NCBI GenBank assembly: GCA_017472965.1
Contig: JAFUNR010000045.1
Coordinates: 1 to 54,748, forward strand
Reading direction: 5' to 3'
From: Oscillospiraceae bacterium
GTDB taxonomy: Bacteria; Bacillota; Clostridia; Oscillospirales; Ruminococcaceae
DNA length: 54,748 bases
The translations under genes and the position numbers were made by a program. Positions 1 through 54,748 of this stretch are shown here, in pieces; positions within the stretch are counted from its first letter, which is position 1; every line of letters begins with the position of its first letter. The notes under the pieces are model-generated. The model was not told the DNA's origin. It did not search any database and saw nothing but the letters and a program-made list of their open reading frames with translations.

Positions 1-1
1 G

Positions 2-1531
2 GTGGCACAGAAGGTGACCGTCGTCTCCCGCGCATACGGCAGCGACGAGGCATGGTGCTGGGAGAGCACCGGCGCCGATGGCTATACCGTCACCGAGGCC
101 GAGCGTACCGCCAATGGCACCACCATCACCCTGTATCTGAAAGAGGATACGGAGGAGGAGACCTACTCCGACTATCTGGATGAGTACAAGCTGCGTTCTC
201 TGGTGCGTAAATATTCCGACTATATCCGTTACCCCATCACCATGATGTGCTCCCGCAGCAAGATGGTGGAGGGCAGCGACAAGGATGCCGATGGCAACGA
301 CAAGACCCCCGAGTATGAGACTGTGCTGGAGCGCGAGACCCTCAACAGCATGGTGCCGCTGTGGAAGAAGAACAAAAGCGAGCTGACCGACGAGGATTAC
401 GAGCGTTTCTACACCGAAAAATTCTTCGATTACGAAAAGCCGCTGCGCACCGTTCACTCCCACACCGAGGGCGTGGTCAGCTACCATGCGCTGCTGTATG
501 TGCCCGGCCATGCTCCCTACGATTACTACACCAAGAATTTTGAAAAGGGCCTGCAGCTGTACTCCAACGGCGTGCTCATCATGGAAAAATGCGCCGACCT
601 GCTGCCCGACCACTTCAGCTTCATCAAGGGTGTGGTGGACAGCCCCGATCTTTCTCTGAATATCAGCCGTGAGATGCTGCAGCAGGACCGTCAGCTCAAG
701 ACCATCGCCAACGCACTGGAAAAGAAGATCAAAAACGAGCTGGAAAGCATGCTGAAGAACGACCGCGAAAAGTATGAGAAGTTCTTTGAGGCCTTCGGCC
801 TGCAGCTGAAGTTCGGTCTGTACCAGAGCTACGGCATGAAAAAGGATCTGCTGCAGGATCTGCTGCTGTTCCACTCCTCCAGCGAAAAGAAGCTTGTCAC
901 GCTGGCAGAGTATGTGAGCCGTATGAAAGAGGAGCAGAAGTATATCTACTATGCCTGCGGCGAGACCACTGCCAAGCTGGATCTGCTGCCCACCGCCGAG
1001 CTTCTGCGCGACAAGGGCTACGAGATCCTGTACCTGACCGATGATGTGGATGAATTCCTGATGAAGATGCTGATGAAGTATGCCGAAAAGGAATTCAAGA
1101 ATGTGGCTGATCCCGATCTGGGTCTGGAAACCGAGGCCGAAAAGGATGAGATCAAGGCCGCTGCCGAATCCAACAAGGATCTGCTGACCGCCGTCAAGGA
1201 GGCTCTGGGCGATAAGGTCGCCGAGGTCACTGTCACCGGCCGCCTGAAGAACCACCCTGCCTGCCTGTCCGCCCGCGGTCAGGTAAGTCTGGAGATGGAA
1301 AAGGTGCTCAACGCCATGCCCAACCAGACCGAGAAGATCACCGCCGAGAAGGTTCTGGAGCTGAATGCCTCCCATTCCGTCTTCCGCAAGATGCAGGCCG
1401 CCTTCATCGGCGAGCCGGAGAAGCTGGCCGCTTACGCCACCGTGCTGTACAATCAGGCGCTGCTGGTGGAGGGTCTGCCCATCGAGGATCCCGTCGCCTA
1501 TACCAACGCCGTCTGCGAGCTGATCGGCTAA
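2..1531 (+). CDS. htpG: Chaperone protein HtpG (Hsp90), 5' end cut by window
   Basis: ATP-dependent cytosolic chaperone of the Hsp90 family. The frame is open from the first complete codon at position 2. The first residues (VAQKVTVVSRAYGS) match the interior of the Hsp90 N-terminal ATPase domain, so the true start lies upstream and about 110-120 residues are missing. Visible parts are the end of the N domain, the middle domain with the family-typical stretch around NGVLIMEKCADLLPDHF and DSPDLSLNISREMLQQ, and the C-terminal dimerisation domain ending in CELIG. A strong intrinsic terminator follows 18 bases after the stop. Identification is firm; only the N-terminus is unseen. Confidence 0.95.
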   Translation: MAQKVTVVSRAYGSDEAWCWESTGADGYTVTEAERTANGTTITLYLKEDTEEETYSDYLDEYKLRSLVRKYSDYIRYPITMMCSRSKMVEGSDKDADGNDKTPEYETVLERETLNSMVPLWKKNKSELTDEDYERFYTEKFFDYEKPLRTVHSHTEGVVSYHALLYVPGHAPYDYYTKNFEKGLQLYSNGVLIMEKCADLLPDHFSFIKGVVDSPDLSLNISREMLQQDRQLKTIANALEKKIKNELESMLKNDREKYEKFFEAFGLQLKFGLYQSYGMKKDLLQDLLLFHSSSEKKLVTLAEYVSRMKEEQKYIYYACGETTAKLDLLPTAELLRDKGYEILYLTDDVDEFLMKMLMKYAEKEFKNVADPDLGLETEAEKDEIKAAAESNKDLLTAVKEALGDKVAEVTVTGRLKNHPACLSARGQVSLEMEKVLNAMPNQTEKITAEKVLELNASHSVFRKMQAAFIGEPEKLAAYATVLYNQALLVEGLPIEDPVAYTNAVCELIG

Positions 1532-1548
1532 ACGGAATATGAAAAAAC

Positions 1549-1584
1549 AAGGGCTTCCGCCGCAGCGGAGGCCCTTGCTTTTTA
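1549..1584 (+). terminator. Rho-independent terminator after htpG
   Basis: A 12-bp stem (1549-1560 with 1565-1576, one G-U pair) with a 4-base loop is followed by a T-rich tail. It ends htpG transcription and overlaps the 3' end of the small convergent gene. Confidence 0.85.
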
Positions 1585-1824
1585 TGTGCCGGCTGATTCC
1601 TTTTGCTTTTTTCTTTTCCGGATGCAGTACAGTCCCAGCCACAGACCGCCCTCCGCTGCCAGCAGCGGGCCGAAATAAATACCGGCAAAGACAATGCTGC
1701 TCCACCACGGAAAGCTGGTGAAGGGGCTGTTCAGTATACTGTAAACGCCGCACCCGGCATACACCAGCGCCGCCGCCAGTGTGATGAAGAACAGCCATGC
1801 GGTGATTTTCATTGCTTTTTTCAT
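1582..1824 (-). CDS. Small two-helix membrane protein, unknown function
   Basis: An 80-residue protein with two hydrophobic segments (about residues 7-30 and 42-65), a short loop between them, and a basic tail (RKRKKQK), which suggests two membrane passes with a cytosolic C-terminus. An AGGAG ribosome binding site lies about 10 bases before the ATG. It converges on htpG, whose terminator overlaps its end. I do not recognise the family. It reads as a real gene because it has a plausible promoter upstream (1906-1934), a good ribosome binding site and a coherent transmembrane pattern. Confidence 0.6.
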   Translation of the reverse strand: MKKAMKITAWLFFITLAAALVYAGCGVYSILNSPFTSFPWWSSIVFAGIYFGPLLAAEGGLWLGLYCIRKRKKQKESAGT

Positions 1825-1905
1825 ATATCACATCTCCTCTGGCTTGCCGGATAAGCCCCTGACAGAGGGTTCCGTTTCCGGTACAGACCGTCATTCTCTT
1901 TCAAA

Positions 1906-1934
1906 AGCATACCATAGTCTGTATGGAAAGACAA
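1906..1934 (-). promoter_or_regulatory. Putative promoter of the small membrane protein gene
   Basis: On the minus strand TTGTCT (1934-1929), a 17-base spacer and TATGCT (1911-1906) preceded by TGG (extended -10). Matches are moderate. Confidence 0.4.
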
Positions 1935-1983
1935 GGAGGATGTTTGTGAAAAAAGAAACGAATCGAAATTTGCAAAAAGACCA

Positions 1984-2012
1984 TTCCCAAGACTGTGTGA
2001 AAATGATATAAT
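1984..2012 (+). promoter_or_regulatory. Promoter of the MATE exporter gene
   Basis: TTCCCA (1984-1989), a 17-base spacer and a perfect TATAAT (2007-2012) with an extended TGA at 2004-2006. It lies 58 bases before the ATG of the exporter. Confidence 0.6.
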
Positions 2013-2069
2013 ATGCATTGTATGTAAACATCGCACAGACGAAATCCGGAAAAGAAAAGGAATCGAAAT

Positions 2070-3449
2070 ATGGTAAGTTTCAAAAAGCTGTTTGAACCGA
2101 CCGATATGACGATCGGCTCTCCGTGGAAGAGCATCGTCATGTTCACCATTCCCATGCTCATCGGCAACATCGCCCAGCAGCTGTACAACACGGTGGACAG
2201 CATCGTGGTCGGCCGCTATGTGGGCGATAATGCGCTGGCCGCTGTGGGCAGCGCCGGTCCGCTTTTCAATATGCTGCTGGTGCTGTTCGTGGGTATCTCC
2301 GCCGGCGTTGGCATCATGGTATCCCAGTATTTCGGAGCAAAGGACCGGGAAAAGCTCTCCCGCACCATCGGCACCAGCATCACCCTGACCGCGCTGGTCT
2401 CTCTTGTAATGATGGTGGGTGCGCCTTTTATCGTCAAGCCCATGCTGCGTATGCTCAATACGCCCGCTGCCATTCTGCAGGATTGCACCGATTACCTGAT
2501 CATTCTGATGATAGGTATCGCGGGTCTGGCTTTTTACAACATCCTCAGCGGTATCCTGCGCGGCATGGGCGACAGCTTCTCCGCACTGCTGTACCTGCTG
2601 GTGGCCACGGCGCTGAATATTGCACTGGATGTGCTGTTTGTGGCAAAATTCAATATGGGCGTTGCGGGCGTTTCCGTGGCGACGGTCATTGCACAGATGG
2701 TATCCTCGGCGCTGTGTCTGTGGAAGCTGATGCATATGCGCAGCGTGTTCGATCTGGGTAAAAAAGAGCTGGTGATGAGCAAGCCGCTGATCAAAGAGAT
2801 CATCCGTCTGGGCCTGCCCTCCGGTCTGACACAGGCGATCTTCTCCTCCGCCATGATCATCGTGCAGTCGCTGACCAACAGCTTCGGTGAGCAGTTCATC
2901 GCCGCAAATGTTATCGTTATGCGTGTGGATGGCTTTGCCATGATGCCCAACTTCTCCTTCGGTACGGCACTGACCACCTATGCCGGTCAGAATGTGGGCG
3001 CGCGCCGGCTGGACCGTGTCAGACAGGGTGCAAAGCAGGGCACGCTGATCGCGGTGGGCTGCTCCACAGCCATCACCGGTGCGATCCTGCTGTTCGGCAA
3101 GGGGCTGATGTCCATCTTTACCGAAACCGCTTCGCTGGTGGACATGAGCTACTACATGATGTGCATTCTGGCTGTCGGCTACATCGCCGTGGCTGTGACA
3201 CAGAGCCTTTCCGGTGTGATGCGCGGCGCAGGTGATACCCTCACCCCCATGTGGATCTCGCTGATCACCACCGTTGCCATCCGTGTGCCGGTGGCCTATG
3301 GCATCTCTTTCCTGACCCGCACCGCCGAGCTGCCCTATGGCCGCAGCGAGTGCATTCAGATCTCGCTGCTGTTCAGCTGGCTGATGGGCGCAGTGCTCAC
3401 CGCCATCTTCTACAAGCGCGGCGCATGGAAAAAGCGTGTCAGTCTGTAA
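2070..3449 (+). CDS. MATE family efflux transporter
   Basis: A 459-residue integral membrane protein with the roughly 12 hydrophobic segments and internal two-fold repeat of MATE (multidrug and toxic compound extrusion) antiporters, which expel cationic drugs or metabolites using Na+ or H+ gradients. The N-terminal pattern (PWKSIVMFTIPMLIGNIAQQ, then LYNTVDSIVVGRYVGDNALAAVG) is characteristic of the family, as is the loop SGILRGMGDSFSALL with its echo SGVMRGAGDTLTPMW in the second half. Length is normal for the family. An AAAGGA ribosome binding site precedes the ATG. It is monocistronic, with its own promoter and a terminator. The substrate cannot be told from sequence. Confidence 0.92.
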   Translation: MVSFKKLFEPTDMTIGSPWKSIVMFTIPMLIGNIAQQLYNTVDSIVVGRYVGDNALAAVGSAGPLFNMLLVLFVGISAGVGIMVSQYFGAKDREKLSRTIGTSITLTALVSLVMMVGAPFIVKPMLRMLNTPAAILQDCTDYLIILMIGIAGLAFYNILSGILRGMGDSFSALLYLLVATALNIALDVLFVAKFNMGVAGVSVATVIAQMVSSALCLWKLMHMRSVFDLGKKELVMSKPLIKEIIRLGLPSGLTQAIFSSAMIIVQSLTNSFGEQFIAANVIVMRVDGFAMMPNFSFGTALTTYAGQNVGARRLDRVRQGAKQGTLIAVGCSTAITGAILLFGKGLMSIFTETASLVDMSYYMMCILAVGYIAVAVTQSLSGVMRGAGDTLTPMWISLITTVAIRVPVAYGISFLTRTAELPYGRSECIQISLLFSWLMGAVLTAIFYKRGAWKKRVSL

Positions 3450-3469
3450 AGAATACTGTTTGCATGTAA

Positions 3470-3500
3470 AAATGCCCGCACGGCTGTGCGGGCGTTTTGC
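3470..3500. terminator. Bidirectional terminator between MATE gene and PNPOx-like gene
   Basis: A perfect 8-bp GC-rich stem (3474-3481 with 3486-3493) and 4-base loop, with A-run on the left and T-run on the right, so it can terminate both converging genes. Confidence 0.85.
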
Positions 3501-3517
3501 TTGTGGAAAAGAGATGG

Positions 3518-3943
3518 TCAACCGGCGGTGATATCGTACCGTGCGCCGTGATCGAACAGTATGCCGTCGGTCAGGCGGATGCGCAGAATGTGGGTGTTGG
3601 GGTCGGATTCGTCGGTGTGACCGTTTGTATACCACTGTGCAAAGACTGTACGCAGCTTTTCGGCAAGGGCAGCATTTGACGGGGCAAGAATATGCCCCAG
3701 ATCCTCGCCGATGCCGTGCCCCGAAAACCAGTCGCCGCATACGGCAACCGCTGCGTTTTGGGCGATGTGCTGCATTTTTCTGCTCTGCGCATGGGTGATC
3801 ACATAAAAGCAGCCGTCCTCATACCATGCGTTGACGGTGCGCACATAGGGGATGCGGTTCGCATCCGTGGCAAGAGCCAGCAGGGTATCGTGCCCGAAGC
3901 GCTGCTGCATGACGGCTCGGACAAGGGTGTCGGAAAAGGTCAT
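3518..3943 (-). CDS. Pyridoxamine 5'-phosphate oxidase-like split-barrel protein
   Basis: A 141-residue protein resembling small PNPOx-like flavin-binding split-barrel proteins. It has an N-terminal strand (TLLALATDANRIPYVRTVNAWYEDG), then FYVITHAQSRKMQHIAQN, which is the usual site for a flavin phosphate contact, and AVAVCGDWFSGHGIGEDLG. Such proteins bind FMN, F420 or heme, and many have no known substrate. A good AAAGGA ribosome binding site lies before the ATG. It is the last gene of the leftward run and starts 28 bases after the preceding hydrolase. The fold assignment is good; the enzymatic role is unknown. Confidence 0.8.
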   Translation of the reverse strand: MTFSDTLVRAVMQQRFGHDTLLALATDANRIPYVRTVNAWYEDGCFYVITHAQSRKMQHIAQNAAVAVCGDWFSGHGIGEDLGHILAPSNAALAEKLRTVFAQWYTNGHTDESDPNTHILRIRLTDGILFDHGARYDITAG

Positions 3944-3971
3944 AGCGCGATCCTTTCTTAACGAAGCCGGC

Positions 3972-4874
3972 TTACGCCCACAGCCTGGGCAGCTGCTCGA
4001 TCAGCCATTCCTCGGCCTCGCGGGCCATGGCATCCTGCTCCGGAGTCTGACGCTCGGGATCGGTGGGGTAATCCGGACGGTTCACCTCCAGGAAGCCGTG
4101 CATCGCCTCCGGCCATTCCCGTACCAGCACGGGCACATCGGCCTCCTGCAGCCGCTCTGCGTAGCCAAGGCCCTGTGGGCGCAGCGAATCCTTGCCGCAG
4201 ACGATCATCAGCACGGGAGCAAGGCCCTCCAGCGCTTCCTTCGGCGCGTGCAGGGGGCTTGCCATCGGCTCGGCATCGCGTTCGGCATCCTCGCGGAACA
4301 TCAGCTTGTGGAAATCGGCCCGCTCGCCGTTGCGGCGGCCGGTCATGTCGGTGGGCGGATATACCAGCATCTGGCCGGCCAGCGGGAAATTCACATCCCG
4401 CAGCAGCATGGCTGCGCCCAGTGCGATGTGTGCACCGGCGCTGTGACCGCCTACCACCATGCGGGCGGGATCGACGCCGTATTCCTCTGCATGTGCGGCA
4501 AAATACAGCACGGCATCCAGAAGCTCTTCCCATGCGTAGGGATAGGGCTGCTCATCCACCTTGGTGTAGTTGACATTCACCACAAGAGCGGGAAGCTTTT
4601 CGGCCAGCAGAGCGCAGAAGCTCTCCATCAGGATGGCATCGCCGCCGATCCAGCTGCCGCCGTGCAGATTGAAGATCACCGGCAGCGGGCCTTCGGCTGC
4701 GGCGGGACGGTGCAGGATCACATTCACGCCCGCCTTATCTTTGCGGGGAATGACAAATCGCTGGCCGGTCGTGGGCTTTTGGGCGGATTCGATGCGGGAG
4801 ATGCGAAGATTTGCCAGCAGCTCCTGCATACTGGCAGAGACGGCTGCGGGCATTCCGGTGGTCTGAACATCCAT
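3972..4874 (-). CDS. Alpha/beta hydrolase (HSL / fold-3 type esterase)
   Basis: A 300-residue serine hydrolase. It carries the oxyanion HGG motif of the hormone-sensitive-lipase group (NLHGGSW, residues 70-76), the nucleophile elbow GGHSAG with Ser145, and a C-terminal MHGF histidine. These enzymes cleave short acyl or acetyl esters. There is no signal peptide, so it is cytosolic. The frame extends further upstream, but the ATG at 4874 is chosen because an AAAGGAG-like ribosome binding site sits 7-8 bases before it, and because upstream residues translate into nonsense overlapping the neighbouring gene. The neighbouring glycosidase-like gene suggests removal of acetyl groups from carbohydrates, which is inference. 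Confidence 0.85.
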   Translation of the reverse strand: MDVQTTGMPAAVSASMQELLANLRISRIESAQKPTTGQRFVIPRKDKAGVNVILHRPAAAEGPLPVIFNLHGGSWIGGDAILMESFCALLAEKLPALVVNVNYTKVDEQPYPYAWEELLDAVLYFAAHAEEYGVDPARMVVGGHSAGAHIALGAAMLLRDVNFPLAGQMLVYPPTDMTGRRNGERADFHKLMFREDAERDAEPMASPLHAPKEALEGLAPVLMIVCGKDSLRPQGLGYAERLQEADVPVLVREWPEAMHGFLEVNRPDYPTDPERQTPEQDAMAREAEEWLIEQLPRLWA

Positions 4875-4921
4875 GGTGTTTTCTCCTTTTCCTTTATCGT
4901 TTGCGGCCGGGGTCTGCGGGA

Positions 4922-6744
4922 TCAGCGCTCCGGCAGCATTTCTTTTTGGGTCATCAGCTCGGTGAAGGACAGCAGCAGGCTGGTCTCGCTCCAGCACGAG
5001 CCCCAGAATACGCCGCCCACTGCGGCGGGGCCTTCCCAGTCGCTCATATTCACCCGTTCGCAGATAAAGCCTGCGGGCAGCTTTTTCGGGGGAACATCCC
5101 AGCTGTATACCGGCTTTTCCTCGGTGGAAACACATTGCGGCAGGCAGTGCGCGATATCCTTCAAAAGTTCCAGATAGGCATCGTTTTTTGTGATGCGGTA
5201 CAGTCTGAGCAGGCTGTCGCCGGAAAGCGTGCAAATGCCGGGGGCGGCGTGTTTGTTCTGGATGTTGGCAAAAACCGCGCCCACGGTGTTGATGCCCCGC
5301 CGGCCAAATTCGCTGCCGGCGGGGAATTTGTAGGCGTAGGTCACCACCCACGAAGAGCACAAAGCTGCCAGCGTTTCGGCGGCTTCCAGCCAGCGGGCGT
5401 CGCGTGTGGCTTCGTAAAGCACCACGGCGCTTTCCAGCAGGGCAAAGGCGCTTTCGCTGTCCGGTGCGGAAAGGATCTCACCCGGGCCGCCGTTGGTCAC
5501 ACCGCTTGCGCAGAAATCGCCGTAGTACCGCTCCATGGCGGCAATGGCAGCGGTAAGATAACGCTCCTCGCCGAAATATTCCGCAGCTTTGACAAGTCCG
5601 CCGATGGCCATGGCGCCGCTTGCACTGCCCGGCACAAAGATCCTGCCGGTTTCGTTATCAATGAACTGACCGAAATGGCCGTATTGCTCAAGCAGCCGCA
5701 CAAAGAGGCATCGGCACAGCGGCGGGCGCTTTGCTCCCATGTCGGCTTCGGGGGAAAGACGGCAAAGTTTTTGAAAAGGAAATAAAGTCCGTCCGCACTT
5801 TTGCGGATCAGATGCAGATTGGGCAGACCGGCTTTTTCAAAGCCGTCAGAGCAAACCCTGCCTTCCCGCACCACACTGTGGAAAAAGCCGGCATCGGTCT
5901 GGTGTGCAGTCATGAAATCCAGTGTGGCTTCCGCCCGCAGACGGGAAAGCTCACTGCCGCGTTCCAGCAGCGGCACGGTGGACATTCCGCCGCCCACCCA
6001 GCCGCACTGCCAGACCTTGCTCATCTCGGCGTAGTATTCGCCGCTCCAGTTCCACTCGTTGAAATGCTGTTCCATCAGCTGCCACAGCTCCTCTGTGTAG
6101 CCAAAGACGGCACGGGGACTGCTCATCAGGCATTTGCGCAGCCGGAAATACTCCCGGAAAAAGGCGGGGATGCCGTCGCAGTCGAAGGTGAAAATTTTGA
6201 AGCGGCTGAAGATCTCCTCACCGGCGGCCATGGGAATGCCGGCTTCCGGTGCGGTATCGTGCTGCGTGCAAAAGCGGTAGCTGTCGCTGCGGTCAGACGG
6301 ATAGGAAAGGGTAATACGGCCTTTTTCCAGCGTGCAGCCGATGTTGCGGCCCTTGATCTCCTGCTCAAAAAACAGCAGCAGAGCCTTTTTGGCATGACGG
6401 AAAAAGATACCTGCGCAGGGAGTGGCCATATCGCCGGCGGTCACCTGGATCTGTCCGCTGCCGTCAGGCTCCAGCGCGGGAACATTTGTCATCAGCGGCT
6501 CAAAATTCTCGCCCACATCCGCTGCCGTGTAGATGGGCGGATAGCTGCGCACGACGCGGCGGATGCGATTGCCGTTGTAGGCGCAGGCGGGGGAGAAGAT
6601 ATAGCAATCCTCCTCCCATGCGCCGGGCTCCAGCGTCAGGGTGAAAAAGGCATTTTCGACAGCGGCAGCTGCGCGGAAATACAGCGTTTCGTTTTCGATA
6701 CGGCAGCTGCCGTGCAGAGATGCGGTGTGCAGTCGATATTCCAT
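4922..6744 (-). pseudogene. Frameshifted six-hairpin glycosidase-like gene
   Basis: Two overlapping frames together encode one protein of about 607 residues. The first part runs from the ATG at 6744 (AAGG ribosome binding site 9 bases upstream) to about 5710, and the second from about 5710 to 4922. The join is clear because WEQSARRCADA in the first frame continues sensibly as LFVRLLEQYGHFGQF in the second, and one missing base near 5705-5715 explains it. The N-terminal half is beta-rich. The C-terminal half has repeated helix pairs with aromatic and GDSLLRLYRITKN-type motifs, like (alpha/alpha)6-toroid glycosidases or lyases, but I cannot name a family. It sits in a leftward run with two hydrolases. 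It may be a decayed gene or a sequencing error. Confidence 0.7.
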
Positions 6745-6779
6745 AGAAAAGACCTTCTTCGGATTTGTGCGAAAGGGTT

Positions 6780-8690
6780 TTATTCCCCTTCGCTTTCCAG
6801 TTCTTCCAGTTCTTCGGTTTGCTCCGCCCAGCGGGTATACAGATCATCCTGCTCAGCGCGGGTATCATCCAGCTTGTCGCACAGCTCACGCAGAGCCATA
6901 TGGTCGGCCAGTACGGCGGGATCGTTCAGCCGGTTTTCCATCTCCACGATATCCGCTCCCAGCTGCTCGATGCGTTCCTCTGCGGCTTTCACTGCGGCGC
7001 GCAGTTCGGCCTTGCGGCGGCGCAGCTCCTTGGCATTTTGCGCAGGGCGGGGAGCTGTGTTCTGCACAGCGGGGGCGGGCGCAGCCACGGCGGGGGCACG
7101 GCCCATCAGTGCTTCATAGCTGGGGAACAGGGTGGCCTTATCCTCCTCCAGATACAAAATGGGGCAGGCCAGCTGGTGCATCAGATAGCGGTCATGGGTG
7201 ACAAGGATCAGCGTGCCGGTGTATTCGGCCAGCGCCTCGCTCAGTGTTTCTCGCATATAGATGTCCAGATGGTTGGTGGGCTCGTCCAGCAGCATGAAGT
7301 TAGGGCGTTCCAGCAGGATCTCGGCAAAGCGCAGACGCGCCAGCTCACCGCCGGAAAGGGTGGAGGCCTCCTTGAATACCTCTTCGCCGCGGTAGGCAAA
7401 CCGTGCCAGCAGGCTGCGCACCTCCAGCTCGGTGAATTTCGGGTATTTGTCCCAGATGGCATCGATGACACGACCGGTACGGCGCATCTGCTGCTGCTCA
7501 AACCGGCTCAGCTTGACACCGGGCCCAAAGCGGAATGCACCCGCAGCGGGGCGGGTCAGGCCGGAAAGAACCTTCAGCAGGGTGGATTTGCCGGTGCCGT
7601 TGGGGCCGGCCACCACAAGGCGTTCTCCCCGCAGCAGCCCGAAGCTCAGGTGCTCCACCAGCATGCGGCCGCCCGCACTGACGGCAAGATCCTTTACCGT
7701 CAGTACCTCGTTGTAGGGTTCCACATCGTATTCAAAATGAAGCTTGACATCGGTGACAAAGCTCTGGGGCTTTTCGGTCATCTCCATCTTTTCCAACTGC
7801 TTGCGGCGGCTCTGCGCCATTTTGGTGGTGGAGGCGCGCACCAGATTGCGGTCGATGTAATCCTGCAGCTTGGCGGCTTTTTCCAGATCGGCGCGGTACT
7901 GCTTTTCCTGCAGCTTCACCGCCATTTCCTTTTGCGGCAGAAAAGCGGAGTAATTGCCCTTGTAGGCGGTGAGGGTATGGTTTTCCACCTCCCAGATACG
8001 GTTGGTCACAGCATCAAGGAAGGTGCGGTCGTGGCTGACAAGGATCATTGCGCCGGTGTAACCGCGCAGGTATTCCTCCAGCCACTCCATGGTGACGAAA
8101 TCCAGATGGTTGGTGGGCTCGTCCAGGATCAGCAGATCCGGCTTCTGCAGCAGCAGCTTGGCCAGCGCAAGGCGGGTCCGTTCGCCGCCGGAAAGCACCC
8201 GTACCGGCTTGTCGTGGGTCTCGGGCGGGAAGCCCATGCCGTTGAGGATCTTCTTGATCTGGCTGTCCATGGTGTAGCCGTCGCGGGCCTCCACAAAGGC
8301 CGAAAGCTCGCCGTGGCGTGTCAGCAGCGCGGCGTTGTGCGGGTCGGCAGCCAGCTGTTTATCCAGCTGCTTGACCTCGGCCATGGCCTCCAGCACGGGG
8401 GCAAAGGCCTGCTGTGCCTCAGTGTAAACGGTGTGGGTGCTGGCAAGGTCGCTCAGCTGCTCCATGTAGCCCAGCGTTTTCCCGCGGGCGAGGGTCAGCT
8501 CCGCCGGTGTGCCGTGGCCGTCGTCATCCCACAGCAGCTCGCCGGTCAACAACCGAAGCAGCGTGGATTTGCCCGCGCCGTTGACGCCGATCATACCGAT
8601 GCGGTCGTCATCCTCGACCGTGGCGCAGATGTCCCGCAGGATGCAGTCGGTGCCGAAAAATTTGTAAACGTGATTGATGGAAAGTATCAT
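6780..8690 (-). CDS. ABC-F family ATPase (ribosome-associated, YdiF-like)
   Basis: A 636-residue soluble protein with two ABC ATPase domains and no membrane segments, typical of ABC-F translation factors. These bind the ribosomal E site and relieve stalled or antibiotic-bound ribosomes. Walker A motifs are GVNGAGKST (about 35-43) and GPNGTGKST (about 355-363). Signature motifs are LSGGERTRLALAKLL and LSGGELARLRFAEIL, each followed by LDEPTNHLD. The charged linker between the domains (KLQEKQYRADLEKAAKLQDYI) is the P-site tRNA interaction motif. A C-terminal coiled coil (about 545-636, rich in E, R and L) matches the YdiF/Uup arrangement. Whether it gives drug resistance cannot be told. AAGGA precedes the ATG. 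Confidence 0.93.
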   Translation of the reverse strand: MILSINHVYKFFGTDCILRDICATVEDDDRIGMIGVNGAGKSTLLRLLTGELLWDDDGHGTPAELTLARGKTLGYMEQLSDLASTHTVYTEAQQAFAPVLEAMAEVKQLDKQLAADPHNAALLTRHGELSAFVEARDGYTMDSQIKKILNGMGFPPETHDKPVRVLSGGERTRLALAKLLLQKPDLLILDEPTNHLDFVTMEWLEEYLRGYTGAMILVSHDRTFLDAVTNRIWEVENHTLTAYKGNYSAFLPQKEMAVKLQEKQYRADLEKAAKLQDYIDRNLVRASTTKMAQSRRKQLEKMEMTEKPQSFVTDVKLHFEYDVEPYNEVLTVKDLAVSAGGRMLVEHLSFGLLRGERLVVAGPNGTGKSTLLKVLSGLTRPAAGAFRFGPGVKLSRFEQQQMRRTGRVIDAIWDKYPKFTELEVRSLLARFAYRGEEVFKEASTLSGGELARLRFAEILLERPNFMLLDEPTNHLDIYMRETLSEALAEYTGTLILVTHDRYLMHQLACPILYLEEDKATLFPSYEALMGRAPAVAAPAPAVQNTAPRPAQNAKELRRRKAELRAAVKAAEERIEQLGADIVEMENRLNDPAVLADHMALRELCDKLDDTRAEQDDLYTRWAEQTEELEELESEGE

Positions 8691-8797
8691 GGGAGTGTTC
8701 CTTCAGTACAGATGGGTCGGTGCGGCAGAATGCGCACTTTTGGGGAAAAGCCCGCCGGGGAAGTGCCTTCGGCAGGCGGCGTGTTCTTCAAAAAAGC

Positions 8798-9808
8798 TTA
8801 ACGGATATGGGCATCCAGCCATGTGCGCAGATCGGCATAGCATTCTGCGCGGGCGGCGGGGCGCTCGTTATGCACCTCATGGCGGCAGCCGGGATACAGC
8901 TTGATGCTCACATCCTGCAGCTGTGCGATGCACAGGCGGTCATACACCGTGCGGACCCCCTTGCCGTAATCGCCCACGGGATCCTCCTCGCCGGCAAACA
9001 GATAAACCGGCAGCGTTTTGGGCAGGGTGGCGGCCCATTCCCTGCGGTTGACGATATCCAGCACCCGCATCAGTTCATGAAAGCCGTTCAGCGTAAAAGC
9101 AAAGCTGCATTTCGGGTCGGCTGCATAGGCGGCCAGCGCGTCGGGATCGCTCGTCACCCATTCCTTGCCGGTGGAGCCTTTGCAGCGTTTGTTGTAAGCG
9201 CCAAAGGCGATTTTTTCCACCAGCGACGAGTGCGCTGTGGAGCCCTTGAGCACGGAAAGAAAGCCTGTCAGTGCGATACCGGCGCCTGCGGCGGGATTAG
9301 GGCCGGCGGTGCCGCTCAAAATAAGACCGGCCAGTTCATCGCCCCAGCATTCGGCGTACCAGCGGGCAAAGAAGCTGCCCATGGAGTGCCCCAGCAGCAC
9401 CAGCGGCAGGTCTCCCCAGCGGCGGCGGGCAAGCTGCGACATGATATGCAGATCCTCCCGTACGCATTCCGCGCCGTTTTCCTCGGCAAAATAGCCGTCG
9501 ATGCCATCCTCACCGGAGGTCGCACCGTGACCCAGATGATCGTTGCCGCATACGGCATAGCCGCAGCTGTTCAGGAATTTTGCCAGTGGTGCGTAGCGGC
9601 GGATGTACTCCTGCATCCCGTGTGAGATCTGTACGATCGCTTTGGGCGGTATGACAGGGTCTTCGTAGAAATAACCCGCAACGATATCCGCACCGTTGGA
9701 GGAGGGATACTCCACCACGGTGCAGCTGCCGTCCTCAGCGGGATATTCGGCTGTTTCGATGCAAAGGGCCTCAGCGGCCATCGCGATGTCGGTCTTTTCG
9801 TTCTTCAT
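8798..9808 (-). CDS. Alpha/beta hydrolase, monoacylglycerol lipase / lysophospholipase type
   Basis: A 336-residue serine hydrolase of the serine-aminopeptidase S33 / Hydrolase_4 group. It has the early HG motif (QISHGMQEY), the D-x-x-G-HG stretch (GNDHLGHGATSG), the nucleophile elbow GHSMG (Ser142), a late acidic region (FAGEEDPVGDYGKGV) and a C-terminal histidine (CRHEVHNE). These enzymes release fatty acids from mono-acyl lipids. It has no signal peptide. The first ATG overlaps the end of the upstream HAD gene by 38 bases; a later ATG (residue 10) would reduce the overlap to about 11 bases but has no ribosome binding site. Co-transcription with the HAD gene is likely. Confidence 0.87.
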   Translation of the reverse strand: MKNEKTDIAMAAEALCIETAEYPAEDGSCTVVEYPSSNGADIVAGYFYEDPVIPPKAIVQISHGMQEYIRRYAPLAKFLNSCGYAVCGNDHLGHGATSGEDGIDGYFAEENGAECVREDLHIMSQLARRRWGDLPLVLLGHSMGSFFARWYAECWGDELAGLILSGTAGPNPAAGAGIALTGFLSVLKGSTAHSSLVEKIAFGAYNKRCKGSTGKEWVTSDPDALAAYAADPKCSFAFTLNGFHELMRVLDIVNRREWAATLPKTLPVYLFAGEEDPVGDYGKGVRTVYDRLCIAQLQDVSIKLYPGCRHEVHNERPAARAECYADLRTWLDAHIR

Positions 9809-10511
9809 CCGGCATACCGTCCTCTCCGTAGATGATGGGCTTCAGTTCCTCGTAACCGTGTACTGTGTAGGTGGGCTGCCATTCGGTGGTGTTTTCGGCA
9901 CTGCCGGGGTTGAACCAGCAGGTGTCCAGTCCGGAATCGATGCCGCCGCGGATATCCGCCGCCAGCGAATCGCCGATCACCAGCACCTTGGCCTTGTTGG
10001 AAATGCCCAGATTTTTCAGTGCGGAATCAAAGAAGCGGCGCTGAGGCTTCTGGCAGCCCATTTTCTCTGAAATAAAAACGGCATCAAAGTATTTCTCCAG
10101 CCCGCTGTCGGCAATGCGGCCCTTCTGCGCCTTGTAAACGCCGTTGGATGCCACGGCAATGGTGGCGACCTCGGCGATCTCCTCCAGAAATTCATCCGCA
10201 CCGGGGATGATGGGGCCGCATTTGGAAAGATTGTTCAGGTATTCGTCGTTCATTTTGGCGGCGTTGCCCTCAAGACCCAGTGTCTCCAGCAGCTGGGCAA
10301 AACGGCGCACCAGCAGCTTTGCTTTGCCGATCTGGCCTTTCTCAAACTGCGCCCACAGCGCCTTGTTGATGGTTTCGTAGGTGTCAAAATTCTCCTGCGT
10401 GACCGGGATGTCGTGTGCAGCAAACAGCTTTTCCAGCGCCATACGCTGGGCGGCATCAAAATCCAGCAGAGTGTTATCCAGATCGATGAGCAGACAGTTG
10501 TAGCGAGCCAT
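9771..10511 (-). CDS. HAD-superfamily YjjG-like nucleotidase
   Basis: A 246-residue HAD hydrolase of the YjjG (non-canonical pyrimidine nucleotidase) type. Motif I is IDLDNTLLDF (Asp10 nucleophile, Asp12 acid/base), motif II is AVASNGVYKAQ, motif III is around KPQRRFF, and motif IV is VIGDSLAADIRGG. The helical cap lies between motifs I and II. Family members dephosphorylate nucleoside monophosphates, including damaged or modified ones. A strong GGAGG ribosome binding site precedes the ATG, and a good promoter (10573-10601) sits upstream, so this is the first gene of the leftward run. Confidence 0.88.
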   Translation of the reverse strand: MARYNCLLIDLDNTLLDFDAAQRMALEKLFAAHDIPVTQENFDTYETINKALWAQFEKGQIGKAKLLVRRFAQLLETLGLEGNAAKMNDEYLNNLSKCGPIIPGADEFLEEIAEVATIAVASNGVYKAQKGRIADSGLEKYFDAVFISEKMGCQKPQRRFFDSALKNLGISNKAKVLVIGDSLAADIRGGIDSGLDTCWFNPGSAENTTEWQPTYTVHGYEELKPIIYGEDGMPDEERKDRHRDGR

Positions 10512-10572
10512 AACGGACCTCCATTTGCTATGCTGCCGCAGAGCGGCGCACGGTTATTCTTTTCCATCATCC

Positions 10573-10601
10573 AGTATACCACAGTTAAGGCAAAATGTCA
10601 T
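10573..10601 (-). promoter_or_regulatory. Promoter of the leftward gene run
   Basis: On the minus strand ATGACA (10601-10596), exactly 17 bases, then TATACT (10578-10573) with extended TGG. It reads toward the YjjG-like gene starting at 10511. Confidence 0.7.
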
Positions 10602-10716
10602 TGCTTTCGCTGCACTTTTTCTGTGGGAAAACCGCGAAAAAGCACCGAAACCGCCGCTGCTGCATAAGCGACTGTATCCCGCACACCCTAGCACAGACAA
10701 GGGAAGGAGACGGGAT

Positions 10717-11109
10717 ATGAAAGAAAAACGAATGACTCTGCCGCGCACGGCGGCACTTTTTGGCATCGGCGCAGCAGGATACTGTCTGCTGGAGATTCTG
10801 TGGCGGGGCCATACCCACTGGAGCATGGGTCTGACAGGCGGTGCCTGTCTTGTAGGTCTTTATGTACTGCACGGCAGGCTGCGTCATCTGCCGCTGGCGC
10901 TGCAGGCGCTGGCCGGGGCGGTGCTGATCACGGCTGCGGAATTCTGTGTGGGGTGCGTGGTCAATCTGCTGCTGGGGTGGAATGTATGGGATTACTCCGG
11001 CTGGCGGGTGCAGCTGCTGGGGCAGATCTGTCTTGTGTTCAGCGCGCTGTGGTATGTGCTCAGCTTCGGGGTGATGGGGGTGTTCCGTCTTGCAGAGCGC
11101 CGTCTGTAA
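10717..11109 (+). CDS. CmpB-like (putative ABC transporter type IV) membrane protein
   Basis: A 130-residue protein with four hydrophobic segments. The loop NVWDYSGWRVQLLGQICLVFSALW matches the WDYS motif of the family named 'putative ABC-transporter type IV' (CmpB), small membrane proteins of Firmicutes whose real role is uncertain. The ATG at 10717 is preceded by GGAAGGAG at about 6-8 bases. The frame is open further upstream, but those residues are not hydrophobic and lack a ribosome binding site. No T-tract terminator is seen after it, although an inverted GCGC-rich repeat follows. Confidence 0.75.
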   Translation: MKEKRMTLPRTAALFGIGAAGYCLLEILWRGHTHWSMGLTGGACLVGLYVLHGRLRHLPLALQALAGAVLITAAEFCVGCVVNLLLGWNVWDYSGWRVQLLGQICLVFSALWYVLSFGVMGVFRLAERRL

Positions 11110-11353
11110 GATGCTGCGCGGAAGAGGGCGCACCTCTGCGACGCGCAGTCGGCTGCGGGCATAGTTGAAAATGCGGCCTTATGAAAACGATACCGGAAAA
11201 AATCTTTGTTTGTTTTCACAAAATCAAAATGTGCAGCTTGTGCAATTTGAACGATTTGTTCCTTGTTTTTTGTATCAAAAAAAGGTATAATGAAATCAAT
11301 TGCGGAAAAACAGCGCCGGGGTACCGGCGAAGATACAACGAGGAAAACATACC
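11110..11353. other. Intergenic region with threonine aldolase promoter
   Basis: A 244-base spacer. A GC-rich inverted repeat lies just after the upstream gene. The right half is AT-rich and contains the promoter of the next gene. No open frame of interest was found. Confidence 0.5.
11263..11291 (+). promoter_or_regulatory. Promoter of threonine aldolase gene
   Basis: TTGTTT (11263-11268), 17-base spacer, perfect TATAAT (11286-11291). The start codon follows 62 bases later. Confidence 0.55.
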
Positions 11354-12388
11354 ATGATCTATTTCAACTGTGATTACAACGAGGGCGCACATCCCGCAGT
11401 GCTGCAGCGCCTGACCGAGACCAATTTTGAGCAGACCATCGGCTACGGCAACGACGCTTACTGCGAGGCCGCCCGTGAGCTGATCCTGACAAAGTGCGAG
11501 CAGCCGGAGGCTTATGTGCAGTTTCTGGTGGGCGGCACACAGGCGAATTTCACCGTCATCGCCTCCATTCTGCGCCCGCATCAGGGTGTGCTGAGCGCCG
11601 ATTCCGGCCATATCAATGTGCACGAGACCGGTTCCATCGAAGCCACCGGCCACAAGGTGCTGGCGCTGCCCTCCGAGCAGGGCAAGATCACCGCAAAGCA
11701 GGTGCGGGATGCCGTGCTGGATCACTGGCGCGACGGCTCTTTCGAGCATATGGTGCAGCCGGGTATGGTGTATATCTCTTTCCCCACCGAGGTGGGTACC
11801 CTGTATTCCAAAGCGGAGCTGACCGAGCTGTACGCCGCCTGTCAGGAGATGAACATCCCGCTGTTCATCGACGGCGCCCGTCTGGGCTACGGGCTCACCG
11901 CACCGGAAAACGATCTGACCCTGCCGGAGCTGGCTGCTCTGTGTGATGTGTTCACCATCGGCGGCACCAAATGCGGCGCGCTCTTCGGCGAGGCGGTGGT
12001 CATCACCAACCGCAACCTGCAGCGGGATTTCCGCTACCTGATCAAGCAGCGCGGCGGCATGCTGGCCAAGGGCCGGCTGCTGGGTCTGCAGTTTGAGGCA
12101 CTGATGAAGGATGACCTGTATTTTACCATCTGCGGCAAGGCGGTGGAGCAGGCCATGACCATCAAGGCCGCCATGCTGGAAAAGGGCTTTGCCTGCAGCG
12201 CGGAAGCGCCCGCCAACCAGCAGTTCTTCATCCTGCCCAACGCCGCGCTCAAGCAGCTGGAGGAAAAATATGTGCTGGAGCATATCGGCCGTGTGGACGA
12301 TAAGCACACCAATGTGCGCGTCTGCACCAGCTGGGCCACCACGGATGAAAATGTGAACGCCTTCATTGCCGATGTGATGGCGCTGTAA
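11354..12388 (+). CDS. Low-specificity L-threonine aldolase-like PLP enzyme
   Basis: A 344-residue fold-type I PLP enzyme similar to low-specificity L-threonine aldolases, which split L-threonine or L-allo-threonine into glycine and acetaldehyde. It shows NCDYNEGAHPAVL at the start, the PLP phosphate region FLVGGTQANFTVIAS, the PLP-stacking histidine in SADSGHINVHETG, FIDGARLGYG with the cofactor-binding Asp, and FTIGGTKCGALFGEA with the Schiff-base lysine. The ATG at 11354 has GAGGAA about 10 bases upstream, whereas the longer frame would start on TTG without a ribosome binding site. It is monocistronic, with its own promoter and terminator. Confidence 0.9.
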   Translation: MIYFNCDYNEGAHPAVLQRLTETNFEQTIGYGNDAYCEAARELILTKCEQPEAYVQFLVGGTQANFTVIASILRPHQGVLSADSGHINVHETGSIEATGHKVLALPSEQGKITAKQVRDAVLDHWRDGSFEHMVQPGMVYISFPTEVGTLYSKAELTELYAACQEMNIPLFIDGARLGYGLTAPENDLTLPELAALCDVFTIGGTKCGALFGEAVVITNRNLQRDFRYLIKQRGGMLAKGRLLGLQFEALMKDDLYFTICGKAVEQAMTIKAAMLEKGFACSAEAPANQQFFILPNAALKQLEEKYVLEHIGRVDDKHTNVRVCTSWATTDENVNAFIADVMAL

Positions 12389-12401
12389 AATGTAAGACAA
12401 C

Positions 12402-12455
12402 AGGCGCAGCCTGAGGTACGAACCGTACTTACAGACTGCGCCTTTTCTTTTTTTG
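12402..12455 (+). terminator. Terminator after threonine aldolase gene
   Basis: A long stem (8 bp, one C-A mismatch, then 3 bp) with an inner GTACG/CGTAC hairpin is followed by a run of T residues from 12443. It isolates the threonine aldolase gene from the BlaI operon. Confidence 0.85.
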
Positions 12456-12463
12456 ATAAAATG

Positions 12464-12475
12464 TTACTTTTGTAA
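12464..12475. promoter_or_regulatory. BlaI-type operator, upstream copy
   Basis: The palindrome TTAC-TTTT-GTAA has the half-sites and spacing known for BlaI/MecI operators. It sits 19 bases before the -35 element of the blaI-like promoter. Its partner at 12534 is the reverse complement. Confidence 0.65.
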
Positions 12476-12494
12476 AATTTTAGAGTAAAGCGGA

Positions 12495-12524
12495 TTGACA
12501 GATCCCATCCCTGTGTGATAGACT
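12495..12524 (+). promoter_or_regulatory. Promoter of the BlaI / M56-sensor operon
   Basis: Perfect TTGACA (12495-12500), an 18-base spacer and TAGACT (12519-12524) with extended TGA. It lies between two TTAC-N4-GTAA palindromes, so repressor bound at both could fence it in. Confidence 0.6.
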
Positions 12525-12533
12525 GAAGGAAAG

Positions 12534-12545
12534 TTACAAAAGTAA
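12534..12545. promoter_or_regulatory. BlaI-type operator, downstream copy
   Basis: The palindrome TTAC-AAAA-GTAA begins about 10 bases after the -10 hexamer, so it covers or follows the transcription start. Its centre is 70 bp from the upstream copy, close to a whole number of DNA turns. Confidence 0.65.
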
Positions 12546-12565
12546 ATTTTCGGAGGGAGCAGAAG

Positions 12566-12940
12566 TTGGAAGAACAGAAGGATAAGATCCACGGCGCAGA
12601 GGTGGAGATCATGCAGGTGCTGTGGGAAAAAGAAGAGCCCGTGCCGTTGGCACAGCTGTGTGCCGAGCTCAACAGCCGCTGCGGCTGGGCGGATTCCACC
12701 ACGCGTACACTGCTGCGCCGTCTGCAGCAGCGCGGCGCAGTGGTGCTGGTCAGCCGCGGGGTCTATGCGGCTGCCGTCACGCAGGATGCCTACGGTCAGC
12801 ATACCGCCCGCCGTCTGGTGGATAAGCTTTTTGCCGGCAGTGCCCGAAAGCTGGTGGCAGCGCTTGTGCGGGACGGTTCTCTCAGTCAGGCGGATGTGGA
12901 TGAGCTGTACGCCATGTTCCATGCGGAGGATAAAAAATGA
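12566..12940 (+). CDS. BlaI/MecI family transcriptional repressor
   Basis: A 124-residue winged-helix repressor of the BlaI/MecI/CopY family, whose dimers bind TTAC-N4-GTAA palindromes and are inactivated by cleavage after the partner M56 sensor is triggered. The N-terminal winged helix has the family pattern AEVEIMQVLWEKEEPVPLAQL, then STTRTLLRRLQQRGAVVL (recognition helix and wing). The C-terminal dimerisation helices include RRLVDKLFAGSARKLVAALV. The start is TTG at 12566, decided by GGAGGGAG at 12552-12559, and the first ATG in frame would remove part of the first helix. It overlaps the M56 gene by 4 bases, so the two are translationally coupled. Confidence 0.9.
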   Translation: MEEQKDKIHGAEVEIMQVLWEKEEPVPLAQLCAELNSRCGWADSTTRTLLRRLQQRGAVVLVSRGVYAAAVTQDAYGQHTARRLVDKLFAGSARKLVAALVRDGSLSQADVDELYAMFHAEDKK

Positions 12941-15900
12941 AAGAATTTCTCATCCTGCTGGGCTGGCTTTCTGCGTCCGGCGGGGTATTGGCGTTGGCAG
13001 TGGCCGCGGTGGGGCGCTTCAGCAAAGGGCGCCTGAGCCGTGCATTCTGCTGCGGGCTGTGGGTGCTGGTGCTGCTGCGGCTGGTACTGCCGTTCGGCGT
13101 GCCGGGCGGGCTGAAGCTGCACACACCGGCTGCCCTGCTGCAGCGACAGCTGCGGCAGGTGCGCTGGGAGCAGCGTATGGAAGCGTTGCAGCAGGGGCCT
13201 ACACCGGCGGAACAGCCAGCCGCGCCGCAAAGCACGGCGGCAGAGGAAAATACAGCGGATCTGTCGGCAGATCCAGCAGAGGCGACCGGCTCTCTTCCCG
13301 AGGCTTCTGCGCTGTCCGGCGCAGAAGCGGGGGAGACCGAAGCTTCACAGCTACTTCCGCTGGCGCAGATCACTGACGCGCAGCAGCTCCCGCCGCAGCG
13401 GCAGAGTATGCTTATCCCGGTTCTGTTCTGGGTGTGGGCATCGGTGGCTGCGCTGCGGCTGCTGTGGCTGCTGGTCAGCTACGGCAGCTTTCGCCGCAGG
13501 GTGCTGCGCGGTGCACAGCCTGCCCGACCGGAGGATGCTGCTCTGCTGGCAGAAGTGTACGGCGGCCGACGGCTGAAGCTGGTGCGCAGTACGGCGGTTG
13601 ATTCGGCCATGGTATTCGGCATTCTTCGGCCGGTGGCGATCCTGCCGGTGCAGGGGATCGCAGAAGCGCAGACCGGAGCCATTCTGCTGCATGAGATGAC
13701 CCACTACCGCCGCGGTGACCTGTGGCTGAAGTGGGCCGCCGCGCTGGCAGAGTGTATCCACTGGTTCAACCCGCTGGTGTGGTTTATGTGGCGGCAGGTG
13801 GCGCATGCCTGCGAGCTTGCCTGTGACGAGGCGGTCATCCGCACCATGACGCAGGAGGAGAAGATGCAGTACGGCGATATTCTGATCGCCTGTGCGGGCC
13901 GGCAGAAGCGTGCTGCGGTACCGGTGACGGCGATCTGTGAAGAAAAACAGATGCTTCGGGAAAGGCTGGTGCATATTGTGAGATACAAAAAACGGGGTTT
14001 GCTTTCGGTTTTCGCCTGCGTTTGCCTGCTGGCGCTGCTGTGCGGCTGCGCGGCGGCTATGGGGCCTGCGGATACCGGCCCTGCCGCCGGCGAGGCTGTG
14101 ATTGTTGAGGATCAGACGAAGAAAGCGGCTGTTGATATTACACCTTTGGAGCTGCCGGAGGCGATCGAACTGGTGCGCAACCATGTGCTGTGCGGCGGCA
14201 GGCTGTGGAAGGAAGGGATCGACCGCACGGAAGAGGATGCTCCCCAGAGGGTGCTCGTTGGAATGGATCCGGCAGGCGGACAGGCGCAGGTCATCCCGTT
14301 CGATTTTCCTGTGCTGCATGAGGAGTACGAGCAAAAGGAGGACTCGCTGCTGCAGCTGCCGGAGGATGTGTACTGTATACAGGTTTCGGAGCAGCTGATC
14401 GATTGCGGAGAGGAATACCCGGCGCTGCTTCGGGCTCACATGCACTATCAGGGCTACGGGGAAGGCGCGCAGAGTATCTTTATGGAATACCGTCTGGGAA
14501 AAATCGGCGCGAACGGTGTTTTGGAAAGCGACACGGTGATGCAGTATGTGCCGCAGGGCAGCGAGGTGCTGCTTTTCCACTGCAGCTCGCCCGGCGTGCT
14601 CTGGGTCGAAAACTTCGATTGGTCGCTGGGTGTCGCACAGCCGCGCAGGCTGCTGGGGCTTTCCACGGCGGATGGCGCTGTGCTGTACGATATTCCCGTG
14701 CCGGTATCCACAGCGATCGTGTCGGTACAGCCGCTGGCAGATAATCGCCTTGCGGTGCATCTGTGCGATATTGAACAAGGCGATTCCGGCGGTTTTATGT
14801 ATCTGCGCGAAACCGGCCGGCTCTGTCTGCTGGATCTGGTCGAGAAAGAGCCTGCGTTTGGCCGTGCGCTGGAGCTTCCCGAAAGCTTTACTGCGGAAAG
14901 TGAATTTATGCTGGCGGATTTTCCGGTGCAGCAGCCCGCTGAAAATGTGACGCTGTACAATCATAACGGGCTTTATGTGTGGGATATCACAGATACCGCT
15001 CTGGTCAAAATATACGATTGGGCCGCAGCCGGTCTGCGCGTGATGCGTTTTATCGCCGTAAATGCGGCAAGCGACTATCTGCTTTTGCCGGACGGCACCC
15101 TGTTTGCCGTGCAGCAGCAGGAGGACTCTCTGCGCCTGCTCACGCTGCGCCCTGCGGAGGATGCGCAGCAGGTCACGGAGGACGGCAGGCAGGTCATCAC
15201 CGTGGGCGGCTGGACAACAGGCATTCCCTTTGATCTTCAGGGGATGATCGCGGATTTTAACCTGAGCCATACGGATGTGCGTGTGGAGCTTATGGACTAC
15301 AGTGATGAGGCGGGAAAGAAAGCGGGACTTGCGGATGGCAGCGCGCTGCTGGAACGGGATATCATCATGGGCAAAGGGCCGGATATCCTGCTCCTGCGGG
15401 CGGAAAGCGCCGCAAAGCTGACCCGTCACGGCGCGCTTGCCGATCTCTACCCGCTGCTGGATGCGGATGAAGAGCTCTCGCGGTCGGATATTCTGCCGAA
15501 CATTCTGGCCGCGCTGGAAACGGAGGGCTGTCTGCCCGCGCTGCTGCCGAATTTCAACATCAGCACAGCAACGGGAAATGCCGGGATCATCGGCGCCGAG
15601 CCGGGCTGGAGCTATGCGGAATTTGAGACCGCTGTCGCCGCCGTCGGTACGGATACGCCCATCAACGGCTATATTGGCCGCAAAGAGGAGCTTTGGTGGC
15701 AGCTGCAAAACGGCGGCAAAGCCTTTATCGATCACGCAGCCGGCAGGGCAAATCTGAATTCTCCCCGTTTTATTGCCCTGCTGGAAACCATAGCCGGCTA
15801 TCCGGAACAGGCGGTCAACGATTACGAGGGCAATCCCAAGCAGAAATATGCGGACGGCACCGTTTTGCTGCAGTTCACCGTGGTTCAGGATTTCAAGTGC

Positions 15901-16446
15901 ATGCGCGAGATCATGTATGAATACGACAATGCGCCGGTGTTCAAGGGATACCCCAACGATGTGGGGACCAACGGCAGCTGGCTGGGCGGTAATCTGCGTA
16001 TCGGCATCAATGCCGCAAGCGGCGAGCAGCAGCTTGCGTGGCAGTTCCTGCGTATGTTCCTGCAAAAGCAGTATCAGGACCGGCTGTGGCGGGGAAAGAA
16101 CATGTTCGAAAGCAGTTTTCCCATCAATACGGAATCACTGCAGGCCATGGCACAGGCGGCGCAAATTCCGGATAAAGGCCTTACGGGCGTACCCGGCTAT
16201 CTGGGAATGGCGGTTGACTGGCCGCAGGAGCAGCTGGATTACTGGAAGCGCGGCGTCACCGATGAGGAAATACAAATGGTGATGGAGCTCATTGCATCCA
16301 CCGAAACGCTGTTTCAGTTTGATGATGAGATCTCTGCCATTGTCAATGAAGAGGCCGCCGTTTTCTTTGCCGGCGGCCGCACCGCACAGCAGACCGCTGC
16401 GATCCTGCAGGATCGGGTGCAGACCTATCTGGATGAGCAATCCTGA
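12937..16446 (+). CDS. M56 (BlaR1-type) protease fused to propeller and solute-binding domains
   Basis: A 1169-residue sensor-transducer. Residues about 5-180 hold three hydrophobic segments around a long Ala/Glu/Pro-rich loop. The zinc protease core follows, with HEMTH at 252-256 in the BlaR1-like context HEMTHYRRGDL, and HACELACDEAV. A further membrane segment (about 352-372) ends in LLCGCAA, a near-lipobox. After it, instead of a penicillin-binding domain, comes a beta-propeller-like region (about 385-745) and a solute-binding-like domain (about 750-1169) paralogous to the lipoproteins at 23488-25887 and 26047-28434; the ends RVQTYLDEQS and RVQTWLDEQS almost match. Known family role: an external ligand activates the protease, which leads to loss of the BlaI repressor. 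Ligand identity (a glycan) is inferred. Confidence 0.9.
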   Translation: MKEFLILLGWLSASGGVLALAVAAVGRFSKGRLSRAFCCGLWVLVLLRLVLPFGVPGGLKLHTPAALLQRQLRQVRWEQRMEALQQGPTPAEQPAAPQSTAAEENTADLSADPAEATGSLPEASALSGAEAGETEASQLLPLAQITDAQQLPPQRQSMLIPVLFWVWASVAALRLLWLLVSYGSFRRRVLRGAQPARPEDAALLAEVYGGRRLKLVRSTAVDSAMVFGILRPVAILPVQGIAEAQTGAILLHEMTHYRRGDLWLKWAAALAECIHWFNPLVWFMWRQVAHACELACDEAVIRTMTQEEKMQYGDILIACAGRQKRAAVPVTAICEEKQMLRERLVHIVRYKKRGLLSVFACVCLLALLCGCAAAMGPADTGPAAGEAVIVEDQTKKAAVDITPLELPEAIELVRNHVLCGGRLWKEGIDRTEEDAPQRVLVGMDPAGGQAQVIPFDFPVLHEEYEQKEDSLLQLPEDVYCIQVSEQLIDCGEEYPALLRAHMHYQGYGEGAQSIFMEYRLGKIGANGVLESDTVMQYVPQGSEVLLFHCSSPGVLWVENFDWSLGVAQPRRLLGLSTADGAVLYDIPVPVSTAIVSVQPLADNRLAVHLCDIEQGDSGGFMYLRETGRLCLLDLVEKEPAFGRALELPESFTAESEFMLADFPVQQPAENVTLYNHNGLYVWDITDTALVKIYDWAAAGLRVMRFIAVNAASDYLLLPDGTLFAVQQQEDSLRLLTLRPAEDAQQVTEDGRQVITVGGWTTGIPFDLQGMIADFNLSHTDVRVELMDYSDEAGKKAGLADGSALLERDIIMGKGPDILLLRAESAAKLTRHGALADLYPLLDADEELSRSDILPNILAALETEGCLPALLPNFNISTATGNAGIIGAEPGWSYAEFETAVAAVGTDTPINGYIGRKEELWWQLQNGGKAFIDHAAGRANLNSPRFIALLETIAGYPEQAVNDYEGNPKQKYADGTVLLQFTVVQDFKCMREIMYEYDNAPVFKGYPNDVGTNGSWLGGNLRIGINAASGEQQLAWQFLRMFLQKQYQDRLWRGKNMFESSFPINTESLQAMAQAAQIPDKGLTGVPGYLGMAVDWPQEQLDYWKRGVTDEEIQMVMELIASTETLFQFDDEISAIVNEEAAVFFAGGRTAQQTAAILQDRVQTYLDEQS

Positions 16447-16454
16447 AATTCTCG

Positions 16455-16634
16455 GGCGTGTTGCAAAATGAAAATTTTACAACACGCCACACGCGAAATT
16501 TCATTTCGCGTGTAAAAACCGCAGGAATTTGCTGCAATATTTGATGATTTTGGCTCTGTAAGAGCCAAAATGGCGGCCACGCCTGGGCCGCCAAATCAAA
16601 TTTGACGGATCTGTTGCAATTTTGCAACAGATCC
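16455..16634. repeat. Array of consecutive perfect hairpins
   Basis: Five inverted repeats of unrelated sequence stand in line: 16455-16488 (9 bp, mismatch, 5 bp), 16489-16513 (11 bp), 16547-16571 (11 bp), 16571-16593 (8 bp) and 16607-16634 (13 bp including the loop edge). A 10-bp palindrome TCAAATTTGA is at 16596-16605. None has a T-run that would make it a plain terminator for the M56 gene. The block ends exactly where the -35 of the next promoter begins. It could be a MITE-like element, a structured RNA or a DNA-level recombination or regulatory site. Confidence 0.75.
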
Positions 16635-16663
16635 TTGACATTTTGCGGCATTCGGTGTATATA
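16635..16663 (+). promoter_or_regulatory. Promoter of the leader ORF / rsgA transcript
   Basis: Perfect TTGACA (16635-16640), exactly 17 bases, TATATA (16658-16663). It begins immediately after the last hairpin of the array and drives a leader of about 370 bases before rsgA. Confidence 0.75.
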
Positions 16664-16727
16664 AAAGATATCCCGCTGCCGGAGAAACTCTGTTTTTGCA
16701 CGGCGGCAAAAGAAAGGAGCTGTTTTG

Positions 16728-16766
16728 ATGTCGGTCGTTTTTATGTTTGAGGTGGCTCTGCCTTAA
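16728..16766 (+). CDS. Twelve-codon leader peptide of the rsgA attenuator
   Basis: A short frame, MSVVFMFEVALP, preceded by AAAGGAG at 16713-16719 (8 bases before the ATG), a better ribosome binding site than many full genes have. Its stop codon lies 10 bases before the first strand of the attenuator stem set (16776), the geometry expected if ribosome position on the leader decides folding. Part of its coding sequence (16746-16754) is complementary to 16947-16955 just before the second small frame. I do not recognise this leader peptide from a named system. Confidence 0.6.
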   Translation: MSVVFMFEVALP

Positions 16767-16775
16767 AACCGCATA

Positions 16776-16928
16776 CGGGCACAGGAATGCAGAACGCATG
16801 GGCGCAGAGCCCTTTGCTTTGCTGTGCCGAAAACAGGGGAACCTTTCGTCATAACTGTCTGCTTGCTGCAGGACCGCACGGGCACAGCCAATGAACAAGG
16901 CTGCCTTTGCGGTCTTTTTGTGTGCCCG
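16776..16928 (+). promoter_or_regulatory. Transcription attenuator with alternative stems
   Basis: The same nine-base block CGGGCACAG occurs at 16776-16784 and 16879-16887. CTGTGCC at 16822-16828 can pair with GGCACAG in the first block (protector stem) or in the second (antiterminator), and the second block is also inside the terminator stem at 16872-16914. TGTGCCCG at 16921-16928 can pair with 16879-16886 as well. A ribosome held at the end of the leader ORF would cover the first block and free 16822-16828 to break the terminator. The pairing logic is seen directly; the trigger is inferred. Confidence 0.65.
16872..16919 (+). terminator. Attenuator terminator hairpin before rsgA
   Basis: Stem GACCGCA/TGCGGTC (16872-16878 with 16908-16914) with inner CAGCC/GGCTG (16885-16889 with 16899-16903), followed by five T residues and TGTG. 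It lies 117 bases before the rsgA start. Confidence 0.75.
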
Positions 16929-16975
16929 AAAGCGGCGGACGGCGGTCACCTCAAAAAAGGAAGGAGTGGTGTGTT

Positions 16976-17110
16976 ATGAAAAAACTGTTCGTATCTATTC
17001 AAAAATTCAGATATCATCGAATAAAGGAGAATACCATTGGAAAAACAGATCACACTGCAGACCGCTTTGGTGACAGCCGTCCACAAGGAGCGCTGGACAC
17101 TGTTTTGTGA
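16976..17110 (+). CDS. Possible 44-residue upstream ORF overlapping rsgA start
   Basis: An ATG at 16976 follows GGAAGGAG at a good distance and opens a 44-codon frame (MKKLFVSIQKFRYH at the start) that runs 74 bases into rsgA in another frame. The C-terminal part is simply rsgA sequence out of frame, so the product may have no function. Its translation could unfold or refill the rsgA ribosome binding site, which lies inside it. It is a credible regulatory frame rather than a clear gene. Confidence 0.35.
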   Translation: MKKLFVSIQKFRYHRIKENTIGKTDHTADRFGDSRPQGALDTVL

Positions 17111-18062
17111 AGAGCGGGAAATTTTTGCCCGGCTGAAAGCGGGCGTATACTACCCGTCGCAGGGCGAGACGCCCGCGTGGCCCACGGTGGGGGATCGGGT
17201 GTGTATTGAGCCGAATCCCGCCGGGGACGCCATGATCGTGGATACCCTGCCGCGGAAATCGTATTTTGAAAGAAAAGCAGCGGATTTTGGCCGCGGCAGG
17301 CAGGCCGTTGCCGCCAATTTTGACTATGTGTTTATTCTGCAGGCGCTGGGGCGGGATTTCAATCTGCGCCGTCTGGAGCGATATCTGGCGCAGGCGGCAG
17401 CCAGCGGCGCACAGCCGGTGGTGGTGCTGACCAAGGCGGATCTTGCCGCCGATACCCCCGAAAAGCTGGCTCTGGCGCACTCCGTTGCCGGAGATGTGCC
17501 GGTGTATGCAGTCAGTGCACACACAGGGTACGGCCTGCAGCAGCTTGCACCGTATCTTGCACCGGATAAAATGCTGGTGTTTCTGGGCTCCTCCGGCGTG
17601 GGCAAATCCAGTCTGGTCAATGCGCTGGCGCAAAAAGAGCTGATGCCCACCGGTGCGGTGCGTGCGGATGACGAGCGCGGCCGCCACACCACCACCCACC
17701 GCCAGCTGCTGGTGCTGCCCGGTGGTGCGTGCATCATCGATACCCCCGGTATGCGGGAGCTGGGAATGTGGGAATCCGCTGAGGGGGTGGAAAGCACCTT
17801 TGCCGATGTGCAGCGGTATCTGGGGCGCTGCCGCTTTGCCGATTGCCGCCACGGCAGCGAGCCGGGCTGCGCCGTGCGTGCCGCCATCGAATCCGGCGAG
17901 CTGGATGCCGCCCGCTGGCACAGCTGGCAGATTCTGCAGCGCGAGGCTCTCTGGAGTGAGGACCGCAGCGCCGCCATGCGGCAAAAGCGTGACCGGAACA
18001 GGGCTATCGCCAACAAAAAACGCCAACTGGAGCAGGAAGATCCCCGCCGCAAAAAACGCTGA
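17037..18062 (+). CDS. rsgA: Ribosome small subunit-dependent GTPase A (RsgA family)
   Basis: A 341-residue circularly permuted GTPase that checks 30S subunit maturation. It has an N-terminal OB-fold, then the permuted G motifs: TKAD (132-135), P-loop GSSGVGKSS (184-192), the threonine-rich switch RGRHTTTHR, and DTPGMRELG (235 onward). A C-terminal Cys/His zinc knuckle (CRFADCRHGSEPGC) follows and then a basic tail. The start is TTG at 17037, set by AAAGGAG at 17023-17029. The C-terminus (ALWSEDRSAAMRQKRDRNRAI and the basic tail) differs from the shortest housekeeping RsgA proteins, so it may be a second, inducible copy. The attenuator leader supports that; whether another rsgA exists is not visible. 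Confidence 0.9.
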   Translation: MEKQITLQTALVTAVHKERWTLFCEEREIFARLKAGVYYPSQGETPAWPTVGDRVCIEPNPAGDAMIVDTLPRKSYFERKAADFGRGRQAVAANFDYVFILQALGRDFNLRRLERYLAQAAASGAQPVVVLTKADLAADTPEKLALAHSVAGDVPVYAVSAHTGYGLQQLAPYLAPDKMLVFLGSSGVGKSSLVNALAQKELMPTGAVRADDERGRHTTTHRQLLVLPGGACIIDTPGMRELGMWESAEGVESTFADVQRYLGRCRFADCRHGSEPGCAVRAAIESGELDAARWHSWQILQREALWSEDRSAAMRQKRDRNRAIANKKRQLEQEDPRRKKR

Positions 18063-18102
18063 AACAAAAAAAGAAGGCCGCGCAGGCCTTCTTTTTTGTT
18101 TC
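18061..18102. terminator. Bidirectional terminator after rsgA
   Basis: A near-perfect inverted repeat GAAAC-A7-GAAGGCC with GGCCTTC-T6-GTTTC (18061-18079 with 18085-18102) serves both rsgA and the converging membrane gene. Confidence 0.9.
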
Positions 18103-18114
18103 AGTATGATTCGA

Positions 18115-19497
18115 TCATTCTTCTGCGGCGGGCTTGCAGGGCTCGGCGGCTGCCGATGCGCTGCTGCGCATCTCTTCAAAAACGGTGTACAGCACCCAGC
18201 ACAGCACTGCCAGCAGCGAGATGGCGTGCCACTTGATATCCACCACCGCAGGTTCGTTCATTAAAAAATTACGGTAGCAGGAATAGGATGCCAGCACGGT
18301 GATCAGCGGCAGCGGCCAGCGGCGGCGGTTTTGCAGGAATACCAGCAAACTGCCGAGATCCGCCAGAAAGAAATACCGGTCGTGCATATGCGGCAGCAGA
18401 AACGGCACCAGCAGCACACAGGCATAAAAGAGCATCGGAAACAGCCGTTCGTTCAAACCGGTGCGCAGCTGCCAGCACAGATACAAAAACAGCAGCACGG
18501 CTGCGCCTGCCAGAAAAACCGCAGCGCGCGAAAATGGTTCGATAGCCACATGACCCAGCAGCACCCAGACAGAGGGTGCGTTCAGATGCATCTGGGGGTA
18601 AAGCTCTGCCTGATCGGTGTACACCTGCAGACAGGCGGCAAGGCTTTGTCCGCCCAACAGCACGGGCAGCAGCATGGCAAAAAAGACGGCAGGCGCCCAT
18701 GCCAGATGCCGCAGCCGTATGCGCCGGGTGAAAAGACCGAGAATCAGTACCGGCAGCGCAAACACCGCCTGCAGCTTGAAGGAAAAGGCCAGTGTCCACA
18801 GGATCACTGCCGCACCGCCCTGCTTTTTCAGCAGATGGTACAGCATGCCCAGACAAAGCGCAGCGTAGACCATATCGCACTGCGCCCAGAAGCTGCTGTT
18901 CAGCCAAACGGTGGGCAGCGCCAGTGTCATCAGGTAGGCCGCCGTGCGCAGCGGTACAGAGGGAATGTACAGGCTGCACAGCCGACTCATGTAGAATGCC
19001 CCCAGAATGTCAAACAGGCAGCTCAGAGCCTTGATGGCGTACAGGCTGTTCCAGTCTGTGCGGGAAAGCAAAAACAGAAGAATCTCATACGGGGCGTTGT
19101 AATTGCCGATATCGGAGCGCACCGTCTGCGAAAAGCTCAGCGGGCGCATATCCTCCACCCAGTGCACCAGAAAAGAATTGTAATCGCCGGAGCGGTAGTA
19201 AAACAGGCATACACGCACATAGATGAGCGCTGCCGCCGCAAGCGCTCCGCAAAGCAGGGTGACTGCATCGGTATTGCGCTCGGTGATCAGCGGCAGCATG
19301 GCGGCAAAGCACAGCACTGCGGCGAAAACTGCAGCCTGACCCGGCTGGGCAAGCAGCAGTGCCTCGCGGTCACAGGAGAGCACAAACAGGTACATCACCA
19401 GACCCGCCAGTACCGCTGCCAGAAAAAGAACCGATGCCCGCAGCAGCTTTATGCTGCGGATGTGCGGCGTTTTCAAAAGGGAAGCGGAGGTTTTCAT
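18115..19497 (-). CDS. Polytopic GT-C-like glycosyltransferase or related membrane protein
   Basis: A 460-residue protein with about ten or more membrane segments. An early loop contains YYRSGDYNSFLVHWVEDM, where acidic residues typical of GT-C lipid-linked sugar transferases sit (the GDY / HW region). The stretch LNSSFWAQCDMVYAALCLGMLYHLLKK resembles Gpi18-like / DUF2029-type mannosyltransferases (FWAQCD motif), and PFLLPHMHDRYFFLADL is another conserved feature of that group. Such enzymes move sugars from a polyprenyl-phosphate donor on the outer face of the membrane. It overlaps the MFS gene stop by 4 bases (ATGA), so it is the last gene of the GH32/GH29 operon. Specificity is unknown. Confidence 0.75.
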   Translation of the reverse strand: MKTSASLLKTPHIRSIKLLRASVLFLAAVLAGLVMYLFVLSCDREALLLAQPGQAAVFAAVLCFAAMLPLITERNTDAVTLLCGALAAAALIYVRVCLFYYRSGDYNSFLVHWVEDMRPLSFSQTVRSDIGNYNAPYEILLFLLSRTDWNSLYAIKALSCLFDILGAFYMSRLCSLYIPSVPLRTAAYLMTLALPTVWLNSSFWAQCDMVYAALCLGMLYHLLKKQGGAAVILWTLAFSFKLQAVFALPVLILGLFTRRIRLRHLAWAPAVFFAMLLPVLLGGQSLAACLQVYTDQAELYPQMHLNAPSVWVLLGHVAIEPFSRAAVFLAGAAVLLFLYLCWQLRTGLNERLFPMLFYACVLLVPFLLPHMHDRYFFLADLGSLLVFLQNRRRWPLPLITVLASYSCYRNFLMNEPAVVDIKWHAISLLAVLCWVLYTVFEEMRSSASAAAEPCKPAAEE

Positions 19498-20843
19498 GCA
19501 TCGGCCTCCGCAGCGCGTTTGGCTTTATGCCGTGCGGCAAAGAACAGGGGGATCAGGCTCAGCAGCACAGCGCCTGCACCCGCCAGCAGCAGCGTATGGG
19601 TGGGCAGATAAGCGGTAAAGCCGTTTTCATCCACATATTCGCCGCTGCGCTTGATGATGGGATTGGAAAGCAGCGGCGCTGCCACCATCGGGATCAGCAC
19701 AAAGAACAGGATACGGATACCCTCGAACTGACCGCGGGCATCGGTGGGATACAGCTGCTTGCTCCAGACCGTCACCGCCTGCAGGAAAAGGATATACCCC
19801 AGCCCCAGCAGGAAAACACCGCCCAGCAGCACGGGATTCAGTACCGTGGCGGGATCCACATTCTCCGGCCGGACAAAAAGTCCCAGCACGCCGGTGCCGA
19901 TGCTGCTGAGCAGAATACCCGCAGCACACAGCTGCGGCGCAAGGCCTTTGTTCAGCAGACCGCCTGCGGGGATCACCACCAGCATGGCCGCCAGCAGGGC
20001 AACGCCCTCGATCAGCCCCATGGTTCCGGCGTCAAAGCCCAGATAATAGATCATGTAATTGCCCAGATGGGTGAAATACATATTGAAGGCGATGAAATAC
20101 GCCGCCAGCAGCAGATTGACCCACACCAGCTCCCGCAGAGCAAAATACCGTTTGAAATTAAAGGCATACAGCAGCTGACGGCAGAAGCTGCCCTGCTTAT
20201 GCGGCTGCAGCGCGGGAGAGTCCTTCATAAAGAACAGCGCAAATACGCCGAACAGGATCACCGCACCGCCCATCACGCAGAAAAGCCGCAGATAGTTGTC
20301 ATCACTGCCCACCAGCATACCGCCGACAACAGTGCCCACAATGGTGCCGATCACCGGCTGCACAGCGATAGCGCCGCCCAGCTGGCCGCGGTTTTTGTCG
20401 GTCATGTGGTCATTCATCCACGCGTTGAAGCCGCTGTCGTTGCCCATGCTGCCGAAAAAGCTCATGATGGCATCGGCAGCCACCACAGCAAAGCCCGCCA
20501 CCAACAGTGTCTGCGTGCCGGGCGCTGCGCCGCCGCCGGTGATGAACTGGGTCATACCGAACAGAATGGTAAAAACGCCCCACAGGATGTAGCCCCATGC
20601 GATCAGCGGCTTGCGGCTGCCGCGCCGGTCGGAAACGGTGCCGAACACAAAGGTCGAAACCGTGGTGGCGGCAGCGGAAACCGCGGTCATCCACGCGATG
20701 ATGGTGGGATCCTTGGCGATACGGGCGTATATAAAGGTGTTGAACCACTGGTTTTCCATGTTCCAGCAAAGCTGGCCGGCCAGACCCAGCCCCCATACCA
20801 GGAGCCAGAAGCCGGCAGGAGCGGTTCGATCTTTTTTCGACAT
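19494..20843 (-). CDS. MFS transporter
   Basis: A 449-residue transporter with 12 predicted membrane segments. The loop between helices 2 and 3 (FGTVSDRRGSRKPLIAWGY) is the major facilitator G-x-x-x-D-R-x-G-R-[RK] motif. The centre has a cytosolic loop (DSPALQPHKQGSFCRQLLYAF). MFS proteins move sugars, oligosaccharides or drugs by proton or sodium coupling. Its place between GH29-like and GT-C-like genes suggests sugar transport. AAAGGAG precedes the ATG. It starts 40 bases after the GH29-like stop. Confidence 0.9.
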   Translation of the reverse strand: MSKKDRTAPAGFWLLVWGLGLAGQLCWNMENQWFNTFIYARIAKDPTIIAWMTAVSAAATTVSTFVFGTVSDRRGSRKPLIAWGYILWGVFTILFGMTQFITGGGAAPGTQTLLVAGFAVVAADAIMSFFGSMGNDSGFNAWMNDHMTDKNRGQLGGAIAVQPVIGTIVGTVVGGMLVGSDDNYLRLFCVMGGAVILFGVFALFFMKDSPALQPHKQGSFCRQLLYAFNFKRYFALRELVWVNLLLAAYFIAFNMYFTHLGNYMIYYLGFDAGTMGLIEGVALLAAMLVVIPAGGLLNKGLAPQLCAAGILLSSIGTGVLGLFVRPENVDPATVLNPVLLGGVFLLGLGYILFLQAVTVWSKQLYPTDARGQFEGIRILFFVLIPMVAAPLLSNPIIKRSGEYVDENGFTAYLPTHTLLLAGAGAVLLSLIPLFFAARHKAKRAAEADA

Positions 20844-20883
20844 AGTCTGTTCTCCTTTTACGGAAAGTAAAATTGGATTTGAT

Positions 20884-21927
20884 TTATACGCCGGGTGCGC
20901 GGCGCAGACCGGCCAGCATTTTCAGCACACGCAGCTGGTCGGGATCGATGCGGCCGTCGCGGTACAGGCAGACATCCAGCGAGACCACGCCGCCGCAGGT
21001 GTTCACCTGCTTGATGTATTTCATCAGGTATTCGATGGAATATTTGCAGCCGCGGGCGCCCCAGCCGTCATATACTTCGATGGGGTGGTTGGGAATGCCC
21101 AGAAAAGAGAGGATATGCGCCTGTGCGCCATCCACCAGCTGCGCTTCGGGGTATACATCCAGCGAAACGACCTCACCGGCGGTGTAATCGCAGTACGGGG
21201 TGGGCGGTGCGATCTCATGGTAAAAATCACCCATGATGACAGGCCGGTTCAGCCCCGGCACCTGTACCTCATGACCGGTTTTGAAGCAGCCGTACCAGTT
21301 GGCGGCAAACAGAGTATCCGGATTGCCTGCTTTGGCGGCGTCTGCAAAAGGCTTCACCCGCTCGGGGGTATAGCCCAGCGCGGGGTAGGCACCGTCCAGC
21401 CACCAGCCGGCGATTTTATTGCCGTAACGAAGGGCATATTCCTTCATCACTTCAGCCCATTTTTCGATAAAATCATCCGTCACCGGGGCTTTGCCTGCGG
21501 CGATATCCACCTCGGCGCCGTAAAGACCCAGCATAGCCTTGGGATCCTTGTGAGGGCCGTCGCCGGTGTAATACAGGAACAGAGGGATATCATATTTGTC
21601 CAGCGCCCTGATCAAATCGGCGATCAGGTCGCGGGTGCTGTCGCCCTCACCGGGGGCGAAGCCGGTATAGCGGCGGTAGGTCTCGTTGGGGGCGCACAGA
21701 TAACGGGTGCCCTGCATAAGGGTGAAAACCAGATATCCGGCGTTTGCCTGTGCCAGCTGCCTGGCCAGAAGCTCTACATCCAGCTCATTGACGCATTCAT
21801 CCCAGCCGGTGGCATAACCTCTGGTATTGTGATAGTTGCCGCCGGCGTTCTGCACAGCGGAAAGATAATGGCAGAAAACGCCCCATTTGCGGTTGGCGAA
21901 CCAGTTTTGCTGTTCGGTAGGCTGCAT
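20884..21927 (-). CDS. GH29-like glycoside hydrolase (alpha-L-fucosidase-like)
   Basis: A 347-residue TIM-barrel enzyme. The N-terminal KWGVFCHYL resembles the KFGIFIHWG motif of GH29 alpha-L-fucosidases, and IAGWWLDGAY places Asp178 where the family nucleophile (W-x-D-G) sits. It is shorter than classic fucosidases, lacks the C-terminal beta-sandwich, and has no signal peptide, so it is probably cytosolic and may act on imported oligosaccharides. AGGAAAGGA precedes the ATG. It sits 45 bases after the GH32-like gene. The fold assignment is good, but alpha-fucosidase activity is only one possibility. Confidence 0.72.
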   Translation of the reverse strand: MQPTEQQNWFANRKWGVFCHYLSAVQNAGGNYHNTRGYATGWDECVNELDVELLARQLAQANAGYLVFTLMQGTRYLCAPNETYRRYTGFAPGEGDSTRDLIADLIRALDKYDIPLFLYYTGDGPHKDPKAMLGLYGAEVDIAAGKAPVTDDFIEKWAEVMKEYALRYGNKIAGWWLDGAYPALGYTPERVKPFADAAKAGNPDTLFAANWYGCFKTGHEVQVPGLNRPVIMGDFYHEIAPPTPYCDYTAGEVVSLDVYPEAQLVDGAQAHILSFLGIPNHPIEVYDGWGARGCKYSIEYLMKYIKQVNTCGGVVSLDVCLYRDGRIDPDQLRVLKMLAGLRRAPGV

Positions 21928-21972
21928 AATGATTTTTCCTTTCCTGCTATATGGATTTGCAAAAAGAAATGC

Positions 21973-23367
21973 CTATTCCTCTGGGAGATACAGACGGATG
22001 CCGGTAAAATCCACCGTGTTGTTGGTGGCAAAAAGTCCCCAGCCTGTGCCGGTGTGATCGTACATCCGGCTGCTTTGCGCAACGGCATTGTCGATGTAGA
22101 CCTCCAGCACACTGCCCTCGATGATAACGGTCAGGTGATGCTTTTCGTCCGGCGCGATGGGAATGTACCGTTCGCCCTCAAAATGGTACAGCCGGTTATC
22201 CCAGAAGACCAGCCGGCTGAAGCGCGGCTCAAAGCGCAGCGCATAGCCGTCAGTGCCGGTTTCGGTGCGCAGCAGCAGGCCGAATTCACCGTTTCTGCTT
22301 TCGGCGGAGAAATCCAGTTCGATGCGGCAGCGTGCGGGCAATGTGCCCAGCAGCCGGGTGGATTTACCGTCGGCGCTGCCGATGCGCCAGCCGTCCGGCA
22401 GCTTTTCGCTGCAGCCCCGCGCAGGGGCGGCCTCTGCCGGTGCGGCAGGGGCGGAAAACTGCGCGGCGATCTCGGCGGGGCAGCCGATGCGCAGTGTGCC
22501 GTCCGCATTCTGGAAAAGCTCGTGCGGGACGATGCTGCCGCCCCACTGGTAGTCGCCTGTATCGCTGTTGCCGGCTTTGGTGCGGTTCCAGCCGAACAGA
22601 ATGCGGCGGCTGCCGTCACTGGCGGTCTTGGCCGCGTAATGCAGCGCACAGTCCAGACTGTTCTCGATGGGGGTGATCCACGGACCGTTGGGGCTTTTGC
22701 TCATGCGGTAGCTGGTAACACCGCGGTCGGAGTATTCGCTGAAAAGCAGATACCACCAGTCGCCCATCCGGAAAAGATCGGCGCATTCCGGCGGCGAGGC
22801 AAAGGTACCCGGGGCATAAAAAGGCGTATCGGCAAAGCGCCAGTGTAAAAGATCGTCAGAATATGCGATCAGATTGGCGCTGACAGGCAGACCGTCCCTG
22901 CCGGTATACAGGGTGGTGGTCAGCATACACCAGCCCTTGCCGTCGGGGTTTTCGTAAACAAAGGGATCACGGAAATCCTGCGTTGCTGCCCAGTCGGGCG
23001 CATCCAGTACGAAATCGGGACATTTGCGCCAGTGGTACAGATCGTCGCTTACCGCCAGCAGCACGCGTTCCTTTTTCGGCAGCAGATGGTTATGGCCGGT
23101 GTAAAAGATGTAATACCTGCCGTTTGCTTCGATGCAGCTGCCGGTGAAGACATACAGATCCTGCTCATCTTTTGTGCCGCGGGGGAGCATCTCACCATGC
23201 TCGGTGTAATGCACCAGATCCTGCGTGGTGACAAGATTCCATGGCACGCCCTCACCGCAGTGCTCGATATCACGGAAATCCTTCAGATAGAAAAGATACC
23301 AGGTGCCGTCCTTGTAAAAAGGGATCACATCGCCGCAGGCGGCTTTTTCATCGGGGCGGTAATACAT
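21973..23367 (-). CDS. GH32-like glycosidase (fructosidase type)
   Basis: A 464-residue five-bladed beta-propeller enzyme plus C-terminal beta-sandwich, matching GH32 fructan/sucrose hydrolases. The nucleophile region ACGDVIPFY (Asp13), the DFRDPF motif (RDP at 133-135, transition-state stabiliser) and PPECADLF (Glu194, acid/base, in the E-C motif) are all present. The usual WMNDPNG start is changed, so substrate use may differ from plain sucrose. The ATG at 23367 is chosen over the one 6 bases upstream because AAAGGA is then 9 rather than 3 bases away. No signal peptide: cytosolic. It is the first gene of a four-gene unit with its own promoter. Confidence 0.85.
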   Translation of the reverse strand: MYYRPDEKAACGDVIPFYKDGTWYLFYLKDFRDIEHCGEGVPWNLVTTQDLVHYTEHGEMLPRGTKDEQDLYVFTGSCIEANGRYYIFYTGHNHLLPKKERVLLAVSDDLYHWRKCPDFVLDAPDWAATQDFRDPFVYENPDGKGWCMLTTTLYTGRDGLPVSANLIAYSDDLLHWRFADTPFYAPGTFASPPECADLFRMGDWWYLLFSEYSDRGVTSYRMSKSPNGPWITPIENSLDCALHYAAKTASDGSRRILFGWNRTKAGNSDTGDYQWGGSIVPHELFQNADGTLRIGCPAEIAAQFSAPAAPAEAAPARGCSEKLPDGWRIGSADGKSTRLLGTLPARCRIELDFSAESRNGEFGLLLRTETGTDGYALRFEPRFSRLVFWDNRLYHFEGERYIPIAPDEKHHLTVIIEGSVLEVYIDNAVAQSSRMYDHTGTGWGLFATNNTVDFTGIRLYLPEE

Positions 23368-23427
23368 GAGCATATGTCCTTTCCGCCGGGTGGAGAGCCC
23401 CGGCCACGGGGAAATATTCTTATATAC

Positions 23428-23456
23428 ATTATAAAAGCTCCGGATGCAAATTGCAA
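23428..23456 (-). promoter_or_regulatory. Promoter of the GH32 operon, inside a terminator hairpin
   Basis: On the minus strand TTGCAA (23456-23451), exactly 17 bases, perfect TATAAT (23433-23428). The -35 element is the loop of the terminator hairpin 23437-23467 and the -10 is in its T-run. Confidence 0.7.
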
Positions 23457-23467
23457 GCATCCGGAGC
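23433..23467 (-). terminator. Terminator after the first propeller lipoprotein gene
   Basis: A perfect 11-bp stem (23437-23447 with 23457-23467) with a 9-base loop, followed on the minus strand by TTTTATAAT. It ends the lipoprotein transcript while the embedded promoter restarts transcription for GH32. Confidence 0.8.
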
Positions 23468-23487
23468 AAGGAGGGAGGAAATGGGTA

Positions 23488-25887
23488 TCAGCTTTGCTCG
23501 TCCAGCCATGTCTGGACGCGGTTTTGCAGGATCGCGGCGGTTTCGGCGGCGGAGCGCTGACCGGCAAAATACACGGCGGCTTCCTCGGAAAGAATATCGT
23601 ACAGGCTGCCGTCGAACTGAAAAACGGTATCAATACTGCCGATCAGCTCTGTGATCTGTTGGCACTCCGCCTGTGTGATGCCCCGCTTCCAGTAGCGCTG
23701 CTGCTCTCCGGTCAGGCTTTTCATATCCAGATACGCCGGATGCCATCCGATATTGCGTGCGGGAACAGCGGCGGCCTTTGCGGCAGCTTCCAAAGCAGAT
23801 TTGCGCAGGGGAAAGCTGGGCAGACTGCCGGAAGTCTGCTGCTGCAGGCTGTTCTGGAAAGCCGGCAGCAGGAATTGCCGTACAAACTGCCAGGCGGTTT
23901 CGGGGCTGCGGCAATCCTTTGTGATGCCAATGCGCAGGTCGGGCGTCATGGCGCTGCTGCAGCTACCGTCCCCGTTGGGATAGCCTTTGAAGACCACGCC
24001 GCTTTCGAATTCGTAAGCCAGCTGCCGCATATTGGTAAAGCTCCACAGATTGCAGTCCTTGAGCACGGCGCGGCCAAGGGAGAGCTCCGCCTTGAAGTCG
24101 GTGACGGTGTCATTAGCGCTGCCGCCGCATTTGGCGGCGTTTTCCATGGCGCGGATGAATTCGGCGCTGTCCAGATGCGCCTGTCCGGCTTCGTAATCGA
24201 TAAAGCGGCTGCCGCCCAGCAGCACCGTGTACCACAATGCTGTCTGCGGGGTGATCTCCGCAATGGGTGCAGCGGTATCCGGATACTGAGCCAGCAGCGT
24301 CTCGTATTCCTGCCAGCTCCAGCCCTGCCCGGGGCTGACCTTATCCGCCGGTGCGGCCAGTGTGTGGATGCGGTAGGCAGGCACAACTGTGGCAAGTGCA
24401 CCGTTGAATTCGCAGGCCTGCAGCAGGTTTTCAAAGAAATCCTCCCGTGTCAGTCCGGGATCCGCATCCAGCAGCGGGTACAGATCGATGAAGAGCCCCT
24501 TGCGGATAAAGCTGTTGTTGTTCGTGCCGTTGGGCAAAAACAGGATATCCGGCGCAGCGCCGCGGATGATATCATTTTCCAGCGCGGCAGCCCCGCCGCT
24601 CCAGTTGTTCACCTCGGAATCAAAACTGCCGTAGTCGATCAGCTGCGCGTAGGCCTCCGGGTTGGATCGGTTGAAGGCCAGTACCTGTCCGGCAATGCTT
24701 TCGGCGGCGCTGCCGGTACAGCCTACCGTAATGAGGGTGCGGCCTTCCAGCATGGAGCTGTCCGCAGGGGTCAGTGTGTAAAGCCGCAGCGGCTGTCCGG
24801 CGGGCAGACAGGGAGCGCTCTGATCGGCCTGTGCCTGCAGCACCGCCAGATACTTTTCGTCTTTCAGCGCAAGTACGGCATGAAGCTCCTCGTGTGGGAT
24901 GCCGGAATCCAGCCAGCGTACCAGCGGCACGGCAGTGCCTGTTGCGGTATCCCATTGCCACAGCGCGCTTTCGTTCCAGACAAGGATGCTTGCGGCTGTA
25001 CTGCCGCTTTGCAGCACCGGCCGCAGAGTGAAGCCGGTTTTCAGCACCTCCGGCACGGGGATGCTTTCATTGGCCGCATCTGCTGCAGGATCAAAAATAC
25101 AGGCGATGCGGTCGGCAGCGCTGAAGCCCCCCTCCTGTACGGCAAAACCCAGCAAAAGAAGTTTGCCGTCGGCCAGCGGATGCAGGGAATCCCAGTAGCC
25201 CTGCGGGGCGGTGAAGCGTTCCTGCTCCCTGCCGTTTTTTGCCAGCCGGAGCAGCTGTGTACCGCTGCAAAGCCACAGATATTTGTCATCGGCTGCAGCG
25301 CTCTCGGGAAAGCTGCCGAAGCTGTCTGTGGGGATCTGCCCGGCAAGCGGCAGTACCGTTTCCACAGCGCCATCCCCGTTCCAGCACACCAGCCATGCGG
25401 CATTATCCGGACGGGTCTCCGGCTCGTAAACAGAGCTGTCGAGGTTGGTGTAGCTGGCATGGATGATGCCGTACAGGCTGCCGTTTTTGTCGGCAAGCAG
25501 CCGGTCCAGTCCGGGGGATACGCCCCATCGGCCGTCCAGCTCCTCCGGCACGGGAAGGGTGGGCATCTGCAGCGGAATGCAGCGGGCACCGCTGCCGTCT
25601 GCGGCGGCGCAGATCACCAGATCCCCCCAGCTGCCGCCTTCGGTGATGCTGCTGTCGGCATCGGCGGGATAGGTGCCGGTGCCGGTGATGTACAGCTGCC
25701 CGCCGGCGGCGGTGACACCGGTGCAGTAGACAAGGTGCTCCCCAAGCCCGGTATCCTGCTCCGATACAAGTGCCGGCAGCAGTACGGCGGGATCGGCTGC
25801 GTCAGGCGCATCGCTGCAGCCGGATAAAGCAAAGACACACAGGCAAAGCACCGGCAGAAGGAGCAGCAGACGGTGTGTTTTTTTCAT
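23488..25887 (-). CDS. Lipoprotein with propeller-like and extracellular solute-binding domains (copy 1)
   Basis: A 799-residue exported lipoprotein with a lipobox ending LSGC (Cys24). Residues about 30-375 show repeated short beta blades of the kind DGxL-LLG / KYLAVLQ, like a beta-propeller. Residues about 380-799 resemble a family 1 ABC sugar-binding protein, with FNRSNPEAYAQLIDYG, then IDLYPLLDADPGLTRED, PGQGWSWQEYETLL and the end RVQTWLDEQS. It is paralogous to 26047-28434 and to the sensor half of the M56 protease. ATG at 25887 is preferred to a GTG 12 bases earlier because GGAAAGG is then about 11 bases away. Phased TTAAG repeats and an extended -10 lie upstream. It probably delivers ligand to the permeases at 31459-33290. 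Confidence 0.85.
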   Translation of the reverse strand: MKKTHRLLLLLPVLCLCVFALSGCSDAPDAADPAVLLPALVSEQDTGLGEHLVYCTGVTAAGGQLYITGTGTYPADADSSITEGGSWGDLVICAAADGSGARCIPLQMPTLPVPEELDGRWGVSPGLDRLLADKNGSLYGIIHASYTNLDSSVYEPETRPDNAAWLVCWNGDGAVETVLPLAGQIPTDSFGSFPESAAADDKYLWLCSGTQLLRLAKNGREQERFTAPQGYWDSLHPLADGKLLLLGFAVQEGGFSAADRIACIFDPAADAANESIPVPEVLKTGFTLRPVLQSGSTAASILVWNESALWQWDTATGTAVPLVRWLDSGIPHEELHAVLALKDEKYLAVLQAQADQSAPCLPAGQPLRLYTLTPADSSMLEGRTLITVGCTGSAAESIAGQVLAFNRSNPEAYAQLIDYGSFDSEVNNWSGGAAALENDIIRGAAPDILFLPNGTNNNSFIRKGLFIDLYPLLDADPGLTREDFFENLLQACEFNGALATVVPAYRIHTLAAPADKVSPGQGWSWQEYETLLAQYPDTAAPIAEITPQTALWYTVLLGGSRFIDYEAGQAHLDSAEFIRAMENAAKCGGSANDTVTDFKAELSLGRAVLKDCNLWSFTNMRQLAYEFESGVVFKGYPNGDGSCSSAMTPDLRIGITKDCRSPETAWQFVRQFLLPAFQNSLQQQTSGSLPSFPLRKSALEAAAKAAAVPARNIGWHPAYLDMKSLTGEQQRYWKRGITQAECQQITELIGSIDTVFQFDGSLYDILSEEAAVYFAGQRSAAETAAILQNRVQTWLDEQS

Positions 25888-25922
25888 ACGGCAGGTCACC
25901 CTTTCCTTGGTTTTGTGCTTTC

Positions 25923-25951
25923 AGTATAACAGAAGAAAAATTAAGAAAACA
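25923..25951 (-). promoter_or_regulatory. Promoter of lipoprotein copy 1
   Basis: On the minus strand TATACT (25928-25923) with extended TGT, and a poor -35 (TGTTTT, 25951-25946) 17 bases upstream. The weak -35 fits activator dependence. Confidence 0.55.
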
Positions 25952-25981
25952 GGGAGAAAACCTTAAGATTTCTTTAAGATT
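25941..25981. promoter_or_regulatory. Phased TTAAG repeats, probable OmpR-type regulator site
   Basis: TTAAGA occurs at 25941, 25963 and 25974, that is at offsets of 22 and 11 bases; the latter two form TTAAGATT twice with an 11-base period. Direct repeats in step with one DNA turn are typical of OmpR/PhoB-family response regulators. The pair lies 12 bases before the -35 of the lipoprotein promoter. Confidence 0.5.
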
Positions 25982-25987
25982 ATCCAT

Positions 25988-26024
25988 AGAAAAACCTCCC
26001 CGCGGTATGGGTGCCGCGGGGAGG
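25988..26024 (-). terminator. Terminator of the sugar permease / lipoprotein operon
   Basis: A perfect 11-bp GC-rich stem (25995-26005 with 26014-26024) with an 8-base loop and, on the minus strand, a TTTTT tail. Confidence 0.85.
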
Positions 26025-26046
26025 CTTTGGCGGTAAGGGGATGTGC

Positions 26047-28434
26047 TCAGCGGCTCTCGCTGATGTAGGTCTGGGCGCGGTTCTGGATGATGGCAGCGGT
26101 CTCCTGTGCGGTCTTGGTACCGGCAAAGAAGGCTTCGACCTCTTCCAGAATGATATCCATCAGACTGGAATCCCACTGGTACAGGGTGGTGGTGGAATCG
26201 ATCAGCGCCAATACACGGTCGATCTCCTCCTGCGTGATGGGACGGTTCCAGTAGTTTTCCTCGGTCATGTCCTCGCCGGGCAGCATATCGGCGATGCCGT
26301 CATCCACGATGATTTCCTCATCGGCGGCATCCTCCGTATCCTCCTCGACGGCTTCCCCGTCAACGGTCTCCTCAACGACGGTCTCCTCAACGACAGCCTC
26401 CTCCACAGCGATATCAATGGCAGGCATGGCAATGCCGTAGTCGTCGTTTTCGGGGTTCATGGCCTCTTCAATGCGCAGCTGCAGCACATCGCGGCGCAGC
26501 GGCAGCTGCCAGTGCATTTCCTCGGTCTGGTATTCCTCGCTGAGGAAGTAGCTGACAAATTCCCATGCGGCGGCCTTGTCGGGACAGGCCTCCGAGATCG
26601 CCAGCTGCAGGTTCGGCGAAATAGCGCTGCCGCAGCCGGTGCCGTCGGCGGTGGGCAGACCTTTGTAGATGACGGTATCGTTCATCATATAGGTGTATTC
26701 ACGGATGTAATCGGCAAAGCTGCTCATCCAGATCTGCATCAGCAGAGCGCGGCCATCGGCAAACAGCTCCTTTTCGCTGATATACTCATCGTAGTCCACG
26801 CTTTCGGGGTAGGTTGCCGCATATTCCAGCAGACGGATGAAGCCTTCGGAATCAAAGCTGCAGCGGCCGGTGGAATAATCCACATATTCCGTGCCGCCCA
26901 GGATCAGCGCCACATTCAGCATACTGGCACGGTCAAAATACGGGATAGCGGTTTTGCACTGGGGATACTGCTCCAGCAGGGCGAAGAATTCATCCCATGT
27001 CCAGCCGGGCTTGTCGCCGACGATACCGGCGGGGCCGGCCAGCGTGACGATGCCGTAGCCCGGCACGATGGACATCAGCTTGCCGTCTGCCTCGCAGGCG
27101 GTAAGTACGCTTTGCACCAGATCCTCGCGGGAGAGATCCTCATCCGCATCCAGCAGGGGGTACAGATCGGTGAAAAGGCCCTTGGCCACATAGTTCTGGA
27201 AAGGCAGGCTGGAATCCACCAGCAGCAGATCGGGCACCTTGCCTGTGATGATATCGGTATTCATCTGGGTGACGGCGCCGGTCCATTCGTTTTCCTGTGT
27301 GTTGTATTTGGAATAATCCACCAGTGTGATACGGGTGGTATCGCTGGCACGGTTGAATTTCAGTGCGGCGCGCTGCATCTCCCAGCTGTAGCTGCACGCC
27401 AGTGTCAGCACTACCTTTTCGGGCAGGGTGGCGGGATCCACCCAGGTCATGGTGGAAAGGATCATCTTGTTCCATTCCTCGCCCCGGCTCACGGCGATAA
27501 ACCGGCCGTCCTCCAGCGCGAAAAGACCGGTGATGGGATCGAAATCGATGTCGGAATCCAGCCAGCTGCACAGCAGCTCCATGGTGCCGGCTTCCAGATC
27601 GCAGCGGTAGATGCCGCTCACATCGTACATATACATCTGGCCGTTGGGATCAAAAACCAGCGTTCCGTTGGTGAATTCTTCCGGCACAGCCAGTTCTTCG
27701 CCCAGCTTTCCGGCGGCAAGATCCAGCTTGGTGTAGTGCGGGGTCCAGTCTTCGCCGCCGTAATAATAAACGACGACAGTTCCGTCCGCCAGCCGGAACA
27801 GGCGGTTGATGTAGCCGTTGCCGTCGGTCAGCACCTGAATGGTGCGGTGCGTACCGTCCATATTCACCTGCAGCAGATCGTTCTGGCAGGGGATCAGGAA
27901 ATCCTCACCGGTGCACAGGGTAAGATAGGTGTCTGCCCAGGTGTCCTCGGGGATCTCCAGCTCCACACTGGCGGCAACGCTGCCGTCCGCGGCCAGCTGG
28001 TTGATGAAATACTGCTCGGTATAGCTCCAATCCTCCTCATCGCCGGAGGACTGGGAAATGTACTCCACCGTGTACAGTGTGCCGCTGCCGTCTGTCAGCA
28101 GGTTCTGGATGCTGCCCCAGCCCTTTTCGGGATCGAATTCACGCTGCACCAGCGGCAGCTCCTGCAGATCGGTGCCGTCGGGTTTGACGCTGATCAGCTT
28201 GTTATCGGTACCGTTGTCGGTGTAGGTGTAGCCAATGGTATACAGACGGTCACCGGCAAAGATCACATCGTTGTAGCCTTCAACGATCTCTTCGATGCCG
28301 ACATCGGTATCCTCGGTGTCGTAGACGTGCAGAACGGCCTCCTGACGGCCTTTGTCAGAGCCGCAGCCCGCCAGCAGGCCGGCGCAAAGGCACAGCGAAA
28401 GCAGCAGGCAAAGCAGTCGTTTGAATGTTTTCAT
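26047..28434 (-). CDS. Lipoprotein with propeller-like and extracellular solute-binding domains (copy 2)
   Basis: A 795-residue lipoprotein with lipobox LAGC (Cys24). The N-terminal half (about 40-335) contains repeated strands of the kind GDRLYTIGY, DGSGTLYTVEY and NGQMYMYDV, consistent with a beta-propeller. The C-terminal half (about 338-795) is a solute-binding-like domain: LKFNRASDTTRITLVDYSKY, FTDLYPLLDADEDLSRED, GDKPGWTWDEFFALL. Residues about 675-705 carry an acidic Val/Glu-rich insertion made of a 15-bp tandem repeat, absent from copy 1. It ends RAQTYISESR. AGGAGG precedes the ATG, which overlaps the upstream MacB-core-like gene by 4 bases. It is the last gene of the permease operon, so it is the likely binding partner of those permeases. 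Confidence 0.87.
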   Translation of the reverse strand: MKTFKRLLCLLLSLCLCAGLLAGCGSDKGRQEAVLHVYDTEDTDVGIEEIVEGYNDVIFAGDRLYTIGYTYTDNGTDNKLISVKPDGTDLQELPLVQREFDPEKGWGSIQNLLTDGSGTLYTVEYISQSSGDEEDWSYTEQYFINQLAADGSVAASVELEIPEDTWADTYLTLCTGEDFLIPCQNDLLQVNMDGTHRTIQVLTDGNGYINRLFRLADGTVVVYYYGGEDWTPHYTKLDLAAGKLGEELAVPEEFTNGTLVFDPNGQMYMYDVSGIYRCDLEAGTMELLCSWLDSDIDFDPITGLFALEDGRFIAVSRGEEWNKMILSTMTWVDPATLPEKVVLTLACSYSWEMQRAALKFNRASDTTRITLVDYSKYNTQENEWTGAVTQMNTDIITGKVPDLLLVDSSLPFQNYVAKGLFTDLYPLLDADEDLSREDLVQSVLTACEADGKLMSIVPGYGIVTLAGPAGIVGDKPGWTWDEFFALLEQYPQCKTAIPYFDRASMLNVALILGGTEYVDYSTGRCSFDSEGFIRLLEYAATYPESVDYDEYISEKELFADGRALLMQIWMSSFADYIREYTYMMNDTVIYKGLPTADGTGCGSAISPNLQLAISEACPDKAAAWEFVSYFLSEEYQTEEMHWQLPLRRDVLQLRIEEAMNPENDDYGIAMPAIDIAVEEAVVEETVVEETVDGEAVEEDTEDAADEEIIVDDGIADMLPGEDMTEENYWNRPITQEEIDRVLALIDSTTTLYQWDSSLMDIILEEVEAFFAGTKTAQETAAIIQNRAQTYISESR
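26363..26407. repeat. 15-bp tandem repeat within lipoprotein copy 2
   Basis: ACGGTCTCCTCAACG occurs twice in tandem (26363-26377, 26378-26392), with a third degraded copy to 26407. It encodes VEETV-type repeats and keeps frame, so copy number could vary without breaking the gene. Confidence 0.7.
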
Positions 28435-29636
28435 GGGGCAGCCTCCTCGGTTGTTTCTTCCGGCACAGCGGCCGGAGCGGTAATATCATTGTATCCGCCG
28501 GATGTATCGGCGGTGTATCCGGAGCCTTCGGCATCCTCTGCGGCAGATCCGGACGATGCAGCGGCGGGGTGTGATGCGTTCCATGCGGCGGTGCGGCGGC
28601 GGTCAATGGCGCGTTCCAGCAGACTCCGCACATCCCGCAGCCGCCAGCGGCGCCGCTTCCACAGAAGGATAAGTACAGCGGCGGCGAAAAGCACCGGCCA
28701 TACAAGGCAGACGAGCGCAGCGCCGAACAACAGCGCCGCCCGGGTCTGCTGATAGCGGGCGGCATTCTCCCACCAGGGGAAGATAGCGGCGCTTGTGCGC
28801 ATGGAAGCGCGGGGGATGTCCTTCAGCGTGCTCCACAGGCCGGATGCACGGTAGCGCACACTGTTTTCCAGCAGCACGCAGTCCCGGCTTTCGGTGCCAA
28901 AGATTTCTTCTGCCAGCTGCAGAGCAAAGTTGGTATAAGGATTGGGCAGTACTGCCTCATAGCAGGTCAGCGCAAGCGTTTCGGCGTTGGCAAGGCTTTC
29001 GTAAAAGATCCATACACGGGGGCGTTCGCCGTAGGTCAGCACGGCGGCGCTGTCATCTGCGACAGCGGTCACGCCGCACACATAATAGAGCCTGCCGTTC
29101 AGTGTGACGGGCCGGCCCGTTACATCCGGCGAACCGAAGAGCTGCCATGCCGCAAGCTCATCCAGCAGGATGGTATCCCGCCGTTCGTCCGCGCCGGAAA
29201 AGGTGCTGCCGCTTTTCAGCTGCTGCGGGTGAAAATGAAAGAAGTCGCCGTCCACAGCGGTGACAGTCACGCTTGCACTGCCCCGGTCGGTGGAGGCTGT
29301 GCCGGTCAGTTCTGTGCTGGCGGCATCCAGCCACAGCCTGGCATTTTCATTGGCAGGCTCAAGCGAGGCCTGCGTCAGCCGGCTGTCGGTCTGTGCGCGG
29401 ATGCGCAGCAGCTCCTGCGGGGAAAGCGCCGAGCCCTGCGGCAAAAACAGACTGATCTGTGCAAAAGCGGTGTCATCTGCCGCCCAGCGCCGTGCCGCCT
29501 GCTGATCGCTGCGGTCGGTAATGCGGGAGCAGCCCAGCAGCAGCGCCGCAGCCAGCAGCACCAGCAGCAGGGCCATGCCGCCGCCGATCAGCCACCGCAG
29601 CCGGTTTGCGCCGGCGGGCTTCAGTTTGATTTTCAT
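28431..29636 (-). CDS. MacB periplasmic-core-like membrane protein without FtsX domain
   Basis: A 401-residue protein with a signal-anchor at about 14-36, an extracytoplasmic region (about 40-300) resembling MacB_PCD (VTAVDGDFFHFHPQQLKSG, then LDELAAWQLFGSPDVTG and LYYVCGVTAV), one C-terminal membrane helix (about 304-326), and a Ser/Ala/Glu-rich cytosolic tail. Normal MacB proteins add an N-terminal ATPase and three more FtsX helices, none of which are here. It is directly coupled with the MacA-like adaptor upstream (12-base gap) and overlaps lipoprotein copy 2 by 4 bases. It is probably a structural or anchoring partner of the adaptor, not an independent transporter. Confidence 0.7.
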   Translation of the reverse strand: MKIKLKPAGANRLRWLIGGGMALLLVLLAAALLLGCSRITDRSDQQAARRWAADDTAFAQISLFLPQGSALSPQELLRIRAQTDSRLTQASLEPANENARLWLDAASTELTGTASTDRGSASVTVTAVDGDFFHFHPQQLKSGSTFSGADERRDTILLDELAAWQLFGSPDVTGRPVTLNGRLYYVCGVTAVADDSAAVLTYGERPRVWIFYESLANAETLALTCYEAVLPNPYTNFALQLAEEIFGTESRDCVLLENSVRYRASGLWSTLKDIPRASMRTSAAIFPWWENAARYQQTRAALLFGAALVCLVWPVLFAAAVLILLWKRRRWRLRDVRSLLERAIDRRRTAAWNASHPAAASSGSAAEDAEGSGYTADTSGGYNDITAPAAVPEETTEEAAP

Positions 29637-29648
29637 CGGCGGCCCTCC

Positions 29649-31406
29649 TTACGAGTTGGCCAGACGCACCTGATCACCGGCCTCGATGGGGGCGCTGGAG
29701 GAGGTGACAACATAATCCCAGCCGGTGAACTCGCCGGATACCGCACAGCGGGTATCGTCGCTGGCAAGAATGCTCACATCGGTGCGGGTCACATAGTAGC
29801 GGGTACCCAGCGGCGAGCTTTTTTCGGTGATCACCAGCACAAAGGTACCGGTGTTGTCCTCACGCACGGCACTCTTGGGCACCACGGTATCATACATGGA
29901 ACTGGTCTCGCCCAGAATGAAATTGTAGGTGGAGCCGGGTTCCACGCTGCCGGACAGCGTCAGGGTGACGATCCGGTTGCCGCGGATGGCGGTATCGTTG
30001 CGCAGACCGGCCACCACGGCGCGGGGCGTTTCGCCCCAGTAATAGCCGCTGACGGTGGCGGTGCTGCCCACCTGAATGCGGGCTGCCTGTGCGCCGGAAA
30101 CCGAGATCTCGGCGGTGTAGCCGGTATCCGTCAGCTGAATGACACAGGCGGTGGAGCCTGCCTCCAGCTTCTGGCCTGCCACGGCGGCAAGCTCGGTGAC
30201 AACGCCCGACTGTCTGGCGGTGACCACCGCATCGGTGGTGTTGACCAGCAGTTCATTTACCAGTTCCTTTGCATCGGCGATGGCATCGCGCTTTTCCTGC
30301 AGCTCCATTTCGGTCAGCTTGCCGCTGACGGTATTGGCGTTCTGCTTATCTGCCAGCGCCGCATGGGCGGCGGCAAGGGTACGCTGGGTGCTGTCCACCG
30401 CGGCCTGATACTGATTGAGCAGGGTGGTCAGTGTCCAGTTGGCGCTGTTCACATCGGCCTCGGCAGCGGCACGGATACGCTCTTTGAAGGCTGCGTGCTC
30501 CGGCTTCAGCGCGGCGAAAGCGCGGGCATCCCACGCAGCAGCGTTGAACAGATCGTTTTTATCGGCAGCACCCAGCACGGCGGTCAGCTGCGCATAATAT
30601 TCATCTGCAAGGGGGGCAGTGCCGGCAGCCCAGTCGGTCAGAGCAGTGCGGGCGGCGGCATCGAAGGATGTGTCAGCTGCATCAGCCAGAATGGCAGCCA
30701 GTGCGGTTTTGTGTGCATCCTTCAGGTTGGCGTAGCTGTGATCGGGTGCGGGTGCGGCGGCAAAAAGCTCGTCTGCGCCCACGCCGATGAAGGATGCATA
30801 GTAGGCGATGGCCAGTTCCCGGTCAAGTCCGGGCAGGGCAGCGTTGTACTGTTCGCCCATCCACAGCTTCATGCTTTCCAGCACGCGCAGCGCCGCATCG
30901 GCGGTCTTTTGCTCGGCAGAGGCGGGCAGCGCCGATTTGTATGCATTCAGCTCGGCCACGGCAGCATTATGTGCGGCCTGTGCGGCGGCAAGAGCCTGTG
31001 TCTCGGCATCGGTGTCGGGGGTGCTCACGCCCAGCAGCGCGCGGTCGTAATCCAGCTGCAGGCTTTCCAGTGCCTTGCGGGCGGCGGTGAGCTCCTCACT
31101 CTCCTCGTCCTCCAGTTCAAACAGCACGTCGCCGGCGGCAACCTCGTCGCCGTTGCGCACCAGCACGCTTTCCACCGTACGGGTCTCGTCCAGAATGATG
31201 TTATAGCTCTTGCTGGCGTTCACCGTGCCGGATACGCGTACACCGTTGGATACGGTATCACTGGTGGTGTACTGCACGGCGACCTCCGGCAGGGAGCGGT
31301 TGCGGATGGTGTTGGAAAACAGCGTCAGCACCAGCAGAAACGCCAGAAAAATGATGGCGACCGTCTTGATCGCTTCGCGGCGCTTGTTTGTTACAGTCTC
31401 GTTCAT
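29649..31406 (-). CDS. HlyD/MacA-like membrane fusion adaptor
   Basis: A 585-residue adaptor anchored by one helix (about 16-38). The outside part starts with a half-lipoyl region (VRVSGTVNASKSYNIILDE, then VLVRNGDEVAAGDVLFELE), continues as a long Ala/Glu/Leu-rich helical hairpin (about 100-385), and returns to the second lipoyl half and a beta-barrel (QSGVVTELAAVAGQKLEAG, then AARIQVGSTATVSGYYWGE). It is longer than typical MacA because of the coiled coil. Start ATG at 31406 has AAAGGA 9 bases upstream. In Gram-positives such adaptors work with MacB-type exporters; here the neighbours are sugar importer permeases, which is unusual. Confidence 0.85.
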   Translation of the reverse strand: MNETVTNKRREAIKTVAIIFLAFLLVLTLFSNTIRNRSLPEVAVQYTTSDTVSNGVRVSGTVNASKSYNIILDETRTVESVLVRNGDEVAAGDVLFELEDEESEELTAARKALESLQLDYDRALLGVSTPDTDAETQALAAAQAAHNAAVAELNAYKSALPASAEQKTADAALRVLESMKLWMGEQYNAALPGLDRELAIAYYASFIGVGADELFAAAPAPDHSYANLKDAHKTALAAILADAADTSFDAAARTALTDWAAGTAPLADEYYAQLTAVLGAADKNDLFNAAAWDARAFAALKPEHAAFKERIRAAAEADVNSANWTLTTLLNQYQAAVDSTQRTLAAAHAALADKQNANTVSGKLTEMELQEKRDAIADAKELVNELLVNTTDAVVTARQSGVVTELAAVAGQKLEAGSTACVIQLTDTGYTAEISVSGAQAARIQVGSTATVSGYYWGETPRAVVAGLRNDTAIRGNRIVTLTLSGSVEPGSTYNFILGETSSMYDTVVPKSAVREDNTGTFVLVITEKSSPLGTRYYVTRTDVSILASDDTRCAVSGEFTGWDYVVTSSSAPIEAGDQVRLANS

Positions 31407-31458
31407 GAGAAAAATCCTTTCTGTGCTTCGATACAAAATCCGTCAGACAGTGTAAAGG

Positions 31459-32412
31459 TCAGCCCTTGATGCCGCCGGCATAGGCGATGCCTTCCACCAG
31501 GTAATCCTCGCCATACAGGAACATCAGCAGCGTGGGTACCATGTAGATGGTTGCCACCGCAAAGGCAAGCCCCACATCGCCGGTATTCACCTGCGAAAGG
31601 AATACCGACAGCGGCTGCAGATCCGGCTCGGTGAGCAGGATCAGCGGCTGCTCCACCATGTTCCAGTAATCGATAAAGACCAGAATGGCCACCGAGTACA
31701 GTGCGCTCTGGCACAGCGGCAGCGCCACGCGGGCAAAGATCTGAAGCTCGTTGGCGCCGTCCAGCTTGGCGGCCTCGATGTAGGCCGAGGGAATGCGCCG
31801 CATATATTTTGTAAGAATGTATACGCTGAACGGGGAGAAGATGCCCGGCAGCCAGATGGCCCAGCGGGTGTCCAGAATGTTCAGCCAGTCGGACACCAGA
31901 TAGTTGGGCACCAGTGTCACCTGATAGGGCATCAGCATCAGGATGACATACAGGAAGAAGATGATGGCCTGCAGCTTGCCGCGCCATCGGGCAAAGCCGT
32001 AAGCGGCAAAGGCGGCGACCAGCAGCTGGAACACCACGATCGGTACGACCAGTATGACGGAGTTCCAGAATTTCAGCAGATATTCCGGCGTTTTGAAAAG
32101 GGAGTCCAGATACTGCTGGAAGGTGACCATGTCGGGGATGAATTTCAGGGTGATATCCTGCGCGATAAAGGTCTTGCCTGAGCCGGAGGCGGTGATGTTG
32201 GAGAACACCATGCCGTAGTTGGAGGACAGCTCCGTGCCGGACATCAGCGAGTTGGTGAAGGTGAGCACTGTTGGCAGCAGAAAGACCAGCGCAAAGAAGC
32301 CGGCGATCAGCGTCAGCATCGAGCGGGCAAGCAGCAGCCGTGCCTCCCGTCCACGCCGCCGCATAAGGTCTCTGCGCCGCAGCGCATCGGTGCCGGAAAG
32401 GTTCTTTTTCAT
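31459..32412 (-). CDS. Carbohydrate ABC transporter permease (MalG type)
   Basis: A 317-residue inner membrane permease with six hydrophobic segments and the EAA loop (EAAKLDGANELQIFARVALPL, about residue 205-225) that docks the ATPase. It ends in the AGGIKG tail typical of MalG-like subunits. It pairs with the upstream permease, which it overlaps by 4 bases (ATGA). No ATPase gene is present, as is common where a shared MsmK/UgpC-type ATPase serves several sugar importers; that gene would lie elsewhere. Confidence 0.92.
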   Translation of the reverse strand: MKKNLSGTDALRRRDLMRRRGREARLLLARSMLTLIAGFFALVFLLPTVLTFTNSLMSGTELSSNYGMVFSNITASGSGKTFIAQDITLKFIPDMVTFQQYLDSLFKTPEYLLKFWNSVILVVPIVVFQLLVAAFAAYGFARWRGKLQAIIFFLYVILMLMPYQVTLVPNYLVSDWLNILDTRWAIWLPGIFSPFSVYILTKYMRRIPSAYIEAAKLDGANELQIFARVALPLCQSALYSVAILVFIDYWNMVEQPLILLTEPDLQPLSVFLSQVNTGDVGLAFAVATIYMVPTLLMFLYGEDYLVEGIAYAGGIKG

Positions 32413-33290
32413 TCTTCCACATCCTTTCCGAAGCGGTTTTCCGCGATGAAAAGTGCGCCGATGATGACCACCATCACAATGGACATCAGAATTGCCGCGG
32501 AGGAGAGCTTCTGGTAATCCAGACTGCGGAAGGTGTTGTTCATGAAGTTCTGCAGCATATACAGCGATTCATACGGATAATCGCCTGCCAGCAGATAGGC
32601 CTCGCGGAACACCTTGAAGGAGTTGATCAGCGACAGAATGGTGACAAACAGCAGCGCGGGGGAGATGTAGTGCAGCTTGATGCGCCAGAACTGCCGCCAG
32701 CTGCCCGCGCCGTCCAGCATGGAGACCTCGATAAGCTCCTTGGGAATGTTGCCCAGCGCCGCCATGAAAAGGATCATGTTATAGCCCAGATTCTTCCACA
32801 GAAACAGCGTCAGGATCACCAGCTGGTTGTAATCGCTTTTCAGCCAGTCGATGGCCTGTACGCCGAAGGCTTCGGTGAACTGGTTGATGACGCCGTTCTG
32901 GTGGAACAGCACCTGCCAGATCAGCACGATGCTGGCGGTGGGCACCATCATGGGGCTGAGGAAAAAGGTGCGGAAATGGCTGCGGAAGGGGATCTTTGCC
33001 TCCAGCAGCAGCGCCAGCCCCAGCGCCAGCAGCACAGCCAGCGGCACGGCCACCACCGAAAATGCAGCGGTGTTGCGCGCCGCATCCTGAAACGCCGTGT
33101 TTTTCAGCACCGATGCAAAGTTTTTGAACCATACAAAATTGTGCTGCACCGGGTTATCCACCATGGCGTAGTAGATGACCACCAGAAACGGTACGATGAA
33201 AAACAGTCCCACGCCTGCAAGGCTGGGTGAAAGAAAAAGCCAGCCGGTCAGGCTTTTCTTCTTATGTATTTGTTTGTTTTTCGGCTTCAT
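32409..33290 (-). CDS. Carbohydrate ABC transporter permease (MalF type)
   Basis: A 293-residue permease with six hydrophobic segments and the EAA-type loop (EVSMLDGAGSWRQFWRIKLHY, about residue 185-205). The N-terminal KSLTGWLFLSPSLAGVGLFFIVPF is typical of sugar permeases of the UgpA/MalF group. The ATG at 33290 is preferred to GTG at 33296 because AAAGG lies 9 bases before it. It is the first gene of the five-gene operon (permeases, adaptor, MacB-core-like, lipoprotein copy 2) with a promoter at 33373-33401. Confidence 0.92.
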   Translation of the reverse strand: MKPKNKQIHKKKSLTGWLFLSPSLAGVGLFFIVPFLVVIYYAMVDNPVQHNFVWFKNFASVLKNTAFQDAARNTAAFSVVAVPLAVLLALGLALLLEAKIPFRSHFRTFFLSPMMVPTASIVLIWQVLFHQNGVINQFTEAFGVQAIDWLKSDYNQLVILTLFLWKNLGYNMILFMAALGNIPKELIEVSMLDGAGSWRQFWRIKLHYISPALLFVTILSLINSFKVFREAYLLAGDYPYESLYMLQNFMNNTFRSLDYQKLSSAAILMSIVMVVIIGALFIAENRFGKDVEE

Positions 33291-33372
33291 AGGCACCTGC
33301 CTTTCATTGTGCTCTCTGCCCGGGGTGTCAAAGGCAGTGAAAATCCATTATTTTAGTATTTAATATAAATAT

Positions 33373-33401
33373 ACTATATCATGTACTGCGCAGGATGTAA
33401 A
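33373..33401 (-). promoter_or_regulatory. Promoter of the sugar permease operon
   Basis: On the minus strand TTTACA (33401-33396), exactly 17 bases, TATAGT (33378-33373) with extended TGA. It lies back to back with the PHP gene promoter around the shared TTAAG site. Confidence 0.65.
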
Positions 33402-33411
33402 TACAGGGAAC

Positions 33412-33430
33412 TCTTAAGAATTTCTTAAAT
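33412..33430. promoter_or_regulatory. Second phased TTAAG-type site between divergent promoters
   Basis: TCTTAA occurs at 33412 and 33423, an 11-base period, with the same sequence and spacing as the site before lipoprotein copy 1. It lies about 11 bases from both the -35 of the permease operon and the -35 of the PHP gene, so one regulator could act on either or both. Confidence 0.5.
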
Positions 33431-33439
33431 CGCATTCGC

Positions 33440-33468
33440 TTGCAAACGATAGGGATATCTGGTATCAT
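33440..33468 (+). promoter_or_regulatory. Promoter of the PHP phosphatase gene
   Basis: TTGCAA (33440-33445), exactly 17 bases, TATCAT (33463-33468) with extended TGG. Confidence 0.6.
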
Positions 33469-33504
33469 ATTTATCAGATATAAACGCGTAAAGGAGCCGG
33501 AACC

Positions 33505-34182
33505 ATGCAAGTGATGGATATCCATTCCCATACCCGCTACAGCAACTGCGGTATCGATGAGCCCGAAGCCATTGCACAGGCCGCATTCGATGGCGGCATC
33601 ACACTGTTCGGCGTGTGCGACCATAACTACGGCATCGGTGAGCGGCAGGAGCAATATAAGCAGGAGCTCGCCGCCCTGCGGCAGCAGTATGCCGGCAGAA
33701 TGCGCATTCTCACCGGCATCGAGATCGCCTCGGTGCCCGGGCTGGGCGTGGCAGAGCCGGAAAAGCTGATCGGCTACGATTACTGCCTGCTGGAGCATAT
33801 CGACCATGCGGACAGCTCCGTCGGCATGAATGTGTTTGAATACCGCCGCCGTTTTAGCGGCAGATTCGGTATCGCCCACACCGACCTGATCGCCATGGCA
33901 AAGACACAGGGGATCGAGCCAGCGGCATTCCTGCGCCGCTTTGCCGAAAACGATATCTTCTGGGAGATGAATGTCAGCTTTGACTCCATTCATGCATGGC
34001 GCGAGCATCCGTATGTGCTGCGCTTTCTTGCGGACGAGGCCGAGCAGGCTATCGTGCGCGAAAGCGGCATCCGCCTTGCGGTAGGCTTTGACGGTCACCG
34101 CGTCTACGATTACAACCCGGAGCGTGTGCACCGCATGAATGAATTCCTGCAGCAAAACGGCTTCCCGATGGCGGAATTCTGA
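33505..34182 (+). CDS. PHP-domain phosphoesterase (histidinol phosphatase-like)
   Basis: A 225-residue PHP-domain protein that should bind two or three metal ions and cleave phosphate esters. It starts with the signature DIHSHTRYS (His7, His9), followed by FGVCDHNYG, the metal-binding ILTGIEIASVPG glutamate, FGIAHTDLIA and the late GFDGHRVYDY. Length and order resemble short HisK-like phosphatases. AAAGGAG lies 8 bases before the ATG. It is divergent from the sugar permease operon, so the substrate could be a sugar phosphate rather than histidinol phosphate; that is inference. Confidence 0.85.
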   Translation: MQVMDIHSHTRYSNCGIDEPEAIAQAAFDGGITLFGVCDHNYGIGERQEQYKQELAALRQQYAGRMRILTGIEIASVPGLGVAEPEKLIGYDYCLLEHIDHADSSVGMNVFEYRRRFSGRFGIAHTDLIAMAKTQGIEPAAFLRRFAENDIFWEMNVSFDSIHAWREHPYVLRFLADEAEQAIVRESGIRLAVGFDGHRVYDYNPERVHRMNEFLQQNGFPMAEF

Positions 34183-34187
34183 CAAAA

Positions 34188-34236
34188 CAAAAGCTGCTGC
34201 ATTCCTTCGGGTGAAGGAAATGCAGCAGCTTTTTTG
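34188..34236 (+). terminator. Terminator of the PHP gene
   Basis: A long stem of about 18 bp around AAGCTGCTGCATT and its complement, with one bulged A, followed by TTTTTT. The next 170 bases contain nothing recognisable. Confidence 0.88.
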
Positions 34237-34407
34237 TGTGTCGGTTGTTGGACTTAATCGTAGCAGCTGGTCTGTTTGCGCTTTTCTTCGCCATCCTCTT
34301 TTCTTTTTGGATCACGACAGGGGGCGGCAGTTACCGTCATGCCGGGTTTCCGGTCATCAAAAATACACGGTAAATCATCTTGACTGTCGGTATAACCGTT
34401 CATCTGT

Positions 34408-34452
34408 AAAAAAATCTGCCGCAAAATACAGTGATTTTGCGGCAGATTTTTG
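34408..34452. terminator. Terminator of fba (bidirectional shape)
   Basis: A perfect 18-bp stem (34410-34427 with 34434-34451) with a 6-base loop and A/T runs on both sides. It ends the leftward fba transcript 25 bases after its stop. Confidence 0.9.
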
Positions 34453-34476
34453 ATTTCGCGAAGAACAGACGGATGA

Positions 34477-35340
34477 TCAGGCCTTGTTGGCGGAACCGAA
34501 CAGCTCGATCTTCTCCTTGACGGTCTCCTTGATGGCAGCGGCGCCGGGAGCCAGCAGCTTGCGGGGGTCAAAGCCCTTGCCCTGCAGATCCTTGCCGGCC
34601 TCGATGTACTCACGGGTGGCGGCGGCAAAGCTCAGCTGGCACTCGGTATTGACGTTGATCTTGGAAACGCCCAGATCGATGGCCTTTCTGATCATATCGG
34701 TGGGGATGCCGGTGCCGCCGTGCAGCACCAGAGGCATATCGCCGGTGGCAGCCTTGATGGCAGCCAGAGCCTCAAAATCCAGACCCTTCCAGTTGGCGGG
34801 GTACTTGCCGTGGATGTTGCCGATGCCGGCAGCCAGGAAATCCACGCCCAGCTCGGCGATACGGGCACACTCGGCGGCATCAGCCACTTCGCCGGCGCCG
34901 ATCACGCCGTCCTCTTCACCGCCGATGGCGCCGACCTCGGCCTCGATGGAAAGGCCGGCTTCGTGGGCGGCGTTCACCAGCTCGGTGGTCTTGGCGACAT
35001 TCTCCTCGATGGGGTAGTGAGAACCGTCGAACATGATGGAGGTAAAGCCGGCATCGATGCAGGCCTTGGCGCCCTCGTAGGAGCCGTGATCCAGATGCAG
35101 CGCAACAGGCACGGTGATGCCCATGAAGTCGTGGATCTCGCGCACCATGGCGGCCACCGTGCGGAAGCCGGCCATGTATTTGCCGGCACCCTCGGAAACA
35201 CCTAGGATCACGGGGCTGTTCATTTCCTGTGCGGCGGCCAGAACAGATTTGGTCCACTCCAGATTGTTGATATTGAACTGACCGACAGCGTAATGACCCT
35301 CGCGGGCTTTGTTCAGCATTTCAGCAGCATTGACGAGCAT
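34477..35340 (-). CDS. fba: Class II fructose-1,6-bisphosphate aldolase
   Basis: A 287-residue zinc-dependent aldolase that splits fructose-1,6-bisphosphate into DHAP and glyceraldehyde-3-phosphate in glycolysis. It has HLDHG (zinc and catalytic Asp) in VALHLDHGSYEGAKAC, then MFDGSHYPIEEN, the zinc histidine in GNIHGKYP, and PLVLHGGTGIP with the third histidine, followed by the phosphate-binding ISKINVNTEC region. Length is typical. A related tagatose-bisphosphate aldolase (GatY/KbaY) cannot be fully excluded, but the residues fit fructose-bisphosphate aldolase. AAGGAAGGA precedes the ATG. Confidence 0.92.
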   Translation of the reverse strand: MLVNAAEMLNKAREGHYAVGQFNINNLEWTKSVLAAAQEMNSPVILGVSEGAGKYMAGFRTVAAMVREIHDFMGITVPVALHLDHGSYEGAKACIDAGFTSIMFDGSHYPIEENVAKTTELVNAAHEAGLSIEAEVGAIGGEEDGVIGAGEVADAAECARIAELGVDFLAAGIGNIHGKYPANWKGLDFEALAAIKAATGDMPLVLHGGTGIPTDMIRKAIDLGVSKINVNTECQLSFAAATREYIEAGKDLQGKGFDPRKLLAPGAAAIKETVKEKIELFGSANKA

Positions 35341-35811
35341 ATTGTTTCTTCCTTCCTTGAATAAAGAATATTTGTTTTACCGCATAACAGTATACACCAT
35401 TTGGCAATGAATTACAATCGTCCATCTGCTCAAACCTTTCGGCGAAAATGATGTGAAAAATCTATCAGTTGACCCACATCTTTGATTTTGTGACAGTGTA
35501 AAAGAAAAAAGTGCTTTTGTGGAAAAGTGGAAACAGAGAAAATATCTGGAAAAAATTCTTGATTTTCGTCAAAAAGAGCAATGGACAAACACTGGAAAAT
35601 AACAGCTTGTAGACGAAAAAAGTTTTCAACATTTTGTTGAAAAGTGTGCCGAAATGAGGTTCTGCCAGTCGAAAAAGCCCGAAGCTACGCAATAAATCAA
35701 CATTTTCAACAGAGTTTTCAACAGGTGGCAGAGAACTGTTCAAACAGGAAAAGAATTACATAAAGTATACCGGCCTTGCACTTGACAAGAAAAAACGCCT
35801 ATACTGTACAA

Positions 35812-35877
35812 AATGTCAAATGACTTTCCTCGCAATGTCAAATGGCTTTCCTCGCAATGTCAAATGGCTTTCCTCGC
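35812..35877. repeat. Three tandem copies of a 22-bp repeat
   Basis: The unit begins AATGTCAAATG and ends CTTTCCTCGC, at 35812-35833, 35834-35855 and 35856-35877; the first copy differs by one base (A for G). CTGTACA occurs just before and just after the array. It lies upstream of the rlmB promoter. Confidence 0.9.
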
Positions 35878-35966
35878 AACTGTACAGGACTGTCGCCGTT
35901 CCGGCAGTCCGGCGCGGATATTTTGTAAAAAATATGCCGGGATGACTGGAAATGCTTCCGCATATT

Positions 35967-35975
35967 TGTTATACT
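35967..35975 (+). promoter_or_regulatory. Extended -10 promoter of rlmB
   Basis: TGT followed by TATACT (35970-35975). The -35 region 17 bases upstream (TGGAAA) is poor, so recognition would rest on the extended -10. Start codon is 65 bases downstream. Confidence 0.45.
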
Positions 35976-36039
35976 GATTATGACTGTAAATAAATCGGGA
36001 ATACGCCGCAGGTGTATTCCTTTGGAAATGAGGTTTCCC

Positions 36040-36951
36040 ATGGTATACGATCCCGGAAGAAAAAAGAATCCCGGCACCCGCCGTCCCCTCCGTGAAGCGA
36101 GCGGTACAGGTGCTCCGCGTGATGCGGAGGCAGCTGCCCGCCGTGCCGTGCGCAAAGAATTGCCCGAACGTGAAGCCGAAGAGAACAATATCCCCGGCGC
36201 AAGCCTTGTTTACGGCAAAAATGCAGTTACAGAGCTTCTGAAAAGCGGTGCCGGCGTGGATACTGTTTTTGTGGCGGATTCCATGGCCGAGCAGGTGGCC
36301 GCCTATTACACTGCGCTGGCAAAGGATGCCGGTGCGGTGGTCAAGCGTGTCCACACCGCCAAGCTGCGCGGTATGACCGGTACCGACAGCCATCAGGGTG
36401 TGGCGTGCTGGGCCTCTGCGATCGAATATGCCGAGCCGGAGCAGATGCTGGCCGCCGCCGCCGAAAAAGGCGAGGATCCGCTGCTTGTGCTGGCTGACGG
36501 TGTGGAGGATCCGCACAATCTGGGTGCGATCATCCGCACCGCACTTCTGTGCGGTGCGCACGGCGTCATCATCCCCAAGCGGGGCGGTGCGGGCATTACG
36601 CCCACCGTTGCCAAATCCAGCGCCGGTGCGGTCTCCATCCTGCCGGTGGCCCGCGTGGCCAACATCGGTCAGACCGTCCGATGGCTCAAGGAGCAGAATG
36701 TGTTCGTCTACTGCGCCCAGATGGGCGGCGTGACTCCGTACAAGCAGGATCTGACCGGCCCCATCGCCGTGGTGATGGGCAGCGAGGGCCGCGGCGTTTC
36801 ACCGCTGGTGCAGAAGCTGTGCGACGGCACGCTGTCCCTGCCGATGGCTGCGGATTGCGGTGGAGTGGACAGCTTCAATGTCTCGGTGGCAGCCGGTATG
36901 CTGCTGTATGAGATCGACCGCCAGCGCACTGTGCGTGCGGAAAAGGAATGA
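36040..36951 (+). CDS. rlmB: 23S rRNA 2'-O-methyltransferase RlmB (TrmH/SpoU family)
   Basis: A 303-residue SPOUT-fold methyltransferase. After a basic, probably disordered N-terminus (about 1-50) there is an L30e-like substrate-binding domain (PGASLVYGKNAVTELLKSG) and the knotted catalytic domain with its three motifs: GVEDPHNLGAIIRTALLCGAHG (motif 1), PIAVVMGSEGRGVSP (motif 2) and SLPMAADCGGVDSFNVSVAAG (motif 3). Such enzymes methylate the ribose of G2251 or a similar site in 23S rRNA, or sometimes tRNA. The ATG at 36040 is chosen for the GAGG 7 bases upstream and because upstream residues are not conserved-looking. The next gene starts 31 bases after the stop. Confidence 0.85.
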   Translation: MVYDPGRKKNPGTRRPLREASGTGAPRDAEAAARRAVRKELPEREAEENNIPGASLVYGKNAVTELLKSGAGVDTVFVADSMAEQVAAYYTALAKDAGAVVKRVHTAKLRGMTGTDSHQGVACWASAIEYAEPEQMLAAAAEKGEDPLLVLADGVEDPHNLGAIIRTALLCGAHGVIIPKRGGAGITPTVAKSSAGAVSILPVARVANIGQTVRWLKEQNVFVYCAQMGGVTPYKQDLTGPIAVVMGSEGRGVSPLVQKLCDGTLSLPMAADCGGVDSFNVSVAAGMLLYEIDRQRTVRAEKE

Positions 36952-36982
36952 GCAGTCTCACCGAAAGGAGATGAACGGAGCA

Positions 36983-39877
36983 ATGTCCGAATCCAAACCC
37001 GCGTTTTCTGCCGATGATCTGGATCGGCTGCTGCAGGAACTGGATACCGCTGCTGCACAAAAGCCGGCAGATGAGGATATCGATCGCGCACTGCAGGACA
37101 TTCTGGGCAAACCGGCCGCTGCCGGCAGTGTTTTTGAGCCGGTGCAGCCGCAGGCCGCCGCTGCGCAGCCTGCCGCAGGTCTTTTTGGCGAACCGGCTGC
37201 GGCAAAGCCTGTCCGGAGCGCTGCACAGCCCGCCGCACCCGCCGCGCATCCGGTGAAACCCGCCGCAGGACAACCGCCGAAGAATGCTGCCCCGGCCATT
37301 CCCGAGCAGCAGCGCAAGCCGTTTACTACTTCTGCGGCGCCTCTTGCTCTGGATGACAGCCCCCTTGTTACCGAGGATTTCCGTCGGTTCTTCACCACCT
37401 CCGTCACGCCGGATGCCCTGTTTTCCAGCAATACGGAGACGGGATTGGCTGCGCAGCGCGGCCACAGCGCACACTCTTTTCTGCACCGTACAAAACACGG
37501 GCAGGAGCCGGTCGGCCCGCTGCCGGAGCAGCCTGTCCTTCCCGAAGAGGAGGAAGAGGAAGACCTGCCCATGCCCGCTCCCCGCGAAAAACGCGGTCTG
37601 GTGAAGTGGCTGCGTTCCGTGTTTGCCGTGGAGGAAGGGGAGGAGGACGGCGAAGAGACTGAGGAGACAGCCGGGGCTGCGGATCCCCCTGCTGCGGCTG
37701 CCGCAGAGCAGCCCTCTGTCGATCCTGCCGGATCCGCTATCGATCCCGCTGCGGAAGCTGCCGAAGACGATGTGAAGGAGTATGTTCGCACCGCCCCCGC
37801 GCCGCAGCCGGAGGGCGCAAGCGCCAGTACGGTGATTTTTGAAATGCCTCCGAACGCTCCTGCCGGGGAGACGCCTGCATCTTCAACCGTGATCTTCGAG
37901 CCCGTCCGGACAGAGTCGGCCGCTGAGGCTGCGGTTGCCCCGACTGCGGCGACGACGGTTTTTGATGCTGTTCGCCAGCCGGAAGCTGACGGAAAGTCTC
38001 CCGCGGCGTCTGCGGGAGAGATCGAGGAGATCTTTGAAAGCACAGCCGCACAGCCGGAGCAGTCGACTCCGCCTGCAGCGGAAGAACCGGTGGAACAGGG
38101 GGTCGACAGGGAGCAGCCTGCCGGCAATGTTCCGATCGATACAGATGAAGAAAATTATACCGATGCCGTCCGTAAGGATGAAATGGCCGCCGGTCTGCGC
38201 GTGATGATCACCTCGCTGACACTGCGCGCTGCCATTCTTGCGGTACTGGCGCTTACTGCGGTCTGGTTCGGCCTTGCCGCCGCTATTCCGGCGCTGCCGC
38301 AGCCTACCGGTCTGGCTGCCCCCGAAAATGAGGGTCTGCTGGCACTGCTGGTCAGCCTTGTCAGCCTGCTCATTGGCGGCGCTGTCAGCTGGCCGGTGAT
38401 GAAAAACGGGTTTACCGGCCTGTGGCAGCAGCCCACAGAGGACAGCTTTGCTGCCCTTGGCTGCATCGGTGCCCTGGTGCAGACGCTGGCTCTGTTGGTC
38501 AATGCCGGCGGCTATGTGCCTGAAAAACAGATGCTCTACACCGCGCCCGCCCTGCTGGCCCTGCTGGCCAATGCGCTGGGCAAGCGGATGCTGGTGCGCG
38601 GCGTGCAGCGCAATTTTGAGCGATTGAGCAGTGCACATCAGCAGTATGCCGTTGCTGCCCTGCTGCAGGATGAATCTCTGGTGCGCCGCTTGACTCACGG
38701 CCTTGGTGAAAGCGAGCCTTGCCTGCTGGTCAGCCGCCCTGCCGGATATTTCAGCGATTTTATGAGCAAGAGCTTTGCACCCCGTCCGGGTGAGCGCCGC
38801 GCCCAGCGTCTGTGTCAGGCACTGATAGGCCTTTCCCTGTTGGCGGGTCTGCTCGCCGTAATGTTTGAGGGCAGCCTGATCCAGTCCCTTGCCGGCGTGC
38901 TTTGCCTTGGCTGTCCGCTGACACAGGTGCTCAATGCCGCTGTTCCGGTGGCGCTGATGAATCGCAGTGCCGAAGCCAACGGCTCTGTGCTGCCCGGCCC
39001 CGATGCTCTGGAGGAGCTGGGGCAGGCCAATGTGGTGGTTGCAGATGCCAGTGACCTGTTCCCGGCAGGCAGCGTGCTGCTCAAGGGATTGAAGGTGTTC
39101 GGTGAGCCGCGCATCGATCTTGCCATTCTGTATGCCGCCGCTTTGCTGGTGCCCAACTGTCCCACCCTGCGCAGTGTGTTCCTCAATATCATTCAGGACC
39201 GTACCGAGATCCTGCCTGAGGTGGAGAATCTGCACCGCGAGGTGGGCTGCGGCTTTGAAGGCTGGAGCGGAAATCGTCATCTGCTGGTGGGCAACCGCGG
39301 CATGATGATCGCCCACGGCGTGGAAGTGCCGCCTGTGGACTATGAGCTGCGCTATACCAAAGAGGGCCGCTATTGCCCGGTGTATCTGGCGGTCAACGGC
39401 CGGCTGTATGCCATGTTTGTCGTTGGGTATCGTCCCGATGCCGAGGTCAAGGAGATGCTGGACGAGATCTATGTCAGCGGTCTTTCCCTGCTGGTCACCA
39501 GTGACGATTTCAATCTGACGGGTGAAAAGATCGACACCCTGTATGGCATTCCCTCCGGCTGCATCAAGGTGCTGGGCGAGGCCGAGAGCCGTCAGCTGGC
39601 GGCGCACACCACCTATGTCAGCCGCTGCGAGGGTGCCATGGCGCATGCCACCTCCTTCAAGGGCTTTATCGCCGGTATCCGTATTGCCGCAAACGGCGCC
39701 ATAATGGAGAAAACCGCTGCCGCACTGCAGATGGTTTCGGTGCTGCTCAGCGCCCTTCTGGTGCTGGTGCTCACCTGTGCAGGCGGCCTTGGCGCATTGG
39801 GATTGCCCGCCGTACTTCTGTATCAGCTGGCGTGGGCAGTGCTGATCCTGATGCTTCCTCTGGCAAGACAGTACTGA
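36983..39877 (+). CDS. Degenerate P-type ATPase-like membrane protein with long disordered N-terminus
   Basis: A 964-residue protein. Residues 1-400 are low-complexity, Ala/Pro/Glu-rich and acidic, with short echoes STVIFEM, STVIFEPV and TTVFDAV (about 282-328) and FTTS motifs. Hydrophobic segments begin near 405. From about 635 the order follows heavy-metal (P1B) P-type ATPases: LGCPLTQVLNAAVPVAL where CPC is expected, then EELGQANVVVADASDLFPAGS where DKTGTLT should be, then an N-domain-like NRHLLVGNRGMMIAHG and a TSDDFNLTGEKI region resembling TGD. The Asp is kept but KTGT is lost, and GDGxND is absent, so ATP-driven pumping is unlikely. ATG at 36983 is chosen near GGAG. It follows rlmB by 31 bases. 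Confidence 0.75.
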   Translation: MSESKPAFSADDLDRLLQELDTAAAQKPADEDIDRALQDILGKPAAAGSVFEPVQPQAAAAQPAAGLFGEPAAAKPVRSAAQPAAPAAHPVKPAAGQPPKNAAPAIPEQQRKPFTTSAAPLALDDSPLVTEDFRRFFTTSVTPDALFSSNTETGLAAQRGHSAHSFLHRTKHGQEPVGPLPEQPVLPEEEEEEDLPMPAPREKRGLVKWLRSVFAVEEGEEDGEETEETAGAADPPAAAAAEQPSVDPAGSAIDPAAEAAEDDVKEYVRTAPAPQPEGASASTVIFEMPPNAPAGETPASSTVIFEPVRTESAAEAAVAPTAATTVFDAVRQPEADGKSPAASAGEIEEIFESTAAQPEQSTPPAAEEPVEQGVDREQPAGNVPIDTDEENYTDAVRKDEMAAGLRVMITSLTLRAAILAVLALTAVWFGLAAAIPALPQPTGLAAPENEGLLALLVSLVSLLIGGAVSWPVMKNGFTGLWQQPTEDSFAALGCIGALVQTLALLVNAGGYVPEKQMLYTAPALLALLANALGKRMLVRGVQRNFERLSSAHQQYAVAALLQDESLVRRLTHGLGESEPCLLVSRPAGYFSDFMSKSFAPRPGERRAQRLCQALIGLSLLAGLLAVMFEGSLIQSLAGVLCLGCPLTQVLNAAVPVALMNRSAEANGSVLPGPDALEELGQANVVVADASDLFPAGSVLLKGLKVFGEPRIDLAILYAAALLVPNCPTLRSVFLNIIQDRTEILPEVENLHREVGCGFEGWSGNRHLLVGNRGMMIAHGVEVPPVDYELRYTKEGRYCPVYLAVNGRLYAMFVVGYRPDAEVKEMLDEIYVSGLSLLVTSDDFNLTGEKIDTLYGIPSGCIKVLGEAESRQLAAHTTYVSRCEGAMAHATSFKGFIAGIRIAANGAIMEKTAAALQMVSVLLSALLVLVLTCAGGLGALGLPAVLLYQLAWAVLILMLPLARQY

Positions 39878-39890
39878 TTTATTTGTATAG

Positions 39891-39925
39891 AAGAACTGCC
39901 GCATTGCAGCGGCGGTTCTTTTTTA
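39891..39925 (+). terminator. Terminator after the P-type ATPase-like gene
   Basis: A 12-bp stem (39891-39902 with 39909-39920, one G-U pair), 6-base loop, T-rich tail. Confidence 0.88.
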
Positions 39926-40106
39926 TTCTGCGGATGCAGGAGTGTGCAGATAAAAGCTCTTCCTTGACAAATCGATGGCTTTTGGCCAATTGAAACAGGA
40001 ATTTTTGCCAAAATGCACAAAGGAGAGCCTTGATATTTTACATCTGTCCGGTGAAGTTTTCGCAGGAAAACCCTTTAAAATTTCCGGATAATGTGGTAAT
40101 ATTTTT

Positions 40107-40114
40107 TGTATAAT
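40107..40114 (+). promoter_or_regulatory. -10 element before the EF-G-like gene
   Basis: Perfect TATAAT (40109-40114) preceded by TG, in an AT-rich stretch. No convincing -35 was found. A GC-rich CCCCGCC/GGGCGGG inverted repeat follows in the leader before the ribosome binding site. Confidence 0.4.
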
Positions 40115-40165
40115 ATGTCAACCCCCGCCGTTGGGGCGGGCAGCGACCAAAGGAGGAACCCCACA

Positions 40166-42247
40166 ATGAGCTATACTCAGGATCAAATCCGCAACATCGT
40201 GCTGGCCGGCCATTCCGGCTCCGGCAAGACCACTCTGGCAGAGGCACTGCTGTACCGTACCGGCGGCAGCGACCGTCTGGGCCGTGTTGAGGAAGGCAAT
40301 ACCGTCAGTGACTATGACCCCGATGAGATCAAGCGCCGCGCGTCCATGCAGGCTGCTATGATCCCGGTGGATTATACCGGCGTTCGTCTGAACTTTATCG
40401 ATGTTCCCGGCCTGTTTGATTTCGAGCTGGGTCTGTATGAAGCCATGCCCGCCGTGGAATCTGCCCTGATCTGCATTTCCGCCCGTGACGGTCTGCAGGT
40501 CGGTGCCGGCAAGGCATACCGTCTGGCCGAAAAGTACGGCAAGTCCAAAATGTTCTACGTTTCCGAGGTGGATGTGGAGAATGCCGATTTCTATAAGGTG
40601 TTCGAAGCGCTGAAGACCGAGTACGGCCCCAGCGTGTGCCCTGTTGTTGTCCCTGTTGATCAGGCCGGCGGTCTGATTTATGTGGATCTGATCGACAACA
40701 AGGCTTTTGCCTACGCTGCCGACGGCACCCCCCGTGAGGTGCCCGTGCCCAGCATCGGCCACCGTCTGGACGGCCTGATCGCCGCTATGTCTGAAGCTGT
40801 TGCCGAGACCGACGACGAGCTGATGGAAAAATATTTCGAGGGCGAGCCCTTCACCCGCGATGAGCTGATCAAGGGCGTCCGTCTGGGCGTTAAGGAAGGC
40901 ACCATTACTCCCGTCATCTGCGGCAATGCCACCAAGATGGCTGCCACCGATCTGGCTCTGGAGATGTGCTGCCGTCTGCTGCCCTCTGCCGACCGCGCCG
41001 CCGGCATCACGGCGCTGAACGCCGATGAGGAACCCGTCGAGGTCGCCTGCGATCCCAACGGTCCCATCTTCGGTTATGTGTTCAAGACCGTTGCCGATCC
41101 GTTTGTCGGCAAGCTGTCCTACATCAAGATGGTCTCCGGTGAGCTGAAGGGCGATTCCGCTGTTGTCAACTCCCGCACCGGCGAACCCGAGCGTCTGGGC
41201 AAGCTGCTGACTATGAAGGGCAAAAAGCAGATCGATACCGCCGCCATCATTGCCGGCGATATCGGTGCTATCACCAAGCTGACCAATGCCCGTACCGGTG
41301 ACTGCCTGTGCGCCGCCGGCAATGTGCTGCATATTGCGCCGCCTGTCTTCCCCGTGCCCACCATGAGCATGGCTCTGCGTGTCAAGCAGAAGGGTGACGA
41401 GAGCAAGATCAGCAATGCTCTGCAGCGTCTGACCGAGGAAGACTGCACCCTGAAGTACACCATCAACACCGAGACCACCCAGCAGATCATCAGCGGTCTG
41501 GGCGAACAGCATCTGGAAAGCGTGCTTTCCAAGATGAAGGCAAAGTTCGGCGTGGATGTCGAGCTGGAGAAGCCCCGTGTTGCCTATCGCGAGAGCATCC
41601 GTAAGAAGGTCAAGACCCAGGGCCGCCACAAGAAACAGACCGGCGGTCACGGCCAGTTCGGTGATGTGTGGATCGAGTTCGAGCCCACCGAGAGCGAAGG
41701 TCTGGTTTTCGAGACCAATGTGTTCGGCGGCTCCGTGCCCAAGAACTTCTTCCCCGCCGTCGAGAAGGGTCTGCAGGATGCCGTCAAGAACGGTGTTCTG
41801 GCAGGTTATCCCGTCGTTGGCCTGAAGGCCACTCTGGTGGACGGTTCCTACCATCCCGTTGACTCTTCTGAAATGGCTTTCAAAATTGCCGCCCGTCTGG
41901 CTTACAAGGCCGGTCTGGAGCAGGCCAGCCCCATGCTGCTGGAGCCTGTCGGCACTTTGAATGCCTATGTGCCCGATACCAACACCGGTGATATCATGGG
42001 CGAAGTTACCAAGCGCCGCGGCCGTGTGCTGGGTATGTCCTCTGCTGAGGATGGCCTGCAGCTGGTCGAGGCTGAGGTTCCCCAGTCCGAAATGTCCGAC
42101 TTTACCACTTTCATGCGCCAGCTGACCCAGGGTCGCGGCTGGTATACTTTCGAGTTCACCCGCTATGAGGCGCTGCCCTCCATGCTGGAAGCCAAGGTCA
42201 TCGAAGAAGGCAAGAAGATCTTTGGCAACATCTCTGTGGAAGAATAA
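40166..42247 (+). CDS. Elongation factor G-like GTPase (FusA2 type)
   Basis: A 693-residue translational GTPase with all five EF-G-like domains. Motifs are variant: the P-loop is GHSGSGKTT rather than the GHxDxGKTT of the main EF-G, switch I lacks the usual RGIT (DEIKRRASMQAAMIP instead), switch II is DVPG, and NKxD is replaced by SEVD. These features mark the EF-G paralogue group (FusA2-like), which may act under stress or be regulatory. Domain IV (RESIRKKVKTQGRHKKQTGGHGQFGDVWIEFEP) and domain V (VTKRRGRVLGMSS) are well kept. AAAGGAGG lies before the ATG at 40166. The gene has its own terminator. Confidence 0.9.
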   Translation: MSYTQDQIRNIVLAGHSGSGKTTLAEALLYRTGGSDRLGRVEEGNTVSDYDPDEIKRRASMQAAMIPVDYTGVRLNFIDVPGLFDFELGLYEAMPAVESALICISARDGLQVGAGKAYRLAEKYGKSKMFYVSEVDVENADFYKVFEALKTEYGPSVCPVVVPVDQAGGLIYVDLIDNKAFAYAADGTPREVPVPSIGHRLDGLIAAMSEAVAETDDELMEKYFEGEPFTRDELIKGVRLGVKEGTITPVICGNATKMAATDLALEMCCRLLPSADRAAGITALNADEEPVEVACDPNGPIFGYVFKTVADPFVGKLSYIKMVSGELKGDSAVVNSRTGEPERLGKLLTMKGKKQIDTAAIIAGDIGAITKLTNARTGDCLCAAGNVLHIAPPVFPVPTMSMALRVKQKGDESKISNALQRLTEEDCTLKYTINTETTQQIISGLGEQHLESVLSKMKAKFGVDVELEKPRVAYRESIRKKVKTQGRHKKQTGGHGQFGDVWIEFEPTESEGLVFETNVFGGSVPKNFFPAVEKGLQDAVKNGVLAGYPVVGLKATLVDGSYHPVDSSEMAFKIAARLAYKAGLEQASPMLLEPVGTLNAYVPDTNTGDIMGEVTKRRGRVLGMSSAEDGLQLVEAEVPQSEMSDFTTFMRQLTQGRGWYTFEFTRYEALPSMLEAKVIEEGKKIFGNISVEE

Positions 42248-42259
42248 TCTCCTCCCTCA

Positions 42260-42296
42260 AAAACGGCGTACGGTGTTTTCACCGTGCGCCGTTTTC
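42260..42296 (+). terminator. Terminator after the EF-G-like gene
   Basis: A 16-bp stem (42260-42275 with 42280-42295, one T-G pair), TTTT loop, then a T-rich tail. Confidence 0.88.
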
Positions 42297-42402
42297 TGAT
42301 CGGAAAAAATGTGTGCCGTAACAGTGAGTGCTTGCAGAGAAGCCACGGCATATAATGCGGCGATGCCTCCTGCGGCAGATGGTACAATATGGGTCAAATC
42401 CC

Positions 42403-42430
42403 TTGACAAATCCTGTATTTATGCTATAAT
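42403..42430 (+). promoter_or_regulatory. Consensus promoter of greA
   Basis: Perfect TTGACA (42403-42408), 16-base spacer, perfect TATAAT (42425-42430) with extended TGC. It is the best sigma-A promoter in the window. Confidence 0.9.
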
Positions 42431-42579
42431 AACAAAGAACTTTTCCAATGGGCAGGGCGTCCGGCGCAGCGGCAGCTGTGTGCGGTCCTGTTTTCTTTAT
42501 GTCCGGAAGGAAAAGCGCCCCGCAAAGGGCGAACATAACGGTTTTTGGCTAAAAGCCGTCAGAAGGAGAAAGAGACAAC

Positions 42580-43056
42580 ATGGCAAAAGAGTATGTCGTC
42601 ACCAGCGAAGGTCTGGTTGCTTTGCAGCAGGAGCTGGAGCAGCTCAAGACCGTCACCCGCAAGGAAGTAGCGGAGAAGATCAAGGAAGCCCGCGGCTACG
42701 GCGATCTTTCCGAGAACAGCGAATATGACGAGGCAAAAAACGAGCAGGGTATTGTAGAGAGCCGCATTGCAGAGCTGGAAAGCATCCTGAAGATCGTCAA
42801 GGTCGTGGATGACGATGCTATGCCCGGTGATGTGGTGGGTATTGGCAGCCGTGTCACTGCGGTGGATGAAAAGGGTCGCGAGAAGGTCTATGAGGTAGTC
42901 AGTTCTTCCGAGGCTAACCCTCTGGCCGGCAAGATCAGCGACGAGAGCCCTGTCGGTTCCGCTCTGCTGGGCAAGCGCGCCGGTACCGAGGTGGATGTGG
43001 TTCTGCCCAACGGCCGCACCAGCAAGATCACTATCAAGCAGGTCACCCGTAAGTAA
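42580..43056 (+). CDS. greA: Transcription elongation factor GreA
   Basis: A 158-residue transcript cleavage factor. The N-terminal antiparallel coiled coil (about 1-75) carries the DLSENSEYDEAKNEQ tip, whose acidic residues enter the RNA polymerase secondary channel and place a catalytic metal. The C-terminal FKBP-like domain ends with SPVGSALLGKRAGTEVDVVLPNG, a Gre hallmark. GreA rescues backtracked RNA polymerase. AGAAGGAG precedes the ATG. It has a strong promoter and its own terminator, and lysS follows from a separate promoter. Confidence 0.97.
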   Translation: MAKEYVVTSEGLVALQQELEQLKTVTRKEVAEKIKEARGYGDLSENSEYDEAKNEQGIVESRIAELESILKIVKVVDDDAMPGDVVGIGSRVTAVDEKGREKVYEVVSSSEANPLAGKISDESPVGSALLGKRAGTEVDVVLPNGRTSKITIKQVTRK

Positions 43057-43066
43057 TTTCAAAAGA

Positions 43067-43114
43067 AAACAGGCGAAGCTGTGAATTTGAACAACAGCTT
43101 TCGCCTGTTTTTTT
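43067..43114 (+). terminator. Terminator after greA
   Basis: A stem of about 16 bp with one bulged A (AAACAGGCGA-AGCTGT with ACAGCTTTCGCCTGTTT), then seven T residues. Confidence 0.88.
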
Positions 43115-43212
43115 CTCTGCAGCTTCTGTGCGCTTTTCAACAGAAACCGGCTGAATCAGGGAATGAAACCCGGAAAAACGGATAAAAAAGCGGATTTCTG
43201 CGCAACTTGCAC

Positions 43213-43242
43213 TTGACGGTGAGCGGGTGGATGCAATATAAT
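43213..43242 (+). promoter_or_regulatory. Promoter of lysS
   Basis: TTGACG (43213-43218), 18-base spacer, perfect TATAAT (43237-43242). Start codon is 72 bases downstream. Confidence 0.7.
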
Positions 43243-43313
43243 AAATTATATATGTAAAAGAATATACTCTGTACGACGAATTGCCGGAAGTCCGGCAGGA
43301 AAGGAATTTGAAT

Positions 43314-44834
43314 ATGGCACAGGAAAACAATAACCAGCCGGCCCAGCAGCCGGAGGTCAACTATAACGAGCTGGTTCGCGTCCGCCGCGAGAAGCTGGCA
43401 GAGCTGCAGGCTGCCGGCCGCGATCCCTTTGCCCGCACCAGCTTCCCGGTGCAGGATCACGCTGCCGAGATCAAGGAGAACTTCGTGGATAAGGAAGAGG
43501 GTGACGAGACCCCCGGCCGTCATGTCAGCATTGCCGGCCGCATTATGACCAAGCGCGGCATGGGTAAGGCGGGCTTCTGCGATCTGCAGGACGATACCGC
43601 CCGTATCCAGCTGTATGTCCGCAAGGATATGATCGGTGATGACAGCTATGCCGATTTCAAAAAGTACGATATCGGCGATATCATCGGTGTCACCGGCGAG
43701 GTGTTCCGCACCAAGGCCGGCGAGATCTCTGTCAAGGCCGAGAGCGTCACCCTGCTTTCCAAGAGCCTGCTGCCCCTGCCCGACAAGTGGAGCGGCCTGA
43801 AGGATACCGATACCCGCTATCGTCAGCGCTATCTGGATCTGATCGTCAACCCCGAGGTCAAGGATACCTTCGTCAAGCGCAGCCGTATCCTGCGCGAGAT
43901 CCGCGACTATCTGGACAGCAAGGGCTTCCTGGAGGTGGATACCCCCATCCTGCTGCCCATGGAGATCGCCGCTTCTGCCAAGCCCTTCCGCACCCATCAC
44001 AATACGCTGGATCTGGATATGACACTGCGTATCGAGACCGAGCTGTACCTCAAGCGCCTGATCGTGGGCGGCATGGACCGCGTGTACGAGGTGGGCCGCA
44101 TATTCCGCAACGAGGGCATGGATACCAAGCACAACCCCGAATTCACCAGTGTTGAGCTGTATCAGGCTTACACCGATTACAAGGGCATGATGGATCTGGT
44201 GGAGGAACTGTACACCCGTCTGGCAAAGAATGTCTGCGGCAGCACCGTCATCACCTATCAGGGCAAAGAGATCGATATGGGTCACTGGGAGCGCATGACC
44301 ATGGCCGAGGCGGTCAAGAAGTATGCCGGCGTGGATTATTACGACTGGGCCACCGACGAGGATGCCCGCGCCGCCGCCAAGGAAAAGCATGTGGAAGTGC
44401 CCGCCAATGCCACCAGGGGCACCGTTCTGGCAGAGTTCTTCGATGCTTATGTGGAGGAGAACCTGATCCAGCCCACCTTCATCTACGATTACCCCGTGGA
44501 AAACAGCCCCCTTGCCAAGCGCAAGCCGGAGGATCCTGCTTTCACCGAGCGTTTCGAGTACTTCATCAACGCTACCGAGTACGGCAACGCCTTCAGCGAG
44601 CTGAACGACCCCATCGACCAGAAGGGCCGCTTTGAGTACCAGCTGGAAAAGAAGCGCGAGGAGGACCCCAATACCCCCGCCGCCGTGGATTACGACTATG
44701 TCACCGCACTGGAGTACGGCCTTGCCCCCACCGGCGGCCTGGGCTTCGGCGTTGACCGTCTGGTCATGCTGCTCACCGACAGCGCCTCCATCCGCGATGT
44801 GCTGCTTTTCCCCACGATGAAGCCTGTAGATTGA
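43314..44834 (+). CDS. lysS: Lysine-tRNA ligase, class II
   Basis: A 506-residue class II lysyl-tRNA synthetase. The N-terminal OB-fold anticodon-binding domain (about 55-170, VSIAGRIMTKRGMGKAGFCDLQD) is followed by the catalytic core with motif 2 (GRIFRNEGMDTKHNPEFTS, ELYQAY) and motif 3 (GLGFGVDRLVMLL). The extreme C-terminus ends in FPTMKPVD. The ATG at 43314 has AAAGGA 8-9 bases upstream; the longer frame start would lie at 43281 without a ribosome binding site. The 3' end abuts the low-GC mobile element, so it is the likely integration target. Confidence 0.97.
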   Translation: MAQENNNQPAQQPEVNYNELVRVRREKLAELQAAGRDPFARTSFPVQDHAAEIKENFVDKEEGDETPGRHVSIAGRIMTKRGMGKAGFCDLQDDTARIQLYVRKDMIGDDSYADFKKYDIGDIIGVTGEVFRTKAGEISVKAESVTLLSKSLLPLPDKWSGLKDTDTRYRQRYLDLIVNPEVKDTFVKRSRILREIRDYLDSKGFLEVDTPILLPMEIAASAKPFRTHHNTLDLDMTLRIETELYLKRLIVGGMDRVYEVGRIFRNEGMDTKHNPEFTSVELYQAYTDYKGMMDLVEELYTRLAKNVCGSTVITYQGKEIDMGHWERMTMAEAVKKYAGVDYYDWATDEDARAAAKEKHVEVPANATRGTVLAEFFDAYVEENLIQPTFIYDYPVENSPLAKRKPEDPAFTERFEYFINATEYGNAFSELNDPIDQKGRFEYQLEKKREEDPNTPAAVDYDYVTALEYGLAPTGGLGFGVDRLVMLLTDSASIRDVLLFPTMKPVD

Positions 44835-44891
44835 TAAAAGCCCGTAACAACGGCGTTTTCCGTGCAAAATCGGCTCATTTCGTATACCACT

Positions 44892-44912
44892 TTACGCCAA
44901 TGTTACGCCAAT
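44892..44912. repeat. Direct repeats TTACGCCAAT near the element end
   Basis: TTACGCCAAT at 44892-44901 and 44903-44912, period 11. Short direct repeats close to the end of an element often serve as arm-type binding sites of tyrosine integrases. A degenerate CGTAGA pair follows at about 44917 and 44937. Confidence 0.5.
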
Positions 44913-44959
44913 CATCCGTAGATATATAAAGAATTTCGTAGACTTACGTCTGCGAGAGG

Positions 44960-44996
44960 AAAAAGCGTCCTGAAAAAACAGGGCGCTTTTTCTGTT
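44960..44996 (+). terminator. Terminator at the lysS / element junction
   Basis: A 13-bp stem (44960-44972 with 44979-44991, one T-G pair), an A6 loop, and a T-rich tail. It may be the lysS terminator or belong to the element. Confidence 0.85.
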
Positions 44997-45129
44997 TTTA
45001 TTAGCAAAAAACACAAGGGGGGAAGTGTATCTATTTTCAGACTGGATTTGTTTTCGGTTACCCCCCTACAACCCCCCACTAACTAAAAAGCTTTTGCTAT
45101 CTGAAAAGAGAATATCCTTTAGGTAAGCC

Positions 45130-45167
45130 GCACTCTTCTGATTAACCAATCGGAAGGGTGCTTTTTG
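45130..45167 (+). terminator. Terminator hairpin just before the first element gene
   Basis: A 14-bp stem (about 45130-45143 with 45148-45161, two G-U pairs), loop AACC, then TTTTTG. It lies only about 25 bases before the primase-like start codon, so it would stop transcription arriving from outside, or act as an attenuator of the element's operon. Confidence 0.7.
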
Positions 45168-45191
45168 TTTTGGAAGAAAGCGAGGTACAAC

Positions 45192-46133
45192 ATGGCGAAA
45201 TTAAGCGTCGAAGAAATACAATCTGCAAGATCAGTGACTGTATTGGATTACTTGCGAGAATATGAACCAGGCGAGCTTATTCGGGTGGGATTACGCGACT
45301 ATAGAACAAAGACACATGATAGTCTGGTGGTCTCTGACAATGGATTGTTTCATTGGTTTAGTACTGGGCTGGGTGGAGGCAATGCGATAGATTATCTCAT
45401 TAAAGTTAAACGCATGGACTTTGTTAGTGCAGTGAGGTTATTGAATGAGCATCGGCCTACCGTTTCCTCTTTTCAGATAGTAAATTCTAATACACCTTTG
45501 CAGATTGAAAAGAGGGAATTTGTCTGTCCAACACCTGATTGCGGAAATAATGCAATACGCGCATATTTGTTTCGGCGTGCAATCAGTAACAGAGTATTTC
45601 GATACTGCAACGATGCCGGCATTCTATATCAAACTACCCGAGGTGAATATAAAAACTGTGTGTTTCTGGGATTGGATGTAGATGGAGAACCAAGAGCAGC
45701 ATTTGTCAGAAGCTGTAATGGTGTTTGGCGTGGAGACTCAGTTGGAAGTCAGAAGAAATACGGATTCTGTATCCCAGCTAAAGATCCTGATTGTGATACT
45801 GTCGAGATATATGAGTCACCAATTGACGCAATGTCCGGAGCAACTCTTCGTCAAGTTCACAAAAGAGAAGATTGGAGGAGCGTGTATTATTTATCGTTGG
45901 GTGGTTTGAACTATCAGCCTCTAGACTATTTTCTGGAGACACATCCAATAGCAAGAGTTCGATTGTGTTTAGACAATGACAAAAGAGGAAGAGAATTTGC
46001 TGAAAAGTTGAGTCGCCATTTGGTAGAACAGGGATACAAGGTTTTCGATTGTCCACCCAAATATGGAAAAGATTATAATGATCAACTTGTACATGAAATG
46101 CATCTTAGGTTCCGACAGGCAGAACGCGAGTAA
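45192..46133 (+). CDS. DUF3991 and TOPRIM domain protein (primase-like)
   Basis: A 313-residue protein. The N-terminal part (about 1-60) and the zinc-finger-like patch (FVCPTPDCGNNA) are followed by a DUF3991-type region (NRVFRYCNDAGILYQTTRGEYKNCVFLGLD) and a TOPRIM fold (VEIYESPIDAMSGATL, RVRLCLDNDKRGREFAEKL with the DxD-like DNDK). Such proteins are found in conjugative elements and are thought to help prime DNA replication of the transferred strand. GAGG lies before the ATG at 45192; an in-frame start at 45165 would sit in the terminator tail. It is the first gene of the element's rightward operon. Confidence 0.82.
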   Translation: MAKLSVEEIQSARSVTVLDYLREYEPGELIRVGLRDYRTKTHDSLVVSDNGLFHWFSTGLGGGNAIDYLIKVKRMDFVSAVRLLNEHRPTVSSFQIVNSNTPLQIEKREFVCPTPDCGNNAIRAYLFRRAISNRVFRYCNDAGILYQTTRGEYKNCVFLGLDVDGEPRAAFVRSCNGVWRGDSVGSQKKYGFCIPAKDPDCDTVEIYESPIDAMSGATLRQVHKREDWRSVYYLSLGGLNYQPLDYFLETHPIARVRLCLDNDKRGREFAEKLSRHLVEQGYKVFDCPPKYGKDYNDQLVHEMHLRFRQAERE

Positions 46134-46169
46134 TCGCGCTGCCTGATTTTTATTATGGAGGTAAACAAA

Positions 46170-46664
46170 ATGACTAAGCGTGTTAAAGAGGCAAAAGCGT
46201 ACCAGGATGGTTTGACTGTGGGAGAAGCTCTCATGGAAGCTGCAGTTCAGATGGCTGCGGTTGATGGTGAGGGAGAAAAGCTGAATGAGGATATGGAGAG
46301 AGACGCAATGAAGATTCTCTGCGCAGTATGCCATTTGGAGCAGCTGATGGAGGCAAGTGAGTATGTTAGGATGCTACCTTGTTTCTTTCGTAGTATGGGC
46401 GAAATCATTCCCGAGACCCTGCGTCAGTATGAGCAGCATGCATATATGAAGTACAGCAAGTTCTTTGCATTCGGCGTTTCACTGTATATCTATGACAACA
46501 TGGAGGAATGGGATGATTGGCTGTTTGACAATGATCTGATCAGTGCTTCCGAGTATCAAGCACGTGTTGGAGAGGTTGCGTCGCAGAGTGATGTTGAAAG
46601 TAGAAATTGTTCTGAATGCCCTCATTATCCTTGTGAGTTGTGTGAAGAGGAGGATGCTGAATGA
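46170..46664 (+). CDS. Element accessory protein, unknown function
   Basis: A 164-residue acidic protein with a C-terminal cysteine cluster ([17 protein letters not shown]), which could bind a metal. The middle is predicted helical. ATG at 46170 is preferred to the ATG at 46155 because GGAGG (46157-46161) then has correct spacing. Its stop overlaps the ParA start by 4 bases. I do not recognise the family. Confidence 0.75.
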
Positions 46665-47488
46665 AGACAATCGCAATTGCCAATCAGAAGGGCGGCGTGG
46701 GAAAGACCACGACGACAGTTAACCTTGGGGTTGCATTATCAGAATTAGGATACAAAGTACTTCTGGTAGATGCAGACCCACAGGGTGATTTGTCGTGCTA
46801 CCTTGGCTGTGATGATTTGGATAATGTGAAAGGAACATTGAGCACTATGCTTAATGACGTGATAGCAGACCGGCCTGTATCCAATGCAATTCGGCATCAT
46901 GAAGAAGGTGTTGATTACATTCCATCGGATATTGAGCTTTCAGACATGGAAGTGCGTCTGGTCAACGTTATGGCCCATGAACGTGTGTTGGAGCAGGCTC
47001 TTGAACCTTTCAAAGATAATTATGATTACTGTCTGATTGATTGCATGCCATCTTTAGGAATTCTTACGATTTCTGCAATGGTTGCGGCAGATCGGGTGAT
47101 AATCCCGGTGCAAGCACAACACTTTGCAATGAAAGGTTTGGTGTCTTTGTGTAAGAGTATCCATCAGGTAAAGCGGCGCATCAATCCTCGACTAGAATTG
47201 GACGGTATCGTAATGACGATGGTTGATATCAGAACAAACCTTTCATTAGATGTGTGTGCAGCATTAAGACGTACCTACGGCTCAAAGATTCATGTGTATA
47301 AGACGGATATTCCCATCAGCACTAAAACTGCTGAAAGTCCGGCTAGTGGTCACAGTCAGCTGAGCTATGATCCAAGTGGCGCTGCGAGCATTGCGTATCG
47401 AGAACTTGCAAAGGAGGTTTTGGAGCATGGCCGGGCGAATGCACAGAAGCATGTACGGGACGAATATAGCACTTCCCTCCTTAGATAA
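46661..47488 (+). CDS. parA: ParA/Soj family partition ATPase
   Basis: A 275-residue Walker-type ATPase. The deviant Walker A motif [14 protein letters not shown] is near the N-terminus, [12 protein letters not shown] is Walker A', and [11 protein letters not shown] is Walker B. ParA drives segregation of plasmids, and in conjugative elements it helps keep the excised circle from being lost. ATGA overlap with the upstream gene and a 62-base overlap with the ParB-like gene show tight coupling. The C-terminus has a Ser/Ala/Gly-rich run before [15 protein letters not shown]. Confidence 0.95.
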
Positions 47489-48377
47489 TCTGTTTTCCTC
47501 AGAGGAAGAACGGCAGGATGCGAAACTGGAGAAAGTACAAAACATTCCAGTTTCCGAATTGTATCCATTTGAGGGGCATCCGTTCCAAGTTCGTGATGAT
47601 GAAGAAATGGATAAGATGGTGGATAGCATCAAGCAGTATGGTGTTATGACGCCGGCAATCGCTCGTCCGAGACCGGAAGGTGGCTATGAACTGATCTCTG
47701 GGCATAGGCGCCATCACGGAGCGATGCGCGCTGGAATGGAGACACTACCTTGCATTATCCGCGAGATGGATGACGATACCGCGATTATTCTCATGGTCGA
47801 TTCCAATTGCCAGCGCGAACACATTCTTCCAAGTGAGAAGGCAAAGGCATATCAGATGAAGATAGAAGCAATTAAGCGCCAAGGCGCACGCAGTGATTTA
47901 ACTTCTCGCCAACTTGGCGAGAAGTTGTTAAGCGTAGGAAAGGTTGCCGATGGAACTGCAGATAGTGAAAGACAAGTTCATCGCTATATCAGGCTTAATG
48001 AATTGATCCCTGAGCTTCAGGAAATGGTGGACGCCAATAAGTTGAAGTTTAATCCAGCTGTTGAAATCTCTTATCTGACACCAGAAGAACAGGAAGCATT
48101 TTATGAGTATGTTGATAGTAACAGCTGTACTCCTTCTCTCTCTCAAGCGCAACGACTAAAAAAGGCCAGTAAGGAAGGTTCCTTAACAGATAAAAAGATG
48201 GAGTTGATCATGTGTGCTCAACCTCCGAGCGTAGCGCCAAGAGAACAGCAATTGGTGATTTCGTATTCAAAGGTGGAAAAGTATTTCCCCCAAGGATGGA
48301 CGTCAGAACAGATGACACACCAGATTTTGAAGCTGTTGGAATCATTTCATCGTAACCGACATCGAGACAGTAGGTGA
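47427..48377 (+). CDS. parB: ParB-like partition / nuclease-fold protein
   Basis: A 316-residue ParB/RepB/Spo0J-family protein. The N-terminal ParB domain has [25 protein letters not shown] and the [18 protein letters not shown] motif, where the arginine-rich GHRR box binds CTP in ParB proteins. A helix-turn-helix region follows ([19 protein letters not shown]). ATG at 47427, decided by AAGGAGG at 47411-47417. It works with ParA on a parS-like site, which I did not identify. Confidence 0.93.
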
Positions 48378-48386
48378 GGTGATTTT

Positions 48387-48782
48387 GTGGTCAGATTACT
48401 GGTAGTGGAACCGGGATACTGTCCCTACATTGCAATATTTGATACGGTGCCGCAAGCTGTAAGCGAGGTGATTACTGGAAAAAGTAAAGTTTTGCTTCCG
48501 TTCGGTACGGGAAAAATTGGGCTTGTCTGTAGTATGTATCAAGATGGGTTGCGGTTTAATCGGGTAATCGGTGAGGATGGCGATCTTATGTATGGAAGAT
48601 TCCTGATTTGTGGAATGAACGGTGATAAATTGATTGGACTTAGTAAAGAGCAGGCTGATCGATATTGCCGGTTGTATTTTCAGCCACAGAGTTTGGAAAT
48701 GAAAGACGGGGACTTTCCGGTGGCAAAAGTTCGACCAAAAGATGAGAGATTTGGTGAAAGGCCAAAATTTTGGGAGAGGTGA
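48387..48782 (+). CDS. DUF3846 family protein
   Basis: A 131-residue protein of the DUF3846 type found in phages and conjugative elements, shown by LLVVEPGYCPYIAIFDT at the start and MYGRFLICGMNGDKLIGLSKEQ near the end. Start is GTG at 48387 with GAGGTGA upstream. The function of the family is unknown. Confidence 0.7.
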   Translation: MVRLLVVEPGYCPYIAIFDTVPQAVSEVITGKSKVLLPFGTGKIGLVCSMYQDGLRFNRVIGEDGDLMYGRFLICGMNGDKLIGLSKEQADRYCRLYFQPQSLEMKDGDFPVAKVRPKDERFGERPKFWER

Positions 48783-48787
48783 CATGG

Positions 48788-49378
48788 ATGTATCAGGATG
48801 AAAAAGAATATGCTGGCAACTATGAGATCCAACAGGTTGTTGAAGTCGGCAGAAAGCGTTTTGTGATCGGAGTCGATGAGAAAAGCGAAGATCCCTATAT
48901 GATTGCAGACAGCCGCCCGTTAATGGGCGGCTATTTTTATGAGAATGTGGGTGTAACTGCAGACTATTTGGAAGCACTGCAAGAGTTTATCAATCGTCAG
49001 AATAAAGAACTGGAATGGGTGCGCTCTGACCGTAAAGAACGAAAGAGTGATGGAATCCCTTTTGACCAAGCCGCCTGTCTGGAGAGCAGCACAGATAGAA
49101 ACTACAAAGGTCAGATTTTGGTAGTTGACGCAGCTAAGATGCCTCCGGAATTCCGTGTTAAGGAGCATCAGCTTGTGTTGAGGCAGTGTGGCTTTGGTGT
49201 AGAGCCTAACGCTCGCGGAAGAAAAATTTTTGGAAGAGACCTGTGGACCGGAGAGAATGTCGAGATTTCTCGCTATAACGTTCTGGGGATTCTTAAACCG
49301 CAGGAAACACCGAAGTGGGCCATAGAGAATGCGAGACTCTTCATTGCACAGGAACGGCAGAAAGGAGCAGTAAGGTGA
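48788..49378 (+). CDS. Element accessory protein, unknown function
   Basis: A 196-residue protein with a DUF-like N-terminal part (VVEVGRKRFVIGVDEKSEDPYMIAD, then GGYFYENVGVTADYLEALQEF) that repeats in accessory proteins of such elements, and a C-terminal segment around QLVLRQCGFGVEPNARGRKIFG. ATG at 48788, preceded by GAGAGG at a good distance. The next gene starts on ATGA overlap. I do not recognise it by name. Confidence 0.72.
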   Translation: MYQDEKEYAGNYEIQQVVEVGRKRFVIGVDEKSEDPYMIADSRPLMGGYFYENVGVTADYLEALQEFINRQNKELEWVRSDRKERKSDGIPFDQAACLESSTDRNYKGQILVVDAAKMPPEFRVKEHQLVLRQCGFGVEPNARGRKIFGRDLWTGENVEISRYNVLGILKPQETPKWAIENARLFIAQERQKGAVR

Positions 49379-50136
49379 TGGATAAATTGACTTTAACCAC
49401 GAGAGAAACGAAGTTTACATTAGTTCCTGCACCAGAAGAAGAACATCAATATTGCTTTGCACATGACAATCCGCTTGTCCAGCAAGCTTGTGTTGGTTAT
49501 TTGCGTGGTTATTTTGGAGATACTGAAGGTCCGTATCATACGAGTTGGTTTGATCAGAATTCATTACTCAATTCGGCAGCATTCAAAAGAGAGTTTGAAA
49601 ATATCGTCTTTGGTTTGAGAGATAACGGATTGCTGTCAGATTTAAGAACTATGAACGCTCGATGCAATCGTTTCCCCGATGCTGTTATCAAAACACAATG
49701 GCGAAAAGAAATGGCGTTTCGAGTGGAAACAGATCACCATACATATTTCCTGCGGTGCATTCCCAGTAAAGGAGACTACAACTTCTATTTCTTCTGTTAT
49801 GACAAGCGTGCACTCATGGAAGTATTGCGGAAGCAAAAAGGACTGCCTCTTGTCTGCTGGAGCAGACTGAAATCTACAGACGAAGTAATTGCTCTTAAGT
49901 ATGGCGAATCTGGTTACTACAAATGGGAAACTAGCGGATATGACGGTGTTCCGTCAGAGGAGATTGTCGACTATCTGAATGAAACCAGTGGCATTACAAA
50001 AGTTCAGGCTGCGGCGATGGAAGCTGGATCGATGTTTGGATGGCACTGCCCTGCATCGGATCCAAGGAACTATGAACCGGATGGCAGATTCCGCAAAGAT
50101 GCAGCGCAACCGGTAAAAACGGAGGAAGTAAGGTGA
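49378..50136 (+). CDS. Element accessory protein, unknown function
   Basis: A 252-residue protein with no recognised domain. Features include an N-terminal region with FAHDNPLVQQACVGYLRGYFGD, where a family-typical FG pattern could be, and a predicted beta-rich core (FRVETDHHTYFLRCIPSKGDYNFYFFCYDK). ATG overlaps the upstream stop by one base, with AAAGGAG about 10 bases before. The gene after it starts on GTG overlapping this stop. Confidence 0.7.
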   Translation: MDKLTLTTRETKFTLVPAPEEEHQYCFAHDNPLVQQACVGYLRGYFGDTEGPYHTSWFDQNSLLNSAAFKREFENIVFGLRDNGLLSDLRTMNARCNRFPDAVIKTQWRKEMAFRVETDHHTYFLRCIPSKGDYNFYFFCYDKRALMEVLRKQKGLPLVCWSRLKSTDEVIALKYGESGYYKWETSGYDGVPSEEIVDYLNETSGITKVQAAAMEAGSMFGWHCPASDPRNYEPDGRFRKDAAQPVKTEEVR

Positions 50137-50765
50137 AACGCTACAATGCTATGTTTGAGGATTTCAATGAGATCACCGTTTTGGGCAAACCTGCGCTCTT
50201 TACCTGTGTAATGCTGGATGATTGCTCGATTCCAAAAGGGCTGTATCGATACGATGTGAGAGGCGATGAGTATTCCGGTGAACCGATTGAATTAGCTCCA
50301 CGGATTACGAACGGTCATTATGGAACGATTATCATGGCGGAAGAAGTCGATATGGATGAAAGCGGTAGATGCCGATTGGATCATTATCAGGACTGGATCG
50401 ATGAACCGTACAGCGGGCGAGCAAGCTGCGTAGGTCGCATCGAGTATCTGGCTCCAAACGGAATCGCGTATGGCTCGTGTGAATACGATGATGCGGAACA
50501 ATTTCGACATGATGTCTTGAATGATCTTTACTACGGGATTCCCCTTGTTTTGGTCTTGTACAAAGATGCAAGGGGTAAGACCATGTTTCCTTCGTTGGGA
50601 TGGGTAGGCGATGAGGGCTTTCTTCCTAAGGGGATTCGGTATGAACAGTATCGAAAGGAAGCGTGTTGTAAAGTAAAAGATTTTTTGAAACGCTACCGTC
50701 CGGATTTATTGCCGCATATGAAAAACAGAAATAAAGGAGGTACCTATGCCGACAGAGTTCATTGA
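50133..50765 (+). CDS. LPD28 domain protein
   Basis: A 210-residue protein. Residues 9-75 (FNEITVLGKPALFTCVMLDDC, then GLYRYDVRGDEYSGEPIELAPR and NGHYGTIIMAEEVDM) match the LPD28 'large polyvalent protein associated' domain, usually linked to giant conjugation-element proteins. Start is GTG at 50133, with GGAGG 7 bases upstream, and it overlaps the previous stop. Its function is unknown. Confidence 0.72.
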   Translation: MKRYNAMFEDFNEITVLGKPALFTCVMLDDCSIPKGLYRYDVRGDEYSGEPIELAPRITNGHYGTIIMAEEVDMDESGRCRLDHYQDWIDEPYSGRASCVGRIEYLAPNGIAYGSCEYDDAEQFRHDVLNDLYYGIPLVLVLYKDARGKTMFPSLGWVGDEGFLPKGIRYEQYRKEACCKVKDFLKRYRPDLLPHMKNRNKGGTYADRVH

Positions 50766-51648
50766 TCACTTCTATGTCATCCCTGACTTGGGTGTCCGCG
50801 GTTCTTTGGATGTCAGAAAGTTTGACACAATTCAAGCAGCCGTTGGTGCATACAAGGAGCTGCCGACTGATAAGCTGAAAGCTTTGGGTATGACCGACAC
50901 ACAGAACAGACCAGGTTCTATGGACTTTGTCCATTGCAAAAGTGGTGTGGATATTCTGCTCAACGAGAACTCTCGCATTCCATCTTGGAACAATCCTGAA
51001 GTAAAGGAAGCGGTCGAATATATCTGTGAGAATATTGATCTTGCAGAAAAGCTGCAGGTTCGTTTTATCACACCGGAGTATGATACGCTGTTTTATCTCA
51101 ACGATGGCGAAATGCTCACGATGCATTATCCCAACGGGATGACAAAAGATGCAACGTGCTATGCGCATCCGGACGGATATCATTTCAAACTTGGACACAA
51201 CACGTATCACATTTGTGAGTTTGCTGAAATTTGTAGAAATCAAAGCATTACCATTGAACCCTTACAGCGCCGGAACGACGAACAACTAAACACTTACGAA
51301 ATCTATCAAGTAAGAGATTTTTGTTCGTGTAATTATGCGTTCCGGAATTATGACGAAGCTAAAAAGACGCTTTCGTCCAAAGACTATCGTTTTGTGTGCG
51401 CGGGAATGCTCGGCGAGAAAACAACTCTTGACGATTTGTTTCGGATCTACAACGCAAACGACCGACCGATGAGTCGGCAAATGAGATCCCTTTCTGTAAG
51501 CGATATCATAGTTTCGAATAAAGATGGGAAATCTACCGCTTACTATGTGGATGATATCGGTTTCAAAGAGTTACGGTCATTTGCTCACTTTCTAAAGTCA
51601 GAGCGACTCAAGCAAGGAATTCGGTTAGGTGAGGACCGTCAAAGATAG
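50746..51648 (+). CDS. YodL domain protein
   Basis: A 300-residue protein. The C-terminal region NTYEIYQVRDFCSCNYAFRNY, then DDLFRIYNANDRPMSRQMRSLSVSDIIV, then TAYYVDDIGFKELRSF, is the YodL-like pattern widespread in conjugative elements. The N-terminal half is of the LPD type. ATG at 50746 has AAAGGAGG 6 bases before it, and overlaps the previous gene by 20 bases. Its role is unknown. Confidence 0.78.
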   Translation: MPTEFIDHFYVIPDLGVRGSLDVRKFDTIQAAVGAYKELPTDKLKALGMTDTQNRPGSMDFVHCKSGVDILLNENSRIPSWNNPEVKEAVEYICENIDLAEKLQVRFITPEYDTLFYLNDGEMLTMHYPNGMTKDATCYAHPDGYHFKLGHNTYHICEFAEICRNQSITIEPLQRRNDEQLNTYEIYQVRDFCSCNYAFRNYDEAKKTLSSKDYRFVCAGMLGEKTTLDDLFRIYNANDRPMSRQMRSLSVSDIIVSNKDGKSTAYYVDDIGFKELRSFAHFLKSERLKQGIRLGEDRQR

Positions 51649-51661
51649 GAGGTGAATGGCC

Positions 51662-54600
51662 ATGCCGAAGTATAATGACATCCGGGAACTGGCAAGAAAT
51701 CTAGTGACTAATGCCACCAAGAGCGCAGAGAACTGGCTGGTCTTTCTGAACTCTGCGGCATATACCTACAATTATTCCTACAGCAACCAGTTACTCATCC
51801 ATTGTCAGCGCCCCGGCGTCAAGGCGGTGGCCACACTGGATTACTGGAACAACCATGCAGGCCGGTGGGGCCGTCGCGGAATCAAAGGCATTGCCATCAT
51901 TGATACCAAAGCGCCCAAAAGCCGGTTGCGGTATGTATTTGATTACAAGGATACCTTTCCCAAGGTGTTTATCCCCGAAGCACTTCCTTGGGAAGTGAGT
52001 CTGCGCAATCAAAAAGAAGTCTGGTCACAGTTTATCTCAACCGAGGAAGCAGACAGCATCCAGAGCGCCATTCGTATGAAGGCGGCAATGCTGGTAACGG
52101 AACGGCACCAGATGATCGAAGCTGCGCTGCAGAAAGCAGTCATCGGATGCAATCTGGAATGGTGTCCTCCTGAAGAACAGATTCAAGTGCTGGAGAGTAT
52201 TATCATTAGCAGTGTTTGCTATATGGCAGCAGAAAGGTGTGGAGTAGACAAAGATTTCATTGACTATTTAACACTTAGGCGTGTCACTGATTTTGATACC
52301 TTTTCTGCATCCATTTGTCTGGGATCTATGACGCAGCAGGTCAGTCGTGCAATGATGCTGGATATCAAAAGAAGCGTACAGGAAATCGACGGTGTTGCAA
52401 GGCAAGAGAAAAGCGCGTATCATGTGAACGAACACAAGAAACCACAAACGACTGACGCCAAGGAGGTGCAGCATGGAGTACACGAACATCAACGGATATC
52501 TGGTGCCGAATCTGACACTGAACGAACAGCCAATGCAGCCGATCGGCAAGTACGGCAGCCTGCGCAGGGAATACCTGCGGGAGAACGATCCGATGACATT
52601 CGAGGAACTGACGGTCAGCGGGAATCTGTACCGGCATCTTCTGGAAGTGGAGGACGCGGTACGCCGGCAGATCGAACAGACGATGCAGCAGCTGGCACGA
52701 CAGAGCGAAGCCCCCGACCGCAAGACCGATCCGCTGGGCTGGACACAGTGGATGAACGACCTGAAGCTGCAGGCCGAGGAACTGGCGATGCCATCCCTGT
52801 ACAGCCTGTAAAACTGAATACCAAACAGACAGCGGAGGATGAAGAGCCATCCTCCGCTGTTGCTTTATCCGATACTCCCATCGAAGATGACCTGCCGGAG
52901 TTTGATGAGACCTATCTGAAGGATATCCTGTTTTCGGATACATCCCGCAAACCAAATGCAGAACTCATCGAATTCTATGAGTCGCATCCAAGCCTGATCG
53001 ATCGCATCCGGTATACCCGCAGTGCGTATCAGAATGTGTGGACTGAGGTCATTGCACAGGATGGCAGCAGAATTGGCTATCATGCAGAACACAGCGGCCT
53101 GCTGGTTTGGGAAGGCAGTTTCCTGACGAGAACCTCACAGAAACAGTATTCGTGGCATTCTGTTACGGACAGATTTGTTGATCTGATCCGTAGCAAAGAG
53201 TTGGTTGCAGAGATCGTGCCGGAAGACCTGCCGGTTTCTGTCGGTGACGGCATTGTTCCGGATGGATTGGCTGAAGAACTCGGTCTGCCCAGTCCCGAGA
53301 AGCAAAGCGAAGCGATCGATCGAATGAACACTGCCAGTCCTCGTTTTAAGGTGACTGAAGCCAAGAAGGATGAGGACGGCAGCGTTATTACAGATGCTGA
53401 GATCAACTATGCGCTGTGTCGTGGAAGTGGTTTCAGCGAAGGAAAGATGCGGATCAATCACTTTTACACTGCACCGTTACTTGTAACAGAAAAGGAAAGT
53501 ATTGCCTTTCTGAAAAAAGAGTACGGTACTGGCGGATGCTCCTGGACTTTTCTGGACGGAACACACGGTTGGGTCGATCATGACAGTAAGGGTATCAAAA
53601 TCACGTATGGAAATTACGGTGATCCCAATCGTTATGAGAAACTTCTGAAATGGTCTGAGGTGGACAAACGACTTCGTCTCCTTATCGAAACAGATCGTTA
53701 TCTTGGAGAGGCTGGGAAAGAAAAGTATGAAAAGTGGATCACCGAAAAGCTGGAAAAGGACGCTGCATATGCAGCATCCATGGAACGAGCCAAGCGCCTC
53801 ATCTCCGAATATTGCGAGAGGGAGCGCTTGTCTGCTCCGGACTTCTCAAATCTGAAGGAGATCCCGCTGGCCTATACCACGACAGAAGATGGCGCGCATG
53901 AGCTGCAGGTTTATGCAAATCTGATCCGACACGAGATAGTGTATACCGTTGACGGAGGTCAATACTCTTATACACAGCACCCAAATGTTAACGCACTTTG
54001 TGACCATGAACTCGAAGAAGCAACACTGAGTGACTTCACAGACGATGCGTTGAGCTGCTACATCAAGCGATATCCCGATAGAGTTGCGCCGGTAACCTAT
54101 GCGCGAGAAGTGTTCATACCCGGCGAAACGATTCTTCCCATTGCCGGCAGAGATTTCCTTGTTGATCGCATCAACGATAACGGCACAGTTAATGTGCAGG
54201 ACACTACCCCTGGTACCCCGTCGGAAAAGGTATTCTATGTGCTGCCGGCGACCTATCTTCGTCGCATCAAAGAAGGTGCCCGAATCTACCAACCGGGTGA
54301 CAGGGTCTATCTGGAAGATGGGGCAGTCTTTACGCTCGAAGATATTGGCATGTTTGATATCCGTTTGAGAGACGAAAGTTTCCCGTTAATCAGCAGAGCC
54401 ATCAACAGGAGGGATTTTGCACGGATTCTGGAGCGAGATGAGCGTAACAAAGGGTTGGTCCCGCCTCCGGTCGATATGCAGTCAGAAAGCCCTGTAGCCG
54501 CTATTGAGGCAATGCCGCCAGAGCCGCTGCCGGATGACGAACTGGGCGATGCTTTTGTTGATCAGGTTATGGCAGATGCTGAAGCATTGGCGGAGCCATA

Positions 54601-54748
54601 TCAGAATGAGCCGATCAACTACACTGCCCCGTACCGACCGGAGGTTCCTGCCGGTCCTAAGGCGAAGTTTGCGGCTAACATAGAAGCAATCCGATTACTG
54701 AAAAGTATCGAGCAGCGTGTGGCAAATGGCGGTTATCCGGCCAATGCA
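51662..54748 (+). CDS. Giant helicase / DNA methylase-type polyvalent protein, 3' end cut by window
   Basis: The frame is open without a stop for 1029 codons from ATG 51662 (GGAGGTGA upstream) to the window end. The N-terminus (ENWLVFLNSAAYTYNYSYSNQ, then LLIHCQRPGVKAVATLDYWN and GIKGIAIIDT) resembles the ArdC-like N-terminal domain. A Gly/Ala/Arg/Asp-rich disordered linker follows (about 265-385). Later parts include LPD-type segments (about 575-700, FSEGKMRINHFYTAP). The last residues, KAKFAANIEAIRLLKSIE, are the usual entry to the N6-adenine methylase and SNF2 helicase regions of Tn1549-type proteins, which can exceed 2000 residues. Those enzymatic regions would be downstream of the window. 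Confidence 0.85.
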   Translation, partial: MPKYNDIRELARNLVTNATKSAENWLVFLNSAAYTYNYSYSNQLLIHCQRPGVKAVATLDYWNNHAGRWGRRGIKGIAIIDTKAPKSRLRYVFDYKDTFPKVFIPEALPWEVSLRNQKEVWSQFISTEEADSIQSAIRMKAAMLVTERHQMIEAALQKAVIGCNLEWCPPEEQIQVLESIIISSVCYMAAERCGVDKDFIDYLTLRRVTDFDTFSASICLGSMTQQVSRAMMLDIKRSVQEIDGVARQEKSAYHVNEHKKPQTTDAKEVQHGVHEHQRISGAESDTERTANAADRQVRQPAQGIPAGERSDDIRGTDGQRESVPASSGSGGRGTPADRTDDAAAGTTERSPRPQDRSAGLDTVDERPEAAGRGTGDAIPVQPVKLNTKQTAEDEEPSSAVALSDTPIEDDLPEFDETYLKDILFSDTSRKPNAELIEFYESHPSLIDRIRYTRSAYQNVWTEVIAQDGSRIGYHAEHSGLLVWEGSFLTRTSQKQYSWHSVTDRFVDLIRSKELVAEIVPEDLPVSVGDGIVPDGLAEELGLPSPEKQSEAIDRMNTASPRFKVTEAKKDEDGSVITDAEINYALCRGSGFSEGKMRINHFYTAPLLVTEKESIAFLKKEYGTGGCSWTFLDGTHGWVDHDSKGIKITYGNYGDPNRYEKLLKWSEVDKRLRLLIETDRYLGEAGKEKYEKWITEKLEKDAAYAASMERAKRLISEYCERERLSAPDFSNLKEIPLAYTTTEDGAHELQVYANLIRHEIVYTVDGGQYSYTQHPNVNALCDHELEEATLSDFTDDALSCYIKRYPDRVAPVTYAREVFIPGETILPIAGRDFLVDRINDNGTVNVQDTTPGTPSEKVFYVLPATYLRRIKEGARIYQPGDRVYLEDGAVFTLEDIGMFDIRLRDESFPLISRAINRRDFARILERDERNKGLVPPPVDMQSESPVAAIEAMPPEPLPDDELGDAFVDQVMADAEALAEPYQNEPINYTAPYRPEVPAGPKAKFAANIEAIRLLKSIEQRVANGGYPANA
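52473..52811 (+). CDS. tnpV: TnpV-family protein nested out of frame in the helicase gene
   Basis: A 112-residue protein lying wholly inside the giant gene in another frame of the same strand. It matches the TnpV family: GYLVPNLTLNEQPMQPIGKYG, then RREYLRENDPMTFEELTVSGNLYRHLLEVE, and a C-terminal WTQWMNDLKLQAEELA. It has a strong AAGGAGG at 52460-52466, 6 bases before the ATG. The host frame across this stretch is a low-complexity linker, as expected if it is free to vary. TnpV proteins accompany transposons and conjugative elements; their role is not established. Confidence 0.85.
   Translation: MEYTNINGYLVPNLTLNEQPMQPIGKYGSLRREYLRENDPMTFEELTVSGNLYRHLLEVEDAVRRQIEQTMQQLARQSEAPDRKTDPLGWTQWMNDLKLQAEELAMPSLYSL

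Follow-up and report, generated by a model that had tools for sequence, protein, structure and literature searches.

The locus examined here, part of a window of 54,748 nt (the whole stretch of DNA that was analysed), raises the question of how an outside sensor resembling a solute-binding protein could act through a protease of the BlaR1 type. The gene at 12937..16446 (+ strand) encodes an M56 receptor fused to a propeller-like and solute-binding-type sensor, 1169 aa in all. Our preferred answer, to which we give a probability of roughly 0.57, is that this is a BlaR1-type receptor whose fourth membrane segment (TM4) has a second role as a lipoprotein signal peptide inside the chain, with the sensor lipid-anchored beside the protease.

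The 1169 codons form a single unbroken frame, with no stop or frameshift in the given sequence between protease and sensor, a point that the preliminary description had singled out as one on which the fusion could fall. An assembly or frameshift artefact would be favoured by the state of the genome, a draft of 63 contigs that is 85% complete; however, a second copy of the fusion, 1182 aa long and 37% identical over 1226 aligned columns, is encoded on another contig (C38) of the same genome. Because of this second copy, and with the frame intact, we rejected the artefact, whose probability we consider negligible. A family search for M56 proteins with solute-binding architecture, suggested beforehand, was borne out within the genome by the second copy but not outside it, as no fusion beyond these two copies appeared in 396 family genomes (up to two candidates scored per genome, E limit 1e-60). 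Since the fusion was likewise not seen in 148 family genomes (up to four candidates scored per genome) or among 96 sensor ORFs taken from 80 loci (80 retained out of 133 relatives), we rejected the idea that it is a widespread architecture. An initial scan of genome contigs found no relative.

The protease half agreed with what had been claimed for it. Peptidase_M56 (PF05569) matched residues 15–346 (12979..13974, +) with E 3.4e-44 and 151.6 bits against a curated cut-off of 31, the zinc motif HEMTH occupies residues 252–256 (13690..13704, +), and the expected M56 residues are in place (H252, E253, H256, E293, D297, Y312, R343). Four hydrophobic segments were found, as previously described, with cores at 4–22, 37–55, 162–180 and 355–373, while weaker hydrophobic peaks between 218 and 251 lie within the protease. 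The window protein thus resembles BlaR1/MecR1 of S. aureus and B. licheniformis in its four-helix M56 zinc protease and adjoining BlaI-type repressor, and the BlaR1 equivalents HExxH, Glu242, Asp246, Tyr261 and Arg294 could be aligned in it, through a weak match (E 0.0024). As presented in PMC9834060, S. aureus BlaR1 cuts itself at a loop and carries the active-site Arg294 on a domain-swapped helix. In the alignment to BlaR1 8exs, Arg343 (13963..13965, +) is the equivalent of Arg294, and Ile333 (13933..13935, +), 10 residues before it, would occupy the position of Phe284, the P1′ residue of autocleavage; these two are the aligned positions that bear on possible autocleavage and repressor cleavage by the window receptor. 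It differs from BlaR1/MecR1 in its lipobox-like TM4 end and in its sensor: it scored 93.7 bits against the NCBIfam BlaR1 equivalog, far under the cut-off of 400, and gave no transpeptidase match, so that the penicillin-binding domain is indeed replaced, as proposed earlier, by the propeller-like and solute-binding-type sensor.

The repressor gene (12566..12940, +) begins with TTG, encodes a BlaI/MecI-type protein of 124 aa (Penicillinase_R, PF03965, E 2.8e-22, 79.7 bits against a cut-off of 22.6) and overlaps the receptor gene by ATGA, placing the anticipated BlaI-like partner in the same operon. We noted two operator candidates, TTACTTTTGTAA (12464..12475, +) and TTACAAAAGTAA (12534..12545, +), and a promoter-like TTGACA-18-TAGACT (12495..12524, +), the latter a consensus match only (found once, where shuffles would give 2.1). 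Three copies of TTACNNNNGTAA were present in the window against 0.15 expected, and 14 in the whole genome, where the backward control pattern gave 43. Close TTACNNNNGTAA pairs occurred in the genome solely before the repressors of the two fusion operons, and the genome-wide scan therefore found no regulon target gene; the repressor on contig C9 has a different dyad. In the mechanism that we propose, the outside sensor would control the cytoplasmic M56 zinc protease, which in turn would inactivate the BlaI-type repressor encoded in the same operon.

The sensor comprises a propeller-like region (approximately residues 408–740, 14158..15156, +) and a solute-binding-type domain (approximately residues 750–1169, 15184..16443, +). 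A profile of the window sensor and 50 relatives matched solved sugar-binding proteins over columns 394–767 (7x0o CbpC, E 3.7e-43), and parts of its N-terminal half matched beta-propellers (best E 8.5e-10), with columns 41–256 matching PQQ/BamB-type propellers at E ~1e-2 to 8.5e-10. SBP_bac_1 (PF01547) matched 48 of the 51 rows of sensor-family set A4 at E up to 0.01. By homology to solved structures, we assign a solute-binding protein fold to the C-terminal half, in keeping with the solute-binding-like sensor and the comparison with ABC substrate-binding proteins put forward beforehand. The likeness to ABC importer sugar-binding proteins (SBP_bac_1; 7x0o CbpC, 5z6b YesO) lies in this half and emerges by profile, whereas the window protein has an extra propeller-like N-terminal half and a joined protease, and itself falls under the curated SBP_bac_1 cut-off of 26 (residues 767–1047, 22.1–23.3 bits). 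The ligand is perhaps a glycan, such as an oligosaccharide. Two stand-alone lipoprotein paralogues of the sensor, already recognized in the preliminary description, lie on the − strand of the window, one with lipobox LSGC (23488..25887; 36% over 589 residues) and one with LAGC (26047..28434; 30% over 575 residues), and another, on contig C9 of the same genome, adjoins a BlaI-M56 pair. A loosely defined lipobox is present in 48 of 49 selected sensor relatives, and a stricter lipobox script flagged 31 of 96.

The question then turns on TM4 (residues 355–373, 13999..14055, +), which we read as a putative internal type II signal peptide. It ends in LLCGCAA, as first described, and L-C-G-C at residues 368–371 (14038..14049, +) forms a lipobox-like motif whose candidate Cys, Cys371, lies at the outer membrane face. 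The motif was called by our survey rule and fails stricter patterns, among them the internal G+LPP pattern and the standard lipobox [LV][ASTVI][GAS]C, from whose quoted set a Cys at −2 falls outside (PMC8048626). The −2 Cys is the misfit; the charge, the hydrophobic stretch, positions −3 and −1 and the Cys itself all fit. As BlaR1 is described with a cytoplasmic protease loop and an outside C-terminus, TM4 has the orientation expected of a signal peptide. On this reading, Cys371 would be lipidated by Lgt and could be the site of a cut by signal peptidase II, leaving the sensor lipid-anchored beside the protease and not as its covalent extension.

The same non-standard −2 Cys and missed G+LPP pattern, together with the Cys-richness of the window TM4, would suit an ordinary one-chain receptor, in which TM4 is a plain anchor, Cys371 is incidental and the sensor is covalently joined as in BlaR1. 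The motif is also absent from most M56 proteins, and in the tree the lipobox was called in only 3 of the 12 rows that surround and include the window pair, two of the three being the pair itself, which leaves nine without it and speaks against TM4 as a signal. We nevertheless find this explanation doubtful, because the C38 paralogue carries LIGC, which conforms to the standard lipobox, the protein beside that paralogue has a lipoprotein-like start with the same LCGC, and an M56 protein of another genus (G147, L017/L312) has ISGC at the same 28-residue spacing from active-site Arg to Cys.

The stand-alone paralogues, in the window and by the BlaI-M56 pair on contig C9, invite a different explanation, that a three-helix M56 protease gained a complete lipoprotein, along with the latter's own signal peptide, at its C-terminal end, and that the lipobox has decayed since. 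The signal peptides align with TM4, which is too short to settle descent, and near M56 kin mostly have no lipobox; yet when the window protein is aligned with the other-genus M56 protein, whose sensor is unrelated, the match continues across TM4 and beyond Cys371, as far as residue 377, and that protein (L017) already approaches the case of a close M56 relative sharing TM4 and lipobox but having another sensor. TM4 lipoboxes are, moreover, a common feature of M56 proteins that have other sensors, and we regard the fusion of a complete lipoprotein as improbable. What stands of that proposal, which was made in the preliminary description, is the homology of the sensor to stand-alone lipoproteins; the accompanying signal peptide is less well supported, given the alignment across Cys371. 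Similarly, the "damaged lipobox" holds as a lipobox-like, non-standard LCGC, while decay after fusion is less well supported in view of the standard LIGC of the C38 paralogue.

Our reading of TM4 as an internal signal peptide draws on the wider M56 family. A lipobox-like Cys ended TM4 in 35 of 107 family M56 proteins, against 8.8 ± 2.6 in 1000 shuffles (maximum 16), a count that is not blind because the lipobox rule was composed after the first examples had been viewed. Under the same rule, the control zones gave 2/107 (TM1–3 part) and 0/98 (after TM4). No lipobox was called in the other 72 proteins, only 19 of the 35 called TM4 ends conform to the standard lipobox, and by eye some five of these 35 (L068, L075, L114, L129, L172) resemble an ordinary xTNP ending plus Cys. 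The survey took in rows from about 122 bits upward, leaving aside L107, L131, L146, L148 and L169 (no parse) and L130, L003 and L011 (fragment or duplicate), and TM4 scoring passed over 3 of 162 rows with fewer than 45 residues of TM4 zone. In the supported clade A, taken as the whole starred branch, the Cys is kept in 10 of 11 rows. For branch B, all 32 rows gave 18 calls, or 21 by a relaxed pattern, one of them (L120) mid-helix; an earlier figure for set B (Cys kept in 19/20 rows) was withdrawn as evidence because its rows had been chosen largely by Cys. In another family, f14, the lipobox was called in 5 of 29 top loci, three being of the ambiguous CAANP or CAFNP kind. The profile of Cys position along TM4 compared with TM2 was smeared and carries no weight here. 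L339 encodes a sensorless M56 protein with TM4 present, and in L349 the M56 match ends at residue 217 of 296. Among the matches listed from the open-licence literature (titles and abstract openings), none dealt with a lipobox that is internal or belongs to an M56 protein.

Split relatives were found in seven f14 genomes (L332, L340, L381, L382, L383, L384, L386), in which the M56 protease ends ahead of TM4 and is followed directly by one to three lipoprotein genes, 11 in total. These lipoproteins begin with the last cytosolic helix of M56, including the Arg294 equivalent, followed by TM4 and a lipobox. A Shine-Dalgarno-like sequence precedes the start in all 10 of the 11 that were examined, a BlaI-type gene stands in front of the split M56 gene where examined (L332, L340), and the break coincides with the loop at which S. 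aureus BlaR1 cuts itself. Since a profile of the pre-TM4 segment, among the matches listed, placed only 5 of the 11 under the inclusion threshold, with others mixed with controls and the L386 lipoprotein absent, their kinship with M56 rests on the repeated N-termini, position and Arg. Such operons share with the window receptor an M56 protease and a lipobox-type sensor, but encode each protease apart from its sensors, of which there are one to three and which are dissimilar; among the rows retrieved for the family of the window receptor, none showed a split gene. In L387 (G607), the M56 protein is without TM4 and no lipoprotein gene follows.

TM4 lipoboxes stand before many unrelated sensors, which would also be explained if lipobox M56 proteins watched lipoprotein maturation itself, an uncut TM4 joining protease and sensor and Lgt/LspA failure changing repressor cleavage. 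With split genes, though, there is no joined state that could be read, and the variety of sensors suggests varied ligands, so we consider this very improbable. Taken together, the 35/107 TM4 lipoboxes, the clade A Cys and the split-gene lipoproteins make it probable that proteins of this class use TM4 as an internal type II signal peptide and have a lipidated module as their sensor. For a class of BlaR1-like receptors in Bacillota, we lean slightly toward a lipoprotein-based design, in which TM4 would serve as the signal, Lgt and signal peptidase II would free the sensor, and the protease would work with a non-covalent, exchangeable partner. In the split form, a single protease may work with as many as three lipoprotein sensors, each of them supplying the domain-swapped helix that carries the active-site Arg.

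BlaR1 is the textbook example of signalling through a covalent chain of sensor, helix and protease. If TM4 in a class of its relatives is a cleavable lipoprotein signal, that covalent chain would not be needed, sensors would be interchangeable components, and the maturation of lipoproteins would become a step of signal transduction. Lipoprotein predictors restricted to N-termini would overlook the fused form. With their break at the loop of self-cleavage, the split genes would provide a natural experiment on the domain-swapped dimer model for BlaR1 and on the purpose of autocleavage.

The receptor gene at 12937–16446 (+) was a single open frame of 1169 codons, and a profile search placed a Peptidase_M56 match at residues 15–346 (E 3.4e-44). 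When the protein was aligned with S. aureus BlaR1 (8exs; a weak match, E 0.0024), His252, Glu253, His256, Glu293, Asp297, Tyr312 and Arg343 fell opposite the HExxH (201–205), Glu242, Asp246, Tyr261 and Arg294, giving it aligned equivalents of the BlaR1 catalytic residues and of Arg294 (residue functions as described in an excerpt of PMC9834060). A BlaI-type repressor of 124 aa shares ATGA with the start of the receptor gene, and this overlap, together with the domain match, bears out the preliminary description of an M56 protease coupled to a BlaI-like repressor. That description had also proposed a propeller plus solute-binding sensor. An SBP_bac_1 match covered residues 767–1047, below the family cut-off. 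We then used a profile, A4, made from the window sensor, its two stand-alone lipoprotein paralogues at 23488–25887 (−) and 26047–28434 (−), and 48 relatives (49 of 96 sensor ORFs picked by hand, one of which, L214, was dropped as it had no parsed lipobox). Columns 394–767 matched CbpC (7x0o, E 3.7e-43) and other sugar-binding proteins, while PQQ- and BamB-type propellers matched parts of columns 41–256 (E ~1e-2 to 8.5e-10). These profile matches support the proposed domain composition; the ligand, the output and the route by which an uncoupled sensor would signal are inferred.

The protease loop of BlaR1 faces the cytoplasm (excerpt of PMC3356374) and both termini lie outside (excerpt of PMC9834060), so that TM4 runs outward, as a signal peptide does. 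We surveyed 107 M56 proteins of the family, own genome among them, taking rows above about 122 bits from a PF05569 search over 100 family genomes, partly incomplete, of which 56 had a match. A cysteine at the outer end of TM4 stood in a lipobox-like context in 35/107 proteins, versus 8.8 ± 2.6 expected from shuffling the hydrophobic stretch (maximum 16 in 1000 shuffles); the lipobox rule was drawn up after the first examples, and these counts are not blind. The G+LPP pattern, as used for scanning for internal lipoboxes, gave a looser comparison of 34/107 versus 11.2 ± 3.0 shuffled (maximum 21, n = 500). Elsewhere in these proteins a lipobox was called in 2/107 over the TM1–3 part and in 0/98 after TM4. 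The standard lipobox, [LV][ASTVI][GAS]C (as quoted in PMC8048626), fitted 19 of the 35 called ends, and about five resembled, by eye, an ordinary xTNP ending plus Cys; removal of the own-genome rows left 32/101 called, 18 of them strict. Among other sets, mostly of best-scoring loci, lipobox-like TM4 ends were found in 5/26 order loci, 5/26 phylum loci, 7/19 of a second order batch (with L312, chosen because it has a lipobox, counted apart) and 5/29 from another family, f14 (three of these five ambiguous). Genomes behind named loci gave 3/28, and five plasmid records picked from 44 gave two, both from Subdoligranulum variabile.

On a 159-domain M56 tree that excluded TM4, the lipobox label needed 27 changes versus 39.3 when shuffled (0/500 as low), and it thus clusters on the tree, having been gained or lost several times. 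Clade A was scored as a complete clade (11 rows, support 98): Cys was retained in 10/11 rows, with Ser in the remaining one, and the TFTG after this position was retained about as well, so this clade conserves the whole motif rather than Cys alone. Clade A rows such as L111, L141, L143 and L150 keep CTFTG across deep divergence, beyond what a tether requires. Branch B (32 rows, support 88) had 18/32 called, and the rows around the window receptor and the second fusion copy on contig C38 had 3/12, this pair being counted among the three. The sensors that follow the TM4 Cys vary widely: the 35 scanned (34 hand-picked out of 44, plus one split lipoprotein) included five with BNR repeats, three M23, two SBP_bac_1 and one each of transpeptidase, LRR and DUF881, the remainder matching other families or nothing.

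The fusion had first been read as a lipoprotein joined behind M56 with its own signal peptide included. The lipoprotein-type sensor is supported, the inclusion of a signal peptide less so: a 28-residue Arg-to-Cys spacing is common to the window and C38 receptors and to an M56 protein from another genus (L017/L312) with an unrelated sensor, and the alignment with the latter extends beyond Cys. From this comparison we take TM4 and the lipobox to be part of the M56 module, onto which a mature lipoprotein sensor would have been joined. This reading is weakened because the tree neighbours mostly have no lipobox, in a tree that left out L017. The window's LCGC is a non-standard lipobox, and LCGC also occurs in the lipoprotein-like start of a protein adjoining the C38 receptor.

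We looked at eight M56 genes that end before TM4. Seven of them (L332, L340, L381, L382, L383, L384 and L386, from seven f14 genomes) were followed directly by lipoprotein genes, 11 in all, which start with the M56 core-to-TM4 segment, then TM4, then a lipobox (LVAC in seven, otherwise LVSC, LVGC, LAGC or MVAC; 10/11 standard); the eighth, L387, had no such gene next. Tandem copies occurred in L332 (two, nearly identical over the first 54 residues and diverged in the remainder), L383 (two) and L384 (three), and Shine-Dalgarno-like stretches preceded all 10 split lipoprotein starts that were inspected, those of every gene but the second of L383. BlaR1 cuts itself between Ser283 and Phe284, in a loop (271–289) joining helix 8 to the domain-swapped helix 9, which bears Arg294 and runs into TM4 (excerpt of PMC9834060); an older placing of the cut is at Arg293/294, some ten residues further (excerpt of PMC3356374). 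Counted by eye, the split proteases stop 13–26 residues past the helix-8 Tyr and the lipoproteins begin about 7–18 residues ahead of the aligned P1′ position. The equivalent of Arg294 was present in 11/11 lipoproteins (in L332 as Arg22, assigned by eye where the automatic assignment took an earlier Arg). With endpoints near the cut loop and this Arg throughout, the split lipoprotein gene matches the BlaR1 domain-swapped module. The nearest compared rows of 6/7 split proteases were a mix of lipobox and other branch B proteins; those of L386 were ordinary LTNP-type proteins, hence its split probably arose separately.

Another 14 M56 genes (L122, L162, L333–L339, L342–L346) ended just past TM4 without a sensor. 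The next gene encoded a lipoprotein in three loci (L122, L162, L336), a conserved membrane protein in six (one gene on in L339) and something without a lipobox start in five, giving mixed support for separate lipoprotein partners. In L333, L334, L335, L337, L338 and L339, an M56 protein of ~300 aa is followed by a membrane protein of ~320–350 aa that contains a PKYIIPYTPIA-type stretch (in two loci this protein is cut or partially read) and is possibly a separate partner.

No other M56–sensor fusion was found in 396 family genomes with the pair as profile (at most two candidates scored per genome), or in 148 with the window protein as sole query (at most four per genome). An M56 domain was present in 0/96 sensor ORFs from 80 named loci (80 retained out of 133 relatives), and blastp (1e-4) returned no M56 or BlaI relatives in the searched stretches around them. 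The own genome had seven M56 matches; two of these, on C50 and C56, are nearly identical genes of 894 aa and reflect either a repeat or assembled strain variation. The C38 receptor shares the build of the window receptor, with 37% identity across its length and a BlaI-like frame ahead. On contig C9 (L064 2153–12623), a BlaI-like gene precedes an M56 protein that has M23-type repeats and FAGC at its TM4 end; next come three lipoproteins whose homology to the fusion sensor starts at the signal peptide. Within the window, the gene run at 18115–33296 (−) holds an ABC permease, HlyD- and MacB-like proteins and both sensor-like lipoproteins, along with GH32, fucosidase-like and MFS genes.

Upstream of the window repressor, a promoter-like site is flanked by two dyads, TTACTTTTGTAA and TTACAAAAGTAA. 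The C9 repressor is preceded, within L064 1853–2170, by a different dyad, TTATGACAA...TTGTCATAA, and so probably uses a separate type of operator. TTACNNNNGTAA occurred 14 times in 2.9 Mb of own-genome sequence (85% complete); four copies formed two pairs, one ahead of each fusion repressor, and the remaining sites in that sequence included no further closely spaced copies. Given pairs only ahead of these two repressors, the fusion receptor system seems to regulate chiefly itself.
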